DNA of 61,395 nucleotides from a virus. The notes under the pieces were generated by a model. It was given only the letters and a program-made list of their open reading frames with translations. It was not told the origin of the DNA and ran no database searches. Shown here in pieces: positions 1-61,395 of the stretch. Positions within the stretch are counted from its first letter, which is position 1; each line of letters starts with the position of its first letter. Both the position numbers and the translations under genes were made by a program. The stretch spans positions 1 through 61,395 of IMG/VR virus record IMGVR_UViG_3300050821_005455. One strand, given 5' to 3'.

Positions 1-97
1 GCGGCATCAGACTGTGAGCCATAATTTGGAACGAAGCCTAGCTGAGCAAGAACTGCGCGAGCTTGATCGGCCAGGTTTCCAGCGCAGTCAGCGTCGT
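1..97. repeat. Left copy of 97-bp terminal direct repeat
   Basis: The first 97 bases are identical to the last 97 (61299-61395). Either the assembler closed a circle and left an overlap, or the DNA is circularly permuted or terminally redundant. A gene reads through the join in frame, which supports true continuity; the length itself may only reflect the assembly overlap. Confidence 0.95.
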
Positions 98-317
98 TCG
101 TGTAAAGCTCGCTGCGAGCGTCGTAGCACTCGACAATGTTCTGAAGCGTCTTCTTGAACTTGTCGTAATGCACGTAGCAAGTGTGGGGGACAAATTCGTT
201 CCACGGCTCGGCGCACTCGGAGCATATGCCGCTGCGTGCAGGGGGTCGCGGCGTCAGGCAAAAGACACAGACCCCAGCGCTCCCAAAGATGTGACCATCC
301 TTCTCGCAATTAGCCAT
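1..317 (-). CDS. Cysteine-rich small protein, 5' part (gene crosses the circular junction)
   Basis: ATG lies just after the TAA of the gene to its right. The frame is open to the left edge, and when the ends are joined it continues to TGA at 61280, giving 111 residues (336 nt, an exact codon multiple). Visible are two CxxC pairs (CVFC near residue 17, CSEC near 34) and a later Cys/His pair, the spacing of a zinc ribbon. The C-terminal part holds SQSDA, a tail shared with two other small proteins of this genome. Function unknown; a zinc-binding early protein is my inference. Confidence 0.75.
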   Translation of the reverse strand, partial: MANCEKDGHIFGSAGVCVFCLTPRPPARSGICSECAEPWNEFVPHTCYVHYDKFKKTLQNIVECYDARSELYTNDADCAGNLADQARAVLAQLGFVPNYGSQSDA

Positions 318-708
318 GCTTCTCGTCTCCGCTGACTGCCTGATCAGACTGTGAACCTCGGTACTCGGCAATCGCCCCATCGGCAATCTTGACGCTGGCG
401 CATGCGGTACATTCGGAATGGACTATCCCACTCAGCGCCGCCAGAAGCCGTTCGATTTGAAGTCCCAGGCCGCGAATCGTCGCGAGCGATAGGTCATGCG
501 CCATTGTGGCGACTTCGTTCTTTCGTTCCGCCTCTCGCGCCAGATCCGCGGCAGTCGGCTTTTGAACTTTAGCGAGAGAATCCAGCGCCGATTGCAATCC
601 ATTGAGCGCCGAGTCAAGAAATACTTTTTGAGCCTGGGGACTGTCCGCGCCTGGGAGCATTGCCAGCGATGCCATGACACTCCCGATGATTTGCCTCGCA
701 TCGCTCAT
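310..708 (-). CDS. Hypothetical helical early protein
   Basis: A 132-residue, mostly helical protein with a likely amphipathic middle (residues 25-95), a CxxC near residue 100 and the C-terminal SQSD tail seen in two other small genes. Its ATG overlaps the stop of the gene at 705-875 (ATGA), so the two are probably translationally coupled. I do not recognise a family. Confidence 0.75.
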   Translation of the reverse strand: MSDARQIIGSVMASLAMLPGADSPQAQKVFLDSALNGLQSALDSLAKVQKPTAADLAREAERKNEVATMAHDLSLATIRGLGLQIERLLAALSGIVHSECTACASVKIADGAIAEYRGSQSDQAVSGDEKHG

Positions 709-875
709 GACTTCACTTCTCCGCTGTTAGGAATCACCTCGTTTAAAAAGTCCCTGAGCTGTCGAGCCTCGTCGGTTCGTAGGTAAATCCAATCGGTGCG
801 AGTGGCAAGGTTGAAGCAAAGTTCGTGATCGCTGTCGAACTCGATATCGATCCCGTGCAGCCGTATTTCAGCCAT
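705..875 (-). CDS. Hypothetical 56-residue protein
   Basis: I chose the ATG at 875 rather than the in-frame ATG at 890 because only the former has a good ribosome site (GGAGG, 8 nt spacing). The product is a small acidic protein with alternating polar/hydrophobic residues that look like beta strands followed by a helix. It ends in an ATGA overlap with the next gene. No family recognised. Confidence 0.7.
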   Translation of the reverse strand: MAEIRLHGIDIEFDSDHELCFNLATRTDWIYLRTDEARQLRDFLNEVIPNSGEVKS

Positions 876-914
876 GCTCTGATCCTCCATCGGCAGGAGT
901 GGGCTTTTCGCTCA

Positions 915-1334
915 TTAGAATGCGAACCGTAGGCCGAGCCGGTAGTTGTGCACCACAAGATCGGTCTCATATCCGATCGTTCCGAGTTCCCACACAGTAA
1001 CGAGCGACCGCGGTGCGTTCAGATCGACGAGGATGCGCGTTATGCCGTAGTGCAATAGATCGTACGCAGCGAAGTAGCCTAGTACCCGGTCGTCGGAGGG
1101 GTGCGGCCCCATCAGCGGATTGGTCTCATGGATGCCCGGATGATTCTTGATGTCGAGCGTCGTCAGCATGTCGGCGAGTGCGGCACCTTGGTACGCCCAC
1201 TCGAGCACCGGCGTCTTTGGAGTCTCATCCAGGACGTCATCCGCGCGTGCGCATTTCACTGCGCATACACAGCAGCTTACCGAGATCGCTGCGCTAAGCA
1301 GCAGGACGAGGTTGCGGGGCGTTCGATGCGTCAT
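915..1334 (-). CDS. Predicted exported/membrane-associated protein
   Basis: 139 residues. The N-terminus is a basic start followed by a hydrophobic run (LVLLLSAAISVSCCVCAV) ending near an ARA-type signal peptidase site, so it is probably exported. The mature part has an ENPLMG-like segment (TNPLMGPHPSDD) and hydrophobic stretches, reminiscent of small uncharacterised envelope proteins of proteobacteria with WxxQxx...ExNP motifs. A strong AGGAGG ribosome site precedes the ATG; the same AGGAGGCTT leader recurs before other genes in this arm. Confidence 0.75.
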   Translation of the reverse strand: MTHRTPRNLVLLLSAAISVSCCVCAVKCARADDVLDETPKTPVLEWAYQGAALADMLTTLDIKNHPGIHETNPLMGPHPSDDRVLGYFAAYDLLHYGITRILVDLNAPRSLVTVWELGTIGYETDLVVHNYRLGLRFAF

Positions 1335-1420
1335 TTGAAGCCTCCTAGCTACTGTGACAGAACGTTAAACATAAAATCAGCACGCAGAGAACCATGCACG
1401 CGCATATCGATTCGACTTGC

Positions 1421-1630
1421 TCATTTGTCATTGCTTGGCTCAGGGCGGAAGGGGAGAATCGATGCGGGCACCAGCACCAAGCAAGGCTCACCGGCCGGAT
1501 TCGTGCAGCGCTCAGTGCGCCCTATCTGGGTGATCGAGTTTGCGGGATTGCGGTAGGATGGCACTACGATCTCGGCGTTGTCTGGCATGTCGGCGAGTAG
1601 CGAGAGTAGTTGGATTTTAGTTAGCGCCAC
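1421..1630 (-). CDS. Hypothetical 69-residue protein
   Basis: GTG start with AGGAG seven bases upstream. The sequence resembles small phage proteins that begin MTKxQLLxLLADxPDDAEI and end in a short beta hairpin; such proteins are common early-region orphans with no known role. The 5' end overlaps a 33-codon frame (1617-1718). Confidence 0.75.
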   Translation of the reverse strand: MALTKIQLLSLLADMPDNAEIVVPSYRNPANSITQIGRTERCTNPAGEPCLVLVPASILPFRPEPSNDK

Positions 1631-1718
1631 GGCAGTACTCCTGTTTGTACTTTGCGCGCCACCATTGGATCATGAAAACAGCGCGAGCGCGCTCCGAGAC
1701 ATGCTCAATGACTTTCAA
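1617..1718 (-). CDS. Possible 33-residue micro-gene
   Basis: TTG start overlapping the stop of the gene at 1715-1903 (TTGA) with AGGAG seven bases upstream; it ends inside the start region of the next gene. The peptide is basic with a WWRAK core. It fits the start-stop overlap pattern of this arm exactly and fills an otherwise empty gap, but it is short and has no recognised relatives. Confidence 0.45.
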   Translation of the reverse strand: MKVIEHVSERARAVFMIQWWRAKYKQEYCRGAN

Positions 1719-1903
1719 GTCGGTTCTCCTTTGCGGGCAGGATTGGTCGAATCGTTGATGAGCGTATTGCAGTCACAGCGGCCGCATAGCTTCTGGGTGA
1801 GGAAGATAGGCACCGGAGTGCCCAACGGCACGAACACACCGCCTTGAGCTCCGCAATTACGGCAGAAAGTGCGCGCGGCGTAGTTAGTAACTGGCTTCTC
1901 CAT
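1715..1903 (-). CDS. Small zinc-ribbon-like protein
   Basis: 62 residues with two CxxC pairs (FCRNC near 13-18, LCGRC near 39-43) about 25 residues apart, the layout of a zinc ribbon. AGGATC lies upstream of the ATG. Probably a nucleic-acid or protein-binding early factor; the exact role cannot be read from the sequence. Confidence 0.7.
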   Translation of the reverse strand: MEKPVTNYAARTFCRNCGAQGGVFVPLGTPVPIFLTQKLCGRCDCNTLINDSTNPARKGEPT

Positions 1904-1934
1904 GGGGCTTCGATCCTATCGCGCTTTGCGCGTG

Positions 1935-2144
1935 TCAGTCAATATGCGTCCAGATTTTCCTAGCTTTGACCCGCTGCGCAGTTCGCAAGCTCACGCCGTG
2001 TTGCATTGCCGCCATTCGAGGCGATGCGGCGGCGCGGATGGTGCGTACTGCGGCCGCGTTCAGCTTGGCAGCATTGTTATCCTCACCACGCTGATGCTTC
2101 ACACCGGTACGCCAAGCCGAGCGCGGAATGAATCCTATGGGCAC
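1935..2144 (-). CDS. Helix-turn-helix protein related to HNH-endonuclease C-termini
   Basis: GTG start, overlapping the end of the upstream gene by 10 nt. Residues 20-69 (RGEDNNAAKLNAAAVRTIRA onward, ending KIWTHID) match the DNA-binding tail of the HNH endonuclease at 58286-58765 (AKLT...IRAA...RKNWTHVG). The nuclease half is absent, so this is either a decayed homing endonuclease or a stand-alone DNA-binding domain. The first 19 residues may be the last trace of the lost domain. Confidence 0.6.
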   Translation of the reverse strand: MPIGFIPRSAWRTGVKHQRGEDNNAAKLNAAAVRTIRAAASPRMAAMQHGVSLRTAQRVKARKIWTHID

Positions 2145-2380
2145 GGGCCACCCGAACCGCCAGAGCCAAAACCTTCAACCTTCCAGCCGCGCACTGTCAG
2201 TGCATCGCTCTTTAGCGGAGCGGCCACATTCCGCGGTTCTTCGAGCGTTAGCTTGTCGCCGTCGGCCAGCGTATGCGCAGTGAGCGCGTACTGGGCTTTA
2301 GCATCGGCAGCAGGCACATGGATGTAAGTGCCGCGGAGTCGGCTAGTGAAAGTTTCGTCTGTGTAGAGATGATAGCGCAT
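2135..2380 (-). CDS. Hypothetical 81-residue protein
   Basis: ATG start with an AAGGA-type site. The product looks like a small beta-rich domain followed by a flexible Gly/Ser tail (VEGFGSGGSGGPCP). Its 3' end overlaps the start of the HTH gene. No family recognised. Confidence 0.65.
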   Translation of the reverse strand: MRYHLYTDETFTSRLRGTYIHVPAADAKAQYALTAHTLADGDKLTLEEPRNVAAPLKSDALTVRGWKVEGFGSGGSGGPCP

Positions 2381-2381
2381 T

Positions 2382-2762
2382 TCAATAGTCCTTGGCTTCC
2401 TGCTCCGTGATGAAGAAGTGAATGCCGTGGCTGCATTCGACGCGCGGATCGGGATCGAAGCTATCTGGCACGACTTTGCCGCGCTTCGGGTATTTCATGC
2501 CGTCGTGCATTGCGCCAGCGCCGCTGCTTGAGAGCACGAAAGCGTACTCGGCGCGGCACTTGCGAGAACCATAAGCGTTCACTCGTTTTGCTGTTGCAGA
2601 TATGCGAAGCGTGGCGATGCTGTCATCTTCAAGCTTTTTATATCCGATCAGCTGGCCTGCCGGAAGTATGCATTGCTGTTCCAAACCTTTCGCGCTCCTC
2701 AGGTTCGCGCTCCTCAGGTCCGCGATTTCTCGCGATGTCCCATCAAGGAATTTAATCAGCAT
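2382..2762 (-). CDS. DUF5758-like pentapeptide-containing protein
   Basis: 126 residues. The N-terminus holds two pentapeptide-like units (ADLRSANLRSA). The rest carries GYKK...LRI...AKRVNAYGSRKCRAEYA...HDG..Y..G and a closing FDPDPRVECSHGIHFFIT run, which I associate with the DUF5758 family found in many phages. Function unknown. AGGAGAG ribosome site. One base separates it from the next gene downstream. Confidence 0.8.
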   Translation of the reverse strand: MLIKFLDGTSREIADLRSANLRSAKGLEQQCILPAGQLIGYKKLEDDSIATLRISATAKRVNAYGSRKCRAEYAFVLSSSGAGAMHDGMKYPKRGKVVPDSFDPDPRVECSHGIHFFITEQEAKDY

Positions 2763-2774
2763 TTGTCTCTCCTG

Positions 2775-2876
2775 TTAAAACTCAAGCCAAATATCGTCAA
2801 CATATCTGCCGGCGAGGGCCTGCGCTCGTCGCGCAGTTACCCGCGCCGCCAGCCAACGCTCGTGCAGAGGCCTCAC
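2775..2876 (-). CDS. Possible 33-residue micro-gene
   Basis: GTG start overlapping the stop of the 2873-3340 gene (GTGA) with GGGGG/GAGGA upstream; the stop is followed after 12 bases by the start of the DUF5758-like gene. The peptide is Arg/Ala-rich and helical (HERWLAARVTARRAQALAGR). Supported by packing and ribosome site only. Confidence 0.45.
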   Translation of the reverse strand: MRPLHERWLAARVTARRAQALAGRYVDDIWLEF

Positions 2877-3340
2877 TCCTCGTCCCCCTGCTCATCGTGC
2901 GGCGTGGGTCCGTGCAGCGGCCTCGATTTGTGTTTGGGCCACACAATTACGGAATTCTTCCGCACAGCTTCAGATACGGCCTCGGCGTCGTCCCAAAAGG
3001 ACCGCAATGCGTGCTCAAACTTGGCAAACGCCTCAGCTGTGACTTGCCGGGACAATGCCGGGCCGTTGATCGTAGAATCGAGCAGCTCCGAGACTTTGCT
3101 CTCATCCTGATACTCGAGCGGCATAATGCGAGAGGCCAATTCTACGGCCGTACGCGCGCCCTTGGTGGCATTGCCGGCACCTAGGATGCGCATCAAGCCA
3201 TAGAGCGGCATCGGCACCACGAGGTTGATGCGGCCTAGCGGTGTTCCTGGCGGGTACAGAGCGCCTCGCCCCTTCCTATTGCCTTTGCGCGATTCGCCGC
3301 GAGTCCAGTTTCCGCCGCCTTTGTTGCCAAACTTTCCCAT
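2873..3340 (-). CDS. Hypothetical basic/acidic bipartite protein
   Basis: 155 residues: a Gly/Arg/Lys-rich basic N-terminus (residues 1-25), a central helical region and an acidic C-terminus. The basic head suggests nucleic-acid contact. GGAG site upstream. This is the first gene downstream of the inverted-repeat region, so a promoter in that repeat would drive it. Confidence 0.7.
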   Translation of the reverse strand: MGKFGNKGGGNWTRGESRKGNRKGRGALYPPGTPLGRINLVVPMPLYGLMRILGAGNATKGARTAVELASRIMPLEYQDESKVSELLDSTINGPALSRQVTAEAFAKFEHALRSFWDDAEAVSEAVRKNSVIVWPKHKSRPLHGPTPHDEQGDEE

Positions 3341-3387
3341 TGTCGGTTTCTCCTATGTCAGTAGACGCTAAATACACAAAGCCTGTA

Positions 3388-3586
3388 TGCTATTAGACGA
3401 TAAGTACATCGGAAGGGCAGGTTACCAAAACTCCCCTAAGAAGTGTTTTAGCATTACCAGTATAGCTCTTAAGATCAATGTATACAAGCCTCGCATCACG
3501 TACAATAGTAAATAGGGGTGTACTAAAACACTTCTTAGGGGAGTTTTGGTAACCTGCCCTTCCGATGTACTTATCGTCTAATAGCA
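3388..3586. repeat. Perfect 64-bp inverted repeat with 71-bp spacer
   Basis: Bases 3388-3451 are the exact reverse complement of 3523-3586. The spacer is 3452-3522. The whole sits in the only sizeable gap of the left arm (3341-3588) and is visibly richer in A+T than its surroundings. I found no target-site duplication at the outer edges. Possible readings: an invertible promoter segment, a long RNA hairpin when read through from the gene to its right, a small mobile element, or an assembly foldback. Confidence 0.95.
3459..3487 (-). promoter_or_regulatory. Predicted sigma70-type promoter inside the inverted-repeat spacer
   Basis: On the minus strand TTGTAT (3482-3487) and TATACT (3459-3464) are 17 bp apart. 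The -10 box matches the consensus at five of six positions, the -35 at three. It points towards the gene at 2873-3340. If the segment inverted, the promoter would face the gene at 3589-3789 instead. No equally good promoter is visible on the plus strand of the spacer. Confidence 0.5.
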
Positions 3587-3588
3587 CT

Positions 3589-3789
3589 CTAGTATTCCGG
3601 TTTTCTGGGCTCTACTTGGGGCAAATCTACGTTGTCGTCTTCCCGGAGTCCGGACAGTGCGAGTTTGCGCAGTCTGGCCCGAGCGGCGAGTTTTTCCAGC
3701 CGTGAGGCGACAGCGGCCTCGAGCGCCGGGACCGCACGGACGTTGGGGGAGCGCTTGGATTTAGGCCAAGCTGTGAAGCGAAATGCCAT
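3589..3789 (-). CDS. Hypothetical basic protein
   Basis: 66 residues, Arg/Ala/Leu-rich, probably one long helix (residues 20-50). No clear ribosome site before the ATG, and the stop lies two bases outside the inverted repeat, so its reality is less certain than its neighbours. No family recognised. Confidence 0.5.
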   Translation of the reverse strand: MAFRFTAWPKSKRSPNVRAVPALEAAVASRLEKLAARARLRKLALSGLREDDNVDLPQVEPRKPEY

Positions 3790-3900
3790 TATTGTTAACT
3801 ACTACGGTTATTGGGTTTGGATCGACCGCCTAGGAAGCCCTAGGAGCGGCGATCGGCAGGGGGCCGCTACCTGCGCACCCCCTCAATCCGGTAATCCGGG

Positions 3901-4086
3901 CTAGACCTCTTTGGCGACTCTGCGCGCCTTAGACAGCCGAGCTTGCGCGTCTGCCAAGTCACGACAGCATTCGTGTTCCTCATTGGCGTCGAAGCCTTCA
4001 TAGCTCCAATGCGGGCACTGTGCTTCGGCAAACTCGTATTCCTGGCGGGCCTCAGCAAGTGCTATCAGCGGCGAGTGCTTGGTCAT
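3901..4086 (-). CDS. Hypothetical 61-residue protein
   Basis: ATG preceded by GGAGGG at good spacing. Helical protein with Cys/His residues in the middle (CPHW, HECC) that could bind a metal. About 110 bp of apparently empty sequence separate it from the gene downstream. Confidence 0.65.
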   Translation of the reverse strand: MTKHSPLIALAEARQEYEFAEAQCPHWSYEGFDANEEHECCRDLADAQARLSKARRVAKEV

Positions 4087-4089
4087 GGC

Positions 4090-4623
4090 TCAGCCCTCCC
4101 CAAAGTAGAAACAGCGTGCATAGGCGAGGAGCGTGTCCGGATCGGCCGGAAAGTACTGTGTCCACGGTTTGCCCCAGTCTTGGACTTCGAGCCAAGCACG
4201 ATCGGGCTCGCCATGTTCGTCAAGCTCGCCACGTATCTGCACGGCGGGGCCGCCAGTCGCTATAAGGATTCTGAACTCTACGGGCTTGGCTGCGTCCACG
4301 GGCTCCGTATTGTAGATGTACCAGTCACCGCGCATCTCGACGGACAGCGCGTCCTCTTGAATGCGGTCTTCGGCGTCCTCACGGCTAGTGCATTCGCCGG
4401 CGGCCTCAAGCAGTTCCATGAGTTCTTCGGCCTCTTCTGCTGTCAAAGCTTCTGGCTTAATCGGATACTCTGCATCGGGATCTAGCTTGGCGAATAGGTC
4501 GCGCGCGCCGCGCAATTCCTCAAGCCGGTCATAGTCGCACTCAAGCGCTGCGACCATTTCAACGATGCTGGCGTAGGAGGGCGTGCCTACTTCTTCGACC
4601 CAATTGCGTTCTGTGTTGCTCAT
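4090..4623 (-). CDS. Hypothetical acidic protein
   Basis: 177 residues with pI clearly acidic (EELMELLEAA, EDAEDRIQED). The start is the ATG at 4623, overlapping the stop of the gene at 4620-4841 (ATGA); the open frame extends further upstream but only through neighbouring genes. A helical N-terminal half (1-95) is followed by a beta-rich half with several Trp residues. Small acidic proteins of this kind are typical host-takeover candidates; no family recognised. Confidence 0.75.
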   Translation of the reverse strand: MSNTERNWVEEVGTPSYASIVEMVAALECDYDRLEELRGARDLFAKLDPDAEYPIKPEALTAEEAEELMELLEAAGECTSREDAEDRIQEDALSVEMRGDWYIYNTEPVDAAKPVEFRILIATGGPAVQIRGELDEHGEPDRAWLEVQDWGKPWTQYFPADPDTLLAYARCFYFGEG

Positions 4624-4841
4624 GACTTTAGCTCCGAGTAAGCGCGCTCGATGCGCGTGAGATAGGCGAACAATTCCGGTTCTTGCACGGCCATTGTCCG
4701 AGTGTCGTATCCGAATATCCCGCCGCCAGTGTAGGCGCGCATGTAGGCGCGGACCAAGGCTCGGTGCTGCTGATCGGCGCCGCGCTTGGACTTCGGGAAC
4801 TTGGCCACTCCTTTGCGCACTGCAGCCAGTAATTTGCTCAT
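4620..4841 (-). CDS. Hypothetical basic small protein
   Basis: 73 residues starting MSKLLAAVRKG. Its ATG overlaps the TGA of the 48-codon membrane-peptide gene and its own stop overlaps the next ATG, so three genes form one coupled chain. Basic N-terminus, Tyr/Arg-rich middle, helical end. No recognised family. Confidence 0.7.
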   Translation of the reverse strand: MSKLLAAVRKGVAKFPKSKRGADQQHRALVRAYMRAYTGGGIFGYDTRTMAVQEPELFAYLTRIERAYSELKS

Positions 4842-4984
4842 GATCGCACCACAGCATAAGCAGTACAGGCCACAATCATTGCCCAAACAACGCAGAGGGC
4901 AATCAGCTGCCATTGCGTCAGCGCTTCGGTGCGGCAGCGTCGGCCGTCCGTGCGAAAGCTTGCGTTCAATCCAAAGTTAGACAT
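4838..4984 (-). CDS. 48-residue single-pass membrane protein
   Basis: The ATG has a near-perfect ribosome site (AGGAGG, 5 nt). After 24 mostly polar residues with several Arg comes one hydrophobic segment (LIALCVVWAMIVACTAYAVV) and a two-residue tail, so it is an N-in or tail-anchored membrane peptide. ATGA overlap with the following gene. Probably real despite its size. Confidence 0.75.
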   Translation of the reverse strand: MSNFGLNASFRTDGRRCRTEALTQWQLIALCVVWAMIVACTAYAVVRS

Positions 4985-5017
4985 AAAGCCTCCTATAGAT
5001 CGCAGATTCGGCAAATT

Positions 5018-5365
5018 TCAGCGTATCGGCTTAGCGCTCAATTCCTCAAGCGCTACAAAGCCTTGCTCGGAGTACCAAAGCGCGACGTGCTGAATATCCG
5101 GCAGGATATCGAATGCCTCGCGCTCTTCGGCGTCAATATCGAAGAGGTCGCCTTGGCAGCTGCCGTCTTCGTCGTCTATCGAGTAGATCGATTCGCCGTC
5201 GCCATTGAGCGCGCATTCGTAGAAGTACGGCGCGTACCACGGCTCCCTTTCGAACTTACCAGGAGCGGCGTGCAAGTCCGCGACGCGCTCCGTCCATTTG
5301 CCCGTGCCGTCGGCGTAGCCAGCGTCTTTGGCTAGCGCTAGGGCGCGTTGTAAAACTGTCTGCAT
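5018..5365 (-). CDS. Hypothetical acidic protein
   Basis: 115 residues, Asp/Glu-rich in the centre (SIDDEDGSCQGDLFDIDAEE), Trp/Tyr-containing and probably compact. The ATG has the same AGGAGGCTTT leader as the gene at 4838-4984, suggesting shared high-level translation early in infection. No family recognised. Confidence 0.75.
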   Translation of the reverse strand: MQTVLQRALALAKDAGYADGTGKWTERVADLHAAPGKFEREPWYAPYFYECALNGDGESIYSIDDEDGSCQGDLFDIDAEEREAFDILPDIQHVALWYSEQGFVALEELSAKPIR

Positions 5366-5373
5366 AAAGCCTC

Positions 5374-5601
5374 CTATTCGTCAAAATCGCCGTATAGCGC
5401 TCGGGTTTGAATTGCAAATTCCTCGGCATTGCGCGGCTCAACCGTGCCGGCGATCAAGGCGTCTATACGTTCCTCGCGCTTAAGGTCGGCGCGCTCGAGG
5501 CGTGACATGCGAGCATCGTGCGCTTTGTTCTCTCTAGCTTTGGCTTCGCGCTCCGCCTTTGCCAGTTGAGCGCGTACTCGCTCGTGAATGGACTTCGTCA
5601 T
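5374..5601 (-). CDS. Hypothetical helical protein, first gene of the leftward operon
   Basis: 75 residues of Lys/Arg/Glu/Ala heptad-like sequence (about 10-50), likely a coiled coil, then an acidic tail. GGAG site. It is the first gene after the leftward promoters at 5643-5706 and so probably the earliest product of this arm. Confidence 0.75.
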   Translation of the reverse strand: MTKSIHERVRAQLAKAEREAKARENKAHDARMSRLERADLKREERIDALIAGTVEPRNAEEFAIQTRALYGDFDE

Positions 5602-5642
5602 ATTCGCTCCTAAGTGCTATTTGATGAGTTTTGACACTCGCG

Positions 5643-5670
5643 AATATACGCGCATTTTATTAATCGTCAA
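5643..5670 (-). promoter_or_regulatory. Leftward early promoter 1
   Basis: Minus strand TTGACG (5665-5670) and TATATT (5643-5648) separated by 16 bp: five of six matches in each box. Transcription would start about 35 bases upstream of the ATG at 5601. Confidence 0.7.
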
Positions 5671-5678
5671 TATGATCG

Positions 5679-5706
5679 TTTATACAGCACCTAGCAAAGT
5701 GATCAA
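5679..5706 (-). promoter_or_regulatory. Leftward early promoter 2, overlapping the tandem repeat
   Basis: Minus strand TTGATC (5701-5706) and TATAAA (5679-5684) separated by 16 bp. The -35 box is part of the left copy of the 20-bp repeat, so a protein bound to the repeats would block or activate this promoter. Confidence 0.55.
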
Positions 5707-5730
5707 TCCGACCTAGCAAAGTGATCAATC
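5689..5730. repeat. Tandem 20-bp repeat, likely operator or iteron
   Basis: The 20-mer beginning ACCTAGCAAAGTGATC occurs twice (5689-5708, 5711-5730) with a 22-bp period, i.e. two helical turns. Same-face spacing next to a promoter suggests binding of a dimeric regulator or initiator. Confidence 0.8.
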
Positions 5731-6222
5731 GCAAACCCGCCAGACTAGGCGCTTAAACATAATCTGGCATACGCACATCACGAGCAGTCCGGGAATACGC
5801 GCACGACGCGCCATCGGAGGCGTGAAGGCTCCGGGAGTCCCGGCGGCTGCTTCGGGTCCTTCGCTGAGAGAGGGGCTCGCCTCGCGGAGCTCCCTTTAGC
5901 CCGGCCGCTTCGGCCTCACCTCACACAAAGACGTGTCGATTTGCCCGCGCGTCAGGAGTACCCGGGAACACGGATGTCGCGTTCAGAGAGGAACTCTGTC
6001 GTTTTTAGAACAATCCAAAATTTTTGCGTAGCGCGTCACGCGCGCCTCACGGGCCCCTCGACTTCCCACCGGCAATACCGTATTCCTGGTGCCGCGCAAA
6101 AGCCGTCCTCTCCTGCGGCCCATCATGCGTAGGCGCCGCTCTTCCCCGGGCGGCCGCCTTTTCAGGAGCACGCGGGGCAAGAGGCCACATCCACTTGGAT
6201 GCAGCCAAAGAGAGGAACAAAC

Positions 6223-6366
6223 ATGGTTAAGCTACTGATCGGCACGGTAATTGCGCTCGCGCTCTACGCCGCGTACCAGCTCTACAAGGCCAAGAAAGCC
6301 GTCACCGCAGCGAACGTGATCGCGCAGGCCAAGACCGACGTCCAGAACCAGAAGTCCAAGCTCTAA
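6223..6366 (+). CDS. 47-residue single-pass membrane protein
   Basis: First rightward gene. ATG with AGAGGA seven bases upstream. Residues 3-20 form a hydrophobic helix (LLIGTVIALALYAAYQLY), followed by a Lys/Ala/Gln helical tail. A small inner-membrane or virion peptide; it is not adjacent to the lysis genes, so a holin role is unlikely but not excluded. Confidence 0.7.
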   Translation: MVKLLIGTVIALALYAAYQLYKAKKAVTAANVIAQAKTDVQNQKSKL

Positions 6367-6368
6367 GC

Positions 6369-6396
6369 GCTAGTCGCTAGTCGCTAGTCGCTAGTC
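6369..6396. repeat. Four copies of a 7-bp tandem repeat
   Basis: GCTAGTC is repeated four times directly after the stop of the 47-codon gene. It is non-coding; could be a slippage product or a small binding array. Confidence 0.9.
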
Positions 6397-6409
6397 GCCG
6401 GGGATCGAG

Positions 6410-6838
6410 ATGACACAGCCCGCTACAGCCTCGCCTGTCGCCGCGACGTATCAGGTCGCACAGACTGTCGTCCTCTCGAGCCCCGGCGGCACCGGGACGC
6501 TCTACTGGACCCAGGACGGTAGCATTCCAAAGACGGGCGTTGAGAAGGGATATCCCGGTACCGCGAGCATCCGGGTGACCGATACCCAGGTTCTTAACGT
6601 AATCAACGTCGACGCCAGCGGTACGAGCGCCCTCGCGAGCTTCCCTTACACGATCGTGCGCAGCGGCGTGAACGTGCCGGCTTACGGCCCCTCGAAGCGC
6701 GTCGTCGACATACGCTCGTTGAGCTACGGGCTCAGCGGCCAGATTCAGCCCTACCCCGTCTATCAGTTCAGCGGCTACCGGACCAAGTGGGAGCGCGACC
6801 GGCACAATCCGTTCTCAAGCGTGCCGCCCTACGTATGA
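6410..6838 (+). CDS. Chitobiase C-terminal-like domain protein
   Basis: 142 residues. Residues 8-80 resemble the small beta-sandwich domain found at the C-terminus of chitobiases (PVAATYQVAQTVVLSS then TLYWTQDGSIP), used in virions as a surface or decoration module. The C-terminus is Pro/Tyr-rich. It ends in an ATGA overlap with the small terminase gene. Virion role inferred from domain and location. Confidence 0.65.
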   Translation: MTQPATASPVAATYQVAQTVVLSSPGGTGTLYWTQDGSIPKTGVEKGYPGTASIRVTDTQVLNVINVDASGTSALASFPYTIVRSGVNVPAYGPSKRVVDIRSLSYGLSGQIQPYPVYQFSGYRTKWERDRHNPFSSVPPYV

Positions 6839-7620
6839 TTGTCGCCCAAACCCCTCGAGACATGGCGGACCCTCCCAAGCCGCCGACCCCGCAGCGCCTT
6901 TTGACCCGCTGGGAAGAGTTCCTGGGGTCAATCGCCGCCGGTCTTCCCCTGCAAGACGCAATGATGAAACACTACGTGACTCGAGCCGAGATCGAAGCCA
7001 AGTGCCTCGTAGCGGCCGAGCAGAAGCGCTGGAACGAAGCGCGCGCCGCGGCCCGCCGGCGGAACTGGTCGGTGCTCGACTTGGAGGACGTCTTCGCCCG
7101 GATCGGTAGCGGGCTCACCGTCGTTGATTCCGTTGAGGCGGTAAAGCCCGGCGGGTACCAGGGCTTTCATGACGTCGTAACGATCGATCCGGAGCTGAAC
7201 GAGCAGTACTTGAAGGCCCTGCGCCTGCGGGCGATGCACGTCGGCGAAGGGATCCTCGATATCGCCGATGATGATGACAAGGACACACTCGACACGGGCG
7301 GGAAGTCAGGAATCGTGCCCAATAACGCGAACGTGAATCGCTCCAAGCTGAAAGTTGAGAGCCGGCTCCGGCTGATGAAAGCATGGTATCCGCAGGTCTG
7401 GGGTGACCGGCCGACGACGCAGGTCAACGTTCAGATCAACCACGCCGAGAAGCTCGAGAACGCGCGGGCCCGATCCCGCGAGAAGCGCGCCATTCCGTCT
7501 GCCCGGAATCTGCTCAACGCCGCGATCGACGCGACGTTCTCGGAAGTTGTTCCCGCGGGAACAAAGGACGGGAACCAGGCGGCAGCGGATCCACTCGACA
7601 CGACCTGGATGGAAGGATGA
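6835..7620 (+). CDS. terS: Terminase small subunit
   Basis: I use the ATG that overlaps the preceding stop (ATGA); an internal ATG at 6862 is also possible. The protein has an N-terminal DNA-binding-like helical segment (about 20-75), then a terS-type stretch with LRAMHVGEGILDIADDDD and RLRLMKAWYPQVWGDR, seen in small terminases of many podo- and siphoviruses. It recognises the packaging start and works with the large subunit encoded two genes downstream. Confidence 0.85.
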   Translation: MIVAQTPRDMADPPKPPTPQRLLTRWEEFLGSIAAGLPLQDAMMKHYVTRAEIEAKCLVAAEQKRWNEARAAARRRNWSVLDLEDVFARIGSGLTVVDSVEAVKPGGYQGFHDVVTIDPELNEQYLKALRLRAMHVGEGILDIADDDDKDTLDTGGKSGIVPNNANVNRSKLKVESRLRLMKAWYPQVWGDRPTTQVNVQINHAEKLENARARSREKRAIPSARNLLNAAIDATFSEVVPAGTKDGNQAAADPLDTTWMEG

Positions 7621-7922
7621 AGCTCCTTGATCTGCGGCCAGAACTCAGCATAAAAGACGAATTCCAATGGGCGTTCCTCTCGTACGACTGCCCCGAATGC
7701 AAACGCAAAGGCGTCCAGCATCGGATCGGCAATAATATCGATATATTTGAGTGGGAGTGCGAGAGGCCTTGCTGGGGCATGACAGGAAGTAACTTCGCCG
7801 ATCTTTCGCTTACCGGCTCCCGTGCTTGCGCACTCCGCTCAACACGCGTGATGGGCGGATGCAAAGGGCATTGGGATATTGTGAACGGCGAAATCATCTT
7901 CCACGGAGATTCGGGGCAATGA
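7617..7922 (+). CDS. DUF6527-like protein
   Basis: 101 residues between the two terminase genes, overlapping both by four bases. A CPEC pair near residue 25, a Trp-Glu-Cys strand, and a terminal GCKGHWDIVNGEI resemble the DUF6527 family (metal-ligand Cys/His with a closing C..H..I..G pattern). Role unknown; fixed position next to terminase genes suggests a packaging- or head-linked job. Confidence 0.65.
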   Translation: MKLLDLRPELSIKDEFQWAFLSYDCPECKRKGVQHRIGNNIDIFEWECERPCWGMTGSNFADLSLTGSRACALRSTRVMGGCKGHWDIVNGEIIFHGDSGQ

Positions 7923-9421
7923 GCGCCGCCCTCAAACACGGGGACACGTCTCGGGCACGCGCCGCGCAGTCCTCGAATTCCATGACCGATGCAGAGTACG
8001 AGGAAGCGCTCACTGCCGACATGGGCGAGATGATCGACAAGTTCGAGGACTGGATCTATTACGCCTTCGACTGGGGCAACGGCGAACTTTCCGAGCATGA
8101 CGGGCCGGACAAGTGGCAGATCGCGGTCGCGCGCTCCGTCGATACGAAGCTCGAGGCGAATCCCGACTGTTCGATCCGTGAAGCGACCGCATCGGGCCAC
8201 GGCATCGGCAAGACCTGCGAAGTCGCTTGGATCATTCTCTGGATGATGTCGACCCGCCCGCATCTCGCCGGCGTGGTAACGGCGAACACGATGGGCCAGC
8301 TCTCCACCAAGACCTGGCGCGAGCTTGCGCTCTGGCACAAGCGGCTCATCAACCGGCATTGGTTCAAGTGGTCGGCCACCAAGTTCTGGCACGTCGAGCA
8401 TCCCGAGACTTGGGCCGTGCACGCAACGCCGAATAGCGAGCACAACTCTGAAGCATTCGCCGGATTGCACGCGAAGTACGTGCTCATGATCTTCGACGAG
8501 GCGAGCGCGATCCCCGACAAGATTTGGGAAGTCGCCGAGGGTGCGATGACCACGCCGCGCGCATTTTGGTTCGTATTCGGGAACCCGACGAGGAACACCG
8601 GCCGATTCAAGGATTGCTTCGAGCGTGACTCAAGCCGCTGGACGATCCGGCACGTTGACTCGCGCACCTGCAAGATGACGAACAAAGCTGAGCTCGAGGA
8701 ATGGATCAAGGCCTATGGGGAGGACTCTGACTTCGTCCGCATCCGCATCTTGGGACTCTTCCCGCGCAAGGGCGCGATGCAATTCATCGGCACCGACAAA
8801 GTTGAGCGCGCGATGCTGGGCGACGTGCCGTTCGATGCCTACTGCATGATCCCGATCGTCTTCGGGGTCGACGTCGCGCGCTACGGCGACGACAAGTCCT
8901 GCATCGCGGTCCGGCAGGGACGCAAGCTCCACGAGGTGCGCAAGTTCGTCGAGATCAACACCATGCAGCTCGCCGCCGAGGTGGTCGTTGCGATGAAAGA
9001 TTGGGGACAGGTAGCCGCGGTGTTCGTCGACGGCGTGGGAGTCGGCGGCGGCGTGGTTGACCGATTGCAGATGCTCGGGCATCCGGTGATCGAGGTGAAC
9101 GGCGGCGCGGTTGCGCTCGACGATGAGAAGTTTTACAACAAGACCGCCGAGATGTGGGATCGGATGCGCACCTGGATGGAGGGTGCCGATCTTCCTCCCA
9201 AAGACAATGACTTGCGTCTCGCTTTGATTGGGCGGGAGTATTACTTCGATGACAAAGAGCGTATACGGCTTGAGCGTAAGCAGGACATGAAAAAGCGCGG
9301 GCTATCCTCCCCCGATGAGGCGGATGCTGTCGCGCACTCTTTCGCCGAGGAGCTGGGCGATCTCATCCGGAACAGCTTCGAGCCGACCCAAACAGAAAAC
9401 AGCGTGGAGCCAGAACAATGA
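7919..9421 (+). CDS. terL: Terminase large subunit
   Basis: 500 residues from the ATG that overlaps the previous stop. ATPase: Walker A SGHGIGKT (about 92-99) and Walker B LMIFDEA (189-195). Nuclease: acidic residues in VFGVDVARYGDD (D318), VFVDGVG (D371) and SPDEADAV (D466/D469), the RNase H-like arrangement of large terminases. It cuts concatemeric DNA and pumps it into the prohead through the portal. Confidence 0.95.
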   Translation: MSAALKHGDTSRARAAQSSNSMTDAEYEEALTADMGEMIDKFEDWIYYAFDWGNGELSEHDGPDKWQIAVARSVDTKLEANPDCSIREATASGHGIGKTCEVAWIILWMMSTRPHLAGVVTANTMGQLSTKTWRELALWHKRLINRHWFKWSATKFWHVEHPETWAVHATPNSEHNSEAFAGLHAKYVLMIFDEASAIPDKIWEVAEGAMTTPRAFWFVFGNPTRNTGRFKDCFERDSSRWTIRHVDSRTCKMTNKAELEEWIKAYGEDSDFVRIRILGLFPRKGAMQFIGTDKVERAMLGDVPFDAYCMIPIVFGVDVARYGDDKSCIAVRQGRKLHEVRKFVEINTMQLAAEVVVAMKDWGQVAAVFVDGVGVGGGVVDRLQMLGHPVIEVNGGAVALDDEKFYNKTAEMWDRMRTWMEGADLPPKDNDLRLALIGREYYFDDKERIRLERKQDMKKRGLSSPDEADAVAHSFAEELGDLIRNSFEPTQTENSVEPEQ

Positions 9422-9615
9422 GCAAACCAAATCAGACCGTTATCCCTGTTGTGCCAACTCACGGCGTAACGCCCCCGCCGGCCAATCATATCTACTGGCC
9501 CGTAGTGCGCGTAGCAGATGGCGTCGAAGTGGATCGCTGCGCCGACTATCCCACAGCAGTTGCACGAGCCAAAGTGCTCGCAGCGCAGGCGCTACAATTG
9601 GGATTGCCGGTATAG
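9418..9615 (+). CDS. Hypothetical 65-residue protein
   Basis: ATGA overlap with terL. A Pro-rich N-terminus is followed by a beta/alpha unit (YWPVVRVADGVEVDRC, then an Ala helix). No recognised family; probably co-translated with the packaging genes. Confidence 0.65.
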   Translation: MSKPNQTVIPVVPTHGVTPPPANHIYWPVVRVADGVEVDRCADYPTAVARAKVLAAQALQLGLPV

Positions 9616-9625
9616 GAGCGCGTCC

Positions 9626-9805
9626 ATGGCGCTATTCGTGATGGTGTACACGAAGGCATACTCGAAACCGTTCGATGCGGCGAATCTCGAGGAAGCCGGA
9701 AGGAAAGCCAAAGCCGAGATGGGCGAGGATCACGGCAAGGTGCTGCTCGCCGTTAGAACTGGTGCTGAGCATCAAGCAGCGCTATCCAGAGGGGAGGTCG
9801 GATGA
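9626..9805 (+). CDS. Hypothetical 59-residue protein
   Basis: ATG with AGGAG eight bases upstream. The sequence reads as one beta strand (ALFVMVYTKAYS) followed by a helix (LEEAGRKAKAEM) and a second strand. It ends in an ATGA overlap with the next gene. No recognised family. Confidence 0.65.
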   Translation: MALFVMVYTKAYSKPFDAANLEEAGRKAKAEMGEDHGKVLLAVRTGAEHQAALSRGEVG

Positions 9806-10245
9806 GCCGCGAGTACATCATCGGGGAAACCAAGGGCAAGCGCCACGTCGTCGACTACAATGCGATCGACGCGGGCAAATCTCACGAAGACACGATCGCC
9901 GCGATGGAATTCTACTACGCGAAGCAGATCGGTTCGGCGCTCATGTACGTCTACAAGAACCGCAACTGGATGGTCGACGTCGACATTCGCAATCAGATGA
10001 TAGTGATTGGCGCGCCCGATCTCTCCAAGGTCAAGGGCTACTACCTCCCGATGAAGCGCGATGCGCTCGTCGAACTCTGCAAGCGCGCTGTGCACGCCGG
10101 GGGCGAGATCCTTGAGCGCTACAATCTTTCCCGCGCGATGAATGTCTCGCCGGATTCCTTCGAGATGCTGCCGCGCGACTTCCGCGACGACGCGATCTCG
10201 GCGGACGCCGCGCCAACTCCGAGCACCAAGAAGTACAATGCCTGA
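9802..10245 (+). CDS. Hypothetical protein between terminase and portal
   Basis: 147 residues, mixed alpha/beta, overlapping its neighbours at both ends. The position between terL and portal is usual for small head-assembly or DNA-packaging accessory proteins, but I see no diagnostic motif. Confidence 0.65.
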   Translation: MSREYIIGETKGKRHVVDYNAIDAGKSHEDTIAAMEFYYAKQIGSALMYVYKNRNWMVDVDIRNQMIVIGAPDLSKVKGYYLPMKRDALVELCKRAVHAGGEILERYNLSRAMNVSPDSFEMLPRDFRDDAISADAAPTPSTKKYNA

Positions 10246-12604
10246 GCAAACCCGCGAAGCCGTGAATGAAACCCGGGGCGGCGCTCAAGGGTTCACCGTT
10301 GATCAGAACAACGGCTTCTCGCGCACGGCTGGGGATCTTCCGGTAGGCGAGCATAACAACTCGCCGCTCCCGCCGACGAACGGCATCGGCGGGATGCAAC
10401 TTCCTCTGGAGTCCGCGGCCGCGGGCATGGGCAACATGGGCACGCCGATGAAGGGCATGTCGGAGCCCCATCAAAGCGATGCCTGGTGCCTGAAGAAGGC
10501 CATGGATATCTATGTTAATTCGCGCGACTACATGGAAGCGAATATCACCCTCGGATGGGAACGAAATCTCTACCACTTCAGGAATGAGCATGGCCCCGCA
10601 ACACCCTACGTCCGCGCAGATTGGCGTCGCGCAAGAACCTTCCGGCCGAAGACACGCGCAAACGTCAAAGCCCAGGAGGCCTCCCATGCAGCGGCGGCCT
10701 TCTCGACTGAAGACTACCTGCAGGTCAGTCCTGTCGACGCCACCGATGAGCGTCAAGTTATTTCTGCGTCAATCACAAAAAATTTGGTCCAACAACGCCT
10801 CGTTACTGCGCCTTGGAATTGGTTTCTGACCGCACAGGGTGCCTTTCAAGATACCAAGGTTTACGGCGTTTGCATCTCGCACCAGTATTGGCGCTTCGAG
10901 CAGGTCGAAGAGGTTGTGCCGGCTTATGACGATGACGGCATGCCGATCATGGGCAAGAACGATGAAGGCAAAGACTCGCCGATGGGGTACACGAAGTACA
11001 AGACGGTGGCCGACATGCCGGTCGTCGATATTGAGCCGCCCGAGTGCTTCCTCTTCGATCCGATGTGCGACTGGCGAAACCCGGCTCAGTCGAGTCCCTA
11101 TCTCTGTTTGATGCGCGGCATGTACGCGCTTGATGTGCTGCAGTATATGCGGCGCAAGGATACGAAGACAGGGATGCCTATGTGGAGGCAGTATTCGCTG
11201 CAGCAGATCACCGCGACGCGCAAGGAGAATGTCGACAATCGCACTCGCCGGGCTCGCGAGGGCAGGAAGCGCATCGATCCGCAGATGAACCAGGCCTCCG
11301 CCGAGTATTCGATGGTATGGGCGCACCTCAACATCTGTCGCGAGAACGGTGTTGACGTCGCCTTTTGGACCCTCGGTACGAACTTGGTGCTTACGGATCC
11401 TGTGCCGCTCGTCGAGATGTATCCGCATCTATCGCCCGGCGAGAGGCCCTTTGTTGTTGGTTTTTCCGTCGTCGAGGCGCACCGGAACTACCCCGACGGC
11501 GACGTCGCGCAGTCGGCGCCTCTGCAGGAAGAGATCAACCAGATCGCGAACCAGCGACTCGATAACGTGCGTCTCGTGCTCAACAAGCGCTACTTCATCC
11601 GCCGCGGCTCGCAGATGGATCTCGATGCGTTGATGCGCAACATTCCCGGCGGCGGCGTGATGACGAACGATCCTGAGAAGGACGTCAACATAGTCAATAC
11701 GCCCGACGTCACCGGCTCAAGCTATCAGGAGCAGGATCGCTTGACGCAGGACTTCGATGAGCTCGTGGGCGGTTTTGGCGCGCAGGCCGCGCAAGCGAGC
11801 GGTAAGCAGGTAGATCGCGCGGGTTCGCTCGACCAAATCCAGGGCGCCGCGGGCTCGGTGCAGGACTACTCGATCAAAATTTTCTTCTCGAGTTGGATGG
11901 AACCGGTGCTCCGACAGCTCGTGAAAATGGAGCAGAAATATGAAACTGACGAAACTCTTCTGGCTGTTGCGGCCAAACAGTCCCCTCTCTGGATCCGGTA
12001 CGGCGAATCCACTGTGGACGACACCTACCTTCAGCAAGAACTCGTTACCGTGGTGGACGTTGGGATGGGCAATACCGACCCGGTCAAGAGAATCCAGAAG
12101 CTTGCGTTCGGTCTAGGCCAAGTGATGCAACTGCCTGACATGGGCCGGCGCATCAAATCGCGCGATGTCGCGAACGAGGTCATGGGCGCACTCGGCTATA
12201 AGAACGCCGATCGGTTCTTCATGAACGATCAGGAGCTCGTCGAGCACATGAAAGCACAGCAAGGAATACCGCCACCGCCTCCGCCGCCGGAAGTGCAGAT
12301 GAAGACGATGGAACTCCAGCAGCGCAAGGACGAGGCCGATAAACGCGACCAGCGTGAACGCGAGATCGCCGCTAATGATATAGCCTTCCGCAAAGAGCAG
12401 CTCGCCTCGACGCACGATGTCGCGCACTCGAAACTCGCGGACAACGTTGGCATCCAGGCAGCCAAGAATCACACGATGCGTGATATCGCGGCAGCGAAGG
12501 AAGGTAACCGGCTTGCCGAGGTCAACATGCAGCGCGCCGATAAGGCTCGGCCCAAGCCACAACCAGCTAGCAAGCCGCCGGGCGGCAAAGGACCACCTAA
12601 ATGA
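10238..12604 (+). CDS. Portal protein
   Basis: 788 residues. The start is the ATG at 10238; the longer open frame upstream lies in another gene. Size, position directly after terL and the long helical core with conserved Arg/Asn runs (SAPLQEEINQIANQRLDNVR) fit the large portals of podoviruses (P22 and N4 types, about 720-760 residues). The C-terminal 120 residues are a charged helical barrel-like extension containing a PPPPPPPE run. Forms the dodecameric DNA channel at the head vertex. Confidence 0.85.
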   Translation: MPEQTREAVNETRGGAQGFTVDQNNGFSRTAGDLPVGEHNNSPLPPTNGIGGMQLPLESAAAGMGNMGTPMKGMSEPHQSDAWCLKKAMDIYVNSRDYMEANITLGWERNLYHFRNEHGPATPYVRADWRRARTFRPKTRANVKAQEASHAAAAFSTEDYLQVSPVDATDERQVISASITKNLVQQRLVTAPWNWFLTAQGAFQDTKVYGVCISHQYWRFEQVEEVVPAYDDDGMPIMGKNDEGKDSPMGYTKYKTVADMPVVDIEPPECFLFDPMCDWRNPAQSSPYLCLMRGMYALDVLQYMRRKDTKTGMPMWRQYSLQQITATRKENVDNRTRRAREGRKRIDPQMNQASAEYSMVWAHLNICRENGVDVAFWTLGTNLVLTDPVPLVEMYPHLSPGERPFVVGFSVVEAHRNYPDGDVAQSAPLQEEINQIANQRLDNVRLVLNKRYFIRRGSQMDLDALMRNIPGGGVMTNDPEKDVNIVNTPDVTGSSYQEQDRLTQDFDELVGGFGAQAAQASGKQVDRAGSLDQIQGAAGSVQDYSIKIFFSSWMEPVLRQLVKMEQKYETDETLLAVAAKQSPLWIRYGESTVDDTYLQQELVTVVDVGMGNTDPVKRIQKLAFGLGQVMQLPDMGRRIKSRDVANEVMGALGYKNADRFFMNDQELVEHMKAQQGIPPPPPPPEVQMKTMELQQRKDEADKRDQREREIAANDIAFRKEQLASTHDVAHSKLADNVGIQAAKNHTMRDIAAAKEGNRLAEVNMQRADKARPKPQPASKPPGGKGPPK

Positions 12605-12798
12605 TGATCGACACTAGGCGGGTTGGAGCTTGGCTTGCGCGCGCGTTTTGGTATGCCGCCACTGTTGCCGCGCTCATCCTTGCATTCGTTTTCGTCATGA
12701 ACGCAAATGCCTTTCAGCAAGCGCAGGTCGAGATCGGCGTTTATCAGGCGAAAGCTATCGGGGCGCTGGCGGAACTTTTGAAAGGGCACAGCACTTGA
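12601..12798 (+). CDS. Small single-pass membrane protein
   Basis: 65 residues overlapping the portal stop. One hydrophobic helix (about 13-35, FWYAATVAALILAFVFVM) between a basic N-terminus and an amphipathic tail. Function unknown. Confidence 0.65.
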   Translation: MMIDTRRVGAWLARAFWYAATVAALILAFVFVMNANAFQQAQVEIGVYQAKAIGALAELLKGHST

Positions 12799-12938
12799 TC
12801 CGCATTGCAGCGTGCCTCTTGTTGATCGCGCTGCCAGGATTCCATGGCACACATGTGCCGGGCGTGAGGTACTCGGATTGGATGTTCTACGACGATGAGA
12901 ACATGCCTGACGAGACGCACGTCACACACGATATTTGA
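12795..12938 (+). CDS. 47-residue exported peptide
   Basis: TTG start overlapping the previous stop (TTGA). The N-terminal 16 residues are a signal-peptide-like run (IRIAACLLLIALPGFHG), followed by an acidic, His/Tyr/Asp-rich tail. Coupled to the preceding membrane peptide, so the two may act together in the envelope. Function unknown. Confidence 0.5.
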   Translation: MIRIAACLLLIALPGFHGTHVPGVRYSDWMFYDDENMPDETHVTHDI

Positions 12939-12959
12939 TGAGAGGAGTAGAAAGCCGCC

Positions 12960-13322
12960 ATGAGCCTTAAATTCGGATCAATCGATGCGCAAGCAGTCTG
13001 CGGTGTCTGTCAAGTCACCGTCATAACTACGGCAACCGGCACAGTGGTTGTGGCTGGCAACATAGCTACGGGCCCTGGCGTTGGCACGCAGGGCGGCAAT
13101 GTGGTCTCATATTACGGCTGCAATGTCATTTCCGTCGGGGGTAACAGCGTGTCGGTGTACCTCGTCAACGGCACGAGCACTCAGCTGGTCGGCATAGGAA
13201 CAGCGACCGCGCTCGGGCTAACCGCCGCACCAGGGCCTGCGGGCTTTGGTGTAGCAGGCTCCGGAGCTCTCGTCGCAGTGCTCGGCACCGGCTCGGGCCA
13301 GTTGAACATCCTTTTCCAGTAG
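12960..13322 (+). CDS. Glycine/valine-rich virion-type protein
   Basis: 120 residues of small beta-forming residues (VVVAGNIATGPGVGTQGGN) with no long helix, AGAGGAG site upstream. It looks like a decoration or capsid cement protein; nothing more specific is visible. Confidence 0.65.
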   Translation: MSLKFGSIDAQAVCGVCQVTVITTATGTVVVAGNIATGPGVGTQGGNVVSYYGCNVISVGGNSVSVYLVNGTSTQLVGIGTATALGLTAAPGPAGFGVAGSGALVAVLGTGSGQLNILFQ

Positions 13323-13331
13323 GAGCGCGCA

Positions 13332-13562
13332 ATGCCTGATTCCAGCGGTTGGGGCGGACGAGTCCGCGAACAGAAGATCATGGATACCGTCGATGCGATG
13401 GCGGGTAGTGGCAAAGGGCATCCTGCTGCAGTGCCCACGCCGCCGGCGACTGGCCCAAAGACACATCCCGCAGCCTCGAGCTACGCGCCCGCCGCTGGCG
13501 AACCGGCTCCCGGACCGCACGTCTACGGCTCTCCGATCGAGGGCAATGGACCCAGCCAATGA
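13332..13562 (+). CDS. Disordered Pro/Ala-rich small protein with HPAA motifs
   Basis: 76 residues with two His-Pro-Ala-Ala copies (KGHPAAVP, KTHPAASS). Low-complexity Pro/Ala/Gly C-terminal half. It begins a run of short consecutive genes that all carry this motif. A 14-codon frame (13559-13603) links its stop to the next gene by ATGA overlaps at both ends and may be a translational bridge. Confidence 0.65.
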   Translation: MPDSSGWGGRVREQKIMDTVDAMAGSGKGHPAAVPTPPATGPKTHPAASSYAPAAGEPAPGPHVYGSPIEGNGPSQ

Positions 13563-13599
13563 AAGGCACCGACGACCTGATCAAAGGCACGGGCGACGC

Positions 13600-13779
13600 A
13601 TGAGTTTGACACCGCGCCAGATCGCGCCAGGAGAGACAGCTAGCTTTCCGTTGCCTGTGGCAGGACAACCTGGTGCGCAATACCAGCGGAACGCTAAGAT
13701 GCATCCAGCCGCGATCGAGGCATCTTCGCGCACGAATCCAGCGAACGCGGGGCGCCCGCAACTGGCAGGTAAGCGATGA
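13600..13779 (+). CDS. HPAA-motif small protein
   Basis: 59 residues, MSLTPRQIAPGETASF start, Pro/Ala-rich, with KMHPAAIE near residue 34. Coupled by ATGA to both neighbours. Unstructured in appearance; possible head-interior or scaffold-binding peptide. Confidence 0.6.
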   Translation: MSLTPRQIAPGETASFPLPVAGQPGAQYQRNAKMHPAAIEASSRTNPANAGRPQLAGKR

Positions 13780-13952
13780 AAGGCCCGATGAGCTTGGGAA
13801 AGCCTCCGGGCATGAAAGCCTCGGGGCACATCGCTTCGCCGAAACCGCCTAAAGTTCATCCGGCCGCGCAGCAGGCGCGCATCCGGTTACCTGAGGGCGA
13901 ACAGACTCCGAGCGATCCGGCTCCGTTTTTACCGACAGTAGGGAAGGTGTAA
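13776..13952 (+). CDS. HPAA-motif small protein
   Basis: 58 residues, basic, Pro-rich, containing KVHPAAQQ near residue 28. ATGA overlap with the gene before and one base from the GTG of the next. Probably unstructured. Confidence 0.6.
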   Translation: MKGPMSLGKPPGMKASGHIASPKPPKVHPAAQQARIRLPEGEQTPSDPAPFLPTVGKV

Positions 13953-13953
13953 C

Positions 13954-14172
13954 GTGCCAAGTGTTTCAAGAGCGCAACAGGCAGCCATGCACGCCGCGGC
14001 GGCGGGCAATTCGACGATTGGAATTCCTCAATCGGTCGGCGAGGATTTCTCAGCAGCGGACCACGCGCGGGGACCGGCGAAGTTGCCGGAGCGAGTGAAG
14101 TCTCATCCGGCTTCGCACAAGTCGGAGCGTTTTAAAAGCTACAAGAGCCGATTCAACTTCAAGGAGAAATAG
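13954..14172 (+). CDS. DUF3008-like small basic protein with HPAS motif
   Basis: 72 residues from a GTG. The N-terminus MPSVSRAQQAAMHAAAAG resembles short phage proteins beginning MPxxSKAQQRFMGxV. The middle has VKSHPASHK, a variant of the HPAA motif, and the C-terminus is strongly basic. Function unknown. Confidence 0.65.
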   Translation: MPSVSRAQQAAMHAAAAGNSTIGIPQSVGEDFSAADHARGPAKLPERVKSHPASHKSERFKSYKSRFNFKEK

Positions 14173-14508
14173 ATGGATATCCAGGAGATCGAGACCAAAC
14201 TGCATGTCGAAGCGGTAGTTGCCGCGTTCAATCGCGCCGAGGATCTGAAGACCAAGCTTGAGAACCTCGTTAAGCTCGATGTTGAGAAAGCGAAAGCCGA
14301 CCTGCAGACAGGCATCGCGTACTTTGAAGGCGAAGTCAAGCGGCTCGAAGGATTGATTCATCCGGCGGTGCTGCCATTGGTGCAGGCCGGGGTGCCGGCC
14401 GATCAAGCGATCAATTTCGCCAAACAAGGAGTAACTGTCGAGCAGCTCGTGGCACAAGGCGGCCCGTCCAATCAGGCGCAGCAGGCTGCGAAACTGATCG
14501 TTAACTAG
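14173..14508 (+). CDS. Hypothetical helical protein
   Basis: 111 residues. Residues 1-60 form a heptad-like helix, likely coiled coil, then LIHPAV (a degenerate HPA copy) and a smaller helical domain. It starts on the base after the previous stop. Possibly a minor head protein. Confidence 0.65.
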   Translation: MDIQEIETKLHVEAVVAAFNRAEDLKTKLENLVKLDVEKAKADLQTGIAYFEGEVKRLEGLIHPAVLPLVQAGVPADQAINFAKQGVTVEQLVAQGGPSNQAQQAAKLIVN

Positions 14509-14516
14509 GAGGATCG

Positions 14517-14702
14517 ATGAAGAGTCATTTTCTCGGCGGTGGCCCTAAGGGCAAACATGGATTTCCGATCGGCGACAAGAAGCACGCGCGCTTGGCCATA
14601 GGCGGCGCGACGCGTAGCTACAACGCTGGGAATATCTCCAAGTCGAAAGAAGAGAGCATTCAGTCCGCGGCAAGGCACAAGTTGCATCCAGCGGCGCGAT
14701 AA
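14517..14702 (+). CDS. Small basic protein with C-terminal HPAA motif
   Basis: 61 residues. The pattern FPIGDKKHARLAIGGATRS ... GNISKSKEE occurs in small proteins of many phages with unknown role. It ends RHKLHPAAR, again the His-Pro-Ala-Ala motif. Good AGGAGG site. Confidence 0.75.
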   Translation: MKSHFLGGGPKGKHGFPIGDKKHARLAIGGATRSYNAGNISKSKEESIQSAARHKLHPAAR

Positions 14703-14720
14703 CGAAAAGGGACCTACCGA

Positions 14721-15056
14721 ATGGCGGTCAATGTAGAAGAGATCGACTTCGTCGACGAGAAAGAGCGCGAACTGTTCGCCGCGGTAATGCTCGGCGATGA
14801 CCTCAGAGAATTCCTACGCGCAACGCCCGTTGGGCAGTACCTGCACCATCGCGCGAAACTCACCATCCAGCAAGCCGAAATTGACGCACTCAAAGTCAAC
14901 CCCGACGGCTTGCGCGGGTGGCTCTATGCTCGGAGGAAGCTCCGGGAGATTCGTGCACGGGCAGATGCCGCGCGCATGCTCATCGGGTGGTTTGGCGACG
15001 CCCTTGCCGATGCGAATAATGCTGAAGTCGCGTTGAAGGAGTATCGAAACCCCTAG
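14721..15056 (+). CDS. Hypothetical helical protein upstream of scaffold
   Basis: 111 residues, almost all helical with alternating charge. Position directly before the scaffold-like gene suggests a role in head assembly; no family recognised. Confidence 0.65.
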   Translation: MAVNVEEIDFVDEKERELFAAVMLGDDLREFLRATPVGQYLHHRAKLTIQQAEIDALKVNPDGLRGWLYARRKLREIRARADAARMLIGWFGDALADANNAEVALKEYRNP

Positions 15057-15069
15057 AGGAGTACTAATC

Positions 15070-16260
15070 GTGCCTATCGAAACCGGCGGCGAATCCACTT
15101 CACAGAATGACGGCAGCGCAGTTGCAAATGCTGCAGGAGCGCGCAAGATCCCCGCGAAGGCTCCCGGCCCAGATCCATTCGTTCAGTCGCGAGACCAGAT
15201 GCTCGCGGACATCGACGCAAGAATCGTCGAGCAGAGAACCCGAGAGGACCAGGAGTTTCTTGAGAGCGCGGATCCACGCGCAGCTCTCTTGCATCAGCAG
15301 ATGCAGGATGAGGCCGCCGGTCGAGAGACCAGCGCTGAGCGCCGCCGAGCGGGCCAGCAGGAGCGGCAAGAGCATCGGGCTGCTGAACGGCAGGCCATGG
15401 ATGAAGCGATTCAGGTCGCCGATCAAGCAACTAAGATCGACGACCGAGGGGCCGACCCGCTGGCGGACTACATTGTCCGGCGAGACGGGAAGCCGATGTT
15501 CAGAGCCGTTGTTGACGGCCGCACCGTCGAGGTGCCACTCGAGGAAGCTCGAGCGAACATTCAGAAGAACATTGCCGCGGATCGCCGCTTACAGGAAGCA
15601 GCGAACCGTCGTCGAGAGCTAGATGCTCGCGAGGCCGCGCTTCAGAAGCGTGAGCAAGCGCGGATTCAAGCTGCTCCGGTGGACACACTGGACCTCGATG
15701 CGGAAGCTGCGGATTTGGTTAAGGTGCTGGTATCAGCACCGGAAGATGTGGCCGCTAGGCGAATGGCGATGACGTTGAAGAAGATTCGGCAAGCTTCGGC
15801 CCCGATTGACACAAACGCCATCGTATCGCAGGCAGCGGATGTAGCAGTCCGGACGATTGCAGTCAGGGATGACGTCCAAGCGAAAGCTGTTGGATTCAAG
15901 AAATTCCAGCAGGATTACGCCGACGTTGCGAATGACCCCGTTCTGTACGCGATTGCCGATAATCGAAGTGACGTGATCTTCGCGGAGCATTCCGATTGGA
16001 CGCCCGAGCAGATCATGCTGGAGGCGGGCAGGCAGACCCGCGAGTGGCTTGAGCAGAAGACCGGCAAGAAGCTGGTTATTCCGAGCACGGGCCGCACGCA
16101 GGAAGAAGCTAGCCGCAAACGGCAGGAAACGAAACAGCAATTACGGCCGATGCCGGTGTCGCGTACAGTGATTCCGGCCGCCCAAGTCGATGACGGAGCC
16201 GACGATTCGCCGCAAAGCGCATTGGCGGACATCCGCAATAGCCGAGGGCAGGCGTACTAG
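15070..16260 (+). CDS. Putative scaffolding protein
   Basis: 396 residues from GTG with AGAGGAG upstream. Highly charged, Gln/Arg/Glu/Ala-rich with long coiled-coil stretches (about 60-130 and 170-210), low Cys and few aromatics, immediately before the coat gene. That composition and position are typical of scaffolding proteins that template prohead assembly and then leave or are digested. No sequence family seen. Confidence 0.7.
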   Translation: MPIETGGESTSQNDGSAVANAAGARKIPAKAPGPDPFVQSRDQMLADIDARIVEQRTREDQEFLESADPRAALLHQQMQDEAAGRETSAERRRAGQQERQEHRAAERQAMDEAIQVADQATKIDDRGADPLADYIVRRDGKPMFRAVVDGRTVEVPLEEARANIQKNIAADRRLQEAANRRRELDAREAALQKREQARIQAAPVDTLDLDAEAADLVKVLVSAPEDVAARRMAMTLKKIRQASAPIDTNAIVSQAADVAVRTIAVRDDVQAKAVGFKKFQQDYADVANDPVLYAIADNRSDVIFAEHSDWTPEQIMLEAGRQTREWLEQKTGKKLVIPSTGRTQEEASRKRQETKQQLRPMPVSRTVIPAAQVDDGADDSPQSALADIRNSRGQAY

Positions 16261-16275
16261 ACGGAGGAAGTAACA

Positions 16276-17199
16276 ATGTCAGGCCAACTTTGGAGCACGA
16301 ACGCAGTCGGCGGATACATGTGGTCGCCGAACCTCAGCCGCAAACTGCGCACCGCGCTGCAGCCGATGGTTCGCTATCGGCAGTTCTGCGATGCGAAGGA
16401 AGCTTTCGGCTTGGGAATCGGTCAGATTTTCAACTGGAACATCTATAGCGACGTGGCGACGGCCGGCGGAGCACTGGTTGAGAACCAGGTCATGCCCGAG
16501 ACCAACTTCACGATCACGCAGAACTCGCTGACCATTACCGAGTACGGCAACAGCGTCCCATTCACCAAGAAGCTCGATGATCTTTCGGAGCATCCGGTCA
16601 CCGAGATCATTCACAAAGTGCTGAAGAATGATGCTCGTAAGGTGCTTGACACGGCAGCCTACAACCAGTTCAACCTGACCCCGATCCGCATTCAGTCGAC
16701 CAGCTCCACGAGCTATACGCTGACCACGAACGGGACGGTCGCTGGCACGGCGTCCACCGCGCTCTACACCTCGCACGTGAAGGCGATTGCGGACTACATG
16801 GCGGAGGCCAACATCCCGGCATTCGACGGGGTCAATTACCTCTCCGTGTTCCGTCCGACTGCTCTTCGCAACATGAAGAACAACCTTGAGGGAATCCACC
16901 AGTACACCCCGGAAGGCTGGCACGTGATCATGAACGGTGAGAAGGGCCGCTACGAAGGCGTCCGTTTCATCGAGCAGACCAATATCGCGAGTCAGGGCTG
17001 GGCGAACACAGACCGCGGCTTCTTCTTCGGATCCGACACGGTTTGCGAAGCTTTCGCAATCCCCGAGGAAATCCGCGGAAAGATCCCGACGGACTACGGA
17101 CGTTCGCGAGGCATCGCTTGGTACTCTGAACTCGGCTTCGGAATCGCGCACACGGAAATCCCGGGTACGCGCATCCTGTGCTGGGACAGCGTGGCTTAA
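16276..17199 (+). CDS. Major capsid protein, N4-gp56-like
   Basis: 307 residues, strong GGAGG site. MSGQLWSTNAVGGYMWSPNL at the start, an E-loop-like Asn/Gly-rich segment and the YSELGFGIAHTEIPGTRI end resemble the N4-gp56 branch of HK97-fold coat proteins. Preceded by the scaffold-like gene and followed by small head proteins. The length is shorter than N4 gp56 itself (about 400) but usual for this branch in environmental podoviruses. Confidence 0.85.
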   Translation: MSGQLWSTNAVGGYMWSPNLSRKLRTALQPMVRYRQFCDAKEAFGLGIGQIFNWNIYSDVATAGGALVENQVMPETNFTITQNSLTITEYGNSVPFTKKLDDLSEHPVTEIIHKVLKNDARKVLDTAAYNQFNLTPIRIQSTSSTSYTLTTNGTVAGTASTALYTSHVKAIADYMAEANIPAFDGVNYLSVFRPTALRNMKNNLEGIHQYTPEGWHVIMNGEKGRYEGVRFIEQTNIASQGWANTDRGFFFGSDTVCEAFAIPEEIRGKIPTDYGRSRGIAWYSELGFGIAHTEIPGTRILCWDSVA

Positions 17200-17224
17200 G
17201 GCGCGGGCAACTGAACGGAGGTAA

Positions 17225-17767
17225 ATGACAATGAGCAAGACCAGTGACCAGAGCCCGAGCAAGAAAATGCGCAAGAGCCACGGCGGGCGCAAGTCCGACG
17301 TGACCAATCGGCCGGAGGAAACTCCGGCCGACGGGCTGGCTCTCAATGCCAAGCAGGGCATCAAGCAGATCCACTCGGCGGGCGACCCGGTGGCGCACAA
17401 CAAGTCGCACGGGACCGGAGAAGCGGGCTTGGCCCGAATCCTCGAGCCTGCCAAGAATGCGGATGAGTTCGGCAAGGGCACCGTGGGGAAACCCGAGGAG
17501 CTCGATGCGATCCGCGACGATGGCGATCAGGGTGACATGGGTGAAGAGACGCTGCTTTACGGCGGCGGGTACTTTGAGAAGGAAAAGCCAGGGTTGGAGG
17601 ACGGTGTCTCTCTGCGAGAGAGTATGGACGCGGATGCGACCGAGCCGAACTACAACTACGACATCGACCCTCTCACGGGCTCTGCCCCAGAACGGAAGAT
17701 CGGGCGAACCAATAACTACGAAGTTAGCGGCAAGCGCGGCAACAGGTTCCTGATCGGCGAGATGTAA
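17225..17767 (+). CDS. Hypothetical head-region protein
   Basis: 180 residues, hydrophilic, Gly/Asp/Lys-rich, no hydrophobic core typical of an enzyme; contains KQIHSAGDP and a tail rich in Tyr/Asn. Starts 25 bases after the coat gene. ATG at 17231 is an alternative start. Probably a minor virion protein. Confidence 0.65.
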   Translation: MTMSKTSDQSPSKKMRKSHGGRKSDVTNRPEETPADGLALNAKQGIKQIHSAGDPVAHNKSHGTGEAGLARILEPAKNADEFGKGTVGKPEELDAIRDDGDQGDMGEETLLYGGGYFEKEKPGLEDGVSLRESMDADATEPNYNYDIDPLTGSAPERKIGRTNNYEVSGKRGNRFLIGEM

Positions 17768-17859
17768 TCGGCACATACCGGCGGTTGGCCAGTTAGTAGC
17801 GCCCGAGGTCTTCGGTCTACGCGAAACCTGGTTGTCCGCCGGGTGCTTTGGAGGTGACC
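17768..17859 (+). promoter_or_regulatory. Structured leader or intergenic hairpin
   Basis: 92 bp without a gene. CCGGCGG (17778-17784) can pair with CCGCCGG (17836-17842), with shorter AGGT/ACCT pairing inside, just before the ribosome site of the next gene. No T-run follows, so it is not a standard terminator. Confidence 0.35.
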
Positions 17860-18330
17860 ATGGCAATGCGAGTACCTGCCACCGATTACGAATGGGGCCG
17901 TGCCCCGGCGGGCGTTACCGAAGATGAGTTCGACAGCCGCAAGGATCTCCTCGAAGGGATCAATGGCCGCGATCGAATGAATACCCATTTCGAGAATACT
18001 GAGCGCCTGCAAGTGCTGGCTCCGCGCGGAGACGCACGAGGGCGCCCAATGCCGCGCGATGCGCGCTTTGCATCCGCCGACAACCATGGCGAGTGGGGAA
18101 CTGATAAATTCCACCCTCAGATCGAATGCGGCATGGATGGGCCCAATTCAACACACAGCTACCACGGCGCGGGATTGCCCACCCGGCACGACCTATCCTA
18201 CCCGGCCAATCGCGATCATTGCGGTGCGCCGGCGGCGCTTATGGACGAGGACGGCTTGCCTTGCATCGCGCCCTCGCTGCATCCCACCGGAGCGAATCCG
18301 AAGGCAGATGGAATCGACGGAGACAATTAG
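17860..18330 (+). CDS. Hypothetical virion-region protein
   Basis: 156 residues from the ATG five bases after GGAGG; an upstream TTG at 17848 is less likely. Hydrophilic, His/Asp/Asn-rich, with SLHPTGANP near the end, another His-Pro variant. No recognised family. Confidence 0.65.
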   Translation: MAMRVPATDYEWGRAPAGVTEDEFDSRKDLLEGINGRDRMNTHFENTERLQVLAPRGDARGRPMPRDARFASADNHGEWGTDKFHPQIECGMDGPNSTHSYHGAGLPTRHDLSYPANRDHCGAPAALMDEDGLPCIAPSLHPTGANPKADGIDGDN

Positions 18331-18341
18331 AGGAGAAGCAA

Positions 18342-18614
18342 ATGCCGACGTTGAAAGAACTCAAGAACATGCTGAAAGCTGCAGAGTCCGCAGTCGAAGC
18401 GGAAGTCGAATCGCTGTTCGAAGAGCAGGATAAAGTCGAAGCTCCTAAAGCGGCCGTCAAGACCGAAGCTGCGCCTGATCCGGCCCCAGTCAGTGCCGAA
18501 CCCGTGTTCGAAGGCAACAAGCCCTACGGCCTTGTAGACGGGATCCCCGGCGTCAAGTATCAACAGGGCGGCGCATACTTCAACAACGTACGCAAATTCG
18601 TTCGGAAGGAGTAG
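18342..18614 (+). CDS. Small head-region protein, paralogue 1
   Basis: 90 residues. Helical acidic N-terminus (1-35), Pro/Ala linker, then a C-terminal module GIPGVKYQQGG..FNNVRKFVRKE. The next gene carries the same module, so the two are tandem paralogues sharing about 30 residues. AGAGGAGAA site. Likely a minor capsid or connector-associated protein. Confidence 0.65.
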   Translation: MPTLKELKNMLKAAESAVEAEVESLFEEQDKVEAPKAAVKTEAAPDPAPVSAEPVFEGNKPYGLVDGIPGVKYQQGGAYFNNVRKFVRKE

Positions 18615-18617
18615 CCA

Positions 18618-18989
18618 ATGGGCACTCTGAAATTGAATCGCGGCAATGCTCCCAAAGAGTCAGCCGTAGAGGAAGCCGTGGACGAAACTCCGCGCTTCGA
18701 TCCTGAGGCCAACACGGGTGAAGTGGGAGGCATCGAGGGTGTGCGCTATGTGCAGGGCCCTGGCCATCTCTTCAACGCGCACAGAGCTTATGTGCGTACC
18801 GATCCATCCTTCAAGATGGAACCACTTACCGATGAGCAGGAGCGCAACCGGCGCAAGCAATCCCTCTCCAACAAGCGATTCTTCGCCTCAGCCAATCCCA
18901 AGATCCGCGAGGCCGGACTGCCGCAGCAAGTGATTGACGCAGAAAAGGAGAACGCGCGCGCTCGAGCTGCCGAAGCTTTCGCCGCGTAA
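18618..18989 (+). CDS. Small head-region protein, paralogue 2
   Basis: 123 residues. The module GIEGVRYVQGPGHLFNAHRA (about 39-58) followed by YVR matches the end of the previous gene, here followed by a further 60-residue Lys/Arg/Glu helix. Probably interacts with the same partner. Confidence 0.65.
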   Translation: MGTLKLNRGNAPKESAVEEAVDETPRFDPEANTGEVGGIEGVRYVQGPGHLFNAHRAYVRTDPSFKMEPLTDEQERNRRKQSLSNKRFFASANPKIREAGLPQQVIDAEKENARARAAEAFAA

Positions 18990-18992
18990 CAC

Positions 18993-19808
18993 ATGGCCCT
19001 GACTGTAGTCCAACCGCGAAGTTTCCTGACCCTCGTCAATGATCTGTGGCGAGAAGTCGGCGCGGCCGGCTCTGGCATCGTAACCACGGTCAATCAAACT
19101 GGCGAAGCACTGCGCCTCGTTAATTGGGTGCACGATGCTGAGCTCGATATCCAGAACCTCTGGGTCGACTGGAAATGGTTGCGCAAAACGATCTCAGTTT
19201 ATACTCCTTCCGGGACGAACACCGGCATCGTCACGACTTCAGGTGGAAGCATCAGCGCGCAGCCTACAGATCTTGCCGAGTGGGACTACAAAACTTTCAT
19301 GATCCTGCCGCAAGGCTCGACATACTACGTCCCTCTGCGAGTGAAGGAATGGCAGGAAGTGCGCCACGAGGTCTTCGATACGACCGATCAAGCGCAGCCC
19401 TCTCGCGTCATCGTTATGCCAGACAACACGCTCAGATGGGATCTAACCCCCGATCAGTCGTATTCTATTCAAGTCGAATATCGCTCACAGCCCTACGATC
19501 TCAAAGCTGATGCCGATGTCTCAAACATCCCGGCGCGCTTCGCTAACCGATTGATCGTTGAGTTCGCGCGCATGAAATACGGTTGGTTCGAAAATGCTCA
19601 GGAGCAGATCGGGCTTTCGCAGCTTCTCATCATGGGGGGCTCCAACGACTCCGGCATCCTCACTATCCAAAGCCTCTTATCGCAGCTCGAGAATGATCAG
19701 TTGCCGAATCGCAAGAACTCGCGCTTGCAGCAGGGCAACAATATCACGATCGGCGCGGGCTACGGCTCCGATGGAGACTGGGGAAGCTTCTTCGACGGCG
19801 GATACTAA
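18993..19808 (+). CDS. Head-to-tail adaptor protein
   Basis: 271 residues. N-terminal helices with LRLVNWVHDAELDIQNLWVDWKWLR and a middle beta domain (TFMILPQGS, WQEVRHEVFDTTD) match the pattern of podovirus connector/adaptor proteins such as P22 gp4-type neck proteins. The location between head and tail genes agrees. It would sit below the portal and bind the nozzle. Confidence 0.7.
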   Translation: MALTVVQPRSFLTLVNDLWREVGAAGSGIVTTVNQTGEALRLVNWVHDAELDIQNLWVDWKWLRKTISVYTPSGTNTGIVTTSGGSISAQPTDLAEWDYKTFMILPQGSTYYVPLRVKEWQEVRHEVFDTTDQAQPSRVIVMPDNTLRWDLTPDQSYSIQVEYRSQPYDLKADADVSNIPARFANRLIVEFARMKYGWFENAQEQIGLSQLLIMGGSNDSGILTIQSLLSQLENDQLPNRKNSRLQQGNNITIGAGYGSDGDWGSFFDGGY

Positions 19809-21131
19809 ATGGGCGGCACCTCGGTCAGCAAGGGCGTCAATCCGATCCTCACGGCGATCCCTGGGCTTGCGGGCACGTACACAAACCCCACCATGACGCT
19901 CAACGCCGGGGGTCAGATCACCCAAATATCCAACGGCACGAGCGGCACTGGCGGTTCAAGTGGCGTCTCTCAGCTTGAAGCTGGCACTGGAATTTCTCTG
20001 TCCCCGGCAAGTGGTACCGGAACCGTAACTATTACAGCAACCAACACAAATACCGGCTCGGTCACGAGTATTTCGATCGTCGACAATTCTACAGCCCCGA
20101 TCTATGCGGCTTCTGGTGTGCCGATCTCGACAGCGGGCACGATGACATTGACGCTTGGAACTCAGACTGCAAATACTTTTCTTGCAGGGCCTACATCCGG
20201 AACTAACGCCCAACCGAAATTCAGGCCAATAAACGCCGCCGATCTATTTCCCGGTGCAAGTTCTTCAAGCACGACATTTGTGCAAACCGGCGGTTTGTCG
20301 CAGACATACACAATTCCTCCTAGCGCGAATTTCATAGAAGTGGTTTGCATCGGAGGAGGCGGAGGCGGCGGTTCTGGCGGCCTAGTTGCCAGCGGAGCGA
20401 ATACCGGAGGCGGCGGCGGCGGGGGCGCTGGAGGGGGAGTGTCAGTAGTTATATTTCGCGCATCCGATTTACGCGCGCTTGGAACGACTGTCACGATCAC
20501 ATTTGGCACAACGACTGGCGTTGGGGGTACCGCAATAACTGGGGCTGCAGCTAATGGAGCTCCAGGCAATCAAGGATCCAGTGTTACTTTCGGTGGGCTA
20601 ATATGGGCGTATGGCGGATCTCCTGGATTAGGTGGCGGAGACGGGACCGGAAGCGGCGGCGGCGGAAGTAATTCTTCCGGAATTGGAAACGTCGGCCAAG
20701 GCACCGCAGGCGGCAATGGGGGCGCCGGTGGCGCCGCTGCAGCAGGGGCAGCGTTAGCAACCGGGGCTGGTTACATTGCGACAGCATACGGGCCCACAGG
20801 AGGTGGTGGCGGCAGTGGCATGACCACGACGCCCGCCCCTACGGCAGCTGCTGCTGGCGGGTCAGCAGGCAGCACTCCGCTTATATCTCTTGTAGGAGGA
20901 CCCGCAGGAACTTCTGGTTCCGCAGGAACTCAAGGTTCCAGCAGCCTAGGACCGGCTCCCGCATCGGGCGGTGGCGGCGGCGCGGGCTCAACATCGGCGC
21001 AAGGAGGGGCCGGTGCTCCTGGTGGAGACTACGGCGGCGGCGGGGGCGGCGGCGCAGCCGGTCTCACTACTCATGGTAGCGGCGCTGGCGGACGCGGCGG
21101 CTACGCAGCTTGCATAGTGGCCGCATGGTAA
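19809..21131 (+). CDS. Glycine-rich tail appendage protein
   Basis: 440 residues. Residues 1-150 are Ser/Thr/Gly beta-repeat sequence typical of fibre shafts. From about residue 158 a TFVQTGGLSQTYTIPPSANF strand leads into a long Gly-rich region with runs of up to seven Gly, the glycine-rich fibre-tip fold (polyglycine-II type) seen in several phage fibres. Possibly receptor-binding. Confidence 0.7.
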   Translation: MGGTSVSKGVNPILTAIPGLAGTYTNPTMTLNAGGQITQISNGTSGTGGSSGVSQLEAGTGISLSPASGTGTVTITATNTNTGSVTSISIVDNSTAPIYAASGVPISTAGTMTLTLGTQTANTFLAGPTSGTNAQPKFRPINAADLFPGASSSSTTFVQTGGLSQTYTIPPSANFIEVVCIGGGGGGGSGGLVASGANTGGGGGGGAGGGVSVVIFRASDLRALGTTVTITFGTTTGVGGTAITGAAANGAPGNQGSSVTFGGLIWAYGGSPGLGGGDGTGSGGGGSNSSGIGNVGQGTAGGNGGAGGAAAAGAALATGAGYIATAYGPTGGGGGSGMTTTPAPTAAAAGGSAGSTPLISLVGGPAGTSGSAGTQGSSSLGPAPASGGGGGAGSTSAQGGAGAPGGDYGGGGGGGAAGLTTHGSGAGGRGGYAACIVAAW

Positions 21132-21140
21132 AATAGCAAT

Positions 21141-23576
21141 ATGCGCAAACCAGCCAAGCCAGTCACTCAAACCAAGTACTACCCTTTCAATGGAGGCATC
21201 GATGTCGTCACGCCCGCCCTATCAGTTGACCCTGGATTTGCCCTCGCGTTGGTCAACTATGAACCCTGGTACAACGGTGGCTATCGGCGTGTTGACGGAT
21301 TCGAGCGATTCAATGGGGCAGCGAAGCCCAGCGCTGCCGTCTCCGTCGGCGCCCCAGTTTCATCCCTCTCTGGATTTGTCATTGGAACGAATACGACGCA
21401 AGGCACAGGAGTCTCTTCTGGAGCTATTGGAAACTTCGTCATTGGCCTCACGGTCAGCGGCACCAGTTGGGTCGGGATCACAAATATCACTGGCACTTTC
21501 ACCAACGCTGAAGGAGTGCTCTTCGGAACTAGTACGAGCACTGGAACTTTCCTAACCATGCCCTCGGTAGGATTTGGCCCCGCAGGGACCAACACTACAA
21601 CGTTTCTCTACACGAGCGACATGCTCGCGGCTGCGCAGAGCTATTACCGAGCGCAGATAGCTGCGTTGCCTGGCACAGGGAATGTGCTAGGCGCATGGCA
21701 GAACGGCGCGAACAACTATGCGTGGCGCGGCACCGGCACAGGAACGAGCGCCAAAGCAGTGATGTACTTGTCGACTAGCACCAACGGCTGGGGTACTGGC
21801 GGCATTACATACTGCACTACGCTCTACTACAACGGCTTGGTGACGACGAGCGGCACTTTCACTGGCAGTGTCGACACTAATGGCGTGGCGGTGATCACCG
21901 GGATAAGCGTTGGAGCGCTTACCAGCAACATGACAATCAGCGATCCGACCGGATACCTGCCTACTGGGGACACTGTGGTGTCTCAATTATCAGGGACGAC
22001 CGGCACCGTCGGAACGTATCAGCTATCTGCAGCACCGGCTGCGGCGATGCCAGCAGGCAGCATCCTGTACGGCTTCAATGCCGGTATCAATATCCCGACG
22101 AACGGACAAATCGTCGTAGGAGTTAGCTCGCTCGCCACTGCAACTATCTACGCCGCTGTCCCGCAAGACATCACAGTTGGGTATCTTGCGCTGACGGGCG
22201 TCGTTGGCACTTTCACCAACGGTGAGAATCTGAGCATCAACAACCAAATTTTCGCTGCGGCGTCTAGCGGACCGACGGTCTTCAATTTTGGCACCGGCAC
22301 AAATGTGTTCAAGAGCTTCTACCGCTTCATGAACAAGAACTTCTTTGCCTCTTCGAGCACCTACAACACCTATGGCGTGAACAATCTGACTGCCGCTTTC
22401 CAAATCGATCAGAATAATGTCGTCATGCCGATTCTCTTACCGCAGACGGCTCTCACAAATCAGCCTGCGGCGAACACGCCATTCTTCTTGGCGGAATACC
22501 AGAATTTTCTCTGGCTCGCCTTCCCCGGCGGGATAGTGCAACAGTCGGTGCAAGGAGTGCCTTACCAGTTCGACGGCTTTTTAGGCGCAGCCGAGTTCGG
22601 CGTGGGCGCCGAGATCACCGGCATGTACTCGATCGTGGGCCCAGCTCTCGCAATCATGACCACCAAGGACTCATGGACGATCAACGGCACGAGCGATGCG
22701 AGCTTCACTCTTACGAAGGCGGCTGAGAAAGTCGGTGCAGTCAAGTACGCTGCCCAAGGGCTGGACACTGTCTATGCGCTCAATGAGCTTGGCATCACAT
22801 CGCTCTCGCGCACGCAGAGCTACGGCAACTTCGTCGGTGCTACGATCTCGCAACTGATCCAGACTATCGTCGCTGCGCTCCGGCCTAATTTCGCGGACTC
22901 GACCATTGTGCGGGCCACCAACGAAGCCCGCTTCTATTTCACCGACGGAAGCGTGCTCATCATGTACGTCCCCGGATTGGGCCAGCAGAATAAAGCCTGG
23001 TCGGCTGTCGAGAGCGGAGTCACTGCGCAATTCGGGTATGCGACCTATCCCAACCCGATCTACAATATCTCCAATTCAGAGGATCAAAATGGCAACGAAG
23101 TGTCGTATTTCGGATCCTCAAACGGCGACGGATTTGTTTACCAGGATCGAAGCGGCACGTCGTGGGACGGTGCTCAAATCACCTCATACGTGCGACTCGC
23201 TTTCAACAATGTCGGGTCGCCTGCGACGAGGAAGTACTTCCGCCGCGCGGACCTCGAACTCAACGCTCCATCTCAGATCGCGCTGAAATTCGACTGGGAC
23301 CTGTCCTACTCTAATGCTGAAAGCTCCAGCGCCGTGTACGGTGTCACAGCTAGCCAAATTCAAGCTGTGAATGTCTTCGGGGGCGGCGGATACTGGGATA
23401 GCGTTAACTGGAATAATTTCGATTGGGACGGCCAAGTCATCTCAAGCGCTCGAGCATCTCTCAACGGTACGGGCGAGAACATCAGCTTCTTAATCTTCCA
23501 TCAAGCAATCGTCGACGCGCCGTTCATCTTACAAGGCCTTGTGCTCCATTTCGACCCACGAAGGTACCAACGATGA
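21141..23576 (+). CDS. Tail nozzle/hub-like protein
   Basis: 811 residues. The start (YYPFNGGIDVVTPALSVDPG then a YRRVDGFERF stretch) is the signature of large podovirus tail tube or nozzle proteins that thread DNA. The rest is beta-rich and contains several TFTNGE / TFTNAEG-type repeats. Its stop overlaps the ATG of the next tail gene. Confidence 0.75.
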   Translation: MRKPAKPVTQTKYYPFNGGIDVVTPALSVDPGFALALVNYEPWYNGGYRRVDGFERFNGAAKPSAAVSVGAPVSSLSGFVIGTNTTQGTGVSSGAIGNFVIGLTVSGTSWVGITNITGTFTNAEGVLFGTSTSTGTFLTMPSVGFGPAGTNTTTFLYTSDMLAAAQSYYRAQIAALPGTGNVLGAWQNGANNYAWRGTGTGTSAKAVMYLSTSTNGWGTGGITYCTTLYYNGLVTTSGTFTGSVDTNGVAVITGISVGALTSNMTISDPTGYLPTGDTVVSQLSGTTGTVGTYQLSAAPAAAMPAGSILYGFNAGINIPTNGQIVVGVSSLATATIYAAVPQDITVGYLALTGVVGTFTNGENLSINNQIFAAASSGPTVFNFGTGTNVFKSFYRFMNKNFFASSSTYNTYGVNNLTAAFQIDQNNVVMPILLPQTALTNQPAANTPFFLAEYQNFLWLAFPGGIVQQSVQGVPYQFDGFLGAAEFGVGAEITGMYSIVGPALAIMTTKDSWTINGTSDASFTLTKAAEKVGAVKYAAQGLDTVYALNELGITSLSRTQSYGNFVGATISQLIQTIVAALRPNFADSTIVRATNEARFYFTDGSVLIMYVPGLGQQNKAWSAVESGVTAQFGYATYPNPIYNISNSEDQNGNEVSYFGSSNGDGFVYQDRSGTSWDGAQITSYVRLAFNNVGSPATRKYFRRADLELNAPSQIALKFDWDLSYSNAESSSAVYGVTASQIQAVNVFGGGGYWDSVNWNNFDWDGQVISSARASLNGTGENISFLIFHQAIVDAPFILQGLVLHFDPRRYQR

Positions 23577-25030
23577 GCAACCCGTACTATACATACTCTG
23601 GCTCCCTGATTCCGGGCATGCTCGCTCGCGCGGAAGCTGTTGCCTCCGAATTGCAAGGCATACAAGCCGGCTTCGCGGATCTGGCTATCTCGGGCGTGGA
23701 CTCCGGCACAGGGTCCGCGTACGTCGTGACAACTCCCGCCGGGCAGCCCAGCGTAACCCTTGTAGACGGGGATATGGTCTCCTTCAAAGCGGGTAACACC
23801 AATCCCGGCGCGGCGACTTTGAAAGTCAACAATCTGCCAGCAGCCAGCGTACTGCGGCTCAACGGCACTCCTTTGCAGCTCGGGGATATCTCTGCGAATT
23901 CGTGGTACACCCTTGTTTATAACTCCAGCTTCTCGGCATGGACTCTCTACGTGCCGCCTGCGACGGTCACCTTCGGAGGCACTATCTCCTCCGCCGCCCC
24001 GGTGCACAAAGTCGGATTGGTTGCGGCTGCCGGCACCGCGACTTCCGCTGCGCCCATCGACGTCACGTTCGCCATCGATCAGACAATCGTGCCGTCATGG
24101 ACCGGGGTGCACACATTCTCCGCCGGCATTGTCGCGGCAGGAACGGCGACATCGACATTCAACTCGATCGTGGTCACGGGCAACATCACGCTCGGATCCT
24201 CGATATCGGTCTCAGGCACATCGACATTTGGTTCAATCAATGTCAGCGGCACATCGACATTTGGGCTGCTTGATGCGACGACACTAAGTGTCAACGGTAC
24301 GGCGACACTGGGCGCGCTTACTGTCAGTGGGCTCACGACGCTGACTGGCGGCGCTACAGCGCTCGGCACCTCAACATTCGCTGCAGTGGTTATCAATGGC
24401 ACATCCGCCGCTGGCGTCGGCATACTGCAAGTTAGGGGAGCTTCGACTTTCTCGGGGCCTCCCAATAATCTAGCGCTCACCATGACGGGGACAGGATTTG
24501 CGGGGTACGCGATAAAAATATCCGGGACTTCCACGCTCACCAGCGGTGAGATGGTCATATACCAAGACGCAGGATACAATGGATTTGTCGGCATCAACAG
24601 CGATGCCATCTTGCACTTGCAGGTCAAAGGCCTAGACTTCATAACAGTCAATGCTGCGAACGGCGTGCAGATCAGCGGCGCCAATATGGAAACGAGCAGC
24701 TCGGCTCTTTCCGTCGGAGGCACCTTCACCGGGGTACTGCTATACGGCGCAGCCTCTTTTGTCGCAGGAACCGGGTACGCTTACGGTCTAGCGGCTTTCC
24801 CCTCATCCGCGAACAGCAGCTTCGCCATAGACTTCGAGACCACAGGAACTGCCACACCGGGCTCCTCGTCTACTCAAGGCTGGGGGCATTTCGGTACCGG
24901 CTATTATGGAACTGGTACCGCCGGAGCGCTCACTTTGACCAACAAGCCCGGAACGAGCACCACGAGCGCGCAATGGCTGGCCGTGTCGTTGAATGGCAGC
25001 CTTTACTGGATGCCTGCGATACCTCACTAA
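23573..25030 (+). CDS. Tail fibre / appendage protein
   Basis: 485 residues. The start MSNPYYTYSGSLIPGMLARA through the following helix is a common virion-attachment head domain of podovirus fibres. Residues about 170-290 are degenerate repeats of (V)SGTSTFGS / NGTATLGA type, a beta-helix shaft. The C-terminus (about 400-485) would be the receptor-binding or trimerisation part. ATGA overlap with the nozzle gene. Confidence 0.75.
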   Translation: MSNPYYTYSGSLIPGMLARAEAVASELQGIQAGFADLAISGVDSGTGSAYVVTTPAGQPSVTLVDGDMVSFKAGNTNPGAATLKVNNLPAASVLRLNGTPLQLGDISANSWYTLVYNSSFSAWTLYVPPATVTFGGTISSAAPVHKVGLVAAAGTATSAAPIDVTFAIDQTIVPSWTGVHTFSAGIVAAGTATSTFNSIVVTGNITLGSSISVSGTSTFGSINVSGTSTFGLLDATTLSVNGTATLGALTVSGLTTLTGGATALGTSTFAAVVINGTSAAGVGILQVRGASTFSGPPNNLALTMTGTGFAGYAIKISGTSTLTSGEMVIYQDAGYNGFVGINSDAILHLQVKGLDFITVNAANGVQISGANMETSSSALSVGGTFTGVLLYGAASFVAGTGYAYGLAAFPSSANSSFAIDFETTGTATPGSSSTQGWGHFGTGYYGTGTAGALTLTNKPGTSTTSAQWLAVSLNGSLYWMPAIPH

Positions 25031-25126
25031 ATGGACTTATCGAACTTTACATTTCAAGCTCTTAGGGGTATGCAGTCATCTGCGAAACGAGGTAACCAAT
25101 GGCCGCCGCTTCAACAAACAACCTAA
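25031..25126 (+). CDS. Possible 31-residue frame
   Basis: ATG directly after the fibre stop; the frame ends inside the next gene. No ribosome site and no notable composition. Listed because it fills the gap; may be spurious. Confidence 0.2.
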   Translation: MDLSNFTFQALRGMQSSAKRGNQWPPLQQTT

Positions 25127-26253
25127 ACCCGCCGCCGAGTAGCGGCGCGTTGCCACAGCCGGCCCCGGTCAGCATCGGGGTCAGTTCTCCAGCAACCGGG
25201 CTGCTTTCGCAAGGCTCCTCGGCAGCCTCGCCTACCGTGGGCAATAAAACGCAGACTCCGCCGCCTGCGCTTGGAAGCGGACTTACTCCTGAATCAGCAA
25301 CGAATTTCAACACGCCACCGGGCACTGTTTCACCAGCCTCTGTCTCGACGTATACCGCGGCAATGGGCAATGTGGGCTCCTCGACGGCGAGCCAGATCGA
25401 AGCGCTCTCTACCGGATCGGCCACTGACTTCAACGCTGCCTCTCTTGGCGGCGGCCAGGATTCAACCAATGCAGCAACGCAACTCAACAATATCACCTCC
25501 TCGAACTCTCCCGCGATGCAGCTTGCCGCTCAGCAGGGATACCTCTCGGCTGCTGGTAGAGGTCTTGGCAACTCAAGCCTTGCTTCGGGAGCGAGCGAGG
25601 CGGCTCTCGTCGCAGGCGCAACGCCCTTAGCACAACAGAATGCTCAAGAAGCGGAAGCAGCGAAAGCGCAGAATGCGCAACTCAATACTCAAGCGAGTGA
25701 GTTCAACTCGGCGCAAAAGACTGCGGCGCAGGAGCAGCAGGCTTCGCTCAACACTCAGAACAGCCAGTTCAATGTATCGACTCAGGCCGCGATGGCCCAG
25801 TTCAATGCGCAGAACGTAACTACCGCAAACGCAACCACTGCGAACGCGCAGAACTCGATGAAGCAGCTCGCCCAGCAGTTGACCACTCAATTGAAAAATA
25901 CATATACGAGCGGCCAGCAGGCGCAGGCTCTCGCGAACGTACAGGGGCAATGGAGCTCGCTTATATCCTCGAACTCGGCAGCGGCGAGCCTTTACGGCCA
26001 GATGCTATCGAGTATTGGCTCGATGATGAACAACCAGAATCTAACTCCGGAACAGGCATCCGCCGGCATAACCGCGATGATCACGCAGATGAACTCGGCG
26101 CTTACTGTGATGAACGAGATTCAGGGAGGTACCAATATTGCGGGCGGCGTGACGCCCTCAGGCCCTAATGCCACTGGTGGCGCAGGCGGCCAAAATACAG
26201 TATTCCCGACCGGGCCCTACACGCCCAATCAGAGACCGACATTCGCACCATAG
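25099..26253 (+). CDS. Internal (ejection) protein candidate 1
   Basis: 384 residues of Ala/Gln/Asn/Ser-rich sequence. An alpha-helical stretch (about 175-260) is unusually rich in AQxNAQxNTQ units. Such composition between fibre genes and the giant polyvalent protein is typical of internal core proteins ejected with the DNA in podoviruses. GAGGT site before the ATG. Confidence 0.6.
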   Translation: MAAASTNNLNPPPSSGALPQPAPVSIGVSSPATGLLSQGSSAASPTVGNKTQTPPPALGSGLTPESATNFNTPPGTVSPASVSTYTAAMGNVGSSTASQIEALSTGSATDFNAASLGGGQDSTNAATQLNNITSSNSPAMQLAAQQGYLSAAGRGLGNSSLASGASEAALVAGATPLAQQNAQEAEAAKAQNAQLNTQASEFNSAQKTAAQEQQASLNTQNSQFNVSTQAAMAQFNAQNVTTANATTANAQNSMKQLAQQLTTQLKNTYTSGQQAQALANVQGQWSSLISSNSAAASLYGQMLSSIGSMMNNQNLTPEQASAGITAMITQMNSALTVMNEIQGGTNIAGGVTPSGPNATGGAGGQNTVFPTGPYTPNQRPTFAP

Positions 26254-26263
26254 GGAGCCTTGA

Positions 26264-26692
26264 TTGAAGATCAGGGGAATGCAGAGAGCCGACGAACCGT
26301 TCATTCGGGGCGCCGGGGAAGCGTTGGCAGCCGAACTATATCCGGAACTCATTCCGGACATGGGCAAGGAAGTAGAGCTGCTCCGGCGAGCAGAATACGC
26401 TAGGGTGATTGGAGAAGTGGGAAGGCCACACTCTGCGTTGATCGCATTGGCGAGCAACAATGTATGGGCGACCAAGAGACATGCAGCGGTCGTCCTCTGG
26501 TACGGCGAGAAGTCGGGCGGCGTGAGATTGCTCTGGGACTTCAAGCGTTGGACGCAAGAGCAGAATTTACTGGTGGCTGCGGTGACGGACGACCACGACA
26601 TGGCAACGAACGCGAGAGCAATTTTGAGAGCAATAGGTTTCGAGCAGCGCGGAGGGGCTTTCATGTACTTTCCGCGCGGCTCCAAGAGGTGA
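26264..26692 (+). CDS. GNAT-like acetyltransferase
   Basis: 142 residues from TTG. The strand order and the terminal AILRAIGFEQRGGAFMYFPR, where GNAT proteins have their last helix and FEQ strand, suggest the fold; the pyrophosphate loop (R/QxxGxG) is not obvious, so activity is uncertain. Similar small GNAT-like proteins lie among ejection genes of other podoviruses and may be structural. Confidence 0.55.
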   Translation: MKIRGMQRADEPFIRGAGEALAAELYPELIPDMGKEVELLRRAEYARVIGEVGRPHSALIALASNNVWATKRHAAVVLWYGEKSGGVRLLWDFKRWTQEQNLLVAAVTDDHDMATNARAILRAIGFEQRGGAFMYFPRGSKR

Positions 26693-26696
26693 CCAC

Positions 26697-27851
26697 ATGG
26701 GTTGGCTATCGATAGTTATCGGAGTGGTGGCGGTTGTCGGCGCGGTTTTCACCGGCGGATCGACACTCGCACTTCTTGCGGGCGGCCTAGCTCTCGCATC
26801 CGCAGTGGCGCAGCAAGGATGGCTAGGTGGAGGATTGAAGAATTTCTTCAACTCAAGTATCGGCAAAGATCTCACTTTGGCCGCGAGTGTCGCCTCCATC
26901 GGCTCTTCGATCGCAAATGTCGCAACCAGCGCTTCAAGTACGGCTGCCACAGCAGACCAAACCGCTGCCAGTGCCGCGGCAAGTTCAGGTGCGAATGGGG
27001 GACTCAACGCGGCCGGTTTGCCGAATGATGTCGCGGCGCCCGCTGCCGACGCTTCAAGTGTGGCGCAAACGGGGGCTGCTGCAACCGGCGCGGCAAATAG
27101 CGCGGCGCAGACGCCAAGCCAATTCTTGAATAGCGTGCTAGACCCGACGAACAGTGTGGGCTCGTTCGCTGGTGCTCAAGCCAATGATGCAACACTCGCT
27201 CCAGGACTCTCGAGCGCTCAAGATGTGCAACAAGCCAATGCGGCATCGTCCGCATCCAACACGACTGCGGCCACCACAGAAGGCAATACGCAGCAGGCTG
27301 CGGGAGCGGCTGCCGGGAATGCGCCGACGCCAGGGACTCCGACCGCTCAAGCGGGGGCTGCAGCAAATGGTGGAACTCCTGGAGCAGCCAACGCCGCGCC
27401 GGGGTCAGAGCCGGGGGCCTATCCCGGAGAAGCGACCAACCCGAGCATGCTGTCACAAGCCGGAAGCTTCTTGAAGCAGAATCCGAGCGCGGCGCTGATT
27501 GGTGGTCAGGCGCTCTCCGGACTCGCGCAGGGCGCCATGGGCCAGAAGTCGATGCAGGAGCAGATTGCTGCGGAACAGTGGGCCAGCCAACGATGGGCCA
27601 ATCCGCAGCTTGCTGCTCAATTTGAGACAGCAGCGGACCAACCGGTCAATGTGCCCGGTGGATATTTGCAGCGCGCGGCGGCCGTGCGCAGCATGGTCTC
27701 TGGCGCCGGCGGCACTGCGCAACCGGGCTCGCAGCCCTCGTCTGCTGCGCCGGCGTCGACAGTCGCCCCGGTCGGAATGGGGCCGTCGCCCAATGGCGGA
27801 TCGGTGCCAGTGCTCGGAATGAATGCAACTCCACGCGGCGGGGTAATTTAA
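26697..27851 (+). CDS. Internal (ejection) protein candidate 2 with N-terminal membrane helices
   Basis: 384 residues. Residues 3-45 contain two hydrophobic Gly/Val/Ala helices (SIVIGVVAVVGAVFTGG, LALLAGGLALASAVA), followed by a long Ala/Ser/Thr/Gly-rich region. A membrane-inserting head on a low-complexity body fits a protein that forms the trans-envelope channel during DNA entry. Confidence 0.6.
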   Translation: MGWLSIVIGVVAVVGAVFTGGSTLALLAGGLALASAVAQQGWLGGGLKNFFNSSIGKDLTLAASVASIGSSIANVATSASSTAATADQTAASAAASSGANGGLNAAGLPNDVAAPAADASSVAQTGAAATGAANSAAQTPSQFLNSVLDPTNSVGSFAGAQANDATLAPGLSSAQDVQQANAASSASNTTAATTEGNTQQAAGAAAGNAPTPGTPTAQAGAAANGGTPGAANAAPGSEPGAYPGEATNPSMLSQAGSFLKQNPSAALIGGQALSGLAQGAMGQKSMQEQIAAEQWASQRWANPQLAAQFETAADQPVNVPGGYLQRAAAVRSMVSGAGGTAQPGSQPSSAAPASTVAPVGMGPSPNGGSVPVLGMNATPRGGVI

Positions 27852-27852
27852 A

Positions 27853-29034
27853 ATGGCTTTCCTCGACAAGGCAAAAGAGCACAGCAAGAAGAAAAAGCAC
27901 CCGGCTGCGGAAGCTCCGCCGTCAGCCGACGAAGAGAGCCAAAGCGATGAGAGCGCAGCTCCCGAGGGCGGTGGCGCTCAAGATAGCGAGAGCGAGCCCC
28001 CAAGCCAAGGTGGCACTGCTGCAGGAGCCGGCGCTGGCGGAACTCCGGATGCCCCACAGGCAGGCGGCAATCAGCCCACGGGTTCCGCTGAGGATCAAGG
28101 CAGCGACGAGGACTCCGATTCCGATCAGGACCAAGATGGCAGCGGCGGGCCACAAGGCGGTGACGACAGCGACAGCGGCGGGCAAGATGGCTCTCCCGGG
28201 GGTGGATCGGATGACAGTACTTCTCAGGCGCTCGGCGGTCAAGATCCCGGAGATCCATCTCCCGCACAAGCGCAGGGCGCCGCAGCGGCAGCGGGCGGAA
28301 GTTTGCAAGAGTTCAAAGATGCGGTAGGCCCGGATGGAGAGCCGGACTTCTCCAAGATCCCATTGCCGCCAGCATTATCCGCGGAGCTTGACAAAGCCAA
28401 GGATGCTCTCAATCAGGCGCTCTATCAGAATGAGAAAGTCGCGCGTGCGGTAATTCAAGCCGTGGTCCCTGGGCAGCAATTGCCTGCGGCCGCTGCGCAC
28501 ATGACGCTGGTCATTGTCTCATCCATCAACAAGAAGTTACTGTTCTCGAAGAACGCACCACAATTAGTGCTGCCTATTGTGCAGTTAACGCTCAATCACA
28601 TACTAGATATGGTGGAGCAGGTCCGTAAAGCTCAAATCCCTGACAACCAGGCAGTCGGAGCGCTCGGGCTGGCCCAAGAAGGAGTGATGCGGATGTTCGG
28701 CGTGTCGAAGCAGCAAGTCGCGAATCTGAAATCGCATTTGCCGCCCTCGATGGTTTCGAAGTATCAAGCGCACTACAAGAATGCGCATGCATATGCGACG
28801 CAAGGGCAGCAGGGTAGTGCACAGGGCGCATCAGGAGGCCCACCGGGCGGCGCGGCTCCTCAAGGCCCAGCCGGGGGACCAGAAGGAGCGTCTCAAGGTT
28901 CCACTCCGTCTCAGGCCCCCGGCGGCGCAGCACCGCCCAGTGGAGGCGGCATGGTATCGCAGGGCGCTCAAGCTGCGCAAGGTGGCGCTGAGCCGAGCGG
29001 CCCAAGCCAGGAAGAGCAGGAGGAACAAGAATGA
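27853..29034 (+). CDS. Internal (ejection) protein candidate 3, acidic disordered plus helical domain
   Basis: 393 residues. Basic start with KKKKHPAAEAPP (the HPAA motif again), then about 130 residues of Gly/Asp/Ser/Gln disorder, a folded helical domain (about 160-310) and a Gly/Pro/Gln tail. ATGA overlap with the next gene. Charge segregation suggests binding to DNA or packing in the head. Confidence 0.6.
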   Translation: MAFLDKAKEHSKKKKHPAAEAPPSADEESQSDESAAPEGGGAQDSESEPPSQGGTAAGAGAGGTPDAPQAGGNQPTGSAEDQGSDEDSDSDQDQDGSGGPQGGDDSDSGGQDGSPGGGSDDSTSQALGGQDPGDPSPAQAQGAAAAAGGSLQEFKDAVGPDGEPDFSKIPLPPALSAELDKAKDALNQALYQNEKVARAVIQAVVPGQQLPAAAAHMTLVIVSSINKKLLFSKNAPQLVLPIVQLTLNHILDMVEQVRKAQIPDNQAVGALGLAQEGVMRMFGVSKQQVANLKSHLPPSMVSKYQAHYKNAHAYATQGQQGSAQGASGGPPGGAAPQGPAGGPEGASQGSTPSQAPGGAAPPSGGGMVSQGAQAAQGGAEPSGPSQEEQEEQE

Positions 29035-29993
29035 GCTTCATGAGCGGCATGGGCGCCCTGAAGGGCTTGGGCGAGGGAGTAACTGAAGCCGGCGAGGTTG
29101 GCGTCAAGCGCCAGCAGATGGAGCGCCAGAATCAGATGGAGACGAATCGGCAGGTCATGCTCCAGAAAATGTCGCAGGAATTCCAGTCTGGCGAAGCCGC
29201 AAAAGGCCGATCCTTCCAAGCAGAGCAGACGCAACGCGAGATCACTGGACGCTCGAACGTTGCGCACTTTGAGCAAGAGCAGCAGAACCTTCGCGCGGGG
29301 CAAGAACGACAGAGCAAAGAGAAGGTGGCTGGGCAGCACGAAGAAGCGGCGACCGAGCGCGCCGGCATCATGGCCTCGAGCCGGTTGGGTTCCGCAGCGA
29401 TCCGCACGGGACAGGGCACCAAGGATAAGCCGGACTTCACCATTTCGCACATCGCTGTCACGCCGAAGGACGCCAACGGAAAGCCCGTGCTCGGCGCGGC
29501 ACCTGAAACGCATCTCGTTGCTGTACACAAGAGTGGACAGCAGTACATGCAGGTCGGAGGCACCGTAGACCCGCAAACCGGAATGCCGGTAGGCGGCAAA
29601 ATGGTGCTCTTCGATGCCCAACGCAATCAGCCCATGGATCTTGCAACACGACCTCGACCGAACGCCGGCGCCGTGTCGGATCTCATTCAAAACCCGAATG
29701 AGGACCACGCAATGGCGTTTCAACAGCGGTACGGCTATCTTCCGTCTGAGTACTTCGGCGCCGCGCACCAACAGGCCCAGCAGAGTCAGCAGAGTTCGGC
29801 GAGCGCCTCCGCGAAATTCCCAGTGTTCAACTACTTCGGAAAAGGTGCGCAAGTTACCCACTCGATCCCGGTGGGTGGGAGTCCCGGCGGGAATCAAGGA
29901 GAGGGCTCGGGGCCCAGCGGCGGCAGCGGCGAAGAGCCGAACGAGAATGAGAGCGCTGATATGGAAGCGGCCGAGGGCGGCCCGACACCGTAG
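29031..29993 (+). CDS. Internal (ejection) protein candidate 4
   Basis: 320 residues. Residues 20-120 are a Gln/Glu/Arg coiled coil; the C-terminal third is flexible, Ser/Gly/Gln-rich and ends acidic. No enzymatic motif. The gene precedes the giant protein by 40 bases and is probably part of the same ejectosome. Confidence 0.6.
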   Translation: MSFMSGMGALKGLGEGVTEAGEVGVKRQQMERQNQMETNRQVMLQKMSQEFQSGEAAKGRSFQAEQTQREITGRSNVAHFEQEQQNLRAGQERQSKEKVAGQHEEAATERAGIMASSRLGSAAIRTGQGTKDKPDFTISHIAVTPKDANGKPVLGAAPETHLVAVHKSGQQYMQVGGTVDPQTGMPVGGKMVLFDAQRNQPMDLATRPRPNAGAVSDLIQNPNEDHAMAFQQRYGYLPSEYFGAAHQQAQQSQQSSASASAKFPVFNYFGKGAQVTHSIPVGGSPGGNQGEGSGPSGGSGEEPNENESADMEAAEGGPTP

Positions 29994-30033
29994 CGGGGCC
30001 GCGGCTTTAAGCCGTCGTCCTAGGAGTTGAAGA

Positions 30034-33000
30034 ATGGCAGATCAAAGCACAGGCAATGCATGGCTCGACTCGTTCGGCCCAGACACCCCGCCACCAGGAC
30101 AGCCATCCAATCCGCCATCCGCAAGCAGCCAATCGGCGCCGCCCAATCTTCCTCCGGGAGCGCACGACGTCGAAGAGGTTCCAACCGGGAACCAGGCGCA
30201 AGTTGATCGCTGGAAGAAGACCGGCAAAGGCCCAGACGGCAAACCCCATCCGGCTATGGTGCTCGATACACAGGCGCCGACCACCGGCAACTCGTGGCTT
30301 GATCAATTCGGCGCCGAATCTCCTCCAGAGCCGCCTCCGCCGGCGCCACCAACACCGCCTCCCGGACTATGGGACCGCGCCAAGGCCGCAGCCGGAGAAG
30401 CCTATCAGGGCGCGGTCGACGCGACGAGCCGCGGCATGGATCAGTTCCATCAAGCGGACCTCTCGGCGGGTTCAAAGCTCCACGAGCCGATCTCAGGAGA
30501 GGACGGTCTCTTCACCCGCTTCGCCAAGAATTATGTTCAGAGCCGCGACTCCGCCAATCAGCAGATGCAGGAGGCGGGCAACTTCGAAGCCAACTCCGGC
30601 GCCGGCGCCGTTGATCCGCGCAATGTCGCCGCCTTCGCCGCGAAGGCATCGCTCGCCCTCCTGAACGAGGGTTTTTCGATGACCGGGATCCCGGCAGCGA
30701 TCACTACACTCATGTCCCAGCCGACGCAGCAGCTCCTCGATGCAGGCGCCGATGCACTCAACAAATCCGGTATGGTCAAGCAAGGAGCCGCCGGAGAGAA
30801 GGGCTTCGGGATCACCACTGGAGACGTCACGCAGGCTGCGGTGAGTGGCGGGGACCTTCTTGATCAGGTTTATCAGAATATCGTCCCCATCGGTCCGCAC
30901 ATGCTCCGCGAAGGCGAAACCGTGCAACACGCAGCGCAGGCCGCTGAGCCGGTGGCGCCCCCGGGAACTCTCGCCGGGCGCCGTGCGCGCTTCGACATAC
31001 AGGAGAATCCTGAGACCATGATGGAGCACGCCCAGGCGGCCGCCATGAAGACGGTCGAGGCAGCGGGCGGCGACAAGCTCTCTCAAGTGGTCGCGGCAAC
31101 GGACGTCAACGCGACGATGGGTGCGCATTACCATGCAGGCGAGTACGAGGGTCATGTCGCTACTCGGCATGCCCAAGTTGCGGAAGAGGCGGAAGCTGAG
31201 GCCGCGCAAGCTGCTGAAGAACAACGGAATAACGCCTTCGAGCAATTCCAGGCGAGCGATGCAGGCAAGGCCGCCGCGGGCAAGACGCCGGACGATATCT
31301 GGGCTGAGCACGAGGGCGAGCAGCAAGCGGCCAAGGAAACGGACTTCGGCAAGGCCTTGAATCAGAAAGGCGAGCAGGAAATCGAGCGCGGCGAGACACT
31401 GGTCGCGGGGGCTGAGAAGGGAGGAGCGACGGAGCCTGGGCCGACGATCGGCGAGGCGTTGCCAGAGGAGATCGTAAAAGCTCTCAGGAGCCTCCAGGAG
31501 CGGCGCGCAACTGAGGCGCCCGAGAGTACGATCCCTAAGGAGGTCGCGGCACGGATCAAGGCAGCGACGCCAGAGGGCGAAGATTTCAAGCCATTGCTGC
31601 CGGGAGCCCGGGGCGAGGAGCCCCCAGCAAGCGTCAAGGCTTCTCCGCTGGCCGCGCGGCGCGCGGCAGCCGAGGCCCCGCCTAAGGTTTCTCCGGAAGA
31701 TGCGGCTATGGCTGGTGCGAAAGAGGTGCAGGCCGCGCGCGATGCCGCCAAGCAGTTTCCCGAAGCGTTGAAGGGCCCGGCGCCAGAGCCCGAGATTGTT
31801 CTTGCTGAACAGCCAAAGCCTGTCAAAACACCTACGGCCGAGCAGTCAGAGCCTGTCAAACCGGCGACGCTAGCCGATAAGCGCATGCAGGCAATTAAGG
31901 CGGCCGCCGAGAAGCGCCAGATGGCTGCTCCTACCCCGGAGATGAAGGCTGAATCGCCGGAGCCGGTCGTTGGCGCCACGAAAATCGCCGGCGAGCCGGT
32001 CGCGATCCAAGTACCCCGCGGTCAAGTCCGCAACGGCGGGAGGAAGCTTGAGGCCGACTATGGCGAGTTCACGGGGCACACCGGTGCAGACGGTGACAAC
32101 GTGGACGTGCTGATAGGGCAGCATCCTAGCGACAAGCACTTCATCGTGGATCACCTTGATTCTGATGGAGTTTTTGAGCAACACAAGGTTCTGTCAAATT
32201 TCTCCAACAAGCTCGAAGCGATGCGCGCTTACCGCGCACAATACCCGGACAATCCGCAGCCCCATGTATCTGAAATCAACTCTACGCAGCTTAAGGGATG
32301 GTTAAACGCGCCTGAGCGGATGCGCGACGGGCCCTTCGACGTCACAGGCACGGCAAGGGCGTCAGCGCATGCGCAGGGAGAGACTGCGGGCATCAAGGGC
32401 CGCGCGCGCTTCCGTGAGGCGCCTACCGAGGTCAACGGGAGTGGAGAATCGTCGGCTAGCCTAGAAGCCATACGACGCAATAACCTAGAAACGGCCGAAG
32501 GCCGCACTCGCCACCAGATCGACCCAGACGGCAACGCCATGCCTCTGACAGGCGTCGATGCGGTCGACGCCAAGGCGCCCAAGGGGCACATCATCGTGCA
32601 GGGCAACGGCGAGGGCGGCCACAAGATCCTTGACCGCGGCGGCCTCTCGCAACTCCACGCTAACGGTTTGCTGAACCGCGCTCGAGCGACTGGAGGCCTA
32701 GAGCAGCACCCGGGCACCTTCCGAGACCACGTAGCGGCCGACAATGCCAGAGCGCGCCCGGTGAGCCGACTAGAGGCGCAGCGCACCCTCTCGCCGTTCC
32801 TGGACAAGGTCGGCCGGAAGAACGTCGAAGTCCATCAGGACGTGTCCACTCTTCCCGACAATCTCAAGCGGGATATCGTGGCGGGAAACCATAGCCCCCG
32901 CGGAGTCTATGACCCGAACACGGATACGGTCCACATCATAGCGGGCGCGCACGACAGCCATGCCGATGTGCTGAAAACCGCCGTCCACGAAATGACCCAT

Positions 33001-36000
33001 AAAGGCCTCTCTGCAGTGTTTGAGAACGATGCAGAGTATACCCGGACGATGAACGACGTCTACCGCGGAGCGACCGATCGCAAGTGGCTGAATGATTACG
33101 CCGCCCAGCACAATATCGATGCGCGCACTCGCTCCGGTAGGCAACTGCTTGCCGATGAGTATGCGGCGCACCTCGCCGAGAACGTGGACAAAGATCCCTC
33201 GGTCTGGCAGAAGATCGTCGACGGAGTGCGCGCGGGCTTGCGCAAGATGGGCGTCGTCCGGGATTGGAACGACAACGATATCCGGGCGCTCGTCCGTCGC
33301 GCGCAGAGTGCTCTCGTCCAGCACGATCCCGACGCAGCGGCCGCGTTCAAGGACAAAGGAATCCGGTACGCAGAGCAGGATGAGGGCGCGCCTAAGGTCC
33401 CCGACGACCACCCCCTTGCTGTGGCGCACAAGCTCGGCAAGACGATGGAGGATCAAGCGAACTACAATCCGGGCTTCGTGCGGTCCCGGCTCGATTATCT
33501 CGAGAAGAAAGGCGTCTCGCAGCCAGATAACGGCCTCCAGTTCCTGGGCTTGCGGAATCTCAAAGACATGAACGTCGCAGCGAGGATGCCGGATGTTGAG
33601 AAGTTCATCCGCACGCACGATCAGATGACCGGCCGCCGCGGCCAGATCATGGAGGAGCGCGCGGCGACCACTCGCGATTGGAGCCGATGGATCTCGAAGA
33701 ACAAAGAGCAAGGAAAGAACCTCGGCGAGCTGATGCACTCATCGACGCTTGCCGGGGTAGATCCATCGAAGCCGTTCAAGGAGCGTTGGCCGGGCTCGGC
33801 CGATGTCACGCAGCAGGCTGCAGACAAGATGCGCAAGACCTACTACGACAAGGCTTCAAAGGTCTACAACGCACTGGATCCAAAGGGCAAGGAGCTCTTC
33901 AACAAAGTCCGCGATGATTATTCGCAGCACCGTCAGCAAGTCTTCGATGCGCTTGAGCGAAGGATCAACGAGTCCGCCGCAGCGGACACAACAAAGAAGT
34001 CCCTCGTGACGGCCTTGCGTCAGAAATTCGAGTCTGGGCGGGTCCAAGCTCCCTACTTCCCATTGCAACGCTTCGGAGATCATTGGGGCGCCGCCAAGGA
34101 CGCGGACGGCAACACCGTCTCATTCAGTCGGTTCGAGACCTCGGGCGAGAAGAAGGCGTGGCTCGCCGAGATGAAGAACGCCGGCTACGACGTCAAAGGC
34201 GGCGAGCGCATGGATTCGAAGTCCATGATGGAGCAGATCAATCCGGACTTCGTCAAGAAAGTAACGCAGCTCGCGAAAGAGGCGGATCCTTCGGGAGAGC
34301 TAGCCGACAGCATTTGGCAAGAATATCTTCGCGCAATGCCGGAGATGTCGATGCGCAAGCATTTCATCCACCGGCAAGGCCGGCTCGGATACTCGATGGA
34401 CGCGATGCGCGCCTATTCCTACAACAGCTTCCATGGGAGCCATCAGCTCGCCCGGCTTGAATATGGCAACAGGCTCGACAACCACATCGAGCAGATCAAG
34501 CAGCAAGCGCAGGCGCTGAATGATGCCGACCCGTCGAGTGCAGATGCCAAGTGGGCGAACGCCACGGCTCGAGAGATGCAGCGGCGCTACGACTGGATCA
34601 AGAACCCGCGAGCCTCTTCATGGGCAAGCGCGCTTACGAAGTTCGGCTTCGGCTGGTATCTGGGCGCCGCGCCCGCCACCGCGTTCCGCATCTTCAGCCA
34701 GAACCCGATGATTGCCTCCCCGGTGCTCGCGAGCTATCACGGGCAGATTGGAGCCACTAAGGAGCTCTCAAGAGCATCGGCGCAGTGGGCGCTGTCCCGC
34801 GGCGGTCTCGGCGACACGCTCCGGGGCGATGAGCGCAAAGCCTTCGATACGGCGCGGGACATGGGTGTCTTCTCCTCGACCGCGACTCAGGATCTTGCCA
34901 GCTCCTCGGCAGGCGGAAACATCACTGGGTGGAGGGCCGCCGTGTACCGAGAAATGGGCCGGATGTTCAACGCAATGGAGCACCACAATCGCCAGACGAC
35001 GTACCTTGCGGCGTACCGGCTCGGCAAGCAGCAAGGGATGGACCATGATACTGCAGTCGAGCACGCCACCGATCGGACCTGGGACTCTCACTTCGATTAC
35101 ACGAACGCCAACAGGCCGCGCGTGCTCCAGAATGATTTCGCCAAGGTCGCGTTCCTCTTCAAGCAGTATTCCTGGGGCATTACCTACCGGTTGGCGCGCG
35201 ATGCGCGTGATATGCTCAACAACGATCCCTCGATGACGGATGCCGATCGCTCGATCGCAAGGAAGACGTTCGCCGGGATGCTGTCCCGCCAGATGATTTG
35301 GGGCGGCATGACCGGGCTTCCGCTATATTGGGCAGCGCGGGCTGGCATCAATGCGATGCTGGGAGATAAGGACCAACCGTACGACGTCGACGCCGCACTC
35401 CATAACCATCTCGAGCAGTCACTCGGGCACTGGGCCGCCGACTCGATCATGACCGGCCCGATGGGGGCGACGACTGGCGCCTCTCTCGCTTCCGGCGCCT
35501 CCTATAATGATCTCTGGTACCGGCCGCCGGCGATGGATGAGAACGCCAGTGGCACCTGGTCGGATCTTACCGGGCAATTCATGGGCGCGATCCCCCAGAT
35601 AGGCGCGCAGTTCGCGCAGGGCGCGCAGATGATCCACGACGGGAACACGGAGCGCGGGTTCGAGCACTTCCTGCCTCCGGCGCTCTCCGGCGTCGCCAAG
35701 GCCATCCGATACGCCAAGCAAGGCGTCACTAATCTTTCCGGCGAGTCGGTGATGAAGCCCGAGGAACTTAACAGTTACGATCTTGCTCTCCAAGCGCTCG
35801 GCATGACACCCCAGAAGGTGGCTGACCGGTATGCCCAGAACACAACTTTGAAGAATATCTCGAAAGAAATAATGGCGCGAAAAACGTTTCTGACCAACAG
35901 CTTAGAGCGCGCGGCGTCGATGGACGACGACAAAGAGGTGGCAGCGCTACAGGCGCAGATCGAGCACTTCAACAACGAGAATCCAGGCGTTGCCATCGGC

Positions 36001-36138
36001 GGGAAGGGACTGGTAAGCTCTTTCCGCAATCACTTCCGGAACCAGGCCGAAGCGGTGAATGGCGTACGCTTGCCGCCGGGGTTGGGAAATTTGCGGGACA
36101 CGTACGGCGGGAATCCTTCAGAGGAAGATCAGCAATGA
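30034..36138 (+). CDS. Giant polyvalent ejected protein
   Basis: 2,034 residues. Two copies of a short motif, GNAWLDSFG (7-15) and GNSWLDQFG (85-93), lie in a Pro-rich N-terminus. A pyrophosphatase-like segment surrounds residues 668-700 (DYGEFTGHTGADGDNVD; D686, D688, D691). A zinc-protease-like HEMTH is at 985-989. PLQRFG at 1343-1348 is the core of the PLxRFG domain of large polyvalent phage proteins. The long helical C-terminus (1540-2034) has hydrophobic stretches. I infer a virion protein injected with DNA that carries several enzymatic activities. No RNA polymerase motifs were found. Confidence 0.8.
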   Translation: MADQSTGNAWLDSFGPDTPPPGQPSNPPSASSQSAPPNLPPGAHDVEEVPTGNQAQVDRWKKTGKGPDGKPHPAMVLDTQAPTTGNSWLDQFGAESPPEPPPPAPPTPPPGLWDRAKAAAGEAYQGAVDATSRGMDQFHQADLSAGSKLHEPISGEDGLFTRFAKNYVQSRDSANQQMQEAGNFEANSGAGAVDPRNVAAFAAKASLALLNEGFSMTGIPAAITTLMSQPTQQLLDAGADALNKSGMVKQGAAGEKGFGITTGDVTQAAVSGGDLLDQVYQNIVPIGPHMLREGETVQHAAQAAEPVAPPGTLAGRRARFDIQENPETMMEHAQAAAMKTVEAAGGDKLSQVVAATDVNATMGAHYHAGEYEGHVATRHAQVAEEAEAEAAQAAEEQRNNAFEQFQASDAGKAAAGKTPDDIWAEHEGEQQAAKETDFGKALNQKGEQEIERGETLVAGAEKGGATEPGPTIGEALPEEIVKALRSLQERRATEAPESTIPKEVAARIKAATPEGEDFKPLLPGARGEEPPASVKASPLAARRAAAEAPPKVSPEDAAMAGAKEVQAARDAAKQFPEALKGPAPEPEIVLAEQPKPVKTPTAEQSEPVKPATLADKRMQAIKAAAEKRQMAAPTPEMKAESPEPVVGATKIAGEPVAIQVPRGQVRNGGRKLEADYGEFTGHTGADGDNVDVLIGQHPSDKHFIVDHLDSDGVFEQHKVLSNFSNKLEAMRAYRAQYPDNPQPHVSEINSTQLKGWLNAPERMRDGPFDVTGTARASAHAQGETAGIKGRARFREAPTEVNGSGESSASLEAIRRNNLETAEGRTRHQIDPDGNAMPLTGVDAVDAKAPKGHIIVQGNGEGGHKILDRGGLSQLHANGLLNRARATGGLEQHPGTFRDHVAADNARARPVSRLEAQRTLSPFLDKVGRKNVEVHQDVSTLPDNLKRDIVAGNHSPRGVYDPNTDTVHIIAGAHDSHADVLKTAVHEMTHKGLSAVFENDAEYTRTMNDVYRGATDRKWLNDYAAQHNIDARTRSGRQLLADEYAAHLAENVDKDPSVWQKIVDGVRAGLRKMGVVRDWNDNDIRALVRRAQSALVQHDPDAAAAFKDKGIRYAEQDEGAPKVPDDHPLAVAHKLGKTMEDQANYNPGFVRSRLDYLEKKGVSQPDNGLQFLGLRNLKDMNVAARMPDVEKFIRTHDQMTGRRGQIMEERAATTRDWSRWISKNKEQGKNLGELMHSSTLAGVDPSKPFKERWPGSADVTQQAADKMRKTYYDKASKVYNALDPKGKELFNKVRDDYSQHRQQVFDALERRINESAAADTTKKSLVTALRQKFESGRVQAPYFPLQRFGDHWGAAKDADGNTVSFSRFETSGEKKAWLAEMKNAGYDVKGGERMDSKSMMEQINPDFVKKVTQLAKEADPSGELADSIWQEYLRAMPEMSMRKHFIHRQGRLGYSMDAMRAYSYNSFHGSHQLARLEYGNRLDNHIEQIKQQAQALNDADPSSADAKWANATAREMQRRYDWIKNPRASSWASALTKFGFGWYLGAAPATAFRIFSQNPMIASPVLASYHGQIGATKELSRASAQWALSRGGLGDTLRGDERKAFDTARDMGVFSSTATQDLASSSAGGNITGWRAAVYREMGRMFNAMEHHNRQTTYLAAYRLGKQQGMDHDTAVEHATDRTWDSHFDYTNANRPRVLQNDFAKVAFLFKQYSWGITYRLARDARDMLNNDPSMTDADRSIARKTFAGMLSRQMIWGGMTGLPLYWAARAGINAMLGDKDQPYDVDAALHNHLEQSLGHWAADSIMTGPMGATTGASLASGASYNDLWYRPPAMDENASGTWSDLTGQFMGAIPQIGAQFAQGAQMIHDGNTERGFEHFLPPALSGVAKAIRYAKQGVTNLSGESVMKPEELNSYDLALQALGMTPQKVADRYAQNTTLKNISKEIMARKTFLTNSLERAASMDDDKEVAALQAQIEHFNNENPGVAIGGKGLVSSFRNHFRNQAEAVNGVRLPPGLGNLRDTYGGNPSEEDQQ

Positions 36139-36572
36139 TGGATGCAAAACTTATCGCCGACATCGAAGCAGCGGAAGGCTGCAAGCTGACTGCGTACAAG
36201 GACAGCCTAGGCTTTCCGACAATCGGGTATGGCCATCTTCTTGACAATTCGATATCGTGGGATGGCTACACAATTACGCAGGCACAGGCCGATGCGTTTT
36301 TAGAGTCGGACGTCCAAAAGTGGGCGATATGGGCGCAGTCTCTTCCAGAGTGGCCGGATCTCGACACGGCGTGCCGCAAGAATGCTGTTATTGAGCTGGC
36401 ATTCAACATGGGAAAAAAGTGGCTTCTGTTTGCGAACTGTCGAGCCGCTATCGAGCGCCAAGATTGGCAGGCCGCGCACGATCAGCTGCTTTCTAGTCTG
36501 TGGGCCAGTCAAGTACACGCGACACGAGCGAATCGCCTCGCCGGGTATCTGTTGACGGGAGAGTACCCATGA
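36135..36572 (+). CDS. Endolysin, GH24 lysozyme
   Basis: 145 residues, T4-lysozyme/lambdoid R type. The catalytic triad E14-D23-T29 is visible in EGCKLTAYKDSLGFPTIGYG. No signal-anchor sequence, so it needs a holin for release; it hydrolyses peptidoglycan glycosidic bonds. ATGA overlaps link it to the giant gene and to the holin candidate. Confidence 0.9.
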   Translation: MMDAKLIADIEAAEGCKLTAYKDSLGFPTIGYGHLLDNSISWDGYTITQAQADAFLESDVQKWAIWAQSLPEWPDLDTACRKNAVIELAFNMGKKWLLFANCRAAIERQDWQAAHDQLLSSLWASQVHATRANRLAGYLLTGEYP

Positions 36573-36769
36573 AGACCGTGCGTGACTGGAGAGACCATGC
36601 GATTGCGATTGCCTTAGTAGCAGTCCTGACAATCGCCACCGTCTATCTCTTCAAGTTCCACTCCGACATGACCTTCGGCGGTTGGGTTACTCTCGTCGGG
36701 ACTCTCGTGCCGCTCTTCCATTGGCTCTCGATTTTTGATGACAAACGTCCCGACGCTGGAGATAAATAA
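36569..36769 (+). CDS. Holin candidate
   Basis: 66 residues with two hydrophobic segments (AIAIALVAVLTIATVYLF, about 11-28, and GGWVTLVGTLVPLFHWL, about 37-53) and charged ends, directly between the lysozyme and spanin genes. A class II-like holin topology; the assignment rests on size, topology and neighbours. Confidence 0.75.
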   Translation: MKTVRDWRDHAIAIALVAVLTIATVYLFKFHSDMTFGGWVTLVGTLVPLFHWLSIFDDKRPDAGDK

Positions 36770-37275
36770 TGCTCGCTTTGCTCAAACTCGTGCCGCTGAA
36801 GGACTGGATCTATTTGTCCCTCATTGTAGCCTTATTGGGTGGTTTCGTATCGTATACGATACATGAGCGCGACATCGGTAAAGCCCATGAGCTAGCCGTC
36901 CTCAAGAAGTCTAGCGACGAATTGCAGGCAAAGGCCGCCGCGCATGTCGCTCAAGTTGCCAAGGCCTATTCGACCGCGTCAATCTCAAACTTGGAGACTC
37001 TCAATGCACAGCTCAAAACTGCTTCTGATCAGCACGATTCTGACGCTCAGCGCCTGCGCGAGTACGACGCCTATCGCCGTGCCCACCCAGCAGTGGCAAG
37101 TGCCCAAACCGGATCCGGAACTGGCGGCCAAGGAGGAAGCGGCGCAAACCAAGATGACGGACAGCTTAGCAGCTTGGAGCAAGTGGCTCTCGGCCTTGCC
37201 ACAGCCGGCCGCGAAGTAAACGCTGCACTCGGCGCTTGCATGGCGGACCGCAACGCATTGACAGGGAAGCCATGA
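36769..37275 (+). CDS. i-spanin (Rz-like)
   Basis: 168 residues. N-terminal membrane anchor (about 12-32, WIYLSLIVALLGGFVSYTI), then a periplasmic coiled coil with many Ala/Gln/Lys, and a Gly-rich linker. A second lysis gene is embedded in its +1 frame (37004-37219), the classic Rz/Rz1 nested arrangement. Start codon overlaps the holin stop (TAATG). Confidence 0.85.
   Translation: MLALLKLVPLKDWIYLSLIVALLGGFVSYTIHERDIGKAHELAVLKKSSDELQAKAAAHVAQVAKAYSTASISNLETLNAQLKTASDQHDSDAQRLREYDAYRRAHPAVASAQTGSGTGGQGGSGANQDDGQLSSLEQVALGLATAGREVNAALGACMADRNALTGKP
37004..37219 (+). CDS. o-spanin (Rz1-like lipoprotein), nested in the i-spanin gene
   Basis: 71 residues in another frame wholly inside the i-spanin gene. 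N-terminal signal with a lipobox (LTLSAC) so the mature chain starts at Cys near residue 18; Pro-containing mature part as in Rz1. GGAG eight bases upstream. Together the two proteins fuse inner and outer membranes, which implies a Gram-negative host. Confidence 0.85.
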   Translation: MHSSKLLLISTILTLSACASTTPIAVPTQQWQVPKPDPELAAKEEAAQTKMTDSLAAWSKWLSALPQPAAK

Positions 37276-37565
37276 GTGACGAAATTGTATCGCTGCTCTG
37301 CGAACTAAGAGAAGGCCAAGGACGTATCGAAGCCAAGGTAGACGGCACGATGAAGTGGATGGAGCAGCACGCCAAGGACGATAAAGAAATGGCCGCGAGC
37401 ATTCGCACCCTTGAAATCTCGCCGCTGGCGGGACAGGTTAAAGCTCTGGAGCTTTCCCAAGCTCGACAGAAAGGAGCCATGCGGGTCCTTGCGGGCGTTG
37501 GCAGTCTGCTTGGAGCTGGCATCGGATACGCCGTGGATCTTTTCACACGAGGCGGGCACCACTAA
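37272..37565 (+). CDS. Small membrane protein of the lysis cassette
   Basis: 97 residues. A helical N-terminal domain (1-70) of coiled-coil character is followed by one hydrophobic segment (MRVLAGVGSLLGAGIGYAVDLF). ATGA overlap with the i-spanin gene. Could be a tail-anchored antiholin or regulator; no family recognised. Confidence 0.65.
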   Translation: MSDEIVSLLCELREGQGRIEAKVDGTMKWMEQHAKDDKEMAASIRTLEISPLAGQVKALELSQARQKGAMRVLAGVGSLLGAGIGYAVDLFTRGGHH

Positions 37566-38123
37566 ATGCTCGACAAGCTGCTAGAGATTCTTCAGGCAGT
37601 TTGGACGTCGCTAGTTCCGTGGGTTGTCATGATGCCCTTCGAGCAAGGCGTGCATCTACGGCTTGGCAAACCGATTCGCGATCTGAAGGAGCCTGGCTTC
37701 TACTGGTGCCTCCCCTTCAATCTTGATGTTGTGCTCAAGGATAACATAGTGCCGAGAACGTCGAGGCTCTCCGGTCTTTCTACGACCACCGCCGACGGTC
37801 ACAGCATCGGCTTTGACGTTGTGGTCACCTGGAGCATCGCCAATGTTCGTAAGGCACTTCTGGAAGTAAATGACCTCGACGATGCCATCGCAGATACTTG
37901 CGCCGGAATAATCGGAACGGAGCTTGCTGACGCTGAATGGAGCGCCATATGGCACGGCAAGGCGACTGAAAATCTCGCGAACGTCTGCCGCAAGCGTGGG
38001 TGGAAGTGGGGCGTCGAGGTACATGCCGTTCAGCTTGTAGGCGTAGCCCGGGTCCGTAACCTGCGGATTTCCGTGGGCGGAGAGGGCTCTAAACACACGC
38101 ACTTTCATGGGACAGGAATTTAG
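37566..38123 (+). CDS. SPFH/Band-7 domain protein
   Basis: 185 residues. Membrane-associated N-terminus (ILQAVWTSLVPWVVMMPF), then EQGVHLRLGKPIRDLKEPGFYWCLPF, the start pattern of stomatin/prohibitin/HflK-type domains, and DVVVTWSIAN further on. Such proteins form membrane microdomains and control membrane proteases. It is the last rightward gene, beginning on the base after the preceding stop. A role in lysis timing or superinfection exclusion is inference. Confidence 0.8.
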   Translation: MLDKLLEILQAVWTSLVPWVVMMPFEQGVHLRLGKPIRDLKEPGFYWCLPFNLDVVLKDNIVPRTSRLSGLSTTTADGHSIGFDVVVTWSIANVRKALLEVNDLDDAIADTCAGIIGTELADAEWSAIWHGKATENLANVCRKRGWKWGVEVHAVQLVGVARVRNLRISVGGEGSKHTHFHGTGI

Positions 38124-38314
38124 CTGCCTGCTTTGGCATCAGACTGTGAGTTAAACTCGCCGTGGGCCTCTTGCAGCCCTACAACTATCCTAAGTAGATC
38201 GCCCGCTAGGCGCTTGGCATGGCATTCGCGGCAGACCTTTTTGCGATGCGACGTTGGGTTCTCGCGGTCGCGCAATACGGCTTCGCGTTCTCGGCAGGCT
38301 ACGCATTTAGCCAT
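38120..38314 (-). CDS. Small zinc-finger protein with SQSDA tail
   Basis: 64 residues from the ATG preceded by GGAGGAAC. CVAC (near 4-7) and CREC (near 29-32) form two Cys pairs as in a DksA/TraR-like or zinc-finger fold. C-terminus NSQSDAKAGS matches that of the junction-spanning gene. Its stop overlaps that of the convergent Band-7 gene. Confidence 0.75.
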   Translation of the reverse strand: MAKCVACREREAVLRDRENPTSHRKKVCRECHAKRLAGDLLRIVVGLQEAHGEFNSQSDAKAGS

Positions 38315-38334
38315 GCTCAGTTCCTCCGCTGTGT

Positions 38335-38724
38335 TCAAAGCTCATCGCACTTAGGCTCCCGAGTCCCGTACCGCTGATGCACCTTGGCGGCTGAGAGTCC
38401 CGGAAGATTGCTCTCGAAGTCCATCTTCTTCCCCAAAGGCTTCTGCGCGGCAGGGTGCGGTGTTCGGCCCTCGAGCGGCGCGTTGCGGCGCTCTTGCTGG
38501 AGCTCGAAGAGATACACTTCCCATTGAGGGTAGGCCTTCGCCAAGGGGCTTTCACTCCAATCGATGGTCTGCTCAAGGGGGTGCCCAGCGCGCGGCGCCA
38601 TCTCAGTCTCTGGGCCTCTGGGGTAGCGGCCAACGATAGTTTTGAAGTCTTGATCGGCCTTCGAGATTACAGGAGGGCTGCGGTCCGTAAAGAAGCCACC
38701 GGGCGCCGGCTTTGGTTGCCGCAT
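38335..38724 (-). CDS. Hypothetical Pro-rich protein with HPAA motif
   Basis: 129 residues, basic and Pro-rich at both ends, with TPHPAAQKPLGKKM near residue 90: the same motif as the small head-region proteins of the other arm. AGGAGG site. The start lies inside the 3' end of the helicase gene (58-base overlap). Function unknown. Confidence 0.65.
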   Translation of the reverse strand: MRQPKPAPGGFFTDRSPPVISKADQDFKTIVGRYPRGPETEMAPRAGHPLEQTIDWSESPLAKAYPQWEVYLFELQQERRNAPLEGRTPHPAAQKPLGKKMDFESNLPGLSAAKVHQRYGTREPKCDEL

Positions 38725-40145
38725 AGAAATTCCTCCTTCTTCCGTTTAACAATAGACACCTGGGCGGCTAGAGCCTGTTCCCCCTTGAAATCGATTATCG
38801 ACAACGCATCATCATCCAAAGTGTTGACGCAATGCAAGTGGTGAATGCGGTAGGAGTCGTCCCCCTCGGCGCGGCGGTGTCCGCCTATCACTCGGCCGTT
38901 GAGCTGGTCGTAGAATTCTCTATTGGGTGAATACCCGAACCAACAAACATGCCGACAGCCGGCGACATAAAGATCATTGAGGCCGTGACCCGCTGAGGCG
39001 GGATGCATAATGCCGACACGAATTCGGCCAGTTCGCCAAGCGTCGAGAGATGCGTTGGTCCGTATGATTCCAACCCCCTGAACTCCGTTCCGCTCCAGCG
39101 AGGCTTGGATGCGCTCGACGTCATGAACAAAACCGTATCCGATAAGGACAGGCCGCGGGAGAGCTTCCAAAAGTTCCAGCAGAGCCTCAATCTTTGCATT
39201 GTGGACAGCATGCCAATCCCTCTTCTCATCGTAGACCGCACCGTTGGACATCTGCAGTAGTTTGCCCCACAGGACGCCGGCGTTGACCGCGGTGATGGTT
39301 TCGCCTCCAATGTCGATGACGCTCTCGCGCGCCATCTTCGAATAGAGCTTCTGCTCTTTGTCGCTGAGCGACACCTTGATGATGTTGCGCGGCACTTTGG
39401 GGCGCGTGTCGCGCATCACGAAGGTCACGTCGGCGATCAGTGCGTCGATTTTCTCCGCCGATCCAGCCCGAAGCTCGTACGACGGAACGCCATCGAGAAC
39501 GCTCTTGCTATAAAATTTTTCCAGATACTGATTTTCACTCGTACTCAAACGTCCACCGCCGTCAACCAGAAAATACTGGGACCAGAGATCCCGGTACCCG
39601 TTTGGCATGAGCGAGCCGGTAAGCAGGTAGCATCGAGAGAAGAGGCGCCGTAGCCGTCGTATAGACTTGAACCGGTGCGACGTCTGAGACTTGAAGCTCT
39701 GCGACTCGTCGAGAATGACGGTGTCCCACTTCCACTTACGGTACTGTGTCCGGATCGGTTTGCCCTTGTCATCTGTACCGGCGATCCGGATGAACTGCTC
39801 TTCGAGCCAGCAGAGGTTGTCTCGGGAGATGACCCAGATGTCTGCCTCATCGCAATTAAGCGCTTCAAGACGCTGGGAGGGACTCCCCACGATGCGTCGT
39901 ACACGGAGACCGGAAAGGTGTTCCCACTCCTTGACTTCCGTGTTCCAGACTCGGTCGGCGATGAGTCGGGTTCCGACGACGAGCGTTCGGTGAGCGTCAA
40001 AGGATTGAAGGAGCTCGAGAATTGCAGTGCAGGCGACGACCGTTTTGCCAACCCCCACGTCACACCATAGGACCCCGGATAAATTACGTTTGACGAATCG
40101 GACGGCTTCTTGCTGTTCATTGGTTAGATCGAAGTAGGTTTTCAC
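38667..40145 (-). CDS. SNF2-type DEAD-family helicase
   Basis: 492 residues, GTG start. Motif I WCDVGVGKT (27-35), motif II DESQ (146-149), motif III LTGSLMPN, and a C-terminal domain ending in the motif VI-like FYDQLNGRVIGGHRR. Belongs to the phage SF2 helicase group that sits with VRR-NUC nucleases and family A polymerases. Probably acts in replication fork restart or recombination. Confidence 0.85.
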   Translation of the reverse strand: MKTYFDLTNEQQEAVRFVKRNLSGVLWCDVGVGKTVVACTAILELLQSFDAHRTLVVGTRLIADRVWNTEVKEWEHLSGLRVRRIVGSPSQRLEALNCDEADIWVISRDNLCWLEEQFIRIAGTDDKGKPIRTQYRKWKWDTVILDESQSFKSQTSHRFKSIRRLRRLFSRCYLLTGSLMPNGYRDLWSQYFLVDGGGRLSTSENQYLEKFYSKSVLDGVPSYELRAGSAEKIDALIADVTFVMRDTRPKVPRNIIKVSLSDKEQKLYSKMARESVIDIGGETITAVNAGVLWGKLLQMSNGAVYDEKRDWHAVHNAKIEALLELLEALPRPVLIGYGFVHDVERIQASLERNGVQGVGIIRTNASLDAWRTGRIRVGIMHPASAGHGLNDLYVAGCRHVCWFGYSPNREFYDQLNGRVIGGHRRAEGDDSYRIHHLHCVNTLDDDALSIIDFKGEQALAAQVSIVKRKKEEFLCGNQSRRPVASLRTAALL

Positions 40146-40437
40146 GGTCGTGTAAAATGGCGCGGAAATCTTCTATGGAATCAAGCCAGAGGACATCGAG
40201 CCCCGCGGCCCGCATGGCGTTGATCTCGTCCCACTGGAGCTTCGTTGGTTCGCAGAGCTGGCGCTTGAACTCGATCCAGAAGATGTAGCCGCCCTTGGCG
40301 AACCACCGGTCCGGTGCTGAGCGACGCCCGGCGTGCTTGAACTTTCGAGTGAGCCAATCGGCGCGCTTAGCGAGCTTGATCGCTGCGTCTTCAAGATCGG
40401 TCTCCAGCTCGAAGATTTGGTCGCCGGGCATCCACAT
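40117..40437 (-). CDS. VRR-NUC nuclease
   Basis: 106 residues, the usual length of a stand-alone VRR-NUC domain. The core SAPDRWFAKGGYIFWIEFKR carries the PD-(D/E)xK residues D43, E56 and K58, followed by a conserved Gln. It likely cleaves branched or flap DNA and works with the SNF2 helicase whose start it overlaps. Confidence 0.85.
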   Translation of the reverse strand: MWMPGDQIFELETDLEDAAIKLAKRADWLTRKFKHAGRRSAPDRWFAKGGYIFWIEFKRQLCEPTKLQWDEINAMRAAGLDVLWLDSIEDFRAILHDRENLLRSNQ

Positions 40438-40443
40438 CTAGCT

Positions 40444-40839
40444 TCACGCGGCAATTTCCCTAAGGAATACGAACGCCTCAGGGAATGATTTCAAGATCTT
40501 ATGGGAATGTCCAATCAGCCACGGGCTCGGCCGATCGTCCGGGCACACTGTAATGACTTGTCGACTGAACGGAGGGCTGTACCCGGCGTAAACCTCCATG
40601 CCCGTGCCCCAGCTCGGCCGCGCCGCGTTGACTAAGAGTATGTGTGCCTGCCTGATGTCCTCCATATCGCCTGCGATGATCTGGAACACGCTCTCAGCTT
40701 CCTTGCCGCGGTAATCTCGGCGCATAGGGTCCAAGAAGTTGTAAAGCCCGGCCAGTTCCTTCTTCGCCGCCTCACGCCAATCCATCGCCTCGGCATCCGA
40801 CAACTTATTGATCCCGCCGCACAGATAAATGGTTTTCAT
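40444..40839 (-). CDS. Nucleoside 2-deoxyribosyltransferase-like protein
   Basis: 131 residues. YLCGGINKLS at the start, FLDPMRRDYRG in the middle and ILLVNAARPSWGTGMEVYAG match the Rossmann-like fold of nucleoside 2-deoxyribosyltransferases, with the catalytic-glutamate region in GTGMEVYAG. Enzymes of this family swap or hydrolyse the base of deoxynucleosides or their monophosphates. ATGA overlap with the DpdA-like gene upstream links the two. Confidence 0.75.
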   Translation of the reverse strand: MKTIYLCGGINKLSDAEAMDWREAAKKELAGLYNFLDPMRRDYRGKEAESVFQIIAGDMEDIRQAHILLVNAARPSWGTGMEVYAGYSPPFSRQVITVCPDDRPSPWLIGHSHKILKSFPEAFVFLREIAA

Positions 40840-41579
40840 CCTAATAACTCCATGTTTTGGTAATCGTCGATCACTTCTCTATTCCATCGGTTGGCGCTGG
40901 CATGCCGCTCAGTGCGCTCCATTATAATCAAAGCGCGCATCGCTTTCGAGTGCGGCAAATAAGTCCCCTTCCAGGCCTTGTCTATGCCCACATTGCGGGC
41001 GACTTTGCAACTGTCTCCAGACGCCAGAGGTAGTTTGCTGAATACTCCGGGATTGAGCATTCTGAGGCCGTGCAATTTGGTCAGCGGGCGGCCTTCCTTG
41101 TCAGTCACAACATCCATAGCCTGGGCCATGCGAGCCCACCACTTTTTACCCCCGATTCTGGCAAACTCGCCGCTGGAGCCAAGCGCTATACGAGGCCAAA
41201 CGAGGAGCCTCTCCAATCGGGCGAGCGACTCGTGCATGTGCCAAACCGGTACGGATTGCGCCGGGGGCAGGAACCACCAGTCGGCGATGAGTGCGTCATT
41301 CTCCTTCTCGGAGCCGTCTATCTTGTCAGGTACGACGCACCACTCTACGGCCGGGTGCCGAAGCCATGTCTCGCACCAGGCTCCGTAACCTTTGAAATCA
41401 TGCGGTTTGCCCTGCCGCCACGCCGAGAAAGCTCCATTGTCTAATACTACCGACTGACAAATCTCAGCAGCGAGCTCTATCTGCTCCGGATGCTCGAAGC
41501 TAACCATGGCGTGCCGCGCAGCGAAACTCTTCACCATGTCCGCGGCGGGGGTTAGCGGCGTGCCGTGGTAGTGAATCAT
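40836..41579 (-). CDS. TGT/DpdA-like base-exchange enzyme
   Basis: 247 residues. VVLDNGAFSAWRQG (44-57) and CVVPDKIDGS (81-90) resemble the active-site strands of the DpdA branch of tRNA-guanine transglycosylases, which insert 7-deazaguanines into DNA; the later GLRMLNPGVFSKLPLASGDS and the WPRIALGSSGEFARI region fit the barrel. No queuosine-pathway synthesis genes are seen, so a deazaguanine would have to come from the host. The assignment to DNA rather than RNA modification is inference. Confidence 0.6.
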   Translation of the reverse strand: MIHYHGTPLTPAADMVKSFAARHAMVSFEHPEQIELAAEICQSVVLDNGAFSAWRQGKPHDFKGYGAWCETWLRHPAVEWCVVPDKIDGSEKENDALIADWWFLPPAQSVPVWHMHESLARLERLLVWPRIALGSSGEFARIGGKKWWARMAQAMDVVTDKEGRPLTKLHGLRMLNPGVFSKLPLASGDSCKVARNVGIDKAWKGTYLPHSKAMRALIIMERTERHASANRWNREVIDDYQNMELLG

Positions 41580-41722
41580 TTGAACGGAGCGAGTCGATGA
41601 TTGATTGCTGAGAGCGCGTCGAGCGCTGCTTGCGAGGCCCTACGATGTGAGCGTTCGAAGAGCGCCGCGCGGCTCTGCTCGTAGACCCACTTAAGCAACT
41701 CACGCATCTCGGTCTCGGTCAT
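41576..41722 (-). CDS. 48-residue helical protein
   Basis: ATG overlaps the DNA polymerase stop and its own stop overlaps the next ATG, so it is locked between the two. Sequence is one Arg/Ala/Glu helix (ETEMRELLKWVYEQSRAALF). Perfectly packed position argues it is real; function unknown. Confidence 0.65.
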   Translation of the reverse strand: MTETEMRELLKWVYEQSRAALFERSHRRASQAALDALSAINHRLAPFK

Positions 41723-43821
41723 TTTCTAAACCGCGGACCGCGTTGTATCTCCACGGCAAGCGGCAGCCCCTCAGCCCACGCAGGCGCCTCGGCGCACATC
41801 AATCGTCTAATCTCGTCGTCAGAGCCAAAGCCAAGAGGTACTTCCATAATAGGCTGATCATGAACAGAGCCAATAAGAGGATGCCCAGCACCACGCAGCT
41901 TGAACTTAGCAGCAACCAAAATATCTCGGCAGCCTGCTTGCGTCTCATTCTCGCAGAGCTTGCCGCCATACGTCGACGTGCGACCCCAGATCCGCTTGAC
42001 GGTGTCCATGCCATAGTAGTAGAGGGTTTCATCTCGAATCTCCGGACGATAGTACCAGAGCTTGCGCCCACTCGGCAGCCGAAGCAAGAGGTACTTGCCT
42101 TCGACCTTAAACATGATCCGCTTGTTCGCGACGGCGCGGATCTCGCCGGGGTTCGCCACCGCATTAAGCGAGGCTTCCTTAAGCTGCTTCCAGCCCAAGA
42201 CGATCTTGGGGTGCGCCCGGCGCCAAAGCCGCTTCAATCCCTCGCACGTGACCCAGAGCTTCTCGTCTAGATCGTAAGTCCGTCCGGTCTCGCAGGCGTA
42301 GGCCCAGGCATCCTGCGCCTCGAGCACGATATCGTCGGGGAGAGTGTCGTAGGCGGCAAGGAGCCTCTTGAGGTCGACGCGGTACGTCGCGCAGCCTTTG
42401 ATAAAGGCGGCAACTCCGCCCTCATATCCCAGGTAGAGGTCCATGCATTTTCCAAGCAGATACTCAATGGTGTCCTTCTTGACGGTTTCCACCGGGACGC
42501 CAAAAGATCGAGCGTAGACAACGGCATAGTTGTTTGGACCGATGCCTGCGTCATAGTCTCGAAATACCTTGAGCTTCCACTCCTCACCGAACATCCATGC
42601 ATTCCAGCGGGCCTCCACTCCGGCGTAGTCGGGGAACACCAACTCCTTGCCCTCATCCGCGATCAGGCAGCTGCGAATGCAGGAGGCCATGACCTTCATC
42701 GGGTCAACGCCTGCGAAGAGCGCGCGCAGGTATCCCAAGTCCCAAGTCTGCGCTGCGATGAGCGCCGTTTCTGGATCTTTGATCACAGGACGGAAAAGAT
42801 TTTGAAGCTGGACGATCACGGAGGACCACCGGCCCGTGCCCGCGCCGTAGAACATGAAGAGGTGGCGGAGCCGATTGCCTTTACCGACGGCAAGCCGCAT
42901 CGCGGGGTACTTCGCCACGGCCTTCATGCCGTAGGTCGAATAGATTTTGAGGACTTCCTTCACTTCCTCGGGGATATTCAGCAGCAAGACTTTGCGGACC
43001 GTGTCCGCCTGCAGATTCTCAAGCTCGGGGAATCCGTGGCTGCGGATCCACTGGGCGAGTTGCGCGTGTTGAGATGGTTTGACCCCGGTCTTCCTGACGC
43101 ACAAGGAGAGCAGTTCCCGCTTGTACTCGGCTATCAGAATCTCCATCGAATCAACGGCTTCGAGATCGACTCGCCATCCCCTATCGTTGAAATCCTGATC
43201 CATGTGGTAAACCGCAAGCTCCGCCTTGTCGAGAGGCGGAACAATAGCCCCGACAGAACGCTCTGCGCGAACGTCGGAGGCGTTATATGCGACCATCTCT
43301 AAAAAGCGAGATCGTTCCTCTAAAATACTAGGACGAGATCCGTCTTTGCGGGGCTTGCAAAGATATCGAAGGGCATTCACGCCACGCATATCTTTCTTGA
43401 ACGGCGCGTTGATAGCGTTGGCAGCGTCTTCTAAGGCGCCAGGGAGCCCATGCACCCGCATCTGAGCCATGACGCATCGCGTTTGCTCAATGGAGATCTT
43501 GGGAAAGTTGTAGCGCTGCCCTGCTGGGCCATTGAGCGTAAGTCTCTCGAAGGCCGCGTTATAAGCGAATACCAAGCCGCCAGATTCGATGTGCTGGCGC
43601 AAATCGACTGGCACCTCGGAACCAAAATAAAGCGCGCCGTCGACGTTCGGCGGCTTGAAAGCTGCATCTGCTGATGGAGTCCAAACGTTGACCGGGCCGC
43701 CATCGAAAGCGTAACCGACGCAAAGAATATCGGTGGATTCATCCTCCGAGTACCTGGACATGCCCGATTTTTTCAAATCACAGCGAGAAAAAGACTCGAT
43801 GTCGATGTGCAGATCAGACAT
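41719..43821 (-). CDS. Family A DNA polymerase with 3'-5' exonuclease
   Basis: 700 residues from the ATG at 43821; the longer frame overlaps the HNH gene. Exonuclease: D7/E9, N88xxF91 and YNASD (179-183). Polymerase: motif A DYAGVEAR (D398, E403), motif B K458...GYEGG, and motif C VHDQ (653-656). The usual motif C is VHDE, so the last acidic residue is replaced by Gln. Belongs to the phage type without a 5'-3' exonuclease and should replicate the genome with the SSB and primase-helicase nearby. Confidence 0.95.
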   Translation of the reverse strand: MSDLHIDIESFSRCDLKKSGMSRYSEDESTDILCVGYAFDGGPVNVWTPSADAAFKPPNVDGALYFGSEVPVDLRQHIESGGLVFAYNAAFERLTLNGPAGQRYNFPKISIEQTRCVMAQMRVHGLPGALEDAANAINAPFKKDMRGVNALRYLCKPRKDGSRPSILEERSRFLEMVAYNASDVRAERSVGAIVPPLDKAELAVYHMDQDFNDRGWRVDLEAVDSMEILIAEYKRELLSLCVRKTGVKPSQHAQLAQWIRSHGFPELENLQADTVRKVLLLNIPEEVKEVLKIYSTYGMKAVAKYPAMRLAVGKGNRLRHLFMFYGAGTGRWSSVIVQLQNLFRPVIKDPETALIAAQTWDLGYLRALFAGVDPMKVMASCIRSCLIADEGKELVFPDYAGVEARWNAWMFGEEWKLKVFRDYDAGIGPNNYAVVYARSFGVPVETVKKDTIEYLLGKCMDLYLGYEGGVAAFIKGCATYRVDLKRLLAAYDTLPDDIVLEAQDAWAYACETGRTYDLDEKLWVTCEGLKRLWRRAHPKIVLGWKQLKEASLNAVANPGEIRAVANKRIMFKVEGKYLLLRLPSGRKLWYYRPEIRDETLYYYGMDTVKRIWGRTSTYGGKLCENETQAGCRDILVAAKFKLRGAGHPLIGSVHDQPIMEVPLGFGSDDEIRRLMCAEAPAWAEGLPLAVEIQRGPRFRK

Positions 43822-44311
43822 GGTTCCAGCTGACGCCGCAGCAGGCAGCGGAAATCGTCGAGATGTGCACTCCATACCGGGTTGCGAGCGCCTTTAAGGG
43901 GACGTTTCGCGCTCGCATCTTACGGATGTACCGGATGCTTTGCGTTTTAAGGACTGAGTTGCCGACGCGGGCTCCGCGCAGCCTTGTGCCGTGCCGAATC
44001 TTGTCCTGCTCGTTGCTCGCGTGGAGCGCCCAGCGAAGATTGCCGAGTCGATTGTCGGCGGCCTTCCCGTTGCGATGCGCTCCCTCGTGCTTGTCAGTAG
44101 GAGGCGACCCTTTGAACGCGGCAAGCACCAACCGATGCACGAGCACGCAAACTGCATTGCGTTTCGGTGAGCAAAGCCAAGTCTGCAAATACTTGTTACC
44201 GTGTCGATGCTGAGCCTTAATGTGTCCGGTGCGCGGGTTGCGCACACGGCCCAAATCGCTGACCTCGTAAAGCCCCTCCCATCCCGGCACGGCTTTCCAG
44301 CGCTCTTTCAT
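43814..44311 (-). CDS. HNH homing endonuclease (NUMOD4 type)
   Basis: 165 residues. NUMOD4 start (WKAVPGWEGLYEVSDLGRVR), HNH centre (VHRLVLAAFKG... EGAHRNGKAADNRLGNLRW) and a C-terminal helix-turn-helix (SIRYIRKMRARNVPLKALAT). A site-specific nuclease inserted just upstream of, and overlapping by 8 nt, the polymerase gene, a usual place for free-standing homing enzymes. Confidence 0.9.
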   Translation of the reverse strand: MKERWKAVPGWEGLYEVSDLGRVRNPRTGHIKAQHRHGNKYLQTWLCSPKRNAVCVLVHRLVLAAFKGSPPTDKHEGAHRNGKAADNRLGNLRWALHASNEQDKIRHGTRLRGARVGNSVLKTQSIRYIRKMRARNVPLKALATRYGVHISTISAACCGVSWNHV

Positions 44312-44442
44312 CCAACGCGCACCAAGAATCCGTAGCTCTCCAACTGCTGCCGATTCCAGTCCAGCAACTCGGGCTTACAGAGGACCGTCTTCCAGCGCTC
44401 TAGCTTGACGCTCCACACGCGAAGTCTGATTCGGCCGCTCAT
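44308..44442 (-). CDS. 44-residue basic protein
   Basis: ATG overlaps the stop of the cupin gene (TGATG) and its stop overlaps the HNH start (ATGA). Sequence SGRIRLRVWSVKLERWKTVL..., basic and Trp-rich, no recognised family. Supported by packing rather than homology. Confidence 0.55.
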   Translation of the reverse strand: MSGRIRLRVWSVKLERWKTVLCKPELLDWNRQQLESYGFLVRVG

Positions 44443-44897
44443 CAGCCGCACCCTCGGCCGACTTCAGAAACGCCATCGGCGTAATAATCTCGCGAATTGT
44501 TGTACTCGTCGGCGTCCCGCCAGCCGAACGAGCACCAATACCCCCACCGTCGGCGCGCCGGCCAGCGCAGCCACAAGGTCCATACCGGGCCGTCGATAAG
44601 CTCGACCCGGTGCGGAGTCTCGGCCTTACGGAAACAGGGGAAAAACGGCCATCGAACGGCAAGCGTGTACACGCGGTCTCCGTGCTCGTAATCGCATAGA
44701 GGGTGGAAGAGTACCTCACGAAATCGACCGGTCAAGAGAATCGACACGTTGTCGGCCTTATGGTCATGCAGCGCGCGGTCATCGTCAGATCGGTGCCACC
44801 GGTGCAGCGATAGCTGCCACCCGCGCCACGTGAGCAAATGCCAACGAGTAGTCTGCGGGTTGTTCCGCGGGCCAATAATCAGATCCGGTTTACGCAT
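44442..44897 (-). CDS. Cupin-fold protein
   Basis: 151 residues. WHLLTWRGWQLSLHRWHRSD, then LHDHKADNVSILLTGRFRE is the HxH...G cupin core, and TPHRVELIDGPVW supplies the second His motif. Small cupins with this wording occur in many phages with unknown substrate. A structured non-coding stretch precedes its start. Confidence 0.75.
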   Translation of the reverse strand: MRKPDLIIGPRNNPQTTRWHLLTWRGWQLSLHRWHRSDDDRALHDHKADNVSILLTGRFREVLFHPLCDYEHGDRVYTLAVRWPFFPCFRKAETPHRVELIDGPVWTLWLRWPARRRWGYWCSFGWRDADEYNNSRDYYADGVSEVGRGCG

Positions 44898-45014
44898 ATA
44901 GGGGCCGGGCGCCGGCGGTACCTCTGGCTCCTAATTAAGGCTGGTAGCCACAGGAGCCTGCCTTCCGGCGCCCGATAACCTCTTAGAGTGGCCGAACACT
45001 AAACACGATAACCG
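44898..45014 (-). promoter_or_regulatory. Nested inverted repeats, probable structured RNA element
   Basis: 117 bp without a gene. GGGCGCCGG (44907-44915) pairs with CCGGCGCCC (44965-44973); inside it GGCTCCT (44926-44932) pairs with AGGAGCC (44952-44958), and inside that GGCT/AGCC around 44939-44949 forms a small hairpin. The set would fold into one extended stem with internal loops in the leader of the cupin gene. No T-run follows, so a simple terminator is unlikely. Confidence 0.55.
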
Positions 45015-45665
45015 TTAATCGAAACCCAAATCCGACGAGTCGCCGCCTTCGTCTTCCAGCGCTTGGAACTCGTCCTCTGCGGCAATGTCGCCCTGACCGA
45101 AGGCCGGGTACTTAGGCTCGCCCTCAACGAACTGCACACCGCGCAGGTTCACTCCGAGGCGCTTTGCGTACTGGTTGTCCTGCCCCCAGATCGTGATCGA
45201 AGTGATACCGAGGCAGCCCGAGTACGGGAACTGCTTGTCGCCCGGAACGACCTCTTTGCCGTTGCGGCCAGCGACCGCGGGCCGAAGCATCGAGTTGTGC
45301 GCAGGCACCACGAACATGCCGTCGTAGCCGTCGTATTCCTTCGAGGAACCGTCATAGAACGCGATCTTGATCCCGTCGTCCTTGGTCTTCGGATCGGGCT
45401 GCTCGACGCCAGGGATGAACTGGGCGGCGATGCGGCGCAGCGCGAGCGGCACTAAGCCGTAAGACAGCTTCCCGATATCCGCCGCCGTTTTGACAACGAG
45501 CTTGATGCTCTCAAGCTGTAGCTTGTCTGCCGGGTCGAGGAGCGTCGTCGCTTCCCAACGCGGATCGCCTTTGCCGTCGAAGGCCTTGGGCTCGATCAGC
45601 CGGAGGAAGCTCTCGCGTCCCCTGATTCGAATCGGCTCGGATGTGAAAATCTCTTTCTTCGCCAT
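45015..45665 (-). CDS. DUF2815 single-stranded DNA-binding protein
   Basis: 216 residues. Start RIRGRESFLRLIEPKAF and the end AEDEFQALEDE...SSDLGFD, an acidic tail with terminal aromatic, match the DUF2815 SSB group that accompanies DUF2800 nucleases and family A polymerases. Binds ssDNA at the fork and recruits partners through its tail. AGGAGAC site. Confidence 0.85.
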   Translation of the reverse strand: MAKKEIFTSEPIRIRGRESFLRLIEPKAFDGKGDPRWEATTLLDPADKLQLESIKLVVKTAADIGKLSYGLVPLALRRIAAQFIPGVEQPDPKTKDDGIKIAFYDGSSKEYDGYDGMFVVPAHNSMLRPAVAGRNGKEVVPGDKQFPYSGCLGITSITIWGQDNQYAKRLGVNLRGVQFVEGEPKYPAFGQGDIAAEDEFQALEDEGGDSSDLGFD

Positions 45666-45701
45666 GCTAGTCGTCTCCTGTAAAGTAATGCAGCAAGCCT
45701 T

Positions 45702-46040
45702 CTACTCGTCTTGGTGCTCGTCACCAACCAGATCGCCAGTGTTTGGAATGACCTGCCGACAGCGATCGTCATACAGACAGATCATACGGAAGTCTTTGCG
45801 GTCAGTCACGTCCAACCGCTGCTTTAAGTATTGGAGACACCAGTCGCTGATGAGCTGAGCCTGCGCCGGATCGATGGCTCGCGCGGTGACGATCTTGACC
45901 TTGATGCCCTTGCGGAGCCAACGCTTCACGCGCTCGAGCATCGGCAAGATCGGCTCGCCGAGGACGCCCGCTTGGAAGTTGCCGGGCTCGTAGTGCGCCA
46001 AAGTTGCGTCAAAGTCGACGCCGATCCAACCCTTACTCAT
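45702..46040 (-). CDS. HAD-like phosphatase
   Basis: 112 residues; the ATG at 46040 has GGAGG upstream, the longer frame does not. DxDxT motif I in VDFDATL (D9, D11), motif II-like IVTARA, and a C-terminal DDR. A small HAD hydrolase probably acting on a nucleotide or sugar phosphate. It sits between the SSB and the DUF2800 gene. Confidence 0.75.
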   Translation of the reverse strand: MSKGWIGVDFDATLAHYEPGNFQAGVLGEPILPMLERVKRWLRKGIKVKIVTARAIDPAQAQLISDWCLQYLKQRLDVTDRKDFRMICLYDDRCRQVIPNTGDLVGDEHQDE

Positions 46041-47292
46041 CTGTGTCCTCCAAATTATCGAACTCAAGGGCCGCAGTCGTGGTGATAGCGGGCTTAGGAT
46101 CCGTCGGCGGCGCGAGACGCGGTTTGCCCTTGGGCTTCTTCACCAGCAGATCCTTCCCCTCGGGGAACATCACTTCGGCAAACTTCTTCTTGCCCATCGC
46201 CTTCTCAGCCTTCGAAGGACTCATAAGCTTCTTCTCGTAGGGCTCGACGCCAGCATCGACTAGCACTTCGTAGATGACGTCCTCATCTGCGGCGTAGACG
46301 CGATTCGATCGGCCCTCGACTAGTTTCCAGCCGCCTAGATCCTCGCCGGCAATCAGCCGAGCAACCGAATCCTTTTCGAACTCTTTGATCCATGCCTTCA
46401 GCATCGGCAAGAGCGGTAGGATTGCCTTGCGGCGCTCTGGGGATAGCTCCGGGAGTTCGACCTTGGCCGCGACTACGGAGTTCTCAAGCTCCTGCGCATC
46501 GAGGTTCTCGAAGGCCCCGTCGCCGAGCACCAGCTGAATCGCGCTGTTCTGGCGCACCGCGCACTTCTTGCGGATGCGGCAGAATTGGCACCACGTCCCG
46601 GCCTCGAAATCGGCGCCCAAGAGCACCTTCTCGGCCCAGCCGGGGATGGTTTTCTTAGCCCACTCCAGCAACTGCGATGTGTGAATCGTCCACTCATCCT
46701 TGTGCCCGAGGCGTGGCTGGGAGATGCGTAGTATGAAGTGCTGGATCTCGTGGCTCCAGTCATAGTCTTCATAGACTCCGAGAGCCTGCAGCAAGAGCTG
46801 AGTGTTCCATTTGGCGAACTCCTGAACTCCCTTGCCGTGCTTAAAATCGGTGATCGTGCACCAGTGATCGGCGATGCGCGCGTCATCCAGGGTGCCGAAG
46901 GTCTTGCCGAATTGATCAATGACTCCGCGCGGCATCCACTTCGAGTAGTCGATGCGCTGTTCGACAAGCGTGAGTTCGGAGGGCGACTCGGCGCACCAAT
47001 CGACGAACTCGTCCACGCTGTCAGTGAATTCTTCGTTGATCTTGAATTTGTACTTGTCGACGACAAAGACGTTTCCCATCCAGTCGGTGGATGGGCGGCC
47101 GGTGTTGCGCACTAACTCGGAGAGGTAGTGCGCTGCGGTGCCTTCAGCCGCGTACTCGCTCTCGTCGTCCGGCGTGTCCTTAGACGCATGGACAGAGCCC
47201 GGACAGTGCATTGTCCGCTTGGAGGATGAAGGGCCCAGGGGCGAATGCTCGCCCCGGGGAACCACTACCACTACTTCATTTGGCGGGGACAT
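46033..47292 (-). CDS. DUF2800 RecB-like nuclease
   Basis: 419 residues. CPGSV, the EYAAEGTAAHYL helix, RIADHWCTITDFKHGKG (PD-(D/E)xK core) and the Cys-rich TWCQFCRIRKKCAVR, which could ligate an iron-sulfur cluster, fit the DUF2800 family. A processing nuclease, usually next to DUF2815 SSBs, with a role in recombination-dependent replication. Confidence 0.85.
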   Translation of the reverse strand: MSPPNEVVVVVPRGEHSPLGPSSSKRTMHCPGSVHASKDTPDDESEYAAEGTAAHYLSELVRNTGRPSTDWMGNVFVVDKYKFKINEEFTDSVDEFVDWCAESPSELTLVEQRIDYSKWMPRGVIDQFGKTFGTLDDARIADHWCTITDFKHGKGVQEFAKWNTQLLLQALGVYEDYDWSHEIQHFILRISQPRLGHKDEWTIHTSQLLEWAKKTIPGWAEKVLLGADFEAGTWCQFCRIRKKCAVRQNSAIQLVLGDGAFENLDAQELENSVVAAKVELPELSPERRKAILPLLPMLKAWIKEFEKDSVARLIAGEDLGGWKLVEGRSNRVYAADEDVIYEVLVDAGVEPYEKKLMSPSKAEKAMGKKKFAEVMFPEGKDLLVKKPKGKPRLAPPTDPKPAITTTAALEFDNLEDTDE

Positions 47293-47938
47293 AGCTCGCG
47301 CAAGCGTCGATCACGGCTTGGTACTTCGCTTCGTCCAGCGTCGAGATCGTCGGGTTGCCGTCGCGCGTGAACTTCTTGAGGACTCCCAGCGCGTGGTCCT
47401 TGTGACCGTGCTTGGTCTGGCACTCCGTCAGTGCCTTGCGAAGCTGCTCGATCGTGGCCTTCGGAGTCTCCTTAGCCGGCGCGGCATTCTCGCCGAACAA
47501 GTCATCGTCAGAAGGGGATGCACTCTTCGTCGCAGTCTGGCCACTCGGGGCCTTCGTATCCTTTGCGGGGGAAGTGACCTCGGTCGCAGAGCCGAACAAC
47601 TCCGCTTCCGCAGCAGCCTGTGCAGAGGCTGCCGTCGTAGTCGCGGCCGACGTGCTCGAAGCATTCCTTGCACGAGGCTTCTTGTCTTTTGGGGGCACTT
47701 GGCCCTCCGCTGCGGCAGAAGCTGCGTCCGGAGGTGCTAGTGGCGCACTTGAAGAACGCTGCCCAGGGATTCCTGGGATCTCCTCAATCGCCCGCAAGCC
47801 GACAGGCAGCGAAATTGAATACACGTTGCCGTACGCGCCGCCTTCGTGCAAATAGATGTCCGCCCGAGTGACCTGCGCATTGGGAAACTTCGCAACGAAG
47901 TCTGCCAATTGCTCCAATACTTTCTTCGATTCCATCAT
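47276..47938 (-). CDS. Hypothetical protein with Ala/Ser/Thr-rich linker
   Basis: 220 residues. Folded N-terminus (1-60) and C-terminus (160-220, KATIEQLRKALTECQTKHGH...), joined by a long disordered Ala/Ser/Pro linker with acidic patches. Located within the replication block and overlapping the DUF2800 start; may be a binding partner of the nuclease or SSB. No recognised family. Confidence 0.65.
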   Translation of the reverse strand: MMESKKVLEQLADFVAKFPNAQVTRADIYLHEGGAYGNVYSISLPVGLRAIEEIPGIPGQRSSSAPLAPPDAASAAAEGQVPPKDKKPRARNASSTSAATTTAASAQAAAEAELFGSATEVTSPAKDTKAPSGQTATKSASPSDDDLFGENAAPAKETPKATIEQLRKALTECQTKHGHKDHALGVLKKFTRDGNPTISTLDEAKYQAVIDACASYVPAK

Positions 47939-47944
47939 TCTCTC

Positions 47945-48208
47945 CTATGTTTTAACAACCGAATATTTTCCCAACCTAGTAGGTCGAGTGATGCATGCCT
48001 TCGGGATGAAATAAACGTTCCCAACATCCCCTCCTGATAAATCCATGCGCGCGGAGATCTTAACGCCGAGCTTATTCTCATCCAAGAGCCAACCGACACT
48101 TTTGATACTTGACGGCTTTGTCGCGTAGTAATCAACTTCGCACCAACTATGCGAACTCCAAGCATCATTCCATTCTACGATGACGAGCACTCGCTTATTC
48201 TTGCTCAT
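47945..48208 (-). CDS. Hypothetical 87-residue protein
   Basis: Mixed alpha/beta, Trp/Tyr-rich with two Cys. Start overlaps the end of the dATP/dGTP diphosphohydrolase-like gene (ATGA). No recognised family. Confidence 0.65.
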   Translation of the reverse strand: MSKNKRVLVIVEWNDAWSSHSWCEVDYYATKPSSIKSVGWLLDENKLGVKISARMDLSGGDVGNVYFIPKACITRPTRLGKYSVVKT

Positions 48209-48561
48209 TTGCGTTGCACCTTTGGTGGTCTATCGTCATTGAACATCGGTGAGTCGATCACATCAAGGATCATTCCCAGGCAGGCCGCGCCGTGTTTGAC
48301 ATGGTGCACCTTCGAATCAGGAGCAAGGTCGTCCTCATCGAGGCGGTCCCACCAGTCTTTGAGATGCCGGAGCACGGCTGCGTAATAGACACTCGCCGAG
48401 ATTTTGTTCTCGCGCCAATTGTACGGCCCGTACTTCTCTGCGCCATCAGCGAATGCCTCAGCGGCCCCCGCGGTAAGCGCCGGCGGACAAAGGTGCATTG
48501 GGCACTTCTTTGCGCCCTCCGCGGTCTTGGGATTGTTGTCAGGATAGCTCACGGATGCCAT
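48205..48561 (-). CDS. dATP/dGTP diphosphohydrolase N-terminal-domain protein (DUF5664-like)
   Basis: 118 residues starting MASVSYPDNNPKTAEGAKK; the upstream extension overlaps the neighbouring gene. LTAGAAEAFADGAEKYGPYNWR and YYAAVLRHLKDWWD are the hallmark helices of the MazG-like family sometimes named dATP/dGTP diphosphohydrolase, N-terminal. Would remove selected dNTPs. Its location near the DpdA-like and deoxyribosyltransferase-like genes points to nucleotide-pool control. Confidence 0.75.
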   Translation of the reverse strand: MASVSYPDNNPKTAEGAKKCPMHLCPPALTAGAAEAFADGAEKYGPYNWRENKISASVYYAAVLRHLKDWWDRLDEDDLAPDSKVHHVKHGAACLGMILDVIDSPMFNDDRPPKVQRK

Positions 48562-50156
48562 CTCCCCTTGATATAAATCACGAGTTGACGCTTCCCGTTG
48601 GGGTGGATGATTCCGTCGACGTGGAGCCAATCGCTCGGAGAGCCCTTGGCATACTTGAGATCGAGACGCGAACCTGTGCCAACGGACCAACAGCCTTCAT
48701 CGATACCCGGACCGTGCACGTGTCCGATGAAAGAGCGCTCGCCGATCCGGCGCAGATTTCGCCTAGAACCTCGTGCACCTTTTGGGCCCTTATCCCCGTG
48801 CATTCCACACTGAACGCCTTTGAATTTGAGGGACTCTCCGAGAGCCAGGCACCGAACGCGAGGAATACGAGCCTTCTCGACCCAATAGGGAAAGGGTGCC
48901 GGGTATGCAGCCCCACCGGGATCCATCCGTGCCCCGCGAACCATCGCAAGCGCAGTTTCCAGATAAAATTCGGCATTGCGCGGGTCAGCGCGCCAATCAA
49001 CGTCGCTGACCCAACGCCTGAGCATGTCGTCATGGTTGGAATAGACGATCCAGGTTTTTGCCCATTCTGGATTGCGCTGCCGGATGAAAGCGAGGTCTTC
49101 ATTTACTTCTTGGCCTACAGCATCCAGCCCGGCATGGTGCTTCGCGTACCGGATAAAGGGGTCGTGTCGGTCCCAATGGTTCTCTGCTTGAGCATCGTGC
49201 GTATCATGCCACACGATGTTCTTTGGTTTCAACACATGAATGATGCCGGCGCCCAAATCCCAGCGCGCTTTGTCTACGGTTTCATCGCGCACAGCGCGGT
49301 GCACGTCGCCCAAGATATGCGCTTCGGGACGCAATTGACGCGTGATTCCATCGGCGCGGAAGTGCACGACGCCATCTCGGGGCGTAATGTCGTAGAAAGA
49401 GCCCGATTTGTCAGCGACTAGGTGCCGCAGCCAGAAGAGATCGCCTTCGGTCTCGACGATCACGGCTCCTAGCGTGTGATGGAACTCGCCGGTTTTGCCA
49501 ACTTTCGAAAGCGAGTAATTCGTGTCTTGGGTGCAGGCGCCGGTCGTCGTCATGAGCTTCGCCATCTTGCCCGCGGGCGTCGCAACGGTCGTCATCTGCA
49601 ACTTCGGATGCGGCACGATCGAGGAGAGCGCCCCGGTCATGCCTTCGAGGCCCGAGAGCGGCAGAGTCGCAGTAGGCTGGATGGGCACGTCGCCTAGCAC
49701 TTCGATATTGGCATTGATCTTATAGCGCGCATTCCAGAGGTACGGTGTTAGCTCCTTCGCCCAGGAATATATGCCCTCTTCTTTGGCTTTCTTCTCTTCC
49801 TTGCGTGAAGTTGGATTGCGATAGATATATGCGCCCACGAGTAACTCTGCGTTGTAGAAGACCACAGCGCGCTGCAGCGCTGCCCAGAATCCAGGATGGA
49901 CTCGAGTCAGATTTTGCGCGGCCGTGCAGATGTAAGTAGTTTTCTTGAGTTCGCGCTTAAATACTGGCGGCGGCCCTACGGGCTTGTTGCTGCGGTCATG
50001 TGCGATCTTGCGCTCTGGAGCCTGCGTTTTATGGCAGTAGACTTGAGTCCCGTTTACCTTACTACCGCAAGCCCAGCGCTGTTTGCCGGCGTATGAACCG
50101 TCCTTGTACATAGGCTTGCCGCATTTGGGGCACGGATAGCGCTTAGTCTTCAGCAT
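48549..50156 (-). CDS. Metallophosphoesterase, T5 A1-like
   Basis: 535 residues from ATG at 50156 (ATGs at 50189 and further up are possible). Zinc-ribbon start (CPKCGKP, then C, C), a long middle domain, then a calcineurin-type set: WHDTHDAQAENHWDRHD, YSNHDDMLRRW and GHVHGPG. Similar proteins exist in T5-like phages, where the A1 protein is needed for host DNA breakdown; whether this one does the same is inference. Last in a three-gene run with the small genes at 50143 and 50367. Confidence 0.75.
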   Translation of the reverse strand: MLKTKRYPCPKCGKPMYKDGSYAGKQRWACGSKVNGTQVYCHKTQAPERKIAHDRSNKPVGPPPVFKRELKKTTYICTAAQNLTRVHPGFWAALQRAVVFYNAELLVGAYIYRNPTSRKEEKKAKEEGIYSWAKELTPYLWNARYKINANIEVLGDVPIQPTATLPLSGLEGMTGALSSIVPHPKLQMTTVATPAGKMAKLMTTTGACTQDTNYSLSKVGKTGEFHHTLGAVIVETEGDLFWLRHLVADKSGSFYDITPRDGVVHFRADGITRQLRPEAHILGDVHRAVRDETVDKARWDLGAGIIHVLKPKNIVWHDTHDAQAENHWDRHDPFIRYAKHHAGLDAVGQEVNEDLAFIRQRNPEWAKTWIVYSNHDDMLRRWVSDVDWRADPRNAEFYLETALAMVRGARMDPGGAAYPAPFPYWVEKARIPRVRCLALGESLKFKGVQCGMHGDKGPKGARGSRRNLRRIGERSFIGHVHGPGIDEGCWSVGTGSRLDLKYAKGSPSDWLHVDGIIHPNGKRQLVIYIKGRWHP

Positions 50157-50370
50157 CTTGCCGCGCTTCTTTTTGATCCTCAGGCTCATCGATGACGTCG
50201 GCGTCCTCCGGCACGGCCTCACGAACCAGCGGAAAGCAGACCTCGCGGCCGTTCTTCGCGGCGATGCCGCCGACGAGGTTCTCTACCTTGCGCAGCGCAT
50301 GCTGCTTGTTGTCGGCCCAGACGTACCAAGGCAGCGTGCAAATGTCGTCCTTGACTTTGAAGTAGCTCAT
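50143..50370 (-). CDS. Hypothetical 75-residue acidic protein
   Basis: Starts MSYFKVKDDICTLPWYVWAD with GGAGAT upstream; acidic C-terminus. Overlaps both neighbours. The Trp/Tyr-rich start is seen in small phage proteins that accompany the metallophosphoesterase; no known role. Confidence 0.65.
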   Translation of the reverse strand: MSYFKVKDDICTLPWYVWADNKQHALRKVENLVGGIAAKNGREVCFPLVREAVPEDADVIDEPEDQKEARQDAED

Positions 50371-50699
50371 CCAATCTCCGATAAAGGCGTCAATACTTGG
50401 CGCTCCAGCATCTCGTGAGTTTGGCCCATAACAAGCGTCGGAAAGATCTTCGCTGCATTCTTCAGAATCGCGATATCCTCGGCGGGCAGCTCAAGCGTTG
50501 CGCCAGCCTTCTTCAGATCCCTATAGAGCGAATAGCGCTTGATCTTCTCGTCAGATTGGACGGCGCGGCCGTCGGGGCCGACATCTGAAAGCACGGCTTG
50601 GATGAGCATGAACTTGAGCGTGACTGGCTGCTTGGTGTCGGCAGTTACCGCCGACGAGTCGTCCGCATTCACGTAGGTCTGCATGAGGTCGATTAACAT
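50367..50699 (-). CDS. Hypothetical 110-residue protein
   Basis: Helical, with LIQAVLSDVGPDGRAVQSDE and RDLKKAGATLELPAEDIAIL, a pattern I have seen in conserved phage proteins lying beside primases. AGGAG site. ATGA overlap with the next gene. Function unknown. Confidence 0.7.
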   Translation of the reverse strand: MLIDLMQTYVNADDSSAVTADTKQPVTLKFMLIQAVLSDVGPDGRAVQSDEKIKRYSLYRDLKKAGATLELPAEDIAILKNAAKIFPTLVMGQTHEMLERQVLTPLSEIG

Positions 50700-50720
50700 A
50701 TTTGCTCCTTGGCTAGAATA

Positions 50721-53261
50721 TTAGTCCAGCAATCCACTATCGGTCAATCGGATGCCTTCAAAACCCCGGTATGTCTGGCCGTCGGCTCTCCAGCTTGTCA
50801 CTTTGAGCCCTAGCACGCGCTCGGCTTCCTCTTGGAACCGAGTCCTGGAGAAAGGGTGGTGCCCCGAGGTGGCGCACCAGCCGCGATATGCTAAATAGAG
50901 CGCCTCGGCAGTTCCCACCAATGGCACGCGCCCACCCGGATCCGGGATGGTGCGCTCTGAGAAAAAGAGGCCGATAATGTCTTGGCGGCGCTTATATTGG
51001 CGGGTCTCATTCATAATCACTTCCGGGATCTGAAGGCCATCCGAATACCATTCTTGGGCCCCTTCAACCAGCCAGCGGAAGATGCCCGGCGCCTCGCGCG
51101 CCAGGGTCTCCTCCAGATGCTTGTCCTCGAGCCGCTGAGCCTCGCCGTGGGCCACTTCGCTCTCAGAGCCGTACTTGTAGGGGTACCGTAGAAAGACGAT
51201 CCTGCGCCACATGGCGCGCTCGTGGCCGCGGATTACGGGCTCATTGTTGGTGAACAGCTGGAGTTTATGGGTGGGCTCGAATTCGATGAAGCCCTCATAA
51301 AGCTGCCGCCCGCGGATCGCATCCCCGCCGGTCAGCCGCTTGACGAGGCCCTGCTGCATCTCCATACCCTTGTCGGTCTCGGAAACGGTCACCATACGGG
51401 CGCCTAAAAGGTCGGCAAGCTCCGGCGTGGCTCCCTTGCCGTCGACCTGCAGGAGTCCCGGAGCGGCCTCCGAGCAGTAATCCCGGCCGAGCACCCGGCG
51501 CATGAGGCTCATGAGCTTACCTTTGCCGTTGCCGCCCTCGCCGATATGAAAGACCATTTTCTGCTCCGAGACATCACCCGTAATGCAGTATCCGAGCCAG
51601 CGTTTGATGAAAGCCGCCTCCTCGGGATGCCGGTAGATCTCGGTGATGAATTGCTCCCAGCGGGGGCATTTGGCGTCAGGATTCCATTCGACCGGCGCGC
51701 ATGCCGTAATGAGGTCGTAGGGATCGCAAGGCCGAAGCGTCCCCGTGCGCAGATCAATGGTGCCTGACTTACAGTTAAGTAGCTCTGGGCGGCGGTTAAG
51801 CTCATTAGGCATCTTGCCGAGCGCCTTGCGACAGAGCTCGATGCTATTGGAAAGGCGGCTTTTTTGTCCACAATCGATAGACCAGCGCCAGAGCTGTGAA
51901 AGCTCTGCCTCATCTTCGACTGAGATCGGAATACCCGAAGCTTTAGAGGCGTCTTCGATTTCCTTTTTACGCGCCTTGTACTCCCCCTTCACGATAGCCG
52001 AAAGATTGAATGCGAAGTTCCACGGGCCGTCTTCGGTAAAGGAGCGCTCCCAATGCAGACCGTTCCAGACGTAAAATGTGCCCCCTACCGAGATGAGCTT
52101 TTTGCCAAAGTGCTTTTGGATGCGGCGCGCGTTTTCTTGATCCGTGAGTTTGGACGACGCGGCTTTGATGCGCTCGGGGAGCTTGGCGGCGGTGGCAGGG
52201 ATGGGTGCCCCGGGTACAGGGTTATCTGCCTTTTCGTGCATCCAGCTCGTGTCGAGGGCTTCTGCTTTATCGAGGTCTTCGAATCCGGCGTCGGCGACGA
52301 ATTGGGCACGGATTTCAGAGAGATCTTGAGCAAATTCCGCCATCGCTGCAGTGCTAGGGAGTCGAGTAACTGGCGTCCCAGACTCGTGATCGAGCCATCC
52401 AAAGCGGTGAAGTCGAACGAGATCGTATGCGTTGTTCTGTCCTCGCGCCGGGTCAGTATCATGATGGCTGTGTAGCTTCGTGTCTTCGTCATAAACTATC
52501 GCTCCGTCGGGCCTTGACCCGTCAATATAGGTGAGGCGGCCCGGAGAAGACCCAGGCCGATAGGGCAACTCGAACTTATCGATTGCAGCTGTGATTGAGA
52601 AAGCCCTGCAAAACGCCCCCACGAGTCCGGGCTTATTCCGTGGGTCTTCAGCCACTCCTTGATTGTGGACTCCGTCGCCTTCGGCGCGATGCGGCCAGGA
52701 AGTACGATCGGTCCAGTCGGCGTAGATTGCGAGGACTGCATCGACGTCTATCCACGGACCTTCGAGGTTTTTCCAGACTTGGATTTCGTCGAACGGCTTG
52801 ACCGCGGGGCGGAACATGTATTGCGCCGGGACGTGCGACTCGCGCGCAGCAAGCTCGATTCCGGGACCGGATGCAGCCTTACGAGATATTGCTTGGAACT
52901 CATCGTATCCAACAGGACGTGAAAGTGGAAGCCAAATGCGTATGCGTGGCCGATCAACGCTGTGTGACCACGTGGTGTATGCGAGGTGCGCGGTAGATTC
53001 GAAATGTCCAAGCACCCGCTGTAGTTCATCCGTGCCGATATGGTCGTAGTCGAACGTGAGGAAGTGTCTCGCACGAAAGTTCTCCGAGTCTCTGTACATT
53101 GGATCGAACGTCGCTCCGCAGACCCAGCCGACGGAAGCCTTGTCGTCAGTCTCCGGCACTTTCGCCATGAGAGCATTGCAGAACGCCTCAAAGCTCCCGC
53201 GCCAGGTCTTTAGGACCCTAGCGTTGTGCCGGCCGCCGATGGAGCATTCGAGTTCTCGCAA
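50721..53261 (-). CDS. Primase-helicase (D5/P4 type)
   Basis: 846 residues from a TTG preceded by GGGGAA. N-terminal half: FLTFDYDH and HSVDRPRIRIWLPLSRP, the archaeo-eukaryotic primase-like core. C-terminal half: SF3 helicase with Walker A GEGGNGKGK (about 571-580) and GRQLYEGFIEFEPTHKLQLF then a TNNEPVIRG segment, as in D5/P4 proteins. It would prime and unwind for the family A polymerase. It heads the replication block. Confidence 0.9.
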   Translation of the reverse strand: MRELECSIGGRHNARVLKTWRGSFEAFCNALMAKVPETDDKASVGWVCGATFDPMYRDSENFRARHFLTFDYDHIGTDELQRVLGHFESTAHLAYTTWSHSVDRPRIRIWLPLSRPVGYDEFQAISRKAASGPGIELAARESHVPAQYMFRPAVKPFDEIQVWKNLEGPWIDVDAVLAIYADWTDRTSWPHRAEGDGVHNQGVAEDPRNKPGLVGAFCRAFSITAAIDKFELPYRPGSSPGRLTYIDGSRPDGAIVYDEDTKLHSHHDTDPARGQNNAYDLVRLHRFGWLDHESGTPVTRLPSTAAMAEFAQDLSEIRAQFVADAGFEDLDKAEALDTSWMHEKADNPVPGAPIPATAAKLPERIKAASSKLTDQENARRIQKHFGKKLISVGGTFYVWNGLHWERSFTEDGPWNFAFNLSAIVKGEYKARKKEIEDASKASGIPISVEDEAELSQLWRWSIDCGQKSRLSNSIELCRKALGKMPNELNRRPELLNCKSGTIDLRTGTLRPCDPYDLITACAPVEWNPDAKCPRWEQFITEIYRHPEEAAFIKRWLGYCITGDVSEQKMVFHIGEGGNGKGKLMSLMRRVLGRDYCSEAAPGLLQVDGKGATPELADLLGARMVTVSETDKGMEMQQGLVKRLTGGDAIRGRQLYEGFIEFEPTHKLQLFTNNEPVIRGHERAMWRRIVFLRYPYKYGSESEVAHGEAQRLEDKHLEETLAREAPGIFRWLVEGAQEWYSDGLQIPEVIMNETRQYKRRQDIIGLFFSERTIPDPGGRVPLVGTAEALYLAYRGWCATSGHHPFSRTRFQEEAERVLGLKVTSWRADGQTYRGFEGIRLTDSGLLD

Positions 53262-53289
53262 AGGATTCCCCGTGAAGGACCGTGCGCCG

Positions 53290-53436
53290 CTAGCGGAGGC
53301 GTCGGAAGTACCCGCCGAGCACTACAAAGCATTTGCAGCAGTAGATATGGAACGGCAATGGCTTGTTAGGACACGCGGGAGCTGTCTTCTTCGGCCGGCC
53401 GTCCTTGCTCCACTCCTGTTTATGGTTTGCGCACAT
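53290..53436 (-). CDS. 48-residue zinc-finger-like protein
   Basis: ATG overlaps the stop of the gene at 53436 (TGATG) with GGGAG eight bases upstream. Cys/His residues (MCANHK, ACPN, CCKC) could form one zinc site. The ORF ends shortly before the primase start. Packing and ribosome site support it. Confidence 0.55.
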   Translation of the reverse strand: MCANHKQEWSKDGRPKKTAPACPNKPLPFHIYCCKCFVVLGGYFRRLR

Positions 53437-53852
53437 CAGCTTGCTCCCGGACCGCCCAGCGAAGGCGCCGACGGCTGCTTGGTCATCGAGTCGACCACAA
53501 GATCCTTGAACGCGCGACCTTCTGGCACCAGGGCGGCGGGCTCCTCATACGCTTCGCCAGCGATGACTTGGCCCTTGTAGAGGCGCTTCGCCTCCTTCAT
53601 CGCCTTGCGCTCGCAAGCCTTCATGGCGAACGGCCGGCGAACTGGGTGCAGCATTTCCTTGATCTCGCCCTCTAGCGTCTTGACCAGTTGCAGCTTCTTG
53701 TGCAGAGCGCCGTGCGGAGCATAGGAGGTGTTTTCCGGCAGGTTCAGTGCGCGCGCGGCGCGGCGAAGCTGCTTAGCCTTTTTGCCGTTGATGTTTGTTT
53801 CCCCGTTGAATGTAGGATGGGTCGCGGCCATCGCGCTCTTGGAGCCCGGCAT
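53436..53852 (-). CDS. Hypothetical basic protein
   Basis: 138 residues. Basic helical middle (KKAKQLRRAARALNL, ACERKAMKEAKRLYKG), flexible ends. The second ATG at 53831 is an alternative start. The first 80 bp overlap the gene at 53773-53976. No recognised family. Confidence 0.6.
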   Translation of the reverse strand: MPGSKSAMAATHPTFNGETNINGKKAKQLRRAARALNLPENTSYAPHGALHKKLQLVKTLEGEIKEMLHPVRRPFAMKACERKAMKEAKRLYKGQVIAGEAYEEPAALVPEGRAFKDLVVDSMTKQPSAPSLGGPGAS

Positions 53853-53976
53853 GCTTCTCGCCGTTGCGCTTCTTGCGCATGGCGCGGCGGGCGTGCTCTT
53901 GTTCCTCTCTAAATCGGCGCTCTTCTGCGTCGTCGACCCAATCGTCGGTGAGGGTGTCGTGCGGATCTTTAGCCAT
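53773..53976 (-). CDS. Hypothetical charged protein
   Basis: 67 residues starting MAKDPHDTLTDDW, a helix of alternating acidic and basic residues (EERRFREEQEHARRAMRKKR). Shares its 3' part with the next gene in another frame. The ATG lies inside the 3' end of the nucleotidyltransferase gene. Confidence 0.5.
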   Translation of the reverse strand: MAKDPHDTLTDDWVDDAEERRFREEQEHARRAMRKKRNGEKHAGLQERDGRDPSYIQRGNKHQRQKG

Positions 53977-54334
53977 GGGCCAAGAGAGTAGTAGAAAAGC
54001 CAGGCAATTGCGAGATGCGGACAATAGGTACTGTGGAGGGGAGCACACTTTGATCCCAGCCACGGATCAGCACATCCGGCCTAATACATTCAGCGAGCTT
54101 CTCATTGTCGCCGTTGAACGGGATAACTGCATCGACCCAGATGTTGGCCTCGACGCGCTCGATTCGTGTTAGAAGCACATCGTGCGGCCTATCGGCGCCT
54201 TTCAAGGCGCGCACAGAAGCGTCCGTGTTGACAGCCACGATGAGATATTGACACAGCCTTCCGGCTTCGCATAGGAAGTGCCAATGTCCTTTGTGAAACC
54301 TATCGAAGCAGCCTGTGGCAAGTCCGATTTTCAT
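53969..54334 (-). CDS. hldC-like: ADP-heptose-type nucleotidyltransferase (HldC/HldE C-domain-like)
   Basis: 121 residues. GCFDRFHKGHWHFL (HxGH, H14 and H17) and LIVAVNTDASVRALKGADRP closely follow the C-terminal domain of HldE, which joins ADP to heptose-1-phosphate to give ADP-D-glycero-D-manno-heptose. IRPDVLIRGWDQ completes the family end. The kinase half is a separate gene upstream, as in bacteria with separate hldA and hldC. Both belong to one operon with a small cupin. Confidence 0.85.
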   Translation of the reverse strand: MKIGLATGCFDRFHKGHWHFLCEAGRLCQYLIVAVNTDASVRALKGADRPHDVLLTRIERVEANIWVDAVIPFNGDNEKLAECIRPDVLIRGWDQSVLPSTVPIVRISQLPGFSTTLLAHG

Positions 54335-54447
54335 ATCTGATACGTCCAGTAGAGCCAGAGAAAGAATAGCGCGTAAATGATGAGCAGTACCATCATGCCG
54401 TTAACGGCCTTCATAAAGGAGAGCAGCGCGCTCTGCCGTTTGCTCAC
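54331..54447 (-). CDS. 38-residue single-pass membrane peptide
   Basis: GTG overlaps the cupin stop (GTGA) and its stop overlaps the nucleotidyltransferase start (ATGA). One hydrophobic segment (MMVLLIIYALFFLWLYW) preceded by a short basic head. Placed between two sugar-nucleotide genes. Function unknown. Confidence 0.6.
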   Translation of the reverse strand: MSKRQSALLSFMKAVNGMMVLLIIYALFFLWLYWTYQI

Positions 54448-54770
54448 GTCTCGCTCGGGAGCAGTCTGATGCAGTCCTCTGGATCGTCGTGCGTGGAGGC
54501 CTCAACGATTGTTCCGGGACTGTGGCAGCGTAGCTGATGCACGGTCCCTGGAGGCAGCACTACATAATCGCCTTGCTCCATGAAACGCCACTCCAGGCTA
54601 TAGGGCTGGACCCGAAGCGAGAAAAGGCCGTCTTGCACGACAAAGGTCTCATGCTTGCGCTCGTGGTAGTGCATGCTCGAGGCAATGGGCTTGGTGTACA
54701 CGAGCAGCTTGCAACAATAGAACCCGTTCTCGATGATTTCTTCGTAGCCCCAGCTCTTCTCGATCCTCAA
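54444..54770 (-). CDS. Type-II cupin, mannose-6-phosphate isomerase-like
   Basis: 108 residues, TTG start overlapping the kinase stop. HYHERKHETFVVQDG and VVLPPGTVHQLR are the two cupin motifs of the phosphomannose isomerase C-terminal type. Between kinase and nucleotidyltransferase of the heptose pathway, it may act on a sugar phosphate or sense it. Confidence 0.8.
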   Translation of the reverse strand: MRIEKSWGYEEIIENGFYCCKLLVYTKPIASSMHYHERKHETFVVQDGLFSLRVQPYSLEWRFMEQGDYVVLPPGTVHQLRCHSPGTIVEASTHDDPEDCIRLLPSET

Positions 54771-55669
54771 TTGAGCTTCCTCCCAGCCGCTTGCTTAGTG
54801 TCGATCTCGTCGTCATAGAGCTTCGCGATAGCTTTGAGGATCTCATGGCTGATAGAGACCGTACCAACCTGTTCCACCGTCCAGCCAGCGGCGATGTTAG
54901 CGAGCTGTGCTGCCGAGCCCGGATCGGCGCCGGCACAAATCGCCATCGCGAATACCGCGACGACTGTGTCGCCTGCACCGGTCACATCGAAGATCGCTCG
55001 AGCGCGGGACGGGAAATTCGTATCGCCGATGTTAAGGCCGTGAACGCCGCGCTTGCGCAGCACCTTTGCATCGAATCTCGTTTTGGCCCCGGCCGGGTCA
55101 ATATTTCCGCCGTCTAAAGCTACGACCGACTCCCACTCGGCTTCATTCGGGCAAATCCAATCGGCGCCGCGGTACTTGCTCCAGGCGGAGCCTTTCGGAT
55201 CGACGAATACCGGAATCTTGCGGCGTTTCGCGTAGTCGATGAAATACTGGCAGAGATTCTCATCGAGGAGACCCTTGCCATAATCAGAGAGAATCATGCC
55301 GGAAATCGGCAATATTTTATCCTCATCTTTGACTGCGCGCTCGAAGGCCTCGACAGTTTCCTGCGACGACATGCTTGGCTTCTGATCCGCATCAAAACGC
55401 ATCACGAGGTGCGAACCAACCATGTAGCGTATTTTCTGGGACTTAGGCCAACCAAAGAGCGCGCTCATTTTGCCGAGCGCCTGAACCTGCTGCGCCGTGT
55501 GCTCGGCGCCCCCAGGGCGTTCATCGACAGATTCCGCAGTCAGCACCGGCACGGGCGCTTCGGGACAGATCCGATCGGCGCGGCAGAAGACGTAGTGGTC
55601 TTCGATCGCATCGCCGATAACGAAAATATGCTGCTTCTGCAGCTCGTCAACTAACTGTTCTAACTTCAT
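54767..55669 (-). CDS. hldA-like: Heptose-7-phosphate kinase (HldA/HldE N-domain-like)
   Basis: 300 residues, PfkB/ribokinase fold. RICPEAPVPVL (33-43) is the hallmark of the heptose kinase; PGGAEHTA (52-59), DYGKG (129-133), VDPKG (156-160) and GAGDT with catalytic D234 complete it. It phosphorylates D-glycero-D-manno-heptose-7-phosphate at C1. The phosphatase and isomerase steps (gmhB, gmhA) are not found here, so the host must supply heptose-7-phosphate and a phosphatase. Confidence 0.9.
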   Translation of the reverse strand: MKLEQLVDELQKQHIFVIGDAIEDHYVFCRADRICPEAPVPVLTAESVDERPGGAEHTAQQVQALGKMSALFGWPKSQKIRYMVGSHLVMRFDADQKPSMSSQETVEAFERAVKDEDKILPISGMILSDYGKGLLDENLCQYFIDYAKRRKIPVFVDPKGSAWSKYRGADWICPNEAEWESVVALDGGNIDPAGAKTRFDAKVLRKRGVHGLNIGDTNFPSRARAIFDVTGAGDTVVAVFAMAICAGADPGSAAQLANIAAGWTVEQVGTVSISHEILKAIAKLYDDEIDTKQAAGRKLN

Positions 55670-55892
55670 CGCGGCGCCCCAAATGCTTCAACCCGATAAG
55701 CCGTTCGGTCTCATCGACCTGACCGGTCCCTAAGCAGAATTCGCAGCCATGGCCTTTGCTAATAGTTGCCACCTCGATATGCGCGCGGTGCTCACGGTTG
55801 TACGCCGTGCGCATCTGATCGGCGCTTTCAGGAGTGTATCCCATGCCGTTGCAGATCGGGCATTCGGTCGGGGCGATTTTGGTTGTTCTCAA
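55647..55892 (-). CDS. DnaJ-type zinc-finger small protein
   Basis: 81 residues, TTG start. CPICNGMGY and CEFCLGTGQ are two CxxCxGxG units as in the DnaJ Cys-rich domain. Overlaps the start of the kinase gene. A protein- or RNA-binding zinc protein; the role is unknown. Confidence 0.75.
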   Translation of the reverse strand: MRTTKIAPTECPICNGMGYTPESADQMRTAYNREHRAHIEVATISKGHGCEFCLGTGQVDETERLIGLKHLGRRDEVRTVS

Positions 55893-56116
55893 GGCGCTCG
55901 CTCCATAAGCCGCGCTCTCTTTCCGTGCTGGTACCGATAGTCGGGACCGTTGGCAGTGTCGGTCGCTCTACCAAAGTCGCTAACTCCAAACGGAAAATCT
56001 TCTGGCTTGGGCTCAAGACCTCGGCGCAGAACATAGACGCGAAACCAGGTTGGGGTGAAGATTCGGTAGTACCATCTGCGGTACCACAGATGGTGCCAAA
56101 GCTTGTGTCTCAGCAT
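55889..56116 (-). CDS. Hypothetical Arg/Trp/Tyr-rich protein
   Basis: 75 residues, ATG at 56116 (the longer frame is shadow). Strongly basic and aromatic start (MLRHKLWHHLWYRRWYYRIF), then a flexible end. Its stop overlaps the TTG of the DnaJ-like gene. Could bind membrane or nucleic acid. Confidence 0.55.
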   Translation of the reverse strand: MLRHKLWHHLWYRRWYYRIFTPTWFRVYVLRRGLEPKPEDFPFGVSDFGRATDTANGPDYRYQHGKRARLMERAP

Positions 56117-56319
56117 TGGACTAACTCCCCTTGCGGCGCGATATAGACAGCCCACGGGCACCCATGGTCCTCGGCTTTCAAATGGCCCTGGTCCCACGAT
56201 TGGGCCTCAGGTCGGTGCGGCAGTGGCTCGTCAATGCAGCCCGTGAGCGCGGTTGCTAGAACGAATCCCAGCAGCGCGCCCACGAACAATGCTCCGAAAC
56301 CTATTGCCAATTCTCTCAA
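56110..56319 (-). CDS. Small lipoprotein
   Basis: 69 residues, TTG start overlapping the previous stop. Hydrophobic signal ending in LTGC, a lipobox (Cys near residue 27), then a short acidic/His-rich tail. Probably anchored in the periplasm. A role in immunity or superinfection exclusion is possible but not shown. Confidence 0.65.
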   Translation of the reverse strand: MRELAIGFGALFVGALLGFVLATALTGCIDEPLPHRPEAQSWDQGHLKAEDHGCPWAVYIAPQGELVQC

Positions 56320-56516
56320 GTCTGCGTACCGGCCGCCATCTCAGCGCACGCAGGCACCGCGATCGAGTTCGGCGGCAGGGGCCCGAGATGTTGGAGATAG
56401 TCTTGCGCCTTCGCTTGGCATGCCGGCATGCTGTCGCTGGCGCCCGGAAGAACAATGCCGCCCGCGAGTTCGTGGTTCGGTCCTATCAACAGAATCATCG
56501 CTATGATCAAATGCAT
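56316..56516 (-). CDS. Small exported protein
   Basis: 66 residues with a hydrophobic N-terminus (LIIAMILLIG) and two Cys in the mature part (PACQA, PACAE) that may pair. AGGAG site. Coupled by TTGA to the lipoprotein gene, so the two may act together. Confidence 0.65.
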   Translation of the reverse strand: MHLIIAMILLIGPNHELAGGIVLPGASDSMPACQAKAQDYLQHLGPLPPNSIAVPACAEMAAGTQT

Positions 56517-56653
56517 TGCCGTCTCCTAAGTAGTCGCTCCAAAATAATCTGATAAACTGTCGCGGTTTTCCCCGTATAGTACGCGCTGCTCTGGTTCCTC
56601 ACTTCGTTATAGGCAAGAATTCCAGCGAGAACGCGACATTCGAATTCGCTCAT
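56507..56653 (-). CDS. 48-residue hypothetical protein
   Basis: MSEFECRVLAGILAYNEVR start with GGAAG six bases upstream; the longer frame is shadow. Helical, basic C-terminus. It overlaps the genes on both sides by a few bases. Confidence 0.55.
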   Translation of the reverse strand: MSEFECRVLAGILAYNEVRNQSSAYYTGKTATVYQIILERLLRRRQCI

Positions 56654-58299
56654 TTGACTTCCAGAACACTTGTGGCCGGCGGATGCCACGTGCCTGCGGA
56701 GCCCTCGTGGATGGCCTTCTGAAGAAGACTCCACACCCATTCCGGCTTGATCTCAGTCGCGCATTGCGCGACACCTGTTACTTCGTTACGCCGGCATCCC
56801 GGCTCGAACCGGGGCAGCATCATGTGGCATGCCGGCACTTCATTCTTGCCGCGGCCGGGGCACCACGTCTCGGGCGCCCAAAGACTCGTCGTATTCCGCC
56901 AATCCTTCGTGAGATTCTCGGTGGTCGAGTGCGAAAGGAAGATGATCTTCGGCATCGGATAGAACGCCGCAATGCTCATGACCCCTGTTTCCGGCCCAAC
57001 GACCGCATCGGCATAGCCTTGATCGATGAAAGTGGCAACTTGCCGCATTGTCCAGGAGCCGCTGGTGCGGAAGATCTTAGGATTTCCTTTCCATTTTTCA
57101 TCAAGGTCTTGGCAGCTTGCGTCGCCGACAGTGACAATGCCCCACGTCGGGTAGCAGCCGAGCACGCGGCCGAAGATCTGATCGATGTGCGGCCAGACTT
57201 TGTGGGTGCGACTCGAGCCGGCAAGCGGCCACAGTATGAGTTTCTCGCACCCAGCGGCGCGCATACGTTGGAGCTCTTTTGCTGCCCATTTCTTCTCATC
57301 CTCGTTCGGGTAGAAGCGCGTCTGCGGTACCTCAGGCGGAATGCCCGCGATGCGGTACTGCAACTCCCAGTAATTCCGATTCATGATCATGTGGCGCGCG
57401 GCTGGGGGCCACTCGAAGCGAATGTTGCCCTCCATCGCCAAAAGGTTCGCCTCGATCGACTCGGTAAGGTTTACCCAATGATCAAAGCGTTTGCGCCACC
57501 AGAGCCAATAATGCCCTAACTGCTGAATCGGTATCTGATCCTGCAGCACAACGACTAGCTTATCGATGTTCGGATCAAAGGCAACAAGCTCCGATGCGGG
57601 ATAAGACAGAAAGGCTGTTACGTGATACCCGCGCTTTTTGAATGCCTCGAAGATAGCCGCTGCTTGGATTACATCGCCAAACGCTCCGAGGCGCGTAATT
57701 GCGACAGTCGGCTTCTTATCGGGGTTCGAGGATTTTTTCCAGCTTTCATCATGTCGATGCGGATTTTTTCCGAGCTTGAACACGAAGAAATGGCTGTATT
57801 CGTCGGCATCTCCACATAGCTCGTATTCTACGAGATCCCAGCCGCAAACTTTCTTCATCGCCTCCAACACGCGCTCGAAGGTCACGGCCCATTTGTGGTC
57901 CACATTGCATTTTGGATGTGTGCCAGGATCAGGATACAGTCCGCTTGCGGGCAGATAGAGAGCCATCACGCCGTGCAATTTTACGACTCTGCACCATTCT
58001 CTAAGCAATGCGGGAACTTGCTCATAAGGGAAGTGCTCGAGCACGTGCGAAGAGAACACGTAGTCCATAGACGCTGATGCGAACATCGATAGGTTAGATA
58101 CGTCGCCCCAGATATCGGGTCGCATTTGGATGTTGAAAAGCTGGGTATCTTTGCCGTTGTCAACGCCTATGCAAAAGCGTGTGTCGAGAATCTTGCACGG
58201 CCCGCATCCAAGATCTAGCCCGGCGCCCTTGAGATAGGGCGCAACACGCCAGCGAGTCTTAGCAGCTTCGTGGCCTTCTGGTGCATTAGGGTCCCACAT
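56650..58299 (-). CDS. Fusion of SAM methyltransferase and GT9 heptosyltransferase-like domain
   Basis: 549 residues. Residues 1-190: class I methyltransferase with DLGCG (29-33), an acidic second strand and VFSSHVLEHF. Residues 205-549: glycosyltransferase family 9 fold, starting VAITRLGAFGDVIQAAAIFE and ending in VVGPETGVMSIAAFYPMPKI, as in ADP-heptose:LPS heptosyltransferases. The start is the ATG inside the HNH gene end. Probably transfers heptose made by the kinase/nucleotidyltransferase downstream and methylates sugar or acceptor. Confidence 0.85.
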   Translation of the reverse strand: MWDPNAPEGHEAAKTRWRVAPYLKGAGLDLGCGPCKILDTRFCIGVDNGKDTQLFNIQMRPDIWGDVSNLSMFASASMDYVFSSHVLEHFPYEQVPALLREWCRVVKLHGVMALYLPASGLYPDPGTHPKCNVDHKWAVTFERVLEAMKKVCGWDLVEYELCGDADEYSHFFVFKLGKNPHRHDESWKKSSNPDKKPTVAITRLGAFGDVIQAAAIFEAFKKRGYHVTAFLSYPASELVAFDPNIDKLVVVLQDQIPIQQLGHYWLWWRKRFDHWVNLTESIEANLLAMEGNIRFEWPPAARHMIMNRNYWELQYRIAGIPPEVPQTRFYPNEDEKKWAAKELQRMRAAGCEKLILWPLAGSSRTHKVWPHIDQIFGRVLGCYPTWGIVTVGDASCQDLDEKWKGNPKIFRTSGSWTMRQVATFIDQGYADAVVGPETGVMSIAAFYPMPKIIFLSHSTTENLTKDWRNTTSLWAPETWCPGRGKNEVPACHMMLPRFEPGCRRNEVTGVAQCATEIKPEWVWSLLQKAIHEGSAGTWHPPATSVLEVK

Positions 58300-58765
58300 G
58301 GGTCCAATTCTTCCTTGTACGTATGTTAGAGATGGTTGCTTGCGTGACCCCAAAAGTCTTTGCTATCTCTTTCTGAGTTCCGCTTGCGGCTCTGATTGCA
58401 AGCGCGTCTGATTCAGTTAGCTTGGCCTGCGAATGCTTCTCGCCCGGAGCGAAAACGCACCGGGGATTCCGAGCGCGCAGCTCGTGCATATTTTCCAAGT
58501 GGGTGCCTAGGTGCAGATGCGCTGGGTTTACGCAATACGATACATCGCAATCGTGAAGTACGTGGGCTCCAGAGGGGATCGGCCCTTTGAACAACTCGAA
58601 GGCCGCCCGGTGTGCCTTTGCGATTACCTGCTTACCAACATTAAATTTGCCGCGACGATATTTTTTGTTCTTCCCTTCAAGCGCGCCCATCCAGATCCAG
58701 CAGCCACTCTCCGTGACCGGCTCGACCTTGGCCATGAAACGCTCGACGAGGGACTCTCCTGACAT
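58286..58765 (-). CDS. HNH homing endonuclease with C-terminal HTH
   Basis: 159 residues from the ATG at 58765 (a TTG at 58786 is possible). HNH core: SGCWIWMGA..., KAHRAAFELF, LHDCDVSYCVNPAHLHLGTH. C-terminal HTH (AKLTESDALAIRAAS through RKNWTHVG) shared with the fragment at 1935-2144. It separates a terminator and the methyltransferase/GT9 gene, a likely insertion. Confidence 0.85.
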   Translation of the reverse strand: MSGESLVERFMAKVEPVTESGCWIWMGALEGKNKKYRRGKFNVGKQVIAKAHRAAFELFKGPIPSGAHVLHDCDVSYCVNPAHLHLGTHLENMHELRARNPRCVFAPGEKHSQAKLTESDALAIRAASGTQKEIAKTFGVTQATISNIRTRKNWTHVGP

Positions 58766-58784
58766 ATGCCCCGCACTATGCCCC

Positions 58785-58811
58785 AAAAGAAAAGGCCCCG
58801 CAAGGGGCCTT
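58785..58811 (-). terminator. Rho-independent terminator of the two Ser/Thr-rich genes
   Basis: Minus strand: AAGGCCCC / GGGGCCTT eight-pair stem (58792-58799 with 58804-58811), GCAA-type four-base loop, followed by a TTTCTTTT run (58784-58791). It lies 21 bases after the stop of the 58832 gene. Confidence 0.85.
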
Positions 58812-58831
58812 CTCGAACAGTCTTCGCTGTT

Positions 58832-59485
58832 TTAAGCGGTGAAGCTCGCTCCGGGACTCCAGCTCTGCTCTACCTCGATCGCATAGGAGCCGATGGTGTC
58901 GGTTCCCTTGGCGACCACGAGAACGTCTCCAGGATTGAACGTGAGGCCTCCATTGGCCCCGGAGGGGAACGTAAAGGCCGTCTGGGTGTTGGTGCCCGCG
59001 GGGCCCGCCACGACCACCGTAGCGCCTTTAAGCCCCGAGAGCGGCACGTACATCGGGTTGTAGAGTGGGCTGCTGACCGCAATGCCTAGGAAGTTAGTCG
59101 CAGTAGCTGCGGCATTGAAGATCGTCACTTTGTTGTAGGAGGTCGAGGTCGCCGTACCGCCCGCAAGCGCCGGAGACGCTACGCCAGTGGCGGTGCCGAA
59201 GGCCTGTGCATAGAGCGAATACAAGGTAAGCGTGATCTGATCCGCCGCGGTCGGAGCGACGATGGGGACCACGGTCAGCGACTTCAACTGCCGTTGCGCA
59301 ACGCCAGTGAAAGAGACCGAGGCGCCGCTCGTAACGGTCGCCGTGCCTCCGACATAGGTGACGTTCGCGACAGCCGGAATCGTCGCGTCCAATGCGTCGA
59401 CCGTGACGAAATTCGCGTTGTCATAAGCATACGACTTCGCTGTTGACGTGCCCAGCGGTTGGGCAAGATTGAGTGCTGTTGCCAT
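58832..59485 (-). CDS. Ser/Thr-rich beta protein, paralogue B
   Basis: 217 residues, beta-rich, Ala/Thr/Ser/Gly/Val composition, no Cys. Its start (MATALNLAQPLGT) and a middle stretch (LTLYSLYAQAFGTATG) and the end (NPGDVLVVAKGTD...PGASFTA) match the gene just upstream, so the pair is a tandem duplication. Compact virion-decoration-like proteins; possible glycosylation targets of the flanking transferases. A terminator follows. Confidence 0.75.
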   Translation of the reverse strand: MATALNLAQPLGTSTAKSYAYDNANFVTVDALDATIPAVANVTYVGGTATVTSGASVSFTGVAQRQLKSLTVVPIVAPTAADQITLTLYSLYAQAFGTATGVASPALAGGTATSTSYNKVTIFNAAATATNFLGIAVSSPLYNPMYVPLSGLKGATVVVAGPAGTNTQTAFTFPSGANGGLTFNPGDVLVVAKGTDTIGSYAIEVEQSWSPGASFTA

Positions 59486-59494
59486 GGGCCCTCC

Positions 59495-60100
59495 TTAAGC
59501 GGTGAAGCTTGCGCCGGGGGTGTAGTTCGTCTCGGCAGTCACCTGCAGCACGCCGACTGAGTCGGTGGCCTTGGCAAGCACTAGGACGTCGCCCGGGTTG
59601 ATCGTGAGACCGCCGGTGGGGCCGGAGGGGAACTTGTAGCCGCCTTGGGTGTTGGTGCCTCCCGGGCCCGCCACAACCACCGTTCCCGTCACGCCGTCAA
59701 GCTGCACGTAGATCGGGTTGTAGAGCGGTGAGTTGGCCGCCCATGCGGTGAAGCTCGCACCGGTTCCCAAGGTCACGGTCACCTTGTTGTAGGAGGTCGA
59801 GGTCGCCGTGCCCCCGGAGAGCGCCGGCGAGGCCGCGCCGGTCGCAGTGCCGAAGGCCTGCGCATAGAGCGAGTAGAGCGTCAGAGTGACTTGGTCGGCC
59901 GCAGTCGGAACAACGGTCGGAACGAAGGTCACGGACTTCAGCTGCCGCTGGCCGACAGTCGTGAACTGGAATGCGGAGTTGACAGCGGCCGCGATGGAGC
60001 CGATGACTTCGTTGACGTTGGTGTAGAGCGCGTTGTCGTACGCGCGCGAGAAAGAGACCGCGGTGCCGAGCGGCTGGACTAGATTGATTCCTGTGGCCAT
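59495..60100 (-). CDS. Ser/Thr-rich beta protein, paralogue A
   Basis: 201 residues, paralogue of the 58832 gene, which lacks only short segments. AGAGGGG site. It is preceded by 90 bp of apparently non-coding sequence after the glycosyltransferase, so it may have its own promoter and be strongly expressed. Virion or surface role inferred. Confidence 0.75.
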   Translation of the reverse strand: MATGINLVQPLGTAVSFSRAYDNALYTNVNEVIGSIAAAVNSAFQFTTVGQRQLKSVTFVPTVVPTAADQVTLTLYSLYAQAFGTATGAASPALSGGTATSTSYNKVTVTLGTGASFTAWAANSPLYNPIYVQLDGVTGTVVVAGPGGTNTQGGYKFPSGPTGGLTINPGDVLVLAKATDSVGVLQVTAETNYTPGASFTA

Positions 60101-60190
60101 GAAAGTACCCCTCTAAAAGTAAGCAAAGCGCCTCCCGCTGAAGTCATCGGCTCCCAGGGCAGGCTGGACGATTAGAGGAGCCAGCGTCTC

Positions 60191-61207
60191 TTATACGGGC
60201 GCGGGAGCTTCAAGGGGTAGCTGAAGCACCTGATTCTGGGACACGTCTATCATTCCTACCGCCAGATTGGCCAGCTGGCAGGATAGGGCGAGGTACTGCT
60301 GCACCTGAGGATCGCTAGCAAATTGTTCGTAGGCCCCCGGCACGGTCATCAAGTTGTAGCCGCGCAGCACAAGGTAAGCCTGCATGACGGAATTGAAATT
60401 GAGCGCCGACATCACGCCGCGGTTCACTTCTTGAATGTGCTCGCTCGCGATATCGGCAACATGCTTGCACCACTCGAGCTGGTTATAGAAATCGCGCGGA
60501 CCTGCGGCAAGGATCTCTTTCGACAAGTGCTTCTGGCCGTATTTCTCCAAGCTCGAGTCCGCGGGCGGCGCACGCATGATGAGCTTGGCCGAAGACTCGT
60601 AGAGTACCTGCCCGAGCATCGCGGCGTGCATCACGATGAGGTGATCCCAGCCCGAGCACTCGTGCCGGATAGGGACTTGTCGGCGGGTCTCTTCGTTCCA
60701 CAAGCCATAGACTTGTGGCGAATCGACGCTCGTGATAACGCGCACGGGCAACGTCGGCATGTTGGGATGCGACCACTGATCGTAGTTCAGGTACAGGCCG
60801 CAAATCTGCCCCGCCTCGTTCATCTGATAAACTTCGGGATAGGCGATCGCTCGCGGCCGCTCGCCGTGGATCGGGGCCGACTCCATGCGCGCAACGAGTC
60901 GCTCAAGACAGTTCTTATCCCATGTGTCATGGGCTCCTAACATGATTGAGTACTTGTGGCCGCCGGCACTCAGCCGCTGCCAACAGAAATTCATGTGAGG
61001 AATGCCGGCTAGGTGCGTCGGCGGCGTCATGAGTTCAATCCGGGGATCCTGGCGCTTTAGGATCTCCTCGAGCGTATTATCGGTGCAGAAGTTCTCAGAG
61101 ATTATAAGCTGCCAGTCGGTGAAAGTCTGCGCAAGCACCGACTCGATTGCGGCGCCTATATGCGCGCCCTCATTATAGGCCGGCATCCAGATCAGAACTT
61201 TAGCCAT
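60191..61207 (-). CDS. GT2 glycosyltransferase
   Basis: 338 residues. KVLIWMPAYNEGAHIGAAIE (3-22), WQLIISENFCTDNTLEEIL and GAHDTWDKNCLERLV are the nucleotide-sugar and DxD-like sites of family 2 (GT-A) transferases. Coupled by ATG overlap to a 29-codon membrane peptide upstream. First gene of the glycosylation region after the genome junction; likely adds a sugar to a virion protein or to host surface polysaccharide. Confidence 0.85.
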   Translation of the reverse strand: MAKVLIWMPAYNEGAHIGAAIESVLAQTFTDWQLIISENFCTDNTLEEILKRQDPRIELMTPPTHLAGIPHMNFCWQRLSAGGHKYSIMLGAHDTWDKNCLERLVARMESAPIHGERPRAIAYPEVYQMNEAGQICGLYLNYDQWSHPNMPTLPVRVITSVDSPQVYGLWNEETRRQVPIRHECSGWDHLIVMHAAMLGQVLYESSAKLIMRAPPADSSLEKYGQKHLSKEILAAGPRDFYNQLEWCKHVADIASEHIQEVNRGVMSALNFNSVMQAYLVLRGYNLMTVPGAYEQFASDPQVQQYLALSCQLANLAVGMIDVSQNQVLQLPLEAPAPV

Positions 61208-61289
61208 TGAGAAACCATGCCTCGAATAGCAGGCTAGGGTGAATTAGCACCAGCACACAAAGCAAGAGCAAAAATAAAATCAGGCGCAT
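61200..61289 (-). CDS. 29-residue hydrophobic membrane peptide
   Basis: ATG inside the end of the junction-spanning cysteine-rich gene (ATGCGCCTGA), AGGA six bases upstream; stop overlaps the glycosyltransferase start. One Leu-rich membrane segment (LILFLLLLCVLVLI). Perfect coupling to neighbours argues it is translated. Confidence 0.6.
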   Translation of the reverse strand: MRLILFLLLLCVLVLIHPSLLFEAWFLNG

Positions 61290-61395
61290 GATTTTCCTGC
61301 GGCATCAGACTGTGAGCCATAATTTGGAACGAAGCCTAGCTGAGCAAGAACTGCGCGAGCTTGATCGGCCAGGTTTCCAGCGCAGTCAGCGTCGT
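61280..61395 (-). CDS. 3' part of the junction-spanning cysteine-rich gene
   Basis: Continuation of the gene whose ATG is at 317. The last codons encode SDAAGKSCA then TGA; the 97 bases to the right are the repeat copy. Confidence 0.75.
   Translation of the reverse strand, partial: DADCAGNLADQARAVLAQLGFVPNYGSQSDAAGKSCA
61299..61395. repeat. Right copy of the 97-bp terminal repeat
   Basis: Identical to the first 97 bases. See the left copy for interpretation. Confidence 0.95.

Follow-up and report, generated by a model that had tools for sequence, protein, structure and literature searches.

What does a phage do with an enzyme that exchanges bases in DNA when its genome holds no genes for making the base to be inserted? 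DpdA swaps guanines in DNA for 7-deazaguanines, and a 2023 study in NAR reportedly deals with DpdA3/DpdA4, DpdL, DpdM and DpdN. Here, we analyse the virus record IMGVR_UViG_3300050821_005455, a stretch of 61,395 nt read on one strand and called the window below, in which a dpdA-like gene overlaps a gene resembling those of nucleoside 2-deoxyribosyltransferases (NDTs; the gene is called ndt below). On the basis of homology, fold, conservation of catalytic residues, the absence of que genes from the record and recurrent linkage, we consider it fairly probable that this pair, at 40444-41579, is a 7-deazaguanine DNA-modification cassette that uses a base supplied by the host, and in which the partner of DpdA is a hydrolase that frees or recycles this base.

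Results

The pair is embedded in a run of genes on the minus strand that is headed by the DNA polymerase (Table 1), in the order polymerase, 48-codon gene, dpdA, ndt, endonuclease-like gene and helicase. A first-pass annotation of this DNA had placed the 48-codon gene and the polymerase beside the pair, and both are found there; the ATGA coupling that it described between dpdA and ndt also exists, but is one of three such overlaps, the others joining the polymerase to the 48-codon gene and the 48-codon gene to dpdA. The 48-aa product had no match in Pfam, PHROG or PADLOC, and the dpdA and ndt products had none in NCBIfam or PADLOC. The endonuclease-like gene behind ndt belongs to the replication module and is not counted here as part of the cassette. 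No annotated phage proved closely related to the window DNA from position 38000 to the end.

Table 1. Features of the polymerase-coupled gene run and the PF18909 gene in the window
Feature	Position	Strand	Evidence and remarks
DNA polymerase, family-A-like	41719-43875	-	phrog_17, E=1.3e-72; heads the coupled run
48-aa ORF between polymerase and dpdA	41576-41722	-	ATGA overlaps on both sides
DpdA-like protein (predicted DNA guanine transglycosylase) of 247 aa, a "singleton DpdA" of the 7-11/MED16 type	40836-41579	-	phrog_887, E=3.8e-59
NDT/DNPH1-like nucleotide N-hydrolase (predicted), 131 aa	40444-40839	-	PF05014; ATGA overlap with dpdA
Endonuclease-like gene, directly downstream of the NDT-like gene	40117-40437	-	phrog_93, E=7.5e-17
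PF18909 dATP/dGTP diphosphohydrolase N-domain-like gene	48205-48690	-	E=6.6e-22

Elsewhere in the window, a block of sugar-type genes on the minus strand (53969-55669 and 56650-61207) comprises consecutive genes for a cytidylyltransferase-like protein (PF01467), a cupin and a PfkB-type kinase, followed by genes for a methyltransferase-domain protein and a family-2 glycosyltransferase. On the plus strand, within the structural region, positions 30034-36138 encode a large polyvalent protein of 2034 aa with LPD39 and inorganic-pyrophosphatase-like (PF18823) domains.

The product of the dpdA-like gene had been called DpdA/TGT-like from the motifs VVLDNGAFSAW and VVPDKIDG. Both motifs are present, and a PHROG profile search matches the protein, far above chance, to phrog_887 ("queuine tRNA-ribosyltransferase"), which also contains the DpdA proteins of CAjan, Salmonella phage 7-11 and Edwardsiella phage ZHS; there was no significant Pfam match. 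Identity is 37% to the DpdA of 7-11 and 38% to that of Pantoea phage MED16. Comparison of the window DpdA family with DpdA1 proteins (CAjan, 9g and others) by hhalign gave 99.6% (E=1.2e-23), against 0.3% for the DpdA and NDT profiles compared as a negative control. The profile comparison pairs D47, D85, H170 and D189 with D63, D105, H187 and D206 of the CAjan enzyme; in an alignment of 73 sequences the first three are invariant and D189 is nearly so, and by alignment offset CAjan H187 corresponds to the conserved His196 of 9g. The AF2 model (pLDDT 92) shows a TGT-type TIM-barrel fold, for which VIA-align put TGTs and Cap10 at the top (Z 14.6-15.9 over 221-229 residues), after Foldseek had ranked other TIM barrels first and a TGT at rank 23; plain phmmer against the PDB gave chance matches only. 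The TGT zinc motif CxCxxC...H is absent from the window protein and from all 73 relatives aligned. PF23859 and NF041059, which describe bacterial and mycobacteriophage-type DpdA, were not matched by the window protein, and the accepted DpdA of CAjan likewise scores below the NF041059 cut-off. As judged from sequence, the 247-aa protein is a DpdA rather than a tRNA TGT, and adds a new member to a group already known; the first-pass annotation had named clustering with a non-DpdA family as the outcome that would speak against DpdA, and the family in which the protein falls is the one that includes the enzymes of 7-11 and MED16.

About 109 annotated phage records carry the window DpdA family, and many of these are temperate enterobacterial or Vibrio phages; window-like dpdA genes are present, for example, in the temperate phages BTP1, SfI, SPN3UB and HK106, and are adjoined by accessory genes of the ead/ea22 type in BTP1 and in some Salmonella and Klebsiella phages. 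A 1719-base entry, OR850331.1 ("Staphylococcus phage SA 1298 Kay"), holds a DpdA that matches that of the window at 47%, as do those of Salmonella phages, and is perhaps a mislabelled or contaminated sequence.

Where would the base come from? The earlier claim that queuosine-precursor genes are absent is upheld: profile searches for the QueC, QueD/PTPS and YhhQ/Vut_1 families found no match in the 61-kb record while their controls matched, and tblastn with phage FolE, QueC, QueD, QueE and YhhQ gave nothing credible there. As the record thus offers no route to the base, it would have to be supplied by the queuosine pathway of the host or by salvage. A host-supplied base is also the published proposal for DpdA-only phages and for HRTV-29 (PMC8651126). 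A neighbour analysis of 81 DpdA loci (80 viral relatives and the window) found an adjacent Vut_1/YhhQ-type ORF in 21 and an adjacent QueE-type ORF in 13, which ties the DpdA family to 7-deazaguanine supply. We observed that phrog_4899 ("unknown function") matches Vut_1 (PF02592) and stands directly behind dpdA in numerous viral contigs (L049, L052, L062, L077 and others); it is likely to be a phage preQ0 transporter.

How much of the genome might be modified? LC-MS of Salmonella phage 7-11 DNA detected 50 dADG per million nt, or about 0.02% of G, and the DpdA-only phage Orion had no dADG (PMC6884629). For MED16 DNA, the LC-MS value is 354 dADG per million nt, or about 0.13% of G; the tested enzymes with G-containing sites still cut this DNA, the exceptions being enzymes that adenine methylation blocked, and dADG brought no appreciable protection against the enzymes used (PMC8306585). 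Because the two phages of this DpdA subfamily tested by LC-MS show traces only, the idea of an extensively modified genome is weakened and should not be assumed for the phage studied here.

The ndt product matches PF05014 (nucleoside 2-deoxyribosyltransferase) with E=6.5e-7 and 29.9 bits, the cut-off being 28.8. Its AF2 model (pLDDT 96) finds NDTs, DNPH1 and MilB as structural matches, and in a profile search against the PDB the best hits were Rcl/DNPH1 (E 5e-5 to 2e-4), with NDTs behind (0.02-0.03). Residues Y5, D58 and E82 align with the DNPH1 triad Y24/D80/E104; among 81 clusters of NDT-like proteins D58 and E82 are invariant and Y5 is kept in 79. S76, within the motif PSxG, aligns with DNPH1 S98 and is Ser in 74 of the 81 clusters, and S105 (Ser in 76/81), by its approximate spacing, may correspond to DNPH1 S128'. 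DNPH1 uses S98 to bind the 5'-phosphate, in a pocket not present in NDTs, and is a nucleotide pool sanitiser, the human enzyme acting on 5hmdUMP (PMC10603095). Since the DNPH1 triad and the phosphate serine are conserved and DNPH1 is the best profile relative, the protein is more likely to be a 5'-nucleotide N-hydrolase than a nucleoside transferase. The family is nearly confined to phages, with six loci in a scan of 84,980 species genomes with the NDT profile. Distant members occur in two archaeal viruses, Halorubrum tailed virus 29 (NC_062762) and PhiCh1 (NC_054954); HRTV-29 is reported to have a lone DpdA, and the NDTs of such viruses have been filed under pyrimidine metabolism (PMC8651126).

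Is the pairing peculiar to this phage? With the window NDT-like protein as query, only three matches were found in 50,697 phage records. Two are in Aminobacter phage Erebus and Edwardsiella phage ZHS, where ndt stands inside or beside a FolE/Que/DpdA cluster that adjoins the polymerase clamp; Rhizobium phage RHph_X3_2 has another family member between QueE and QueC. We then collected NDT-like loci from profile searches of IMG/VR together with phage and genome loci, giving 147 loci that fall into 81 clusters at 80% identity, and sorted neighbouring DpdA genes by HMM into class A (phrog_887 type), class B (PF23859 type) and class C (phrog_15826). A DpdA-type gene lies within 6 kb of ndt in 48 of the 81 clusters, with all three classes represented, a count to be read in the light of NDT profiles that were seeded partly with DpdA-linked members and so favour the DpdA-linked subfamily. 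In 38 clusters the two genes are immediate neighbours with the same orientation, about half in each order; in the window, dpdA comes first and ndt second on the minus strand. By comparison, none of 46 control loci, found with two other window genes, had a DpdA-type gene (positive controls matched), and the roughly 738 matches of three DpdA queries in the 50,697 phage records set a baseline expectation of about 1.5% of such records.

A 102-row tree of DpdA sequences requires the NDT label to have been gained or lost at least 15 times, at least six of these changes being forced by well-supported branches, and the pairing has therefore been made or lost repeatedly. Among the close relatives of the window DpdA (L002-L081), most lack an NDT-like gene alongside. 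Further gene families next to the pair reach at most 8 of the 48 clusters, with QueE (5), Vut (5) and QueC (4) among the top, and locus L094 has dpdA, a Vut-type gene and, between them, ndt as one overlapping run. Most pairs have no que genes nearby; full or partial preQ0 biosynthesis is also present in some NDT loci, and salvage seems unnecessary there. In 33 of the 81 clusters, some on contigs of 100-190 kb, no DpdA is in reach, which shows that the NDT-like enzyme also occurs in contexts other than that of DpdA; many of the contigs analysed are fragments. Among 27 NDT records initially without a nearby DpdA, searches with a 73-sequence profile of the window family, PF23859 and phrog_15826 found a DpdA-type gene in L105, L109, L120 and L141.

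Phrog_15826 shares the DNG/VPD/VQDG/H/DGT motifs, and its profile aligns to class A at 99.5%. This family, annotated as of "unknown function", is a TGT/DpdA-like subfamily that often adjoins ndt (L123, L134, L136, L139, L141 and others) and deserves a name of its own.

The coupling of dpdA and ndt in the window is more meaningful than the first-pass annotation could know, as it recurs in dozens of phages. A search of the open-access PMC literature found no description of the DpdA/NDT pairing. DpdA itself is known; the new part seems to be the recurrent partnership of DpdA with a DNPH1-like protein.

The first-pass annotation had also counted a diphosphohydrolase-like gene as part of the set. 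The PF18909 gene is present, 6.6 kb upstream of dpdA, and an overlap of its long ORF with the adjacent gene makes an internal start near 48555 probable; its membership of the set found no support, as none of 41 loci with viral homologues of the gene has a DpdA-type gene within 8 kb. A MazZ-like (PF18909) match together with a family-A-like polymerase could also bring to mind chemistry of the Z-genome (2-aminoadenine) type. Searches for PurZ (adenylosuccinate-synthetase family, PF00709) found no match in the record although all 14 controls matched, and we rejected this reading, which we regard as extremely improbable for this phage.

Discussion

How could the two enzymes work together? The DpdA-type protein would replace certain guanines of the phage DNA with a 7-deazaguanine, which may be preQ0 or a related base such as the preQ0 amide, drawn from the queuosine pathway of the host or obtained by salvage. 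Its partner, the 131-aa DNPH1/NDT-type N-hydrolase, would most likely split 7-deazaguanine nucleotides to the free base, and this step may either feed DpdA with the freed base or prevent modified nucleotides from entering the dNTP pool. That DNA is the substrate of DpdA, which base it inserts, that its partner acts on nucleotides rather than nucleosides, and that the partner serves salvage or sanitation are points that we infer. A base-exchange enzyme beside a hydrolase that yields a free base suggests either base supply by salvage or clean-up of modified nucleotides; supply is favoured by the pairs without any que gene nearby, and clean-up by those inside full preQ0 clusters.

How does the cassette compare with known systems? 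The singleton DpdA of 7-11 and MED16 (group 3, Hutinet et al, 2019) is of the same family with the same catalytic residues at 37-38% identity, and those phages, like the window phage, carry no preQ0 genes; the genome pieces of 7-11 and MED16 examined hold no NDT-like gene, whereas ndt is coupled to dpdA by ATGA in the window. DpdA1 of CAjan and 9g, which comes with a preQ0/G+ cluster, has a homologous transglycosylase core and a gene beside replication genes, as in the window. However, the window enzyme is shorter (247 versus 306-317 aa; 22-25% identity), and CAjan and 9g have FolE, QueD, QueE and QueC, which the window phage lacks. The 7-deazaguanine clusters of Erebus, ZHS and RHph_X3_2 have an NDT-like gene of the window family inside or beside them, but differ in their biosynthesis genes and DpdA1-type enzymes. 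The NDT-like protein in turn has the fold and Tyr/Asp/Glu triad in common with DNPH1/Rcl, MilB/BlsM and PF05014 NDTs, and the PSxG phosphate serine with DNPH1, yet is at most about 20% identical to these proteins and has the phage-specific motifs SPWL-YH and DPM-RDYRG.

Does the partner supply the base or merely remove it? The NDT-like enzyme might destroy 7-deaza-dGMP released from modified DNA, which would then be neither re-phosphorylated nor built in at random, comparable to what DNPH1 does with 5hmdUMP, while DpdA still modifies the phage DNA. DNPH1, which comes nearest in profile comparison among families of known function and has the same triad and phosphate serine, is such a sanitiser (PMC10603095), and phages with preQ0 synthesis of their own, which need no salvage, also carry NDT-like genes. 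Since the lack of que genes around most pairs agrees better with a supply role, and since the other genes that usually accompany these DpdAs are transporter or que genes, we find sanitation in place of salvage rather unlikely. A functional DpdA that leaves the genome modified at trace level, in a pair with little or no protective role or one active under particular host conditions, seems similarly doubtful to us. The values for 7-11, MED16 and Orion and the lack of protection of MED16 by dADG from the enzymes tested agree with it (PMC6884629; PMC8306585). On the other hand, the examined pieces of 7-11 and MED16 did not show the NDT-like gene, so theirs is not the same case, and the repeated gain of partners suggests selection.

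The target of the DpdA-like protein is a separate matter. TGT acts on tRNA and the CBASS protein Cap10 on protein, and the window protein might by analogy modify host tRNA or protein instead of phage DNA, with the NDT-like enzyme serving tRNA-base turnover. In fold, the protein matches Cap10 (9ntn, Z 15.9) just as well as it matches TGTs, and the DNA modification levels published for the subfamily are very low (PMC6884629; PMC8306585). Against this stand the CxCxxC zinc motif of TGTs, missing in the 73 relatives, the sequence profile, which matches phage DpdA, the detection of dADG in DNA of two subfamily phages (same reports), and the DNA polymerase linkage seen both in the window and in CAjan, 9g, Erebus, ZHS and RHph_X3_2, and we consider a tRNA or protein target quite improbable.

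Returning to the cassette of DpdA and hydrolase with a host-supplied base, what might it mean for phage biology? Tentatively, and with less confidence than in the cassette itself, we suggest that phages may have repeatedly assembled a "scavenge and insert" module, in which a phage-specific nucleotide N-hydrolase would free a 7-deazaguanine from breakdown nucleotides of host tRNA or DNA for DpdA to insert into DNA. If so, a phage without preQ0 biosynthesis could still modify its genome. The base released by the hydrolase and then inserted by DpdA may also be one that has not yet been described. The NDT-like family, which recurs beside three different subfamilies of DpdA type, offers a concrete candidate for the step of supply or clean-up that is missing, and such a role would give a functional name to a phage family that is now annotated as "unknown" or as an NDT of pyrimidine metabolism.
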